Origin: a virus
Direction: 5' to 3' (one strand)
Length of the DNA stretch: 30,292 nt
IMG/VR virus record: IMGVR_UViG_3300033153_006458
Location: 1-30,292 of that record
The position numbers were made by a program, and so were the translations under genes. Under the pieces are notes generated by a model. The model had not been told where the DNA came from and did not search any database. It saw nothing but the letters and a program-made list of their open reading frames with translations. Shown here one piece after another: positions 1 to 30,292 of this stretch; position 1 is the stretch's first letter; each line of letters starts with the position of its first letter.

Positions 1-315
1 GCTGGCACTGGCACGGTGACGCTTCTGGGATCGTCCTTTGACAGAGGCGCCGGAACGGGCTCGATCGACGTTCCCACGGCCGACGTTGTCACCGCAGGCT
101 GCGCGCTCGAGACTGGCGAGCTTATACCGGTTACAGGCGCTGCGTCCCTGGTGCGCTACTCACTCGCCGTTCCTTCGTTCACGGTAGCCGCGGCGCCGAC
201 GGCCGATCCGGCTGCCATGGTTGGCTATTGCTCTGACGAGACAGGCGGCGCGGTGCTCTGCTTCAGCGACGGCACCGACTGGCGCCGATGCACCGATAGG
301 GCGGTGATCAGCTAA
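1..315 (+). CDS. Phage structural protein, C-terminal part (5' end outside window)
   Basis: The reading frame is open from base 1, so the gene probably begins upstream; the GTG at 16 is only the first start-like codon visible. The last 30 residues carry the pattern GYCSDE..GGA.L.FSDGT.WRR.TDR..IS. This 'DGT-W-R' ending recurs at the C-termini of many phage virion and tail-appendage proteins. The preceding part is rich in Ala, Gly and Thr, like a beta-structured virion protein. The stop overlaps the start of the I-type protease (TAATG), so the two are translationally linked. In Mu-like phages this slot follows the gpF/gpG region. The exact role is unknown. The motif match is by eye and the missing N-terminus prevents a firmer call. 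Confidence 0.6.
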   Translation, partial: AGTGTVTLLGSSFDRGAGTGSIDVPTADVVTAGCALETGELIPVTGAASLVRYSLAVPSFTVAAAPTADPAAMVGYCSDETGGAVLCFSDGTDWRRCTDRAVIS

Positions 316-1655
316 TGGAGCGCGCTGAGTTTCTCTCCGTCACGCTCACGACAGAGCCGCCGCATGAGTTTGTGATTTTCTCCGCTGGAGATGTCACCAC
401 ATCCAAGGGTGACTTCGTATTTGATGACAAGGCCGCGGCGCTTGTTCTCGCTGCGTTCTCGGAGCACGGACAAGACAAGCTGCCGATCGACTTTGATCAC
501 TTGATGGTGGCCGAGTCGAAATCGATCGAGGGCGCCAGCGCTGCCGGTTGGTTTGTTCCGGAGGTTCGCAATGGGGCGCTCATGGCAACCAGCGTGCAAT
601 GGACGCCGCGCGCCGAGCGGATGATCCGCGATCGAGAGTTTCGGTTTCTGTCGCCGGCCTTTTATTACGACGACAAGAGCGGGCGCATTAACGAGCTGAT
701 TAATGTTGCGCTGACAAATCTTCCGGCCACCAAGAACGCCGTCCCGCTAGTGGCCAACGCGGTGCCGCAGCATTCACCTAAGCCGGTGGAAGAGGCGACA
801 TGGGACGCCGAGGCGGCAGAGGCTCGGATCCGGATATGGGCAACGAAGGACGGTGAGCTAGATCCGAAGCGCTACCGCGAGGGCTTCGCCTGGTATGACG
901 GTGACAAAGAGCTCGCGCTAAGCAGCTACAAGCTGCCACACCATGACATCATCGCCGATCAGCTCGTCACGGTGCGCGGTGGCGTCATCGCTGCGGGCAG
1001 CGCGCTAATGGGATCGCGCGGCGGCGTGGAGATCCCAGAGGATCAGCTACCAGCGGTGCGCGCACATCTCGCGCGACACTATGCGCAATTCGACATGACT
1101 CCGCCATGGCAACGCCGTGAGGATAACAAACAAGCCCATTCCGGGCGCAAAAGGCAAAAAACAATGAGCGAGAAATTATACAAATTGCTCGGCGCGGATG
1201 ATGAGGCAGACAGTTTTGTCATCGCGGCCGAGTGGAACAAAACCGGAGCCGAGCTGCTGAGCGTCACCGGCACCAAGTCGCTTAGCGCAGCGATGGCGGC
1301 CGTGTCTGCCAACGCCAAGCTGCCGGCCGAAATGGCCAAGCTGAGCGCAGAGGTTGCGGCACTCAACACGGACAAGGCAGCGCGCGAGCGTGACGCCCTG
1401 ATCGCGACGCTAAGCGAGGCGGGCAAGCTGCCGCCAGCTATGCACGAGTGGGCGCGATCGTTGCCCACTGAGGCGCTGAGCGCATTCGCGGACGTGGCCC
1501 CGGCTCACCCCGGAGCAACCGAAGCGGCAGCGCCCGGAGATAATCACATCAGGCTGACGGCCGAGGACGAAAAGGTAATCGCGTCCGGGATCGTAGGCCG
1601 CGAGCAATTCATTGAAACGAAGCGGGCCATCGAGGCCGGCAAGAAAGGCGGATGA
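315..1655 (+). CDS. Mu I-type prohead protease with C-terminal scaffold region
   Basis: This 446-residue protein looks like the Mu gpI head-maturation protease, which cleaves scaffold and itself during prohead assembly. Residues about 1-150 match the family pattern: LPIDFDHL near 55-62, ASAAGWF, then FRFLSPAFYYD and ALTNLPATKNAVPL. About 155-265 is an extra module with FAWYDG, SYKLPHHD, RGGV, ARHYAQFD and a terminal PPW, a combination I know from some other phage protease and portal proteins. From 284 onward it is acidic, alanine-rich and helical (scaffold-like), starting at an internal Met. The gene sits just before the decoration and gpT capsid genes, as in Mu. The start is set by the TAATG overlap with the upstream gene. 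The family call is confident; the role of the inserted module is not known. Confidence 0.88.
   Translation: MERAEFLSVTLTTEPPHEFVIFSAGDVTTSKGDFVFDDKAAALVLAAFSEHGQDKLPIDFDHLMVAESKSIEGASAAGWFVPEVRNGALMATSVQWTPRAERMIRDREFRFLSPAFYYDDKSGRINELINVALTNLPATKNAVPLVANAVPQHSPKPVEEATWDAEAAEARIRIWATKDGELDPKRYREGFAWYDGDKELALSSYKLPHHDIIADQLVTVRGGVIAAGSALMGSRGGVEIPEDQLPAVRAHLARHYAQFDMTPPWQRREDNKQAHSGRKRQKTMSEKLYKLLGADDEADSFVIAAEWNKTGAELLSVTGTKSLSAAMAAVSANAKLPAEMAKLSAEVAALNTDKAARERDALIATLSEAGKLPPAMHEWARSLPTEALSAFADVAPAHPGATEAAAPGDNHIRLTAEDEKVIASGIVGREQFIETKRAIEAGKKGG
1164..1655 (+). CDS. Nested in-frame scaffold protein (Mu gpZ-like internal start)
   Basis: An ATG at 1164 lies in the protease frame and would give a 163-residue protein beginning MSEKLYKLLGADDEADS. 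It is preceded by an A-rich stretch with AAAAGG about nine bases upstream, a plausible ribosome-binding site. The encoded segment is Ala/Lys/Glu-rich and probably helical, as expected of an assembly scaffold. In Mu, the scaffold Z is made from an internal start within gene I, so the same arrangement is likely here. This is inference: a protease/scaffold fusion alone could also supply scaffold after cleavage. Confidence 0.5.
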   Translation: MSEKLYKLLGADDEADSFVIAAEWNKTGAELLSVTGTKSLSAAMAAVSANAKLPAEMAKLSAEVAALNTDKAARERDALIATLSEAGKLPPAMHEWARSLPTEALSAFADVAPAHPGATEAAAPGDNHIRLTAEDEKVIASGIVGREQFIETKRAIEAGKKGG

Positions 1656-1656
1656 C

Positions 1657-2076
1657 ATGGCACTTTCCGCACAAAGAGACACGCTAGAAAAAGCGTCAGG
1701 ATTTTCTACGCCTACCGGCCGCGGCGCATCAGCGTCCGTGACCATTTATAAGGGCGCGCTCGTTGTCTTCAACGGCGAATTTCTAGAGCCTGGCACCGCT
1801 GCCACTGGCTTGATTGCTGTCGGTCGCGCAGAGCTCGACACTGACAACGCGAGCGGTGGTGATGGCGACGTCACCGTCGAGGCGCGTAGTGGGATCTTTC
1901 GTTGGAACAATAGCGGCAGCGATGCCGTCCCCGCCACCCAGGTGGGTAGCGAATGCTTCATCGAAGACGATGAGACTGTCAGCGCAACGGATGACACCGG
2001 CGCGCGTTCGGCTGCTGGATTCGTCTACGAAGTAGACGCGGATGGCGTCTGGGTTGCCACGGGCTTCCCTATCTAA
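1657..2076 (+). CDS. Small head decoration or capsid cement-like protein
   Basis: The protein has 139 residues from the ATG at 1657, which is preceded by AAAGGCGG at a suitable distance; an in-frame ATG at 1612 inside the protease gene is less likely. It begins MALSAQRDTLEKASGF and is rich in Gly, Asp, Thr and Val with predicted beta strands and no membrane segment. Residues such as GLIAVGRAE and AAGFVYEVD resemble small capsid-stabilising proteins found next to major capsid genes. It lies between the protease and the gpT-type capsid gene, the slot of Mu gp33. The decoration role is inferred from position, size and composition. Confidence 0.6.
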   Translation: MALSAQRDTLEKASGFSTPTGRGASASVTIYKGALVVFNGEFLEPGTAATGLIAVGRAELDTDNASGGDGDVTVEARSGIFRWNNSGSDAVPATQVGSECFIEDDETVSATDDTGARSAAGFVYEVDADGVWVATGFPI

Positions 2077-2087
2077 AGGATTAAAAA

Positions 2088-2990
2088 ATGATCATCACGC
2101 AACCAGCAATTGACGCGCTCCGCGTTGGTTTTTCTACCAGCTATCAACAGGGCTACAGCACGGCCACGCCGTGGAGTGCCCAGCTAGCAACCACGATCCC
2201 AAGCTCCAACCGTTCGCAGGTGTACGGCTGGATGGCTAGGATCGCGCAGCTCCGAGAATGGATCGGGCCGCGCACGATCGAGAATCTCAGCGAACACGCA
2301 TACACGCTCGAAAACAGAAAATTCGAGCTAACGATCGGCGTGTCCGTTGACGATTGGGCTGACACTAACCTCGGCGTGTATGCGCCGACGTTCGCCGAGA
2401 TGGGGCGCGCCGCGGCTGAGTGGCCCGACGTTCTCACCGGTGAGGCGGTGCAGCTTGGTGACACCACCGGGCTGGGCTTTGATGGCCTGAGCTTTTTCAA
2501 CACGGCTCACACTCTCGATCCCGCTGGCACTCAGTCCAACTCGTTGGCCAACGCGCTCACGCCGGCTAACTACCAGACTGCGCGAGCTACCATGATGAGC
2601 TACACCGGCGAAGACGGCCGGCCGCTCAAAGTGATGCCGACGCTTCTGGTGGTGCCACCGCAACTAGAGCGCGCGGCGCTCGAGATCATTAACGCAGATA
2701 TGATCCCGAGTGACGCGGGCACCGCTTCGCAGTCTAACGTGCTGCGCGGTAGTGCTCAGGTGCTCGTGGTTCCGGAGTTTGCCGATGAGCCTACCGTCTG
2801 GTATCTCGCCGACACTTCGCGCCCGATCAAGCCGCTTATCTTCCAACAGCGCAAACCGCCGATGCTCGTGAGCAAGGCGCAGCCGACGGATGACAACTAC
2901 TTCTTCGATCAGCAAATGATCTGGGGCACGGACGCGCGCGGCGCGGCCGGTTATTCGCTCTGGTTCCTGATGCTGCGATCGGCGCCGTAG
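2088..2990 (+). CDS. Major capsid protein, Mu gpT family
   Basis: This 300-residue protein is close in size to Mu gpT (about 305), the HK97-fold shell subunit. Family features are visible: near the start a Thr-Pro-Trp segment, then QVYGWMARIAQLREWIG, LSEHAYTLENRKFELTI, the short FDGLSFFNTAH, and a C-terminal part ending GAAGYSLWFL. There is no separate N-terminal scaffold segment, as in Mu where scaffold comes from gene I. It starts 11 bases after the decoration gene with AAAGGA upstream (2076-2081). The next gene is a DUF1320-type connector, which matches Mu order. The call is firm from both sequence and context. Confidence 0.9.
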   Translation: MIITQPAIDALRVGFSTSYQQGYSTATPWSAQLATTIPSSNRSQVYGWMARIAQLREWIGPRTIENLSEHAYTLENRKFELTIGVSVDDWADTNLGVYAPTFAEMGRAAAEWPDVLTGEAVQLGDTTGLGFDGLSFFNTAHTLDPAGTQSNSLANALTPANYQTARATMMSYTGEDGRPLKVMPTLLVVPPQLERAALEIINADMIPSDAGTASQSNVLRGSAQVLVVPEFADEPTVWYLADTSRPIKPLIFQQRKPPMLVSKAQPTDDNYFFDQQMIWGTDARGAAGYSLWFLMLRSAP

Positions 2991-3009
2991 TCAATAGGAG
3001 GTATGGCCG

Positions 3010-3462
3010 GTGGCTCAATACGCAAGCACAACAGATCTAGCAAGCGTTGGGCTGCCGGCCGTTGCACTGTCGGGCGTTCCGCTCGCACAGCAGGATGAAT
3101 TTTTATCGCAGGCCGGTGGGCTGATCGACACCTACCTACAATCGCAATACACGTTACCGATCACCGGCTCGACGGGGCCGCCTAACACGTATCCGGGATC
3201 GCTCGTGCGCTGCAATATCACGCTCGCATGTTACGAGCTGCTGACGTTCCGCGGATATAACCCCGACGAATACGATCAGAACTGGCGCCTCAAATACGAG
3301 GACGCGATCAAGTGGCTGACGTCGCTGGCTAAGGGCGAAGTGTCGCTACTGCCAGGCGATGACGCTACGCCAACGCTGCACGAGGGTGCGCCGCGCGTGT
3401 TTTCGTTCGGCAGCCCACGCGTAAACGCAGGCCCAGAAGCAAACAAAAGGCGCGGTTGGTAA
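3010..3462 (+). CDS. Head-tail connector protein, DUF1320 (Mu gp36-like)
   Basis: The protein has 150 residues. It begins with the typical 'YAS..DL' segment and continues through a helical region with LIDTYLQSQYTLPI and LACYELLTFRG, then KYEDAIKWL..LAKGEVSLL, the pattern of DUF1320 proteins such as Mu gp36. These small helical proteins belong to the gp6-like connector group at the head-tail joint. The start is a GTG at 3010 chosen by the strong AGGAGGT at 2996-3002; the ATG at 3003 is in another frame. The C-terminal tail is basic and probably flexible. The assignment rests on pattern recognition plus its place right after the capsid gene. Confidence 0.8.
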   Translation: MAQYASTTDLASVGLPAVALSGVPLAQQDEFLSQAGGLIDTYLQSQYTLPITGSTGPPNTYPGSLVRCNITLACYELLTFRGYNPDEYDQNWRLKYEDAIKWLTSLAKGEVSLLPGDDATPTLHEGAPRVFSFGSPRVNAGPEANKRRGW

Positions 3463-3463
3463 C

Positions 3464-3889
3464 ATGATCAAAGTGTCGGGCGACTTCGCGGCGCTGGCCG
3501 ACATGCGCCGACGCTTGGCCAAGCTCGGGCAGACGAACCGTGAGATCGTGCGAGAGTTTGAATCCGTAGCCGTCAGGGAGCTGGATCGCACTTTTGGCCG
3601 CAGGCAGAGCCCATACGGCCGGCGGTGGAAGGCGCGAAAGACAAGGCGCAGCAATCCGTTGCTTGAGGAGACTGGCGCGCTTCGTGGAAGCGTTACCGGG
3701 CACCGAAAAGGCGCGCTTGGGTTCGGCGTCAAGTACACCGATCACAAAGCTGCGTGGCATCACAATGGTACATCCCGAGGCATTGATGCTCGCCGGCTTG
3801 TTCCTTTTAGCGGCCGGCTTCCAGCAAAGTGGAAGAAGCGCTTTCAGGTTGTATTTAAGCGCCGCATGCGGGCGGCGTTGGGCTTCTAA
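3464..3889 (+). CDS. Virion morphogenesis / tail completion protein (Mu gpG-like)
   Basis: This 141-residue basic protein (pI clearly high: many Arg and Lys) has the features of the phage virion morphogenesis family: an N-terminal helix with LADMRRRLAKLG, then F.RRQSPYGRRWKARK, LLEETGALRGSV and a later WHHNGT segment. The 'G..W..L....LL..TG.L..S' layout is the family signature. Family members act at the head-tail interface. The gene starts one base after the connector gene, and its stop overlaps the next start (TAATG). In Mu, G lies before I, so its place after the gp36-like gene is a rearranged order seen in many Mu-like prophages. Confidence 0.78.
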   Translation: MIKVSGDFAALADMRRRLAKLGQTNREIVREFESVAVRELDRTFGRRQSPYGRRWKARKTRRSNPLLEETGALRGSVTGHRKGALGFGVKYTDHKAAWHHNGTSRGIDARRLVPFSGRLPAKWKKRFQVVFKRRMRAALGF

Positions 3890-4407
3890 TGTCAGCGATC
3901 CAGCAGCTCGTCGACGACATTCACGGAGACGCGACGCTTGTCGCTCTTGTGGGCGGCAACTACGCGATCGGCAGGCTGCCGCTCAAGGAGAACAACTCAC
4001 CGCCGCGCGTCGTATGGATCCCGGTAGACGGTGAGATCCAAGCCACGGACAACATCGGCGGCCGAGTCAACGGCACCGACAAGCGGCGCCAGGTACGGAC
4101 GCGCCTACAGAACTTTGAAGTCAACGTGTGGGGCACTGACGTGGCCAACACTGAGGACATCATGGACGCGATCGTCGCGGTTGGCTGGCGGCATGATGTT
4201 GGCTCGATCTCGTTTGGCTCGTTCTCATGGTTCACACAGCAGCCGGCGACGGCTGACTACGCAGAGCTCGGCCAAAAAGTGGTGATGGAAGTGAGCATCA
4301 AGATCCCGATCCATGACTACACGCTGCCGCTCACGGACATCGACGCCGAAGGCCACATTGTGACTTTTGTGAGTGACACCACAGGGATCCCAGAGGTTAT
4401 TTGCTGA
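3889..4407 (+). CDS. Tail terminator-like protein (Mu gp37/gp38 region)
   Basis: The protein has 172 residues. The N-terminal helix with QQLVDDIHGD and the following strands, with VVWIPVDGEI, NFEVNVWG and VMEVSIKIPI, look like the alpha/beta fold of tail terminator proteins, which cap the tail tube and join it to the head. The position after the morphogenesis gene and before the sheath is the expected one. It overlaps both neighbours by a base or so (TAATG at the start, TGATG at the end), indicating coupled translation. I cannot assign a named family with certainty, so the functional call rests mainly on order and predicted strand layout. Confidence 0.6.
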   Translation: MSAIQQLVDDIHGDATLVALVGGNYAIGRLPLKENNSPPRVVWIPVDGEIQATDNIGGRVNGTDKRRQVRTRLQNFEVNVWGTDVANTEDIMDAIVAVGWRHDVGSISFGSFSWFTQQPATADYAELGQKVVMEVSIKIPIHDYTLPLTDIDAEGHIVTFVSDTTGIPEVIC

Positions 4408-4730
4408 TGCCTACAGACGAAGAGATCGCACCGGACTCCGAGCCGAAGCCAAAGCCAAAGCGCAAAAAGGCCAAGCCGAGCGGCGAGGCCAAGACGCCTG
4501 ACGAGTGGTGCGCGCAGCTCGGCCACATAAAGATGATGCGACGCGCAGGCAAGCGCGTGGCCGTTGCCTCGTGGCAGCACAACGCCGCCAAGAATCTGCA
4601 CCGCTGGCAGCAGCACGCGCACCACGCAGGCGCACCGATCCAACTCACACAAAAAGACTACGAAGCGGCACTTGATGCCGCGGCAGCGAGCCCGCTAGTT
4701 CCGCACCGCGGCGCGTTGGGCAACTACTAA
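4407..4730 (+). CDS. Small Lys/Pro-rich N-terminus protein before the sheath, unknown function
   Basis: This 107-residue protein begins at the ATG in the TGATG overlap; the TTG at 4401 would add two residues. Residues 1-35 are low-complexity with alternating Lys and Pro (KPKPKRKKAK), probably disordered. The rest is compact and helical with EWCAQLGHIKMMRRAGKR, several His and Trp residues, and a final YEAALDAAA helix. The gene sits between the terminator-like and sheath genes, where Mu has small genes of unknown function. I do not recognise a family. A role in head-tail joining or sheath assembly would be a guess from position. Confidence 0.65.
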   Translation: MPTDEEIAPDSEPKPKPKRKKAKPSGEAKTPDEWCAQLGHIKMMRRAGKRVAVASWQHNAAKNLHRWQQHAHHAGAPIQLTQKDYEAALDAAAASPLVPHRGALGNY

Positions 4731-4742
4731 AGGGCAAAACAA

Positions 4743-6179
4743 ATGACGATCCCAGGGCAGACATTAACCATTCTCGATCCAGGTCTTGGCCTGGTCGAGC
4801 CCGCGGTGACAACGCCGCTATACCTTGGCGCCAGCGAGTTGGGCGCAAACAACGTCCTTGTGAGCGTGTCCAACAAAGTCGACGCCGTTGAGGCGTTCGG
4901 CCAGGGCCCGTTATCAGAGGCCATTTGCAGATGCCTGGACGTTGCTGGCGGCCCAGTCTTGGGCATGCGCCTCAACGGCTCCGTGGCTTCGACAATCGGC
5001 GCCGTCACCAAGACGGCGGTTGGCACGTCAACCGGAACGCTAGCCGCAACCGGCACGGCTCTCGATGCCTACGAGGTACTCGTTGAGATTGTCACGACTG
5101 GCGATCTCGGAGCGGGCGCTTTCAAATACTCGCTCGATGACGGGTACACCTACAGCGAGGGCACGGTGATCCCGGCTGGCGGAACCTATGCGATCCCAGA
5201 GACGGGCGCCGTTCTGACGTTCACGCCGATGGCCGGCCCGATCTTCTTCGAAGACGGCGATGTCTTCGAGTTTGATTGCACGGCCCCCTATTACGGCACC
5301 GGCGACGTTGCCGCAGCAGTTGCGGCCCTGCTCGCTGACACGACTCCTTGGGCATTTATGGTGCTTACAGGGACTCCTGCAAGTGCGGCGGACGGGGCCA
5401 CCATGTTCGGGGCGCTCGAGACGCACCTGGCATCGTTTGAGAACGTGTTCCGCTACGTGCGCGCGCTTATGGACGCGGGTGACGACACCCCCGCCAATGT
5501 GGCGACGTCATTCGGGGCCGTGGCTGATAATCGGATCTCCGTCACCTACGGATCGGCCGACACTGCCAGTAGCAAGGCGTTCCCGGGTTGGGGCACGCCG
5601 AAGCGATCGGGTGTCAATCTCTTTGGGGCTCGCGCGGCCAAGGAGCTGATCAGCACCGACTTGGCACGCGTCGCAAGCGGGCCGCTCGCCGGTGTGCAGG
5701 CCATTAGCCACGACGAGTTCCTGAACGAGGTTCTTGACGTCCAGCGGATCAGCACGCTGCGGACGTGGGCGGGCCGCGCTGGTTTCTTCATCACAAATTG
5801 CCGGCTCAAGAGCTCGGCCGGATCGGACTTCCGGTACTGGCAGCATGGCCGCGTGATGGATGTGGCCTGTAAAACCACCTACGAGGCGCAGCAGTTTTTC
5901 ATCTCCCAAGGCGTGCGCACCAACGACGACGGATCGATCAATGAGCTAGACGCGCGCCGCTTCGAGACTCGCGGACTCTCGGCGCTCCAGGCGCAGCTGA
6001 CGCAGCCTTCCAACGCGGAGGGAACGCAGGGCCACGTGTCAGAGCTTAGCTACACAATCGATCGACTCAACAACGTACAGACTACAGAAACCGTGCTGAG
6101 CGAAGTGGCGATCCGTCCGCTTGGCTACGCTAAGTTCATCACTACGACGATCGGCTACACGCTGAGCGTGGGAGCATAA
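4743..6179 (+). CDS. Contractile tail sheath protein (Mu gpL-like)
   Basis: The protein has 478 residues, a usual size for the sheath subunit of Mu-like phages. The N-terminal handshake strand region is followed by an extra beta-rich insertion at about 90-180. The conserved C-terminal half holds residues such as WAFMVLTG, FENVFRYVRAL, FITNCRLK and YWQHGRVMDV. It ends in the strand-rich IRPLGYAKFITTTIGYTL. The gene is preceded by AAAGGGCAAAACAA and followed three bases later by the tube gene, the invariant sheath-tube order. It defines this virus as a contractile-tailed (myovirus-type) phage or a tailocin-like derivative. The head genes favour a phage. Confidence 0.87.
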   Translation: MTIPGQTLTILDPGLGLVEPAVTTPLYLGASELGANNVLVSVSNKVDAVEAFGQGPLSEAICRCLDVAGGPVLGMRLNGSVASTIGAVTKTAVGTSTGTLAATGTALDAYEVLVEIVTTGDLGAGAFKYSLDDGYTYSEGTVIPAGGTYAIPETGAVLTFTPMAGPIFFEDGDVFEFDCTAPYYGTGDVAAAVAALLADTTPWAFMVLTGTPASAADGATMFGALETHLASFENVFRYVRALMDAGDDTPANVATSFGAVADNRISVTYGSADTASSKAFPGWGTPKRSGVNLFGARAAKELISTDLARVASGPLAGVQAISHDEFLNEVLDVQRISTLRTWAGRAGFFITNCRLKSSAGSDFRYWQHGRVMDVACKTTYEAQQFFISQGVRTNDDGSINELDARRFETRGLSALQAQLTQPSNAEGTQGHVSELSYTIDRLNNVQTTETVLSEVAIRPLGYAKFITTTIGYTLSVGA

Positions 6180-6181
6180 AA

Positions 6182-6631
6182 ATGGCTGACTATCCTTTAA
6201 TCAATGGCCACAAATACGACTGGAGCTCGGTCGAGGTTGATCTCGGCGAAGCCGGGATCTTCACCGGCATCAAAGAGCTGACGTTCTCGCATTCGCTGGA
6301 GCCCGGGATCGTGCGCGGCACGCGCGCCGAGAAGCTGGCACGGACGCGCGGCGAGTATGACGCCGAAGGCTCGATCGTCATGTGGACGCAGGATTACAAC
6401 GAGTTTATCGCGCTGCTGGGCAACGGCTACATGGAGGCGTCTTTCAACGTCACCATGAGCTATTCAACGCCCAACCAGCCAACGGTGACGGTGCGCCTCA
6501 TCGGCTGCCGGATCGTGAGCGCCGAGGGCGGAGGCACACAAGGCACCGATCCGCTTGAGGTTAGCTGCTCGTTAAATATTATGCGAGTGGAGGAGAACGG
6601 GGTAAACCCGCTTCAAGATCAACTGGTTTAG
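6182..6631 (+). CDS. Tail tube protein (Mu gpM-like)
   Basis: The protein has 149 residues. It opens MADYPLINGHKYDWSSVEV and has the strand pattern of tail tube proteins, including TGIKELTFSHSLEPG, RGTRAEKLARTRGEYDAEGS as a Mu gpM-like 'G....GE..A.GS' segment, then MWTQDYNEFIALLG. Tube subunits stack as hexamers inside the sheath and share ancestry with Hcp of type VI secretion. It starts two bases after the sheath stop. A 32-base gap with a strong AGGAGG (6649-6654) precedes the chaperone gene, fitting a step in expression. Size, order and pattern all agree. Confidence 0.85.
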   Translation: MADYPLINGHKYDWSSVEVDLGEAGIFTGIKELTFSHSLEPGIVRGTRAEKLARTRGEYDAEGSIVMWTQDYNEFIALLGNGYMEASFNVTMSYSTPNQPTVTVRLIGCRIVSAEGGGTQGTDPLEVSCSLNIMRVEENGVNPLQDQLV

Positions 6632-6663
6632 ATTTGTGAGCGCTCTGGCAGGAGGCGCAATCA

Positions 6664-6990
6664 ATGGCAAAAGAAAAGATCGACGAGCTGGCGCGCATGC
6701 GCGAGCAGAACCCAGGACACCAAGAATACGAGATCCCCGATCAGGGATCCTTCATCTTCCGCAGGCCGCCGCGCGCAGCGTTTAATCGCTTCGCTAGCGA
6801 GGTTGCGGACGACAAGAAGGACAAGATCACCGCGATGCATAAGTTTGTTCGCGCGTGCCTTGTGTATCCATCGGCGCCAGAGTTTGAGGCGCTGCTCGAT
6901 GCATATCCGGCGTTTCTGATCGACATTGCCACGGACTTGCAAGCGGTGGCCGGTGGGGAGATCCCTGGCCTTGTAAAAAAAGGCGGATAG
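6664..6990 (+). CDS. Tail assembly chaperone, short (unshifted) form
   Basis: This 108-residue product is the zero-frame form of the tail chaperone, equivalent to lambda gpG or Mu gp41. It has a compact N-terminal part with residues such as EYEIPDQGSFIFRRPPRAAF, then helices with FVRACLVYPSAPEFEALLDAYP. It ends GLVKKGG just after a run of seven A residues. Chaperones of this type bind the tape measure protein and are made in two lengths by ribosomal frameshifting. It sits between the tube and tape measure genes, the universal place for this pair. The start has AGGAGG ten bases upstream. Confidence 0.82.
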   Translation: MAKEKIDELARMREQNPGHQEYEIPDQGSFIFRRPPRAAFNRFASEVADDKKDKITAMHKFVRACLVYPSAPEFEALLDAYPAFLIDIATDLQAVAGGEIPGLVKKGG

Positions 6991-7163
6991 CATGGGAACG
7001 GTCGCAGCGTGATCTATACGCCGCGGCCGGTAGTCTCGTGGCACTGCTCGACAAAGAGAAAGATGAAGAGGGCGAAGCCACGGACAGCGCCTTTGTGGGC
7101 GCCATGCTGATCGCCGAAGCAATCCAAATCCTACGCGCATTTCTGAAAGGTTTTAGTAAATAG
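6664..7163 (+). CDS. Tail assembly chaperone, -1 frameshifted long form
   Basis: The zero-frame gene reaches A-AAA-AAA at 6975-6981 in the correct phase (codons AAA AAA), followed by GGC GGA TAG. A one-base slip back continues through 60 more codons to TAG at 7161-7163, three bases before the tape measure start. The product would have 166 residues (106 + 60). The added part reads as real protein: AWERSQRDLYAAAGSLVALL, then an acidic stretch and a helix with AEAIQILRAFLKGF. It otherwise leaves a 175-base gap with no rightward gene. This matches the conserved programmed frameshift of dsDNA phage tail genes (lambda G/GT, and predicted for Mu gp41/42). No experiment shows it here. Confidence 0.8.
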
Positions 7164-7165
7164 AC

Positions 7166-8887
7166 ATGGCCGACGCTGACTTTACAGTTGCCTTGAAGGA
7201 CAAGGTAACCGGGCCAGCTAACCGCATGGGCGGAGCCGTCGGCAAGCTCGGCGCAAAGGTGCGCGGCGTTGGAGCAGACGCGGGTGTGTTTGGTGGTGGC
7301 ATGGCGAAGGCCGTCGCCGTCGGCAACATCATGGCCAAGACGGCAATCGCTGCCGCCAAGGCTGTGCTCCGCTTGGGCTTAGCGCTTGGAAGGGCCGTGC
7401 TTGGCGCAGCAGCATTCCGCGAGAACATCACATTCTCGCTGACAAAGTTTCTCGGAGACTCTGGCAAGGCCAAAAGGAACCTTGGGGAGATCGCCCAAAT
7501 ATCCGGCGATCTGGGGCTTAACTTCCAGACAAGCGCGGAGCAGTTTCGGGACTTGGTTAGCGCTGGATTTGGAACAGAGGCCTCCAAGGAGCTGCTCCGA
7601 TTCAAGGCGGATCTAATTGCTGTGGGCGGTGGTGGGGCGCAGGCGGCCGAGCGGGCCACCAGCGCGCTCGATCAGTTTAAGAAGGCGATGGCCACCGGGC
7701 GATTTGAGGCTGACGGCTTTGTTCGCGTGCTGGAGCAAATCCCAGGTGTCACCAAGGATATGCTCCTTGAAAAAATGGCCGATCAGACTGGCAAGTCTCT
7801 TGAGAAGCTGAAAAAGACAGAGATCACCAAGCTACCGGTTCAGGAGCTGATCGATGCATTCAAGGAGGCCACGTTAGAAGCCACGGGCATGGGCAAGCAT
7901 GGGCAGCTGGCAGCGGAGCGGATCGAGACAACGACGAGCGGCGCGATCGATGCTCTGAAAAACAAGTTCACAAACCTGCCCGATACCATAGCCGCAGGCC
8001 TCGACGAGTTTGAAGGGCTAGGCGATGCCGTCCGCGAGCTGCTCGCGTTTATGGATTCCGAGGACGCGGCCGACGCGATGCAAATGCTCGCCGATGGCGT
8101 GACCATGGCCGTTAAGGCCTTTGTTGCAGCTATTCCCATCGCGCAGAAGTTCTTGAAAGGGATACAAAGCGGATTCCAGGCAGCGAGCCCAGCGATCGAC
8201 GCGCTGTCCGATGCAATGTCAGCGATGTCTGAAGACGGCGACAGCCTCGAAGCGCTGGGCATGATTTTCGAGGGACTTGGCCATTTGATTGGCTTTTCTC
8301 TTGGGGCCATCGTGGCAGCGGTGCAGCTGGTTGTGCTCAGCTTCCAAATGCTGATCGCTGTGTGGGATGGCCTCTCTGCTGCGGCCACGGCCGTGTTTGA
8401 TTTTTTCAGCAGCCTGGTGGACACCGTGAGCGAGGCCGCTGGCGAGCTTGGGATCTCCGCCGATGGCGTTGGCAGCGCTATCATCGATGGCTTGATCGCC
8501 GGTATCATGGGCGGCGCTGGCGCCGTCACCGCTGCGCTTATCGGGATCGCGGAAACTGCAATCGCAGCCGGCCTTGATGTTCTTGGTGTATCGTCGCCGT
8601 CAAAAGTATTTGAGGATATTGGCTATAATACGATGGAAGGCTTCCGGCTTGGGATCGATCGCGGAGGCGCTGCGATCCCTGCTGGCGTTGCTGGGCAGCT
8701 CGATCCGGCGGCGCTCACAGGCGCCATGAGGCCGGCCAACAATGTCAGCGTGTCGGCGCCTGTTGGCGGGATCACTGTCAACGCAGCAGAGGATCCAGAG
8801 GCCACGGCCGCGGCTGTCAAATCGGTGATGCTCAACGAGCTAGGCGATGCCTTCGAGCAGATGTCTTTGCAGGTAGGGGCGGCATAG
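7166..8887 (+). CDS. Tail length tape measure protein
   Basis: The protein has 573 residues, which is short for the family. It is rich in Ala and Gly and strongly helical. Residues 1-70 hold Gly/Ala-rich amphipathic sequence, about 80-260 resemble the TP901-type tape measure core (FRENITFSLTKFLGDSGKA, FEADGFVRVLEQIPGVTK), and about 365-400 contain a hydrophobic segment (LIGFSLGAIVAAVQLVVLSF) often seen in these proteins. The C-terminus carries the common signature GVSSPSKVFEDIGYNTMEGF. At about 1.5 angstroms per residue, a tail near 85 nm is predicted. It follows the chaperone pair and precedes baseplate genes. The long leftward frame opposite it is a shadow. Confidence 0.88.
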   Translation: MADADFTVALKDKVTGPANRMGGAVGKLGAKVRGVGADAGVFGGGMAKAVAVGNIMAKTAIAAAKAVLRLGLALGRAVLGAAAFRENITFSLTKFLGDSGKAKRNLGEIAQISGDLGLNFQTSAEQFRDLVSAGFGTEASKELLRFKADLIAVGGGGAQAAERATSALDQFKKAMATGRFEADGFVRVLEQIPGVTKDMLLEKMADQTGKSLEKLKKTEITKLPVQELIDAFKEATLEATGMGKHGQLAAERIETTTSGAIDALKNKFTNLPDTIAAGLDEFEGLGDAVRELLAFMDSEDAADAMQMLADGVTMAVKAFVAAIPIAQKFLKGIQSGFQAASPAIDALSDAMSAMSEDGDSLEALGMIFEGLGHLIGFSLGAIVAAVQLVVLSFQMLIAVWDGLSAAATAVFDFFSSLVDTVSEAAGELGISADGVGSAIIDGLIAGIMGGAGAVTAALIGIAETAIAAGLDVLGVSSPSKVFEDIGYNTMEGFRLGIDRGGAAIPAGVAGQLDPAALTGAMRPANNVSVSAPVGGITVNAAEDPEATAAAVKSVMLNELGDAFEQMSLQVGAA

Positions 8888-9627
8888 TGGCGGCGCTCGC
8901 TTTCTGGGATGAGCGCACCGGAGCGCTTACGGAGTGGGATCTCCTCATCCTGGCCGGCGAAGTGTGGCCCGGGATCGTCACCATCGACGGCCAAGGGGTG
9001 AGCCGCCAGATCGATGTTAAAAAACCGAAGGGCGGCGATCAGGCTCGGCTTACTGACGAGGGCTATCGAAACGGAAAATTCAAAGCCACGCTGGAGATCT
9101 GGGAGCGCGCGCAGTGGGAGGAATTGCAACGGCTGTTGCCGCTCATCCATCCGCGCCGCAAAGGTGGAGCTCGCACGCCATTGCAGATCATCCACCCAGC
9201 GCCCAACCTGCTCGGGATCGATAACGTATATATCACGCGCATGCCGATCATACGGCTCGATCGGCGCAGCCTGATCGGCGAGGTTGTGATCGAGTGCATC
9301 GAATGGACGGAGGCGCCCAAGCCCGTCAAGAAGGCCGCAGGCCGCGGTGGCGGATCGTGTAAGCAACCGGCCGCGCCGCCAACAACCGGCGATCCGGTGG
9401 CTGATGTAAACGCGCTGGCAGCATACGCGCAGGCACTGGTGGCCGCTGAGCAGTGTGGGCCACAGGCCAGCGATGTGCCGAAGACGATCGGCGGCGTGGC
9501 CGGCGCATTGCTCAACCCTGGCGGCCTTGTCGCTGACTATCTGACGGAGACATGGGCCGAGAACGAAGCCAACGCCAACGCCAACAACGACGACGAGGGT
9601 GACGGCGGATTCTGGGACATCTTCTAA
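8887..9627 (+). CDS. Baseplate/tail hub-associated protein downstream of tape measure
   Basis: This 246-residue protein starts with GTG overlapping the tape measure stop (TAGTG). Residues about 25-140 form a beta-rich domain with GIVTIDGQGVSRQIDVKKPK, YRNGKFKATLEIWERAQWEE, LLPLIHPRR and HPAPNLLGI. I recognise this as the type of adaptor placed after tape measures in contractile-tail phages. From about 150 there is a Gly/Pro/Ala-rich linker, and the end is acidic with repeated Asn-Ala. Mu has the DNA-circularisation/hub protein gpN in this slot, but no clear gpN similarity is visible. The role in tail tip assembly is inferred from order. Confidence 0.62.
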   Translation: MAALAFWDERTGALTEWDLLILAGEVWPGIVTIDGQGVSRQIDVKKPKGGDQARLTDEGYRNGKFKATLEIWERAQWEELQRLLPLIHPRRKGGARTPLQIIHPAPNLLGIDNVYITRMPIIRLDRRSLIGEVVIECIEWTEAPKPVKKAAGRGGGSCKQPAAPPTTGDPVADVNALAAYAQALVAAEQCGPQASDVPKTIGGVAGALLNPGGLVADYLTETWAENEANANANNDDEGDGGFWDIF

Positions 9628-9630
9628 TCC

Positions 9631-10299
9631 ATGGCACTCGTAACGATGGGCGGCGCCCCCGTGCTCAAAGCTCGGATCGAGGAGCCGCTGGCCGGCTTCT
9701 GGGTGGCTGACGTTGAGGTTGACACTTTCGAGACGCTCGAGGGTGCCCAGACAATCAGCTTCGGCGACGATGTGAGCTTCGCGGGCCAGGTATGGCGCGG
9801 AGGCGTCGAGCAAGGCCGCTGGCTCGGGCGCATTGTCGCCGGCAGTGCTACGCGTGCTACGGTTGAGCTCGACGCGAAAAACTACCTTGGCGCTAGCGTG
9901 TCCACCATTCTGGGTGACGTGCTGGCGGCAACCGGCGACACACTAGCGCCCAGCAGCGACAGCAGCGTGCTAGCGGGGCTTTTCCCGCGCTGGCACAGGG
10001 CCAGGGGGAGCGCAGCGAAAGCGCTCCAGCGCCTATCTGACGGCCTTGGTGTCAACGTCCGCGGCCTGCGCTCTGGTGATGTGTTTTTCGGATCGGAGAC
10101 ATATCCGGACTTTCAGATCGAAGACACGATCGAGATCGATCGATACCCACAGCGCGGAATGGTGGTGCTTGCCCCCGCGCTGCCGTTGCTGCTGCCAGGG
10201 ATCACATTTGAGGATCGGCGCGTAAGTTACGTGGTCACAACCTCCACTGCTCACGGGCTGCGTCAGCAGCTATGGTTTGACGATGGCGGCACCAACTGA
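9631..10299 (+). CDS. Baseplate hub protein (Mu gpP / P2 gpD position)
   Basis: The protein has 222 residues with a beta-rich N-terminal half (IEEPLAGFWVADVEVDTFETLE, listed in part: LAGFWVADVEVD) and a helical middle that includes SVSTILGDVLAATG and KALQRLSDGLGVNVRGL. The repeated alpha-beta layout and the short helix 'AAKALQRLSDGLG' resemble hub proteins, which form the ring at the end of the tail tube. It is smaller than Mu gpP (about 380), so one domain may be reduced. Start ATG 9631 lies three bases past the previous stop; ATG 9646 is an alternative. Its end overlaps the spike gene by 17 bases. The call rests on order plus moderate resemblance. Confidence 0.62.
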   Translation: MALVTMGGAPVLKARIEEPLAGFWVADVEVDTFETLEGAQTISFGDDVSFAGQVWRGGVEQGRWLGRIVAGSATRATVELDAKNYLGASVSTILGDVLAATGDTLAPSSDSSVLAGLFPRWHRARGSAAKALQRLSDGLGVNVRGLRSGDVFFGSETYPDFQIEDTIEIDRYPQRGMVVLAPALPLLLPGITFEDRRVSYVVTTSTAHGLRQQLWFDDGGTN

Positions 10300-10834
10300 T
10301 CGGATCAAAGGATCGCTGCTCGCGTTTCTCGATGCGGTGATCGGGTCGCGGATCGATTATCATGCGCTCTACCCGTGCACGGTAGCCGGCCAGGGAGCGG
10401 GCGGAGGGCTGGAGCTGTTGCCCGATGACGCGCGCATGCGAGGCGCTGGGCTTGGCGACGTTCCGATCCGCACTGGTGCGCCGGGATACGTTTACGCCGT
10501 GCCTGTCAAGTCTCGCGTTTTGCTCGGCTTCGAGGCCGGCGATCCGTCGCGCCCTTATGCCTCGCTCTGGGAGTCGGCCACCGGCGTCGACACGCTGACA
10601 TTTGACGGCGGATCGGAAAGCGTCGCGCGAACAAATGACGCCACAAACCCGGGATCGTTTTTTATGCAGGTTGATTCGGTTAGCAATGAGCTGATTGTTA
10701 GCTATGTGCCCGCCGGCGTCGTGGTGCCGATCGAGCTTTTCAGGATAGTGCCGGGATCCTTTGGCGCCTTTTCGCCGGTGCCGGTGCCAATGGCTGGGCT
10801 GATTATCGAAGGCAACGACAAGCTGCAAGCGTGA
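10283..10834 (+). CDS. Baseplate spike / assembly protein V-like (Mu gp45-type)
   Basis: The protein has 183 residues from ATG 10283; a TTG at 10277 would add two. Residues about 20-100 look like the OB-fold at the base of contractile tail spikes: YPCTVAGQG, LPDDARMRGAGLGDVPI, YVYAVPVKSRVLLGFEAGDP. The region after that has Gly/Ser/Asp-rich strands and ends MAGLIIEGNDKLQA. Spikes of this type puncture the outer membrane after sheath contraction. The gene overlaps the hub gene by 17 bases and precedes the gp25-like gene, as in Mu. No obvious metal-binding tip motif (HxH) is visible, so the needle may be short or capped by another protein. Confidence 0.68.
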   Translation: MAAPTDRIKGSLLAFLDAVIGSRIDYHALYPCTVAGQGAGGGLELLPDDARMRGAGLGDVPIRTGAPGYVYAVPVKSRVLLGFEAGDPSRPYASLWESATGVDTLTFDGGSESVARTNDATNPGSFFMQVDSVSNELIVSYVPAGVVVPIELFRIVPGSFGAFSPVPVPMAGLIIEGNDKLQA

Positions 10835-10838
10835 CACC

Positions 10839-11267
10839 ATGGCGATCGACTTTGAAAATCCCTTAGGCGTGGACTTTGCTTGCGTCGATGATCTTGACGC
10901 AAATCTGTCGCTAGTGGAGGGGCGCACGGCGCTCGCGCAGTCTACGGCGCGCAGGATCATCACGCCACGCGGCGGGCTGTATTACGATCCCAACTATGGG
11001 ACAGACATCCGCGGCCGACTGCACCGGCCTTTTCCGGCTGCGCTTACGGCCAGGCTAGTCGAGCAGGAAGCGCTCAAGGATGAGCGCGTGGAGAACGCTG
11101 GGGCATCGGTGGAGTTTGTCGAGGTTCCGCTGGCATCTGATAAGACGGACGGGGATTTGATAGTTACGATCAACCTGCTGGACGTCACCAACACAGCCTT
11201 TGATCTGACTAGTCAAATCTCACCTAGCGGCACAATCACAGTGGACGAAATCAACGAGCAATTCTGA
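10839..11267 (+). CDS. Baseplate wedge protein, gp25/gpW-like (Mu gp46)
   Basis: The protein has 142 residues. The N-terminal half shows the wedge pattern: short strand, helix, then RIITPRGGLYYDPNYGTDI, where a PRG......YG.D layout is characteristic of this group in Mu-like phages. The helix LTARLVEQEALKDERVENA and following strands with GDLIVTINLLD complete the fold. These proteins form the inner ring of the baseplate and are also related to TssE. The stop overlaps the gp47-like start by one base (TGATGG). Position and size fit Mu gp46. Confidence 0.78.
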   Translation: MAIDFENPLGVDFACVDDLDANLSLVEGRTALAQSTARRIITPRGGLYYDPNYGTDIRGRLHRPFPAALTARLVEQEALKDERVENAGASVEFVEVPLASDKTDGDLIVTINLLDVTNTAFDLTSQISPSGTITVDEINEQF

Positions 11268-12412
11268 TGGCACTTTCTCTGCTACAGCTTCGCACGATCC
11301 TAAATCGTGATCAGGCATTGGCCGAGCTGCTCGAGACGCTCCAAAGCCTTGGCTTTAATACAACGGCCTGGCAGTCGGGCAGCATACAGCTGACGCTGCT
11401 GACTACGTTCGCTGACTCCTACGCGCGCATGACGAGCGTGGCCAGCTCGCTTAGCATGCTAGCCTTCAACGCGACGAGCATCGGCCAATCGCTGACGGCC
11501 TTTTCGGACTCGCACTACGACAATCAGCGCTTGGCCGCTGCGTCCACCGAGGGTGTCGTAGTGCTAACCGGTGCAGCGGTTGGGCCGCCACACACGATCA
11601 CCGTGGGGCAGCTCGTGGCAACCGACGCCACTGGTCGCAGCTACCGCAACACGACGGCCGGAACGCTGGCAGCCTCTGGCACGCTAGAGCTCACATTCCG
11701 CGCCGACATTGTTGGATCTGACGGCAACATCCCATCCAGCACGCTCACGATCCTACAAACGCCACTGGCCGGCACCACGATCGACAATCCTCCGATCCCT
11801 GCCACTGGCACATGGATCACATCGCTGGGCAACGATGAAGAAACAGACGCGAGCCTGCGCCTGCGCAACACGAGCAAGTGGGGCACGCTCTCCTACTCCG
11901 ATCCGGCCGATCGATACGAGCACTATGTTCGCACCGCGGTGCCAACCGTTCCGCGCGTTGAGATCGACGCCGACGATCCAGGCGGCCCAGGGACGATCCA
12001 CATTTATGTGGCGGGCCCGACTGCTACAGCTACGCCGGTTGACGTTGCCGCTGCCCAGGTAGAAGCAGATCGCATCAAAAATCCCACTGCCGACGTTACA
12101 TGCTTTGCAGCGACCGAGCAGCCACAAGCCTTCGTCTATGACTGCTACATCACCGCTGGGCTCAACACGGCCGACACGCAGACGGCCGTGGAGCAGGCGT
12201 TGACGGACTATGTCAACGGGCTGCCTATCAGCGGAACGCTTTTCCCCATACTTGGGACGGGCAACTTCGTTTTTTCCGAGGCGCTCGCGGCCATGACATC
12301 CGTGGTAGGCGTCGAGCGGATCGACATGACAACGCCGCCCGGCAACGTGCCGATCACGGCTCACGCAATCATGATTGACGGCGGCCAGGCGGCCAGCTTC
12401 TTCAGCGTATAA
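11267..12412 (+). CDS. Baseplate J-like protein (Mu gp47)
   Basis: The protein has 381 residues, close to the family norm. It begins with the helical segment LLQLRTILNRDQALAELLET, then has the strand-rich middle with VVVLTGAAVGPPHTITVGQL and LTFRADIVGSDGNIPS. The conserved 'GG.DEE.D..LR.R' region appears as LGNDEETDASLRLRNTS, followed by YEHYVRTAVPTVPRV and GGPGTIHIYV. Baseplate J proteins form the wedge with gp48-type proteins and transmit the contraction signal. It follows the gp46-like gene by overlap and precedes the gp48-like gene by one base. This is one of the firmest calls in the tail block. Confidence 0.86.
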   Translation: MALSLLQLRTILNRDQALAELLETLQSLGFNTTAWQSGSIQLTLLTTFADSYARMTSVASSLSMLAFNATSIGQSLTAFSDSHYDNQRLAAASTEGVVVLTGAAVGPPHTITVGQLVATDATGRSYRNTTAGTLAASGTLELTFRADIVGSDGNIPSSTLTILQTPLAGTTIDNPPIPATGTWITSLGNDEETDASLRLRNTSKWGTLSYSDPADRYEHYVRTAVPTVPRVEIDADDPGGPGTIHIYVAGPTATATPVDVAAAQVEADRIKNPTADVTCFAATEQPQAFVYDCYITAGLNTADTQTAVEQALTDYVNGLPISGTLFPILGTGNFVFSEALAAMTSVVGVERIDMTTPPGNVPITAHAIMIDGGQAASFFSV

Positions 12413-12413
12413 G

Positions 12414-13193
12414 ATGCCAAACTTTCGGCAGCTCTACGCGAGCATAATGCCCACGTGGCTTAGCCGGCGTTATGGCGAGCGGTTTGTGGGTGCCATCGCC
12501 TATCACGCGGATATTTTTGGGGAGGCATTCAGCCAAGCGATCCGCACACCGTGGGTTAGGTACGGGCCGCCCGATGCGCTGGCCCCGATGGGCGAGGACG
12601 CCGGGATCGAGCGCGCGCCAAAAGAGACGGATGATCAATACCGCGAGCGGCTGATCACTAAGTGGATCCTTTGGGAAGAATCGGCAACTGAGCTTTTCGC
12701 GGCCAACGCGCTGGCACCGTTCGGCGTTCCTGCGGCGTCGTGCAATGTGGTGGCTGATTTCGAGTGGAGCGCGGATCCGGCGTCAACATTCTGGTCACGC
12801 TGGTGGCTCATTCTCGACGGGCTCAACTACGAGCTACCCTGGCAGCTGCTCGAGTGGGGCGGCCCAACGTGGAGCCAGTGGGGCCAGGGGAATACGTGTG
12901 GGATCTATACATGGGGCACGACGGCCACGCAGGGTGAGATCCAGGCCGTTATCCGGTTTCTTTGCAAGTGGAAATCCGCGCACGAAGTAGGCGTTTGCGT
13001 TCTGCTCGACTATGGCGGCCACATCTGGGGCGCTCCGCCGCCATGGGGCGCACCCAAGACGTGGGGCGGCGAGGTAGTCTGCTGGCCGCTCGGCAGTTTC
13101 TGGGGCGATAAATATTCGATCATTTCGTGGGGCTCTCCGTTCCCGTACAACGGAGCCACGCCCGCAAATTGGGGCATCAAGTTCAAGATCTAA
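12414..13193 (+). CDS. Baseplate protein I / Mu gp48-like with Trp-Gly-rich C-terminus
   Basis: The protein has 260 residues from ATG 12414, one base after the J-like stop; a longer frame from 12375 would overlap gp47. The N-terminal half, including YGERFVGAIAYHADIF and ERAPKETDDQYRERLITKW, has the 'ETD..YR.RL' feature of proteins that follow baseplate J. From about residue 150 on it is unusual: at least ten Trp residues, mostly as WG or TWG (EWGGPTW, WSQWGQG, IWGAPPPWGAPKTWGG, ANWGIKFKI). Such repeats suggest an aromatic-rich beta structure, perhaps a docking surface for fibres. Baseplate assignment is from order; the repeat function is not known. Confidence 0.68.
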   Translation: MPNFRQLYASIMPTWLSRRYGERFVGAIAYHADIFGEAFSQAIRTPWVRYGPPDALAPMGEDAGIERAPKETDDQYRERLITKWILWEESATELFAANALAPFGVPAASCNVVADFEWSADPASTFWSRWWLILDGLNYELPWQLLEWGGPTWSQWGQGNTCGIYTWGTTATQGEIQAVIRFLCKWKSAHEVGVCVLLDYGGHIWGAPPPWGAPKTWGGEVVCWPLGSFWGDKYSIISWGSPFPYNGATPANWGIKFKI

Positions 13194-13197
13194 AACC

Positions 13198-13812
13198 ATG
13201 GCTCACGCGCTAACAGAAACGGCAACATTTGATCCTGACGTCATCGTCCCGGACGATGGCGACGGCCTAAATTCGGCGAGCATCACCGCAGGGATCCAGG
13301 CGCTCACAAACCGCACGCGCTACATGGTGGACACGCTCAGCGGAGCTCGTCCGCTGGTGCAGCTCCACGCAGACGCGGCCAACTGGGAATTTCCGGGAGG
13401 ATCGCCGACGCTCACGGGCTACAAGCAGACAAGCATCGTTCTGTCTGCGATCATATGGTTTGCCGTTTCTGTGCCTGCTAGCGGAACGCTTAACGCCATC
13501 AGGATCTACCTGCACGGAGACGGCGGAGCGGTTGGCCCACATGCCAACCTGCCGACGCTTATGCCGCGGATCGCTGCGGTGATCCGAATGAATAGCATCA
13601 CAGGCGCTAGGACAATCGTGGGCCCATTCATCGACTCATCGCCGGACGTGCCAAGCTATGAGACGCTTCACGCCGTCGACTCTGGCCCGCTGGCTATGGC
13701 GCTGAGCGACGGCGACAACATATATGTAATTATCGACGGGGAAGGGTTGGCCGATTCGTTGCCCGACGCCCTGTGCTTGGTTGGGCTCGAGGCGGATGTC
13801 TCCGCGACATAG
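13198..13812 (+). CDS. Fibre/appendage protein A (paired N-terminal module)
   Basis: This 204-residue protein shares its first 43 residues with the next gene (31 of 43 identical by hand alignment), including ETATFDP and VPDDGD..NSASI. That shared part is probably a virion-attachment module. The rest differs entirely from the neighbour: strand-rich with IWFAVSVPASGTLNAIRIYL and later AMALSDGDNIYVII, like the lectin or jelly-roll domains of phage receptor-binding proteins. There is no membrane segment. It is the first gene after the baseplate and heads a run of six appendage-like genes. Appendage status is inferred from location, composition and module sharing. Confidence 0.6.
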   Translation: MAHALTETATFDPDVIVPDDGDGLNSASITAGIQALTNRTRYMVDTLSGARPLVQLHADAANWEFPGGSPTLTGYKQTSIVLSAIIWFAVSVPASGTLNAIRIYLHGDGGAVGPHANLPTLMPRIAAVIRMNSITGARTIVGPFIDSSPDVPSYETLHAVDSGPLAMALSDGDNIYVIIDGEGLADSLPDALCLVGLEADVSAT

Positions 13813-13821
13813 GACAAAAAG

Positions 13822-14373
13822 ATGGCACACAATCTCATTGAAACCGCGACATTTGATCCAAGCGTAACGGTGCCCGATGATGGCGACACCGCCAATTCCG
13901 CATCGATCGAAATCGGAATGCAATCGCTCGCAAATCGCACCAGGACGATGCGCGTTCGGGAGATGCCCACCACGCTCACGCTTGGTGGCGATCCGGAGCT
14001 GTCGATTCCTGCCGTCATCGAAACGATGCCAGCTGGGATTAATCCGTCTACAACAGTTGTCTCGCCAGCGTTCAACACGATCAGGGCGGGAGAAACGATC
14101 CTTATCACCGGGCTCGTCAACCTAAACTGCGCTGGCGTTGGCGCTCGTTTTATGTGGCTCCGCAGCATGACAACGGGGGTTAACATTCCCGGCTTTTGGT
14201 ATAACTCGACGGTTGACGCGGAGCAGATGCCGGTTTGTGTTTCGTATACTTACCCGTCGCCTATGCCGATCTTGGCGTTCGATCGGATCGTTCTGATATG
14301 CAACGCCGGTACACCATATGACATTATGGATCACTCTAATCTCTGCATAACCCGCTTTACGGAATTCTTCTAA
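13822..14373 (+). CDS. Fibre/appendage protein B (paralogue N-terminus of A)
   Basis: The protein has 183 residues. Residues 1-43 repeat the module of the previous gene (MAH.L.ETATFDP.V.VPDD then GD..NSASI). After that it has unrelated beta-rich sequence with STTVVSPAFNTIRAGET, ILITGLVNLNCAGVG and MPILAFDRIVLICNAG, ending FTEFF. Such a conserved anchor with a swapped distal part is typical of tail-tip receptor-binding or fibre-base proteins. RBS: GGACAAAAAG before ATG at 13822. Function beyond a structural role is unknown. Confidence 0.6.
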   Translation: MAHNLIETATFDPSVTVPDDGDTANSASIEIGMQSLANRTRTMRVREMPTTLTLGGDPELSIPAVIETMPAGINPSTTVVSPAFNTIRAGETILITGLVNLNCAGVGARFMWLRSMTTGVNIPGFWYNSTVDAEQMPVCVSYTYPSPMPILAFDRIVLICNAGTPYDIMDHSNLCITRFTEFF

Positions 14374-14376
14374 GCC

Positions 14377-15237
14377 ATGCCAATAGACTCATGGATGCTC
14401 GACGTGCCCGCGCAGCGGGCATTTGATGAGGGCAGCGAAATCACTCCGACGGTGCGCCGTTGGAATTTCATCGGCTTCGATCTTAGCTACGATCAGCTAA
14501 CCAACCGGCTAAACATCCGCGGCGGCGGATCGTCCGATTGGCAAGAGAGTGTTCTAGTGGCCACGGCGTCAACGCTACCGGCAAATACGCGCGTCGAAAA
14601 CACGCTGACGGCAAACGCAAACGGCAGCATAAACGCGGCCGGTGTTGATGGCGTTGCTACGCTGGCCATTGGCGATCGGCTGCTGATTAAGGACGAGGCG
14701 CTAGGCGCCCACAATGGGATCTATGAGCTAGAACAGTTGGGCGACGGATCCACGCCCTGGGTGATGACGCGCGCGCTGCTCGCCGACGAAAGCATCGAGG
14801 TCACGAGCGGGCTGACGGTATTCGTCAGCGATGGCAGTGCCAACCAGCTGCTTTTTTTCACGCTAGTTACACCGCCACCAATCACGCTAAACTCAACCCC
14901 GCTGACATTTGTCACGACGGGCGGCGCGGCCGGCTCTGTTGAAGTTCGCGTGGAGGCCACGAACGGCACATCGCCCTTCGCCGTCCCTGCGGCGGCGTCG
15001 ATCGTTGGCTGTCGAAGTACAACGGGAGTCATTACGATCAACCTGCCATCCATCAGCGCGGCACCGGTTGGGCGCGCTCTGACGATTGCGGACGAAGACG
15101 GCGCGAGCGGCGCGAACCTGATCACGGTGCAGGCCGATGGCGCCGAGCTGATCGACGGCGGAAACACGTTCCCGATCGGCGTAAACTTCGGCGCACTGAC
15201 AATCTACAACACGGGCAACCGCTGGAAGGTGCGATAA
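14377..15237 (+). CDS. Tail fibre protein with NGIY/pW repeat module
   Basis: The protein has 286 residues. About 75-180 contain the module common in phage fibres: IGDRLLIKDEALGAHNGIYE, GDGSTPWVMTRALLAD, GLTVFVSDG, then ITLNSTPLTF. The C-terminal 100 residues are beta-rich with VIGCRS-like and ADGAELIDGG segments, ending in YNTGNRWKVR, a pattern often found at the tip of fibre domains. The N-terminal 60 residues, with RRWNFIGFDLSYDQLTNRLN, may attach to the baseplate. It lies three bases after fibre B and two bases before the next gene. The fibre call is good; no receptor can be predicted. Confidence 0.72.
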   Translation: MPIDSWMLDVPAQRAFDEGSEITPTVRRWNFIGFDLSYDQLTNRLNIRGGGSSDWQESVLVATASTLPANTRVENTLTANANGSINAAGVDGVATLAIGDRLLIKDEALGAHNGIYELEQLGDGSTPWVMTRALLADESIEVTSGLTVFVSDGSANQLLFFTLVTPPPITLNSTPLTFVTTGGAAGSVEVRVEATNGTSPFAVPAAASIVGCRSTTGVITINLPSISAAPVGRALTIADEDGASGANLITVQADGAELIDGGNTFPIGVNFGALTIYNTGNRWKVR

Positions 15238-15239
15238 GC

Positions 15240-15989
15240 ATGACATACTTGGTTGGCCCCGGCGGCAGCATCGATCTCAATGGAAACTTCATGGACGCGG
15301 CCGGCGATCTCATATCGGCCACGGCCGACGACGTAGCCGCGCGCTTACCTGTCGGCGCTGATGGGCTGTTCTTAAAGGCTGACAGCGCAGAGCCCACCGG
15401 GCTCCTGTGGGACGCCGCAAGCATGGGGGGGGCGGCCGGTGGGCAGCTTTCTGGCTCGTTTCCGAACCCTAGCGTTATCGGCTTAACAGAATCTGGCTCG
15501 ACTGCGTTGGCCTATGGCGCAATCGCTGACGGCGATGAGCTCGTGGCCGACTTTGGATCGTCTACGGTTATCGGCGTGCCGCGGAACATCTACGGCACAG
15601 ATCGCACCTATGCGGAGTCGCTGCCGTTTACTGTGATCACGTCCGTGGCTTATACGCCCAAGATGGCGCTAGCTCCGCCGGTTTCGCAGGTTGGCACATA
15701 TCGGCTGATGTGGTCGTATTCGTGGAACCACAACTCACCCGCGAATGATTTCCAGGCGCAGATTTTAGACATTGGCGCCGCGGTGATTATGAACCACAGG
15801 CAGGAGCCGCCGGACGCATTCGGCGTTGGCCCTGGTGGCACCGATCAGCTATACCGCGCGGCCGGCGCTGTTGAGATCACTTACGCGGTGCCGACGGCTC
15901 AGAACTTCCGGCTCCTATTCCGATCCTCTGTCGCTGGTATTGATACCGGCATGGGCGATGCGCGGATGGCTATCATTCGGGTTGCATAA
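15240..15989 (+). CDS. Tail fibre protein with poly-G tract, C-terminal domain shared with next gene
   Basis: The protein has 249 residues. Residues about 1-60 are a Gly/Asp-rich stem, then a GGAAGGQLSGSFPNP segment (the 'G..LSG.YPNP' motif of fibres). The C-terminal 110 residues share a domain with the next gene: GTYRLMW, then an alternating strand region, RQEPPD, and a final MAIIRV against GTYRIAW, RHEPKD and VIELWRV. This tail is probably the receptor-binding head. The coding run of eight G at 15425-15432 encodes MGGAA and is the kind of tract that can slip. Overlap-free, two-base spacing on both sides suggests one operon. Confidence 0.72.
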   Translation: MTYLVGPGGSIDLNGNFMDAAGDLISATADDVAARLPVGADGLFLKADSAEPTGLLWDAASMGGAAGGQLSGSFPNPSVIGLTESGSTALAYGAIADGDELVADFGSSTVIGVPRNIYGTDRTYAESLPFTVITSVAYTPKMALAPPVSQVGTYRLMWSYSWNHNSPANDFQAQILDIGAAVIMNHRQEPPDAFGVGPGGTDQLYRAAGAVEITYAVPTAQNFRLLFRSSVAGIDTGMGDARMAIIRVA

Positions 15990-15991
15990 TC

Positions 15992-17044
15992 ATGGCACAA
16001 TACGATTACTCAATATCGGCCGACACCGCGACGGGTGCCGTCAGCAACGGCCAGCTATGGAGCGAGCTGCTCGCCGTTGCCGCTCAGAACCCGGGTTTTC
16101 CGGCGCTTGATAACATCCAGACAGAGGGCGACGATCTTGGGATCTTCTACGCTTCGGCGCTGTCTGCGCCGCAGCAGACGCTCCTGACTGCTGCGGTAGC
16201 AGCGCACACGCCGGCCGGCCCAATTGTTCCGCCGCCCACGATCGAAGATCAGATCCGAGACATCGATCCCACTGTCGTCGATGACGACACGCTCGGCTTT
16301 GAGCCGTCTGTGCGGTGGCTCAATATCACGAGCGAAGAGGAGTATATCTGCACGGACTCGGCCACCGGGGCCGCCGTTTGGAAGCTCACCACCGGCAGCG
16401 CCGGGCCACCACTGCCGCACGCACCGAGTCACCAATTTGGTGGTTCGGACGTCATCAACGTGCACCGGCTGTCGGGCACCCTAGCCGACGCCCAAACCCC
16501 TGAGAGCCACGCAGCCACCCATCTGTCTACGGGCTCAGACTCTATCGACGAGTTCACTGGCGCTACAGCCGGAGTAGATGGACTGGACGGCTTGGTGACA
16601 AAGCCGCTGGCAGGCGAAGAGGGGATGTTCCTCAGGGGCGACGGGGCGTGGGCAAGCTCTGGCGGGGGTGTATTCGGGGAGGACTATCAGCAGGTGTCCC
16701 TGCTGGCCGGCTTCCCTACATCGTCGTCGTCTTTTCAGACTCGGCTGACGCTAACTACTCCCGTATTGACGGGGACATATCGGATCGCCTGGATGGCAGT
16801 TGTTAGTCAGAGCAGTACGCAGGACTCTATCGAGATTCGTTTGCTAAACACAATTACCGGGGCCAGTGTCGGCACCGTGCAGCGGCATGAGCCCAAGGAC
16901 ACGGACGACAGGATCCAGACTGGCGGTTTTCATGAAGAGGCATTTTCGTCAGAGACTAAGGGATTTTCGATCCAGTGGCGACAGCAAGACGGGGGCACGG
17001 CAACCATTAGAAATTGCGTGATTGAGCTTTGGAGGGTTAGCTGA
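15992..17044 (+). CDS. Tail fibre protein with HAPSH/HAATH repeats
   Basis: The protein has 350 residues in three parts. Residues 1-75 share an N-terminal module with the following gene (D...G..S..L, then a 'VAAHT/VAAHS' end). The middle holds HAPSHQFGGSDVIN and HAATHLSTGSDSI, the 'HA.TH..GGSD' repeats typical of trimeric phage fibres. It also has EGMFLRGDGAWAS, the familiar fibre 'FLRGDG.W' motif. The C-terminal 120 residues share a domain with the preceding gene. The gene thus looks like a mosaic of both neighbours. Its stop overlaps the next start (TGATG). Confidence 0.75.
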   Translation: MAQYDYSISADTATGAVSNGQLWSELLAVAAQNPGFPALDNIQTEGDDLGIFYASALSAPQQTLLTAAVAAHTPAGPIVPPPTIEDQIRDIDPTVVDDDTLGFEPSVRWLNITSEEEYICTDSATGAAVWKLTTGSAGPPLPHAPSHQFGGSDVINVHRLSGTLADAQTPESHAATHLSTGSDSIDEFTGATAGVDGLDGLVTKPLAGEEGMFLRGDGAWASSGGGVFGEDYQQVSLLAGFPTSSSSFQTRLTLTTPVLTGTYRIAWMAVVSQSSTQDSIEIRLLNTITGASVGTVQRHEPKDTDDRIQTGGFHEEAFSSETKGFSIQWRQQDGGTATIRNCVIELWRVS

Positions 17045-17628
17045 TGGCGTTCCCGTACTATTTGAAATCCGACACGTCCGACGGAACGCTAAGCATTGAG
17101 CTTCTTGGCGATCAAATCATCGACGATCCCCTCATCACTACCGCCTTTGATGGTATCAACGGAGACGCCGATTTTGAGCTTCTGTTCGTCGGCTCACCGA
17201 GCGGCGCGGAGCAGGCACAGTGTGATGCGCTAGTGGCAGCCCACAGCGGGCTTGATCCGTACAAAGATGGCGTGGTGGCCAAGGTGCTCAAGCACCGCGG
17301 GAGGCGCCTTGATGACAAGGTACGGGCTGAGTACCCGGCCGCCTCTGGTAATCTTTTCTCCTGCTCCGAGTCGAGTCAGGCGGACTGGAGCAAGCTCGTA
17401 TCGATGGAGTCGCTGGGGCTCGTAGCGTACCCTTTCCGCGTCTACACATTTGACGAGCGGGTGGGCTACGATCTGACGGACGCGGCCGATCTAAATGGCG
17501 CCGTCACTGCCGTGGCCACAGCGGTGCTTACAGAGCGCGCCAGCGCACAGGGCTACATGGATGCCGTTCTGGCTGCTGCCGACGAGAGCGCCGCAGACGC
17601 GGCGGCTCAGCCCTATCTGAACTCATAG
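17044..17628 (+). CDS. Fibre-associated protein, possible fibre assembly or DUF4376-like protein
   Basis: The protein has 194 residues. The first 70 match the N-terminal module of the preceding fibre (SDTSDGTLSIELLGD, ALVAAHSGLDPY). The rest, SSQADWSKLVSMESLG, YPFRVYTFDERVGYDLTD and then a long Ala-rich helix to the end, resembles the C-terminal DUF4376-type domain found in tail fibre and fibre-assembly proteins. The last 50 residues are helical and could trimerise. It could be either a structural stem or a chaperone for the fibres. It is the last gene before the lysis cassette, five bases ahead of the next ATG. Confidence 0.6.
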   Translation: MAFPYYLKSDTSDGTLSIELLGDQIIDDPLITTAFDGINGDADFELLFVGSPSGAEQAQCDALVAAHSGLDPYKDGVVAKVLKHRGRRLDDKVRAEYPAASGNLFSCSESSQADWSKLVSMESLGLVAYPFRVYTFDERVGYDLTDAADLNGAVTAVATAVLTERASAQGYMDAVLAAADESAADAAAQPYLNS

Positions 17629-17633
17629 GCAAC

Positions 17634-17945
17634 ATGGAAGCATGGGCGACACTGGCGCCGCAGATCGCCGTTGCCCTCGTCATCGTGGCCTGCGCTGCGT
17701 GGCTGGCGCGCGAGATGCGCAAGCGCCCCAACGGAGACACGCACAGCGATCGATCGCCGGTTAGCAAGCGCGATCTTGTGAAGCTCGAGGGCCAGATCGA
17801 CGGGCGCCTACAGGGCTATCAGCGGCAGCTCGATTGCTTAACCGAGGAGCAATCCGAAACCACGCGCGCTGTGACGCGTCAGGGCGGCAAGCTAGACGCG
17901 ATTTTAATGATCTTGCGACGGAGAGGCGGAGATGATGACGATTGA
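17634..17945 (+). CDS. Membrane-anchored coiled-coil protein (DUF2730- or spanin-like)
   Basis: The protein has 103 residues. Residues about 8-25 (APQIAVALVIVACAAWLA) form one membrane segment, followed by a basic, polar linker. From about 43 to 95 there is a likely coiled coil (KRDLVKLEGQIDGRLQGY then EEQSETTRAVTRQGG). The tail is RRRGGDDDD. This is the layout of DUF2730-type proteins near the Mu lysis region, and of inner-membrane spanins. It overlaps the holin candidate by 14 bases, consistent with the lysis cassette. Exact role uncertain; a second TM/coiled-coil protein lies at 19458. Confidence 0.6.
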   Translation: MEAWATLAPQIAVALVIVACAAWLAREMRKRPNGDTHSDRSPVSKRDLVKLEGQIDGRLQGYQRQLDCLTEEQSETTRAVTRQGGKLDAILMILRRRGGDDDD

Positions 17946-18291
17946 TTTGACGACACTGGCCAACTGGCTCACGGCCGGGGATGGCCGCCTGTTCTGTGCC
18001 GCTGCTCTTTTCCTTACGGTGTGGGTGGCAAAAAACAACGAGCGCCTCCGCGATAGCGTGCTCACAACGCCGCAGCGCAAGCGCGCGGCGGTGGTTCTGA
18101 TCGCTGCGCTGCCGGCCGCGGCCACCGCGCTCAGCACCGACGTTCCGATCCGCGATGTGCTCAGCACTTTCGCCACCGCGGTACTAGGGGCCATGGGCTT
18201 CCATGGTGCGCTGGATTTGCCCAAGCCCGCCAAGCCCGCCAAGCCCGCCAAGGCCGACGAGGGCGACGAGGCCGACAAGGCCGACGAGTGA
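17932..18291 (+). CDS. Holin candidate with three membrane segments
   Basis: This 119-residue protein has three hydrophobic stretches at about 18-34 (GRLFCAAALFLTVWVA), 51-68 (RAAVVLIAALPAAATALS) and 77-94 (LSTFATAVLGAMGFHGAL), the layout of class I holins. The C-terminal 25 residues are charged and low-complexity (KPAKPAKPAKA, then Asp/Glu/Ala/Lys), encoded by a nine-base tandem repeat. Holins form the membrane lesions that start lysis. The start could be ATG 17932 or 17935; GGAG lies just before, at a better distance for 17935. It is followed by a lipoprotein and muramidase with GTGA overlaps. The holin call is inferred from topology and context. Confidence 0.68.
   Translation: MMTIDLTTLANWLTAGDGRLFCAAALFLTVWVAKNNERLRDSVLTTPQRKRAAVVLIAALPAAATALSTDVPIRDVLSTFATAVLGAMGFHGALDLPKPAKPAKPAKADEGDEADKADE
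18221..18288 (+). repeat. Nine-base tandem repeat at holin 3' end
   Basis: CCAAGCCCG occurs three times (18221, 18230, 18239), then drifts to CCAAGGCCG, ACGAGGGCG, ACGAGGCCG and ACAAGGCCG in the same nine-base register. It encodes the PAK-type repeat and acidic tail of the holin candidate. It is likely to vary in copy number by slippage. Confidence 0.85.
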
Positions 18292-18725
18292 TCCGGCATC
18301 TGCTCGCCGCCGTGCTGGCACTTGGATTGCTCGGCTGCGCTCAGCTGCTCCCGCTGCTAGCGCAGGCCGCCCAGGGCGCACAGTGGATCGCCAGCGTCGT
18401 GGATGTGGCTGAGGGCGGCGCAGAGGCTTACTTTGCCCGCCACCCTAGCCAAGGGGCTCACGACACCGTGCGCGCTTCTGTGCGGCGCTCACGGGCCGCA
18501 ATCGCGGCGCTCAACGCCGCTGCTGCCGCTGGTGATGCTGCGGACGCTGGCGAGCTTGGGCGTGCTCGAGACTCGGCGCTCGACGCTTATCGTGAGCTGT
18601 ACGCCACGCTTGAGGGCCTTGGCGTGATCGATGCGGTGCCACCGCCTGGCGGAGCAGAGACTGAGGCGCCGGTGCCCGAGCCGCTCGATCTGCCATCTGC
18701 CGATCAGGTAGCGGCGCATTTGTGA
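18288..18725 (+). CDS. Lipoprotein in lysis cassette (outer-membrane spanin candidate)
   Basis: The protein has 145 residues from GTG 18288, overlapping the holin stop (GTGA). Residues 1-17 are a lipoprotein signal: basic start, LLAAVLALG, then the lipobox LLGC. The mature part is Ala-rich and helical through about residue 115 (YFARHPSQG, RRSRAAIAALNAAAAAG, YRELYATLEGLG). It ends in a Pro-rich stretch with PPPGG and PVPEPLDLP. A lipoprotein between holin and endolysin fits an outer-membrane spanin (Rz1-like), although it is longer than typical Rz1. A general phage lipoprotein (for example superinfection exclusion) is the alternative. Confidence 0.65.
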   Translation: MIRHLLAAVLALGLLGCAQLLPLLAQAAQGAQWIASVVDVAEGGAEAYFARHPSQGAHDTVRASVRRSRAAIAALNAAAAAGDAADAGELGRARDSALDAYRELYATLEGLGVIDAVPPPGGAETEAPVPEPLDLPSADQVAAHL

Positions 18726-19297
18726 TCCGTCCGCTCCACGTGATCGTATGGGCCATCCTGGTGTCGCAGCCCACCCTCCCAAAAGATACGGCCACGCGTT
18801 ACGCGCGAGCGATCCAAAAAGAGGCCAAGGCGCGCGACTGGGATCCGTTCACTTATATATCCCTAATCACCTACGAGAGCCGGTGGCGATCGGGTGCCAC
18901 GGGCGATTGTGGTGGCGGCGTTTGCCGCGCGATCGGCCTCGGCCAGATTTGGGCGCAGCACGTTGGTGCGTGCCGCACCGATCCGGATCCGGTAAATAAC
19001 CCCGGCGCAGCGTGTCAAGCGGTGCGCGCTAGGTTGAGCGATGGCGCCTATAATATTTCGGTCATGGCGTCGATGCTCACGACATGGAGGAGAGCATGCA
19101 AGAAGCAAACGGGGGAGGCGCTCCTGCGTCACACGCTGAGTGGTTACGGCGGCTTGAGCCGGCCGCCGAAGCGGTGGTGTGGGCGGGTGAAGAGGGCGGG
19201 CAAATGGCAGGACGAACGCACGATCCCAACAGTGCAGCGAGTGATCAACCATCGGCGTATGTTGATCCGAGAGCTGCGGCGCCGTCGTTCTCCGTAG
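18722..19297 (+). CDS. SLT-type lytic transglycosylase / muramidase
   Basis: The protein has 191 residues from GTG 18722 (GTGA overlap). Residues 4-17 are hydrophobic (LHVIVWAILVSQP) and could be a secretion or SAR-type signal. The catalytic domain is about 25-125: ISLITYESRWRSGATGD, where the Glu of YESRW is the probable catalytic acid, then the AIGLGQIWAQHVG motif, and YNISVMASMLTTW. Four Cys (GDCGGGVCR, GACRTD, GAACQ) may form disulfides, consistent with export. The basic C-terminus (IRELRRRRSP) overlaps another gene. It would cleave peptidoglycan glycan strands. It adds a second wall activity to the amidase encoded 600 bases downstream. Confidence 0.78.
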   Translation: MIRPLHVIVWAILVSQPTLPKDTATRYARAIQKEAKARDWDPFTYISLITYESRWRSGATGDCGGGVCRAIGLGQIWAQHVGACRTDPDPVNNPGAACQAVRARLSDGAYNISVMASMLTTWRRACKKQTGEALLRHTLSGYGGLSRPPKRWCGRVKRAGKWQDERTIPTVQRVINHRRMLIRELRRRRSP

Positions 19298-19461
19298 GGA
19301 TCCAAATCAGCCCGCAAGAGCTCGACGAATTCGCGCGCCACAAGGCGCTAGAAAAACTGATAGGGCGTGGATGTCAGATCGATCCGGCAACGTGGCACGC
19401 GCGCGCGCGCGTTCGGCGTCATGATGACGGCGGTGTTTTTGTTGAGCTCGAAGTTTCGTGA
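19096..19461 (+). CDS. Small protein overlapping the muramidase 3' end
   Basis: This 121-residue frame runs on the same strand in a different frame from the muramidase for 202 bases, then alone to 19461. ATG 19096 has GGAGG five bases upstream (19086-19090), much better than ATG 19084. The later, non-overlapping part reads as ordinary protein: VGIQISPQELDEFARHKALE, then CQIDPATWHARARVRR and a strand VFVELEVS. The overlapping N-terminal half is low-complexity. The gene ends in a GTGA overlap with the next. A shorter form from ATG 19204 is possible. The function is unknown. Its location recalls the nested Rz/Rz1 arrangement, but it has no signal peptide or lipobox. Confidence 0.6.
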   Translation: MQEANGGGAPASHAEWLRRLEPAAEAVVWAGEEGGQMAGRTHDPNSAASDQPSAYVDPRAAAPSFSVGIQISPQELDEFARHKALEKLIGRGCQIDPATWHARARVRRHDDGGVFVELEVS

Positions 19462-19889
19462 ACGGCTATCACTGGCTATCTTTCGGCTACGGCTTGGCGG
19501 GCTTTTTGCTTGGCGCCGCGCTCTGGGTGATTTGGCGCCGCGGAGCCGTCACTATGCAAAAGGATCGATTACAGGCCGAGGCGCTGGATCTGCTGCGGCG
19601 CCGGCTCGATCTGCAATCGGAACAGATCGAGATTGATCAGCAGCTCGCCGATTTGTGGCAGCGTGCGCCCGAGCCGCGAGCGCGCTGGATCGTCTCGACG
19701 GTAGATCAGGCGCGAATGTTAGCGCCGCGATTGCATGAGCTCGCGTGGCGCTTCGGCTTCGCGGTGCCGTCGCCAGAGGTTGTGCAGGCCGTCCACAATG
19801 GATCGGCGCCTAGCTCCGAGGAGCCTAGCGCGCCGCCGCCGTCAGTGGCTCCGATCAATGCATGGGGCAAGCGTAGGGGTGCAGCGTGA
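19458..19889 (+). CDS. Inner-membrane coiled-coil protein (i-spanin candidate)
   Basis: The protein has 143 residues from GTG 19458 (GTGA overlap). Residues about 8-27 (SFGYGLAGFLLGAALWVIW) are an N-terminal membrane segment followed by RR. About 33-65 are a likely coiled coil (MQKDRLQAEALDLLRRR, LDLQSEQIEIDQQLADL). Then a mixed region ends with a Pro/Ser-rich tail (SSEEPSAPPPSVAP). This is the topology of inner-membrane spanins, which bridge to an outer-membrane lipoprotein; the lipoprotein at 18288 could be the partner. Spanin sequences vary too much for a firm call. Confidence 0.6.
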   Translation: MNGYHWLSFGYGLAGFLLGAALWVIWRRGAVTMQKDRLQAEALDLLRRRLDLQSEQIEIDQQLADLWQRAPEPRARWIVSTVDQARMLAPRLHELAWRFGFAVPSPEVVQAVHNGSAPSSEEPSAPPPSVAPINAWGKRRGAA

Positions 19890-21244
19890 CAAAGGCATTT
19901 TGTAGCTATTATGATGATTGCCAGATCCACGAAAGCGGATGGGTGCACCTTGACAGCGGCGTGGAAATCACGCGGCTGCCAGTGTGGGACGACGAGGCCG
20001 ATCTGTTTGCGCGACTCGGCCCAGGAACAAGCGCCGAGCTGCTCGGCCGGTGGGATCTGCGACTGCCAACCGTCGCCGAATACAACGAGCTACACGCCGC
20101 GGCGTTGCATATTGCGCCGTACACGATGCCAACGGCGAGGATGCTAGACGCTGACGGGATCTCCATTAAGAGCCGCCGAGCGATCGATCGCTACCGCGTC
20201 GAGCACATGCAGTCGCGCGAGTGGTGCCGGCTCCACGATGACGAGGTTTTTCGCCTCCTGGCCCTGGCGGAGTGGGACGGTGAGCCAGTCGACAATGCTG
20301 GCAAGCACTGGGCAGCCGGTGGCATCATCTACGGGTGGTGGCGCAGAGGCGTCCGCAAGATCCAAAGCCCGAGCACCGCTCACAAGGGCGAGCCGGCCTA
20401 CACTGACTACGCGACGACGTTCCACGCTGTGCGAGAGTGCCCAGCGGCGGCCACCAGCAAGCCCGAGCCGCCATCAGAGCCGGCGCCATCAACTCACATA
20501 GGCGCAAAGGGCGCGGCGGCGAAGGCGTGGCAGCAGCGGCTCATTGGTGACGGCTACGGATCGATGTTGGAGCCATGGGGCGCCGATGGCGATCACGGCT
20601 CCGCCACGGAGCGCGCCACGCTGGCGTGGTACTCCGATCGCGGGCTGCCACGGCCAGAGGCTCCGGTGCCCGACACGCTGCCAGGGCCGCCGGCTCCATC
20701 TGATGGGCTGGGGCTTATCCTGCCATCGCTTGAGGTAATCGCCTCGCGGCACTACACGCCGGCAGATGGGCGCGACATCCGCAACATCGTCCTGCACAGC
20801 ACGGAAAACCCGCCGCGCCCTGGCGTGGCCCGATCGGTAGCCCGTTGGTTTTCGGGCCCCTCTGCACCCCGTGCAAGCTGTCACGTGGTGTGTGGTAGCG
20901 ATGAGGCGATCCGCTGCGTTCCCGACGCCGCAGTGGCGTGGGCAGCGCCAGGGGCAAACCGCGCGGGGCTTCAGCTGGAAATCGTGGGACAAGCTCTCCG
21001 GACGGAGTGGCTACAGCAGACGGCCACGCTGGAGCGCGCGGCGCAGATTTGCGCGGAGTGGTGCGATCTGTACGGGATCCCACCGAGCTACGTAGGCCCC
21101 AAGGGCCTGCGCGAAGGCCGCAGCGGCATCACTACGCACTGGGCCGTAACGGACGCGTTCCGCCGCAGCACCCACGTCGATCCCGGCGGCCCCAAAAACC
21201 GACGCTGGCCTATGCGCGAATTCATCGCCATGATAAAGCGCTAG
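19886..21244 (+). CDS. Modular endolysin, N-acetylmuramoyl-L-alanine amidase
   Basis: The protein has 452 residues from GTG 19886 (GTGA overlap). About 1-180 is an N-terminal domain with RWDLRLPTVAEYNELHAAAL, WCRLHDDEVFRLL, NAGKHW and DYATTFHAVR, of a kind I have seen next to peptidoglycan-binding regions but cannot name. About 210-260 looks like a peptidoglycan-binding domain (KAWQQRLIGDGYG, WGADGDHGSATERA). From about 285 there is an Amidase_2/PGRP-type domain: NIVLHSTEN (Zn-ligand His), SCHVVCG, then GITTHWAVTD and RSTHVDPGG with the second His and Asp/His. It cuts the peptide stem from glycan. It is the last late gene and is followed by a terminator. Confidence 0.82.
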   Translation: MTKAFCSYYDDCQIHESGWVHLDSGVEITRLPVWDDEADLFARLGPGTSAELLGRWDLRLPTVAEYNELHAAALHIAPYTMPTARMLDADGISIKSRRAIDRYRVEHMQSREWCRLHDDEVFRLLALAEWDGEPVDNAGKHWAAGGIIYGWWRRGVRKIQSPSTAHKGEPAYTDYATTFHAVRECPAAATSKPEPPSEPAPSTHIGAKGAAAKAWQQRLIGDGYGSMLEPWGADGDHGSATERATLAWYSDRGLPRPEAPVPDTLPGPPAPSDGLGLILPSLEVIASRHYTPADGRDIRNIVLHSTENPPRPGVARSVARWFSGPSAPRASCHVVCGSDEAIRCVPDAAVAWAAPGANRAGLQLEIVGQALRTEWLQQTATLERAAQICAEWCDLYGIPPSYVGPKGLREGRSGITTHWAVTDAFRRSTHVDPGGPKNRRWPMREFIAMIKR

Positions 21245-21264
21245 CACGTCTTCTTTACTCTCCG

Positions 21265-21300
21265 GCGCCATCGTCCCAAGCGGGCGGTGGCGCTTTTTTT
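21265..21300 (+). terminator. Rho-independent terminator of the late operon
   Basis: A GC-rich hairpin runs from GCGCCATCGTCC (21265-21276) to its complementary arm ending GGTGGCGC at 21293, with a five-base loop (CAAGC) and two G-T pairs. Seven T follow directly. It lies 20 bases after the endolysin stop and points rightward. It also separates rightward late genes from the convergent methyltransferase operon, whose last stop is at 21299. Confidence 0.88.
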
Positions 21301-22156
21301 ATTTTGTATTGAGCAGCCGGATCACTTCGCCGATTACCTGCGCGCATTGCGGCACCACGGCATTTCCTAACGCTTTCAGCCGGGCTCTGTCCAGCCCTGT
21401 GGAACGCCCATCAGCCACTCCACAAACCGGGGGGACAGGTGCCCACCCTTCGTGCGCTCGTGGTGCTCGTGCAGACTCTGGCCATGCACCACCACATCCG
21501 TCAGGCTCACACCCGGCTTGGCACTGCTGCCGGCCTTGCGACGGCTCCCGCTCGCTTTTGCATCGCCTGCTGTTGGCGTGGGCAACATCCCACTGCGCGC
21601 CAGGCTTTGCAGGCTGTGCCGCACGGGCCCAACCCGGCCCGCGGCCCCTCCCCGATTGCTGCCGTAAGAGCAAGCGCTTGGCGTGGGCAACAATAAAAAT
21701 CCGCCGCCGCAGGTGCGGTGCTCCAACATCCGCCGCCGCAATCGGGATCGGTAGCGTCTCGTATCCGAGCTGTCCCAAGCTCCCACGGATGGCATCAACC
21801 CAGCGCTTGGCCCCGCTTGCGACATTTTCGACGACGATCCATTCAGGGGCAAGCTCGCTTGCGAGGCGGTGGAACTCCCACCATAGGCCGCTTCTAGCGC
21901 CATTAAGGCCAGCTCCCGAGCCTGCTGCGCTGACGTCTTGACACGGAAATCCTCCGGCCAGCAAGTCGACGTGGCCGAGGTTGTGCGCTCCGCACCCCCT
22001 GATGTCCTCGTACCGATCGACGTGAGGCCAATGCCTGGCGAGCACACGCCGACAATAGGGATCGATCTCGATCTGCCATGTGGTGCGCCCGATCCCAGAT
22101 AATTCGAGTCCATAGTCCAGTCCTCCGATCCCGCTGAATGCGCTGCCGATCTTCAC
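21299..22156 (-). CDS. DNA (cytosine-5) methyltransferase, orphan
   Basis: The protein has 285 residues. C5-MTase motifs are in order: I GSAFSGIGGLDYGLELSG (SAM binding), IV GGFPCQDVSAAG with the catalytic Cys, VI VVENVASG with ENV, VIII GAPHLRRRIFIVA, and X LKALGNAVVPQCAQVIGEVI. The target-recognition region between VIII and X is Arg/Gly-rich and short, so the specificity cannot be read. No restriction endonuclease is beside it, so it is an orphan that probably protects phage DNA. The start is GTG 22156, overlapping the upstream gene (GTGA). It is the last gene of the leftward operon and converges on the late terminator. Confidence 0.9.
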   Translation of the reverse strand: MKIGSAFSGIGGLDYGLELSGIGRTTWQIEIDPYCRRVLARHWPHVDRYEDIRGCGAHNLGHVDLLAGGFPCQDVSAAGSGAGLNGARSGLWWEFHRLASELAPEWIVVENVASGAKRWVDAIRGSLGQLGYETLPIPIAAADVGAPHLRRRIFIVAHAKRLLLRQQSGRGRGPGWARAAQPAKPGAQWDVAHANSRRCKSEREPSQGRQQCQAGCEPDGCGGAWPESARAPRAHEGWAPVPPVCGVADGRSTGLDRARLKALGNAVVPQCAQVIGEVIRLLNTK

Positions 22157-22392
22157 TCTGCCCCAAGTGACGCCATCAGGCGAAACGTGCCAAGGTTTCG
22201 AGGATCGAGCCCAAACATGCAGCCGGGCCCGTTACCCTCGGCGTCCCGGCTTGGTACAAGTCGTACGCCGTTCTCGAATACGAGCACAACTGCGGCGCCA
22301 AGCTGGTGCGGGTCGAGCCCAAACGTTGCGGCCTCACCCGGGGTCAGCGGCTCAATCGCGCACAGTTTCTTTCCTACTAGATCGTCGTTCAT
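22153..22392 (-). CDS. Small phage protein with EGNGPG motif, unknown function
   Basis: The protein has 79 residues. It has a short strand-rich body (AAVVLVFENGVRLVPSRDAE) followed by GNGPGCMFGLD. The 'PS.D.EGNGPG..FG' pattern recurs in small phage proteins of no known function that I have seen beside DNA-modification and regulatory genes. It overlaps both neighbours by four bases (ATGA and GTGA), so it is coupled to the methyltransferase. The coupling suggests a shared regulatory or DNA-linked role, but that is inference. Confidence 0.75.
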   Translation of the reverse strand: MNDDLVGKKLCAIEPLTPGEAATFGLDPHQLGAAVVLVFENGVRLVPSRDAEGNGPGCMFGLDPRNLGTFRLMASLGAE

Positions 22393-22589
22393 TTTGTGTC
22401 TCCTATTGATAGTCTTGCGCGCACGCCAAGCACCGCCGCAACGCGGCCGATCATCTCTTCGCCGATGTTGTCACGCGCCAGCAGCATCGTCACCGCAGCG
22501 CGTGACACGCCAAGCCTGCGCGCTAGCTCGGCGCGCGATACGCCAGCGGCAGACATAGCGCGCATGATTTCCAAATTAAACGCGCTCAT
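22389..22589 (-). CDS. Small XRE/Cro-type HTH DNA-binding protein
   Basis: The protein has 66 residues, nearly all a helix-turn-helix domain: EIMRAMSAAGVSRAELARRL, then GVSRAAVTMLLARD as turn and recognition helix. It then has IGRVAAVLGVRARLSIGD, the usual end of a Cro-like fold. It is likely to be a dimeric regulator. It is translationally coupled to both neighbours (ATGA). A plausible target is the set of symmetric repeats in the gap upstream of this operon (23713-23732 or 23806-23844), which would make the operon self-regulated. That link is inferred. Confidence 0.82.
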   Translation of the reverse strand: MSAFNLEIMRAMSAAGVSRAELARRLGVSRAAVTMLLARDNIGEEMIGRVAAVLGVRARLSIGDTK

Positions 22590-22906
22590 TTTCTCAGATC
22601 CTGAATCATCGCCATGATGCGATCTAGCTCAGCATTTCGCTCGCCGGTGCTGCTGCCTCGGCGCCACAGGGTGTCTGTGATCAGGTGCTCAACTCGCTTC
22701 GCTAGCGTGGGCCCGATGATGTCAGCGCGCAGCGCCTCGGCCTCCGCCTCCGCGAGGAGATCCCGATCGCTCAGCGTGGCGTGATATGGCGCCGTTAAGC
22801 AATGCTCGCCCAGATGCGCGGCGCGATAGCCGTCCGCGTCAGATAGCTCTACGCGGGCGCGGAAGTCGTCGATCGTGAGCCGGGTTTCGTTTTCGTCGTT
22901 CTTCAT
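22586..22906 (-). CDS. Small acidic helical protein, unknown function
   Basis: The protein has 106 residues from ATG 22906; a longer frame to 23107 would overlap the upstream gene. The start is supported by GAAGGGGTGACATC just upstream and the ATGA overlap. It is acidic with probable helices: LTIDDFRARVELSDADGYRA, DRDLLAEAEAEALRAD, AKRVEHLITDTLWRRG and a final helix RNAELDRIMAMIQDLRK. No signal or membrane segment and no family I recognise. The conserved-looking helical end suggests a protein-protein role. Confidence 0.7.
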   Translation of the reverse strand: MKNDENETRLTIDDFRARVELSDADGYRAAHLGEHCLTAPYHATLSDRDLLAEAEAEALRADIIGPTLAKRVEHLITDTLWRRGSSTGERNAELDRIMAMIQDLRK

Positions 22907-23343
22907 GATGTCACCCCTTCGTTCCCGGCGGCCCATTCCAGCGCCTTGTCCTCGGCGCTGGGTTGCATGTATCCACGCGACACAAGCATTTCTACGAGCG
23001 CTGTAGTGGCGGCCACCCACTGGCCGCTCGCGTTGAGCATGGCCCGAAATCCCGCAGGGGCCAGTTTCCGATCTTGCCACTCCGATAGCCGCTCCTGCGC
23101 TCGCCACTTTCCATTTGCCGATGTGACGGACACGGCGATCGGATCGGGTGCGCCACCCTCGAATGGCCTGAAAATCAGATACTCCCCTACGCCCAAGGTT
23201 TCCGGGATCCAGCTGAGACCAATATGGGAAAAGCTACCCGCGTAGACGGTTGCGACGTGCTCGCCCGTTGCCCTATCAACGACGGCATAGCGGCGCGAGG
23301 CGTTTGGGAGAGTGGCTGTTTTGATGGCGGCTGCGTTCTTCAT
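22903..23343 (-). CDS. Small protein of unknown function with MKN start
   Basis: The protein has 146 residues from ATG 23343, preceded by GGAGCGGGTGTCATC and an ATGA overlap; upstream extension to 23427 is unlikely. It contains RRYAVVDRATGEHVATVYAG as a strand pair, YLIFRPFEGG, KWRAQERLSEWQD and a C-terminal Ala/Glu helix. The first 15 bases and upstream region are nearly identical to those of the next gene. No membrane segment. I do not recognise a family. It may be a small DNA-metabolism or host-takeover protein, given the operon, but this is a guess. Confidence 0.7.
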   Translation of the reverse strand: MKNAAAIKTATLPNASRRYAVVDRATGEHVATVYAGSFSHIGLSWIPETLGVGEYLIFRPFEGGAPDPIAVSVTSANGKWRAQERLSEWQDRKLAPAGFRAMLNASGQWVAATTALVEMLVSRGYMQPSAEDKALEWAAGNEGVTS

Positions 23344-23678
23344 GATGACACCCGCTCCCGCGTTCGGTTGCCGACAACAACCTGTCGGCCGTTGCTGCCG
23401 TCCACCATAATGAATCGCGCGCGCCATGCTCCGCTACGGCGATCCAGGTTTCCACTACGCGGCTCTGCCGCACGAGCGCCTAGCCCAGATCCGTAGTCGG
23501 ATTGAAAATTAAGATCGCCTCGGTGGATGCCGCGTGCCTCGGCGGCGCGGTACACGGCGCGCCATGAGGTAAATACCTCTACGTCAAAACCATCGCTCAA
23601 CAGGCGGCCGTTGCCGAACGCGCCGCATGAGCTGAAGTAGTGCTGTGAGAATGTGATCTGTAATGCGCTCTTCTTCAT
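23340..23678 (-). CDS. Small protein of unknown function, first gene of the methyltransferase operon
   Basis: The protein has 112 residues. ATG 23678 has AGGAG seven bases upstream. The N-terminal half (ALQITFSQHYFSSCGAFG, FDVEVFTSWRAVYRAAEARG) is structured; the C-terminal half is Arg/Gly/Ser-rich with RSGAWRARFIMVDG and a strand. It overlaps the next gene by ATGA. The 178-base gap upstream, with two symmetric elements, probably holds its promoter. No family recognised. Confidence 0.68.
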   Translation of the reverse strand: MKKSALQITFSQHYFSSCGAFGNGRLLSDGFDVEVFTSWRAVYRAAEARGIHRGDLNFQSDYGSGLGARAAEPRSGNLDRRSGAWRARFIMVDGSNGRQVVVGNRTRERVSS

Positions 23679-23712
23679 GTTCGGCTCCTGGTTTCAAATG
23701 GTTCTGTTGCAC

Positions 23713-23732
23713 TGTTAATCTGTGCATTAACA
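23713..23732. repeat. Inverted repeat, candidate operator
   Basis: TGTTAAT at 23713-23719 and ATTAACA at 23726-23732 are perfect inverted arms around a six-base spacer (CTGTGC). The arms are AT-rich in a GC-rich genome and lie 35 bases upstream of the first gene of the leftward operon. That fits a dimeric HTH repressor site. Confidence 0.6.
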
Positions 23733-23805
23733 AGAGTGGCGCAAGTGGGCAGCCGCTCTTTTGTGCGCAAAGCCGCGGTATTGTTGAGGTTCTTTTTTCC
23801 GGCTG

Positions 23806-23844
23806 GCTATGCTCGAGCTATGCAACGAATAGCTGCCGAATAGC
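23806..23844. promoter_or_regulatory. Four-half-site symmetric element, candidate operator
   Basis: GCTATGC occurs at 23806 and 23817, each copy 11 bases apart. GAATAGC (inverse of GCTATTC) occurs at 23827 and 23838, also 11 bases apart. The order is two direct copies then two inverted copies, with N4 inside each pair and N3 at the centre. Consensus half-site GCTATKC. It lies just downstream of the TATATA at 23850-23855 for leftward transcription, a position where a repressor would block initiation. Confidence 0.6.
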
Positions 23845-23856
23845 GCTTGTATATAC

Positions 23857-24018
23857 CTAATTGGGCGTCTCTGGGTCGCGTAGCCACTGCACCCAGGCGC
23901 GCGTGAAGAGCAAGAAGGCGAGCAGCTCACAATCGGCCACGCCATCGCGCGAGGCGTCGAGCGGCTCACCGCGTCGGCGCGCATCGACGAAGGCAACTGC
24001 GAGCTGCGCGCGCGTCAC
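23857..24018 (-). CDS. Small 53-residue protein, unknown function
   Basis: The leftward frame from GTG 24018 to TAG 23857 gives 53 residues: it begins MTRAQLAVAFVDARRRGEP, has CELLAFLLFTRAWVQWLRD as a hydrophobic helix, and ends PETPN. The start overlaps the upstream gene's stop (GTGA), the same coupling used at many junctions in this window. It would close the recombination operon. A longer leftward frame at 23727-23996 in another register has no such coupling and is treated as a shadow. The function is unknown. Confidence 0.7.
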   Translation of the reverse strand: MTRAQLAVAFVDARRRGEPLDASRDGVADCELLAFLLFTRAWVQWLRDPETPN

Positions 24019-24206
24019 TCGGCGGCGCCCGGGTTTGGGATTACCTCGGCGCGGCCGTCCGACACCACCAGCGCAAGGCCGGGGCCAAGCGCGCGCAGCA
24101 CCGCGTCGAGCAGCGCGGCGTGCTCGGTGGATTCGATTTGCATCTGCGCGCGCGCTACCGCGGCGAGCAGATCGCTAGCTTTGCAGCTGATCGAAAATGG
24201 GATCAT
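24015..24206 (-). CDS. Small protein following the annealing protein, unknown function
   Basis: The protein has 63 residues from ATG 24206 (ATGA overlap with the recombination gene). It reads MIPFSISCKASDLLAAVARA, then a helix with AALLDAVLRALGPG and a strand LALVVSDGRAEVIP. The fold looks like a small helix-strand domain. It is coupled at both ends (ATGA and GTGA). No family recognised. The place in a recombination cluster suggests an accessory DNA-metabolism role, inferred only from position. Confidence 0.7.
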   Translation of the reverse strand: MIPFSISCKASDLLAAVARAQMQIESTEHAALLDAVLRALGPGLALVVSDGRAEVIPNPGAAE

Positions 24207-24982
24207 CCGTCGAGCCCCGGCATCGGCACCATTTCGCCTGTGGATCCGTCGTACTCATAACCGGGCTCAGGCGTCGGCGCCTTCTTCCGGCGTCGCTTTG
24301 CCTTGGCCGGCGGTGGCCCACTGAGACGTGCGCGCGCGGCCTTATAATCCACGCGCAAGCCTAGCGCTTCGTTCTCCGTCAAGTCCTCGATCGCGTCGGC
24401 GCTGTTCTCATACCAGCTATTAAGCTCCTCGGCGCTGTCGCACTCGGCGATCCCATGGCGCAGCGCGCCTATGGCCTGCTCGCGCTGTGGATCGAAGTGC
24501 TGCGGCTGCGCGCCTGGCATGGTGTCGATCTCACTCTCGTCAAGCAGCCCGAGCCCGCAGATCGAAAGCGTGACGCGCCTCTTGGCCTTCGTCTCTGTCT
24601 TCATGAATGCATTGGCGAGCTTGTCGCCGGAGCACCCCTTGATGGGGATCGCCCCGATGGACTCATCTGTCCGGCCGTCGGGCATCGACGCGCGAGCAGT
24701 GACAATGAATACATCGCCGATCTGCTCTCGGCTTGTGATCTGGACGCTGACTTTGTGGATCCGGCGTAGCTGATCGGTGGCGTCCTTTTTGACATAGAGC
24801 ACCGTGCGCCCTTGGAAAGTCAGAAAGTCGAACGGCCTCGTCAGGGGGTTGAGCCCGAGCGATTCGCACGTTGCTCGAAAGAGCGCGATCCGCTCCGAGC
24901 TGCTGAGCTTGCTTAAGTCTCCGGTGGCGACGACGCGCTCCATTGCTGATGCCGCGTCCGCGTGTATGGCTAGATCTGTCAT
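24203..24982 (-). CDS. Single-strand annealing protein, RecT-like
   Basis: The protein has 259 residues. The N-terminal two-thirds show the RecT-like layout: LFRATCESLGLNPLTRPFDF, KKDATDQLRRIHKVSVQI, then GAIPIKGCSGDKLANAFMK, TKAKRRVTLSICGLG and LLDESEI. These proteins coat and anneal single-stranded DNA during phage recombination. The C-terminal 70 residues are Lys/Pro/Ala-rich with AKAKRRRKKAP and then an acidic end GYEYDGSTGEM. ATG 24982 has AGGAG seven bases upstream, and that site contains the exonuclease's stop. Its partner is the YqaJ-type exonuclease just upstream. The family is inferred from the pattern and the pairing. Confidence 0.75.
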   Translation of the reverse strand: MTDLAIHADAASAMERVVATGDLSKLSSSERIALFRATCESLGLNPLTRPFDFLTFQGRTVLYVKKDATDQLRRIHKVSVQITSREQIGDVFIVTARASMPDGRTDESIGAIPIKGCSGDKLANAFMKTETKAKRRVTLSICGLGLLDESEIDTMPGAQPQHFDPQREQAIGALRHGIAECDSAEELNSWYENSADAIEDLTENEALGLRVDYKAARARLSGPPPAKAKRRRKKAPTPEPGYEYDGSTGEMVPMPGLDG

Positions 24983-24991
24983 TTGCTACTC

Positions 24992-25933
24992 CTATTTTTT
25001 TGGATAAAAACCGAAACGACGACGGCTCTCGCCGCGGTGCCGATCGGTGATGGCGTCGGCGATTGGACTGCCGGCGATTTCCTCGGCGACGGCCCGCCAC
25101 TTGATGGATCCGGCCTGCGCCTTCCACGTGGCTCGGCCCCAGTCGCCGGCCATCGCGCTGTGCTCTCCGAGCAGGCCGCACATTTCGGCCTGTAGCACGC
25201 GCTCACGGTCGCGCGCCGCTTTGATGGATGTGCGTAGCGTCAGCAGCTCGGCGGCGATCTCCGTCGCTCCTGGCGGCGCCTCGGCGGCGTCTAGCGTCTC
25301 GACGGGATAGCGCAGCCGCGCGAGCGTCAGCAGTGCTTCGCCGTCGCCTTCCGGCGCGACGTTGCCCACCACATTGCGGAGCCAAAAATCGCGGCCGATG
25401 TCCATCAGGCTCTTGATCATCGACTCATCCCGCGGCGTGTAGTGGCGCTGATAGTCGGTGCCCCCGATGACGGGCGCCACGTGCACGCCGTCCAGATCGG
25501 CGCACTTGGCTTGCCACTGCGCTTGAGCGCGCACGTACCCCGGCACGCCTTCGCGCCAGTGGTGCGCGAGCCGCGAGCCTACCATCTTGATCTCAAGGCC
25601 CGTCCCATCCGGCAGCAGCCGATCGGGCGTAGCGCTAGCCCATGGCTCACCCGCGCAAACCGCCGCGCTGGTGGGCTCGACGAGCAGCGCCGGATCGATC
25701 GCCAGATCCTCTGCCACCATGCGCGCGATTGCTGGCTCGAACGCGTGGCCGATCCTCATCGCGCCTTCTGGCGGCGACGCCTCGATCATCGGTGGGATCT
25801 CCCCATCGCGGCCGCGGCGTTTGCGCATCCACACGTCCAGCGCCCCGCCCCACGGTGAGATCCCTGCGACGGCGGCGATCTCACTCGCGCCGAGCGTCCG
25901 CGTTCGAGCTTCCAGCTGATCGGCGCTTAGCAT
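24992..25933 (-). CDS. YqaJ-type viral recombinase exonuclease
   Basis: The protein has 313 residues from ATG 25933, chosen for GGGAGG eight bases upstream. It shows the YqaJ/lambda-exonuclease nuclease motifs: LGASEIAAVAGISPWGG (the 'G.S...G.SP' start), GHAFEPAIARMVAE with Glu, ASATPDRLL then LEIKMVGS giving the D...E.K core, and RAQAQWQAKC (Q motif). Beyond about residue 215 it is helical and includes ELLTLRTSIKAARDRE. It would resect double-stranded ends 5'-to-3' and load the annealing protein, as in Red alpha/beta. The seven-base overlap with the upstream gene supports one operon. Confidence 0.85.
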   Translation of the reverse strand: MLSADQLEARTRTLGASEIAAVAGISPWGGALDVWMRKRRGRDGEIPPMIEASPPEGAMRIGHAFEPAIARMVAEDLAIDPALLVEPTSAAVCAGEPWASATPDRLLPDGTGLEIKMVGSRLAHHWREGVPGYVRAQAQWQAKCADLDGVHVAPVIGGTDYQRHYTPRDESMIKSLMDIGRDFWLRNVVGNVAPEGDGEALLTLARLRYPVETLDAAEAPPGATEIAAELLTLRTSIKAARDRERVLQAEMCGLLGEHSAMAGDWGRATWKAQAGSIKWRAVAEEIAGSPIADAITDRHRGESRRRFGFYPKK

Positions 25934-26268
25934 TGCGACGCCTCCCAGCGCATGGCGTCGATGCTCTCGCGCTCTGCGAGCAGCCCGCTGCCGTCTTCGA
26001 CGTATCCGGCATGATGCAAAATGCTGCGCATTTGCTGCTCCAGACGCACGCGCGTAAAGCGCCACCGCTCGCCGGATGTGTAGGGATCGCTGCTCTGATC
26101 GAGAGCTTCGGACAGCGCGACGATCGCGACGTTGGCCCAGTCGGCCGGCGTCAGATCAAGCGCCCCCAGCGCTCCGTCGATCTGTGCCATCTTGACTTCG
26201 GAGCTGTGGATCGGCCGCCGCGCATTGCGGAGCGTGTTGGGTGGAGTGATCGGCTTTTTTTCGCTCAT
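25927..26268 (-). CDS. Unknown protein, first clear gene of the recombination operon
   Basis: The protein has 113 residues from ATG 26268 (MSEKKPITPPNTLRNARR), with GGGAG about nine bases upstream; the longer frame from 26319 is less likely. The middle is helical (AQIDGALGALDLTPADWANV, IVALSEALDQ, RFTRVRLEQQMRSILHHAG). It overlaps the exonuclease start. It has no membrane segment. Small genes upstream of phage exonucleases are often host-nuclease inhibitors or single-strand-binding factors, but nothing in the sequence proves that here. Confidence 0.65.
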   Translation of the reverse strand: MSEKKPITPPNTLRNARRPIHSSEVKMAQIDGALGALDLTPADWANVAIVALSEALDQSSDPYTSGERWRFTRVRLEQQMRSILHHAGYVEDGSGLLAERESIDAMRWEASQC

Positions 26269-26380
26269 AGTTCTTTTCTCCCGTTTGGCCGCAGAGCTCG
26301 CACGGAACGACGCGCCCAAAGGCCATCGCCGATCCCGTGTCCAAGCAGATGCTGCATGTGATCGATCGCACTATGCGCAT
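26156..26380 (-). CDS. Possible zinc-ribbon small protein overlapping the next gene
   Basis: The frame gives 74 residues from ATG 26380. The first 32, which lie outside the neighbouring gene, contain C-x2-C and a second C-x2-C fourteen residues later (CSICLDTG and PCELCGQTG), a zinc-ribbon pattern. The rest overlaps the gene starting at 26268 in another frame and becomes compositionally poor. The real protein may be only the N-terminal part followed by a non-selected tail. Start: GAGGTG about ten bases upstream. The zinc-binding reading is moderately good, the full length doubtful. Confidence 0.42.
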   Translation of the reverse strand: MRIVRSITCSICLDTGSAMAFGRVVPCELCGQTGEKNYERKKADHSTQHAPQCAAADPQLRSQDGTDRRSAGGA

Positions 26381-26461
26381 ACTAATACAACACCTCGCGC
26401 CGGTGGTGTAGTTTTTCGCAATCTCTCGCGATTTGCTGCGTGCGCTTGCAATCGTAGGTGC
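26381..26461. promoter_or_regulatory. Divergent promoter region with GCAATC half-sites
   Basis: This gap separates the leftward recombination genes from the rightward XRE regulator. GCAATC occurs at 26418 and 26448, with an inverted-like GATTTGC at 26430. These could be operator half-sites for the adjacent regulator. I see no clean -10/-35 pair. The element is weak but the divergent layout makes a control region likely. Confidence 0.45.
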
Positions 26462-26743
26462 ATGCGCGTACTACTAGCCACCATGACAACCAGGACAACA
26501 GCGCGCGCACAGCTGGCGCGCGAAATGGCAGCGCGCGGCCTGCGTCAGGCCGATCTGGCCGAGCAGCTGGCGGTGACCCAGACGAGTGTCTCGCTCTGGC
26601 TCCGCGGACTAAGTAGGCCCAAGCCGCACCTGCGGATGGCTCTCGAGCGGCTTCTTAAGATCCCAACGCGCGGTTGGTTGACGGTAGCCGAGCGCGATGC
26701 GCTGGAGCTGGTGCGACGCCGCACGGAGGACACGGCTCCGTGA
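26462..26743 (+). CDS. XRE-family transcriptional regulator
   Basis: The protein has 93 residues from ATG 26462 (or 86 from ATG 26483). The helix-turn-helix is at about 30-55 of the longer form: GLRQADLAEQLAVTQTSVSL then WLRGLSRPKPHLR, the XRE/Cro signature with a Q-A-D-L-A-E turn. The remaining C-terminal part, LTVAERDALELVRRRTED, is a short helix. It faces the leftward recombination operon across a shared gap, so it may control both directions, as Cro or CI does. GTGA overlap couples the next gene. No dimerisation domain for a full CI repressor is visible. Confidence 0.85.
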   Translation: MRVLLATMTTRTTARAQLAREMAARGLRQADLAEQLAVTQTSVSLWLRGLSRPKPHLRMALERLLKIPTRGWLTVAERDALELVRRRTEDTAP

Positions 26744-27057
26744 TCGAACTGGGCGATTTGTGCGATCTCGATCAGGGGCTCGGTGAGCCCGGACGCGATG
26801 CCATTTGTGTCACATGCGGCATGCGACGCGGAGAGCACGCGCTATTCGGTCGCGATAGGTGCCCGCTTTTCGCTGCCGGTGAGCATGGATGGTGGCTCTG
26901 CGGCTGGAAGGATTCCCGCTTTGCGCCGGCCGGCCCATCGATGCCCCGCGCGCGCTGCGTTTGCCGCAACTGCTGCGAGCCGCTTAGCGCCCACAGTGGC
27001 CTAAAATGCCGCACCGAAGAGGGCCGCCACTTCGTGCCCGGAGCGAGGTTCCGATAA
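26740..27057 (+). CDS. Cys-rich zinc-binding small protein
   Basis: The protein has 105 residues from GTG 26740 (GTGA overlap). It has two Cys clusters: AICVTCGMRRGEHALFGRDR followed by CP, and CVCRNCCEPLSAHSG followed by KC. The spacing C-x2-C...H...C and C-x2-C...H..C suggests one or two zinc sites; similar 'CG..R.EH' proteins occur in other phages. The stop overlaps the replication gene start (TAATG). It may assist replication or bind DNA; that is inferred from neighbours. Confidence 0.72.
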   Translation: MIELGDLCDLDQGLGEPGRDAICVTCGMRRGEHALFGRDRCPLFAAGEHGWWLCGWKDSRFAPAGPSMPRARCVCRNCCEPLSAHSGLKCRTEEGRHFVPGARFR

Positions 27058-27902
27058 TGTGGTGGCGCATCGACGATGATCTACATAGCCATCCCAAGGC
27101 CGTAGCCGCTGGCGATGCCGCGCTTGGTCTCTGGGTGCGGCTTGGTAGCTGGAGCGCCAAGCACGGGACGGGCGGACGCATAGCAAGTGCCATAGCAAGT
27201 GCCATGGCAAGTGATATGGCAAAACTCTCGCGGCTCGTGGATGTGGGGTTGCTCGATCAGGACGACGACGGCGGCGACTATTGGCTTCACGACTGGGACG
27301 AGTACAACCCGACGGCGGACGAAGCAGCGGCGCTCAAGAAAAAGCGCAGCGAAGCCGGCAAGTTGGGCGCCCGGCGCCGGTGGGGCACCCCGGACGACGA
27401 TGGCAAACGCCATGGCAAAACCCATAGCAAACGCAATGGCAAACGCATGGCAAACGGCATAGCAAAACGATGCCCCGTACCCGTACCCGATCCCGATCTA
27501 AATACACAAACACGCGCGCGAGGGCTTCCGAAGGAATGGCAGCCGAGCCAGGCCCATCGCGATCTGGCGACGAGCAACGGGATCGATCTGGATCTCTCCG
27601 TCGTCGCTTTCCGGGGCCACTACGACGGCAAGCGCTGCAAGAGCTGGAATGGGAGATTCGCCACATGGCTGGCCAATGAAATCCGATTTGCCCGTGAGCG
27701 CGCTCAGCGCGCCGCTAAGGGGCCCAAGGGATCGTACAGGCGCAGCCGCGCTGGCGGCGGGATCGTCCGTTCTGACGCCGATGGTAACGAGCTATGCCCC
27801 GTTTGCGGCGAGGGTTTCACCCACACCCCGCAGGGCGGTTACATCTGCAAAAAATGCCGGCTGCCGGCGGCGACGATTATCCAAAGGAGCGCGCGAAAAT
27901 GA
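27057..27902 (+). CDS. Replication initiation protein with winged-helix N-terminus and embedded iterons
   Basis: The protein has 281 residues from ATG 27057. Residues 1-75 match the winged-helix start of phage initiators: WWRIDDDLHSHPKAVAAGDA, LGLWVRLGSWSAKHGT, then LVDVGLLDQDDD. About 110-140 is Arg/Lys-rich with GKRHGKTHSKRNGKR, coded by one of two iteron-like arrays. About 155-215 resembles DnaT-type domains (LPKEWQPSQAHRDLATSNGI, FRGHYDG, WNGRFATWLANE). The C-terminus has a zinc-finger pattern CPVCGEG and CKKC. Such initiators bind iterons and load a helicase, as lambda O does. Start chosen for the TAATG overlap. The initiator call is inferred from pattern, the iterons and the neighbours. 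Confidence 0.75.
   Translation: MWWRIDDDLHSHPKAVAAGDAALGLWVRLGSWSAKHGTGGRIASAIASAMASDMAKLSRLVDVGLLDQDDDGGDYWLHDWDEYNPTADEAAALKKKRSEAGKLGARRRWGTPDDDGKRHGKTHSKRNGKRMANGIAKRCPVPVPDPDLNTQTRARGLPKEWQPSQAHRDLATSNGIDLDLSVVAFRGHYDGKRCKSWNGRFATWLANEIRFARERAQRAAKGPKGSYRRSRAGGGIVRSDADGNELCPVCGEGFTHTPQGGYICKKCRLPAATIIQRSARK
27179..27226 (+). repeat. Iteron-like block A: four 12-bp tandem units
   Basis: Units at 27179, 27191, 27203 and 27215 read CATAGCAAGTGC, CATAGCAAGTGC, CATGGCAAGTGA and TATGGCAAAACT. The core is ATRGCAA in all four with exact 12-base spacing. It lies inside the initiator gene, coding the IASA-type repeat. Confidence 0.85.
27399..27469 (+). repeat. Iteron-like block B: six units of the same core, 11-12 bp spacing
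   Basis: The core ATRGCAA recurs at 27400, 27412, 27424, 27436, 27447 and 27459, for example GATGGCAAACGC, CATGGCAAAACC and CATAGCAAACGC. The step between the fourth and fifth units is 11 rather than 12, which shifts the reading frame over the motif, yet the DNA core is kept. Together with block A this makes ten copies in 291 bases. Confidence 0.85.
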
Positions 27903-28387
27903 CAACCAAGAGAGACATGATACGCGAGGCGATCCGGCTGGCGTGTCATCGTGGGCAAAAATTCCGCTTTGCATCTGGGTGCTTGGCGGCTGTCTCGCTG
28001 CTGGCGCTTGCCTGCGCACCGGCAGCGGCGCCGATAAAAGGGCTTGAGCGATCCAGTCAATTGGCTTTTGCGGATCCGTGGCCAACGTCGAGTCCTGAAT
28101 CGTGGGAATGCCCGCGGGATCTCGACAAGGCCGAGCGCGACGAGCGCGGGATCCAGTGGCCCGGCGTGAAGGGAGCCTGCGACTCGTGCACGACGAGCGG
28201 CGGCCAATGGGTGCCGGAGCGCTACATGCCCGACGTGGGGCCCCATGGATTGCAGCGGCTCGCCTGGAGCTGTGCGCAGTGCTACCGCACCGAACGGGCG
28301 CCAGGCGATCCAATCTTCGAGCGATGCCGGTGCGGATCGCCCGGCTGCGATCCGGTACGCAACTATTTGACGGAGCCGCTCCGGTGA
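27899..28387 (+). CDS. Predicted membrane-anchored or lipoprotein Cys-rich protein
   Basis: The protein has 162 residues from ATG 27899 (ATGA overlap). Residues 1-25 are basic, about 26-42 hydrophobic and end LLALACAP, a lipobox-like LALAC, although the N-terminal region is long for a lipoprotein signal. The remainder is Cys/Trp-rich with CPRDLDKAERDE, CDSCTTSGG, CAQCYRTERAPG and CRCGSPGC, suggesting metal sites or disulfides. An envelope or zinc-binding role is possible. Replication-linked position points to DNA metabolism, so the two hints disagree and no function is assigned. Confidence 0.6.
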   Translation: MTTKRDMIREAIRLACHRGQKFRFASGCLAAVSLLALACAPAAAPIKGLERSSQLAFADPWPTSSPESWECPRDLDKAERDERGIQWPGVKGACDSCTTSGGQWVPERYMPDVGPHGLQRLAWSCAQCYRTERAPGDPIFERCRCGSPGCDPVRNYLTEPLR

Positions 28388-28599
28388 GCCTTGAGCGCTA
28401 TGGCTTCGATCCGCCTCGCTCTGGGCACCCCTGGCACTGGCAATGCGACGGGTGCGACGAGCGCGCGATCACGAGCTGGCCGCTTGACTGGCGCGAGCGC
28501 GGCACGATGCGGCCGGCTGGCTGGCGCCCAACGCGGCGAGAGATCGGGATTTTATGTGCAGCATGCGCGGCAGCGATGCCGGGGAAGGTGGGGCGATGA
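28384..28599 (+). CDS. Small zinc-ribbon protein
   Basis: The protein has 71 residues from GTG 28384 (GTGA overlap). It contains C-x2-C (WQCDGCDE) and a second C-x2-C (LCAACAAAMPG), with Trp-rich sequence WPLDWRERGTMRPAGW between. The layout is a simple four-Cys zinc ribbon. It is coupled by ATGA to the PP-loop gene. Function unknown, possibly an accessory factor for neighbouring DNA enzymes. Confidence 0.68.
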   Translation: MSLERYGFDPPRSGHPWHWQCDGCDERAITSWPLDWRERGTMRPAGWRPTRREIGILCAACAAAMPGKVGR

Positions 28600-29465
28600 G
28601 CTTCGACATTGCAGCCGAGGATTTGGAAAAGTTAGAAGGGTGCCGCGTTGTGGCCAGCGTGAGCGGCGGAAAGGATAGCGCCGCGCTGAGCCTATGGCTC
28701 ACCGAGCAAGGGATCGATCACGATCGCGTCTTTGCGGATACTGGCTGGGAGCACCCCGACACCTACGCCTATCTTCGCGGCCCGCTGACAGAGAAGCTGG
28801 GGCCAATAACCGAAGTGCAATCCAAGCTTGGCGGCATGGTGGAATGGGTACGGCATAAGGGGATCTTTTCTAGTCGGCTTCGGCGATGGTGTACGGAGAA
28901 GCTGAAACTGGAACCGATCCGGGCGCACCTTGCGGCGCTCGACTTTGACTGTATCAGTGCCGTTGGCGTCAGGGGGGGGGAATCGAAGGCGCGCTCCCGG
29001 ATGTCTCGATGGGAGTATGGCGAATACCTCGACGCGGACGTGTGGCGCCCGCTCATCCTCTGGACCGAGCAGGATGTTATAAAAATGCACCAGAGGCACA
29101 ATTTGCCACCCAACCCCTTATACCTAAAGTACAACGTGGGGCGCGTTGGTTGTTGGCCGTGCATTCATTCGCGGAAGGCCGAAATCCGGAAGGTTGCAGC
29201 CGCTACGCCAGAGAGGATCGATCTGATCCGGGCCCTTGAGGGCGAAGTGCGGAGCGCGATAGAAACCAAGGCGACAGCCCGCGGTGAGAAATTCGACGGC
29301 AACGGGTATACGTTTTTCAAGCGCGGGGGTGGGACGGGTACTGTGGCCATCGATGAGGTTGTGGCGTGGTCGCGCACGGCCCATGGTGGCCGACAGCTGA
29401 CGCTGTTGGACACCGAGCCGGACGGCTGCGTCAGGTGGGGCATGTGCGAGGGTCATAGCGAGTGA
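28596..29465 (+). CDS. PP-loop ATPase, PAPS reductase-like family
   Basis: The protein has 289 residues from ATG 28596 (ATGA overlap). The N-terminal part has the PP-loop: VVASVSGGKDSAALSLWL, with SGGKDS for ATP pyrophosphate binding. It is followed by FADTGWEHPDTYAYL, SRLRRWCTEKLKLEPI (Cys with Lys), GVRGGESKARSRM, then GCWPCIHSRKAEI with C-x2-C and a last Cys pair (GCVRWGMC). Members use ATP to activate sulfate or other acceptors; some, such as DndC, act in DNA modification. A G9 tract at 28972-28980 is in frame. The PP-loop call is firm; the substrate is not. Confidence 0.82.
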   Translation: MSFDIAAEDLEKLEGCRVVASVSGGKDSAALSLWLTEQGIDHDRVFADTGWEHPDTYAYLRGPLTEKLGPITEVQSKLGGMVEWVRHKGIFSSRLRRWCTEKLKLEPIRAHLAALDFDCISAVGVRGGESKARSRMSRWEYGEYLDADVWRPLILWTEQDVIKMHQRHNLPPNPLYLKYNVGRVGCWPCIHSRKAEIRKVAAATPERIDLIRALEGEVRSAIETKATARGEKFDGNGYTFFKRGGGTGTVAIDEVVAWSRTAHGGRQLTLLDTEPDGCVRWGMCEGHSE

Positions 29466-29971
29466 GCTTCGAGGATAAGCTTGAGCACGCGCGACGCGTC
29501 GAGCAGGACGTAGCGGCGTGGCTGATGCGCCGCAATTGGCTCGTGTTGCCGGTGTACGACTACAGCGGCCAGCAGGACGACAAGGCGCCCAAGCTCCAGG
29601 CCGCCCGGCGTCGCGATTCACTGGTGGCGCCCGATCTGCTGGCTGCCCGTGGCGGAGCTCACTTGTGGTTTGAAGTAAAATGGAAGGCCGCGGCCACGCT
29701 GCACCGCAAAACGGACACGCTTGAGACGGGCCTGAATTTGCGACACTGGCGCGACTATGTGGCGATCAAGCGCGAGAGCGGCGCCGACGTCTGGATCGTG
29801 TTCGTGCATGAGGCGGAGGCGGAGATCCGAGCCGCTGAGGTTTCGCAGCTCGCGCGCTCAGCGCGCATTTACGACGGCGCCAAGATGGGCCGAGGCGGCA
29901 TGGTGTTTTTTCCATATCGCCAAATTAAAAGACTCTGCTCCACGCGCGATGTGCTGCGTGGGGCGGCCTAA
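29462..29971 (+). CDS. PD-(D/E)xK family nuclease, Holliday-junction-resolvase or restriction-like
   Basis: The protein has 169 residues from GTG 29462 (GTGA overlap). Nuclease core residues are visible: an N-terminal helix with VEQDVAAWLMRRNW, the Asp of VAPDLLAARGGAH, then LWFEVKWKAA giving the E.K catalytic pair, followed by LETGLNLRHWRDYVAIKRES as the usual helix. The C-terminal strand region is VFFPYRQIKRL. It is a small stand-alone endonuclease core that could resolve branched DNA or cut host DNA. Specific activity is not readable. Confidence 0.72.
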   Translation: MSFEDKLEHARRVEQDVAAWLMRRNWLVLPVYDYSGQQDDKAPKLQAARRRDSLVAPDLLAARGGAHLWFEVKWKAAATLHRKTDTLETGLNLRHWRDYVAIKRESGADVWIVFVHEAEAEIRAAEVSQLARSARIYDGAKMGRGGMVFFPYRQIKRLCSTRDVLRGAA

Positions 29972-29989
29972 TCCAATTCAATCGCTCCC

Positions 29990-30292
29990 ATGAGCGAAGC
30001 CGATCTACAGCGCGCAATTTTGGAGGCGCTCAGCCTGCTACCTGGCGTGATGCCGATCCGCGTCAATTCGGGATCGCCGATCAAGCGATTCCGTGGCGCA
30101 AAAAAGGGCACCGCCGACATTGTCGGGATTGTTGAGCCGGGCCGGTTTTTTGCGCTTGAGGTTAAGGCCGGCCGCCGATCGGTATGCTCACCGGAGCAGC
30201 TCGCCTTCTTGGCGCTGGTGCGCAAGCTCGGCGGGATCGCTCAAGTCGTGCGCTCCGTCGACGAGGCCATCGCCGCGATTAAGCAGGGCGAG
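29990..30292 (+). CDS. VRR-NUC domain nuclease (3' end outside window)
   Basis: The frame is open from ATG 29990 to the window edge, 101 codons, so the gene is cut. The sequence MSEADLQRAILEAL, then RVNSGSPIKRF, GAKKGTADIVGIVE, RFFALEVKAGRRS and SPEQLAFLALVRK, is the VRR-NUC pattern: an N-terminal helix, the Asp of ADIVG, E-x-K (EVK) and a Gln of PEQ. These small nucleases are frequent in phage replication modules and relate to flap or junction endonucleases. It follows another nuclease after 18 bases. The end is likely close to the window edge, given the family's usual size. Confidence 0.82.
   Translation, partial: MSEADLQRAILEALSLLPGVMPIRVNSGSPIKRFRGAKKGTADIVGIVEPGRFFALEVKAGRRSVCSPEQLAFLALVRKLGGIAQVVRSVDEAIAAIKQGE

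Follow-up and report, generated by a model that had tools for sequence, protein, structure and literature searches.

Ten copies of a 7-bp word, ATRGCAA, lie on the + strand within 286 bp (27180–27465) of the window, by which we mean the whole 30,292-bp stretch of viral DNA that was analysed. They fall inside the gene for a putative replication initiator, which raises the question of whether they serve as DNA or as codons and, if as DNA, whether they belong to a replication origin. A sequence-only reading had placed them in two blocks and proposed a candidate origin; its coordinates and spacings are borne out by the motif positions.

27180–27222, + strand: iteron block A, four ATRGCAA at 12-bp steps (starts 27180, 27192, 27204 and 27216)
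27400–27465, + strand: iteron block B, six ATRGCAA at steps of 12, 12, 12, 11 and 12 bp (starts 27400, 27412, 27424, 27436, 27447 and 27459)
27057–27902, + strand: replication-initiator CDS, 281 aa (PHROG 2447, AF2 model, homologue annotation)
27057–27305, + strand: DNA for the predicted winged-helix N-domain, residues 1–83 (AF2 model, structure comparison)
27345–27383, + strand: DNA for the box RSEAGKLGARRRW, residues 97–109, the C-terminal half of predicted helix 87–109 (model; co-occurrence with ATRGCAA)
27525–27716, + strand: DNA for the predicted helical C-domain, residues 157–220 (AF2 model; weak DnaT-like match)

The array and the gene that contains it

The two blocks are separated by a 184-bp step, and Tandem Repeats Finder assigned a period of 12 to both. 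The window is a complete IMG/VR record and the density comparison spans all 30,292 bp, in which ATRGCAA occurs 13 times, with only three copies (582, 1106 and 6664) outside the array; the word is thus not common elsewhere. In 300 second-order Markov windows no 291-bp span had more than three, as compared with the 10 observed, and across 5,000 synonymous recodings of the initiator gene the count averaged 1.57 and never exceeded seven. The array is real, and these direct repeats inside the initiator gene exceed chance.

By HMM and alignment, we place the encoded protein directly in the PHROG 2447/3926 family. It matches PHROG 2447, ‘replication initiation protein’, with an E-value of 1.5e-27 over residues 1–149 (the profile covers the N-terminal domain) and phrog_3926 with an E-value of 2.5e-25; its initiator activity is putative, being read from annotation and synteny. 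An AlphaFold2 (AF2) model with a mean pLDDT of 82.9 predicts a winged helix (residues 1–83), a basic helix (87–109), a disordered linker (116–151), a helical domain (157–220) and a zinc-ribbon-like end. In this model, block A encodes helix 2 of the winged helix and the beginning of helix 3, and block B together with the tract 3′ of it encodes the disordered linker. VIA-align matched the N-domain model to the RepA_N structures 4pt7 (Z 6.6, rmsd 2.7, 76 aligned), 4pql (Z 6.5) and 5kbj (Z 6.5), with unrelated winged helices intermixed and all Z below 8. Searches of Pfam up to E 0.1 gave no match to RepA_N (PF06970) or the lambda O family, and Foldseek of the model found nothing in the PDB below E 0.001. 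The C-domain matched Pfam DnaT at E 0.0013, under the DnaT cut-off.

No helicase gene was identified in the 30-kb record. GC skew falls over ∼21–27 kb and rises near the initiator, where gene orientation also changes. The structural genes at 315–12412 are of contractile-tail type (head maturation protease, major head protein, tail sheath, baseplate wedge) and are combined in the window with a theta-type initiator module. A C5 DNA methylase gene lies at 21299–22156, a YqaJ/RecE-like exonuclease gene at 24992–26065 and, two genes downstream of the initiator, a PAPS-reductase-domain gene at 28554–29465 (Pfam E 2e-23).

Relatives of the window protein were recovered with an alignment query; a single-protein query matched none. 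The initiator of Arthrobacter phage 1191A, 39% identical to that of the window and annotated ‘replication initiation protein’, carries ATRGCAA in two blocks of three, placed in the gene as in the window, with units 12 bp apart and 184 bp between the blocks, and a DnaB helicase gene follows it after one small gene. DnaB is also encoded close downstream in loci L128, L131 and L138, and DnaB helicase or DnaC loader genes lie downstream in several relatives. In 1191A and some ten relatives, block A occupies the position that it has in the window gene.

Selection on the repeats as DNA

The sequence-only reading had noted that the repeats change frame, and translation agrees. Block A is read as ATR-GCA codons (peptides IASA, IASA, MASD and MAKL), block B units 1–4 are read one frame later (DGKR, HGKT, HSKR and NGKR), and units 5–6 return to the first frame (MANG and IAKR). 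In a set of 33 box-bearing genes, most of them recovered by protein similarity, ATRGCAA occurs 88, 54 and 13 times in frames 0, 1 and 2, reading M/I-A, G/S-K or W-Q depending on the frame. Synonymous choice within the array segment follows the word. The Ala of [MI]A[NSKTR] is encoded by GCA in 98% of cases, as compared with 20% elsewhere in the same genes (p 6e-54); the corresponding figures are 90% and 52% for Gly GGC, 79% and 33% for Lys AAA, and 87% and 33% for the Gln of WQ as CAA. Frame-shifting 11-bp steps make up 31 of 82 in block B and none of 18 in block A (p 0.001); they are confined to the predicted disordered linker and never occur in the folded-domain block A.

The array can also leave the coding frame altogether. 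In L008, L098, L055, L107 and L093, the initiator frame ends just before or inside the array. The example that shows this best is a cultured phage, Rhodococcus phage REQ2, whose Orf70 has 119 residues and carries the box AGRKGAQATW plus two residues at its C-terminus (...AGRKGAQATWGN-stop); shortly 3′ of the stop, three ATGGCAA stand at 12-bp steps in a gap without an annotated gene. Here a winged helix and the box appear to be everything that precedes the array. Because arrays occur beyond the initiator stop codon (REQ2, L008 and others), the repeat is a DNA element. The REQ2 gap (L406, 1487–1745) also contains a 4-bp tandem tract (ACGGACGAACGGACGGACT), another type of tract beside iterons, and an inverted repeat around TTACGTAG; both are conserved among REQ2, L008 and L098.

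These data bear directly on the simplest alternative, a low-complexity linker grown by slippage at the protein level, with no function as DNA. Block B does lie in a predicted disordered segment (residues 116–151), and most steps are 12 bp, or four codons. Against this stand three frames with different peptides, 11-bp steps, fixed synonymous sites, arrays past the stop codon and the presence of ATRGCAA in a family with a different N-domain. We consider slippage extremely improbable and reject it, on the three frames, the synonymous fixation and the out-of-frame arrays. What relatives keep is the DNA word and its 11–12-bp spacing, while protein and frame change. We conclude that, as had been proposed from the window alone, selection acts on the array as DNA and not as codons. 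Runs such as MANAMANAWQND or DGKPHGKSHGK in these proteins can be translated origin DNA rather than protein features.

The box and its repeat word

A pattern scan for three ATRGCAA units at 12-bp steps matched at least 119 viral contigs. Among the viral matches listed, 54 of 119 arrays were 6-bp simple repeats, 20 were other and 45 had a box at most 420 nt upstream; among the bacterial matches listed, the counts were 83, 33 and 3 of 119. The background for a box upstream of random positions was 1%. The idea that every ATRGCAA array is an origin was rejected, many of the matches listed being 6-bp simple repeats. The array lies 3′ of the box in at least 45 viral contigs, which span PHROG-2447-type initiators and a second large group, the DUF1376/PF07120 ‘primosomal’ proteins, with a different N-domain. 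One protein profile, phrog_9474, matches both the N-part of the window protein and the C-part of a DUF1376 protein (L060), a sign that domains may have been exchanged around the iteron segment.

Every array-bearing initiator in the two main groups has the box, [AST]GxxG[AS]xxRW, just 5′ of the linker array. It was first noticed in loci selected for the array, and several contigs belong to both the array-selected and the protein-selected sets. Among 80 relatives selected by protein, 17 have a looser form of the box, 16 of them together with the array, which none of the 63 others has. With near copies removed, the PHROG-2447 kin comprise 16 genes with box and array, one with the box only, none with the array only and 53 with neither (p 7e-15); for DUF1376 the counts are 13, 2, 1 and 49 (p 9e-11). 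The sole array-only gene, L280, has Thr at box position one. After contigs from the array scan (matched by contig name), the window and 1191A were dropped, the array was still present in seven of eight box-bearing relatives. Exceptions are L163, a box-bearing PHROG-2447 relative without ATRGCAA, and L212 and L276, with zero or one copy. The looser box GAxxRW was rejected as sufficient, since DUF1376 members with RGKAGAxxRW lack ATRGCAA. A DnaD-like initiator (L056) carries ATRGCAA at 12-bp steps in DGKQDGK/DGMSHGK repeats and has no box; it is either an exception or an unrelated repeat.

Box-less relatives often have other words in the same place at 11–12-bp steps (CGAATCG, GTCACGC, AGCAAAT and CGAAGCA). 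In N-domain trees, box and array switch together; the best tree for each family shows about six changes of each, of which only two per family are well supported. This is consistent with covariation, but two are too few for significance. The most telling case is L283: on both flanks of the box-array segment it closely resembles L213, L215, L221 and L227, and inside the segment it differs, with the box AGIASANAR and (CAACACATGTTC)n repeats. On this comparison we regard L283 as a natural joint swap of box and repeats between near-identical initiators. The same second pair is found in L240. A distant DUF1376 relative, YdaU of the Escherichia coli Rac prophage, has a box (AGKASVQAR) and repeats (TGTTCAAACA) that differ from those of the window and look like this second pair. 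In E. coli K-12, the ydaU gene (L286, 5120–5977) contains TGTTCAAACA as internal repeats, a direct pair plus a near copy and an inverted copy, which are a candidate origin of the Rac prophage. A third class, with ARxAAxARW boxes and ARCAATGC/AAGCAAT words (protein SNATSNAQAM) in the DUF1376 set L207–L285, is only suggestive (AAxxRW with ARCAATGC, p 0.01 to 0.04).

Could the array instead bind some other phage or host protein, the correlation with the box reflecting common descent of a linked segment? The word is common to very different phages, and only two tree switches per family are well supported, as such a reading would allow. Nevertheless, other words occupy the same place in the gene as the box changes, up to the joint swap between near-identical initiators. 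We think an outside factor quite unlikely, because a fixed one would not follow the box.

The candidate origin

Further elements lie 3′ of the iterons:

27466–27473, + strand: junction AACGATGC, a degenerate last unit with ATGC 11 bp past the last iteron start
27474–27498, + strand: C-rich tract CCCGTACCCGTACCCGATCCCGATC of 6-bp period; the complement fits a G-quadruplex pattern
27499–27513, + strand: short AT-rich patch TAAATACACAAACAC, a possible melting start

The junction GCAAAACGATGCMCC is common to both initiator families, in different frames, and directly 3′ of it both families have a tandem tract with a unit of 5 or 6 bp (CCCG[AT] or CCCGTA in PHROG-2447 kin, TCACCT or TCACAG in DUF1376). 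Box-less genes have the tract as well as box-bearing ones; the tract therefore goes with the protein family and the iterons with the box. In 35 of 65 PHROG-2447 kin a G-quadruplex pattern matches the complement, as compared with none in the first 300 nt; as a universal second element the G-quadruplex was rejected, the DUF1376 tract being TCACCT/TCACAG. Past the last iteron, at +50 to +75 bp, mean AT content over 30 homologous loci rises only modestly, from ∼0.40 to 0.51, and in the window the GC-rich tandem tract lies between that iteron and the AT rise. An opening site, or a single-strand binding site for the initiator, are guesses at the role of the tract. Just 3′ of it, inverted repeats are visible by eye in L175 (ATGTATCTAAAGATACAT), L133 (GAAGCTTC-TAAA-GAAGCTTC), L139, L206 and L221.

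A candidate origin is the best-supported reading of the array. It is favoured because ten units stand in 286 bp as compared with at most three by chance, because selection acts at the level of DNA, and because of the covariation and joint swap of box and word, the DnaB/DnaC neighbours and the RepA_N-like model of the N-domain. In our judgement the array is probably the iteron part of a theta-type origin that lies within the gene for its own initiator. This protein would bind each ATRGCAA head to tail, one unit per helical turn, through the winged helix and the protruding basic helix 87–109 with its box RSEAGKxGAxxRW, which may act as the reading head. A nucleoprotein filament or loop would build over blocks A and B and put strain on the adjoining tandem tract and AT-rich patch until they open; the C-domain would then pass the site to a helicase or helicase loader of phage or host. 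One point against this scheme is strand opening, the tract adjoining the iterons being GC-rich in the window. Among the papers recovered, none reports binding or origin mapping for these proteins.

An alternative is that the initiator binds the repeats for autoregulation, as a transcription roadblock or for partition at a parS-like centromere, rather than for initiation. Iteron arrays often serve autoregulation, iteron-containing regions also act as centromeres, as in Bacillus phage B83 (PMC6669507), and covariation of box and word would look identical under either role. The array lies mid-gene, however, and not at a promoter; no ParA/ParM-type gene was noticed in passing among the window ORFs; in relatives, genes for the DnaB helicase and DnaC loader lie nearby; and a single initiator gene that has two blocks and then a tandem tract is laid out like an origin. 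We regard this alternative as improbable and retain the origin as the preferred reading.

The sequence-only reading had likened the locus to lambda O, in the middle of whose gene the lambda origin has iterons beside an AT-rich region (PMC7466680). The analogy of layout holds, with direct-repeat iterons mid-gene flanked by an element to be opened; the likeness does not extend to the protein family, as seen in Pfam, or to the flank, which is mainly a C-rich tandem tract in the window or a TCACCT tract. Lambda O binds its own iterons, and by analogy the window initiator would do so. Lambda iteron units are about 18–19 bp, unlike the 7-bp core at 11–12 bp of the window, and the window has an additional block, block A, inside the codons of the DNA-binding domain itself. 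Plasmid pSK41 likewise has its origin inside rep, where the encoded protein segment is dispensable (PMC5703833), and RepA of pSK41/pTZ2162 shares this layout with the window; its winged-helix N-domain resembles the predicted one of the window protein, in a ranking where unrelated winged helices are intermixed. Most RepA_N iterons are semi-palindromes that converge on a poly-A tract (PMC7145576), whereas the ATRGCAA unit is, by PWM, a plain direct repeat without a central A tract. For the RepA replicons of mycobacteriophages, the origin is described only as presumably lying inside repA or beside it (PMC7157519).

PHROG 2447/3926 members include Arthrobacter 1191A, which shares both iteron blocks, and the ‘RepA-like’ protein of Gordonia phage Hans; Gordonia and Streptomyces members are without the box and ATRGCAA, and some have other repeats. 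The records examined for these families contain no annotation of iterons or an origin. A large subset of DUF1376 (PF07120) has the box, the array and the junction, in other frames; it differs from the window in N-domain family and in its TCACCT/TCACAG rather than CCCGT tract, and no block A was seen in its members. The in-gene layout is already known, since lambda O and pSK41 have it. In the open-access literature searched, there is no report of ATRGCAA shared across initiator families with a covarying box (weak evidence, as subscription papers lie outside it), of a block inside the codons of a DNA-binding domain or of the tandem tract.

A further proposal, to which we give an even chance, is that box and iterons form a portable origin-specificity cassette, a unit of ∼100 bp exchanged intact among related initiators and perhaps across families, with box types amounting to a protein–DNA code. 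If so, a short basic helix would read a word just downstream of its own codons, and one recombination would change the specificity of the protein and its binding site together. The code would pair AGxxGAxxRW with ATRGCAA, AGxASxxAR with ATGTTCMAACA and possibly AAxxRW with ARCAATGC. If the box is the reading head, the L283 box placed in an L215-type initiator would move binding from ATRGCAA to CAACACATGTT.

Most temperate phage origins are unmapped, and a text-searchable pattern marks the likely origin in many phages. The pairing of box and word names the residues to mutate, by which initiator–origin specificity, replication incompatibility and module exchange would become directly testable.
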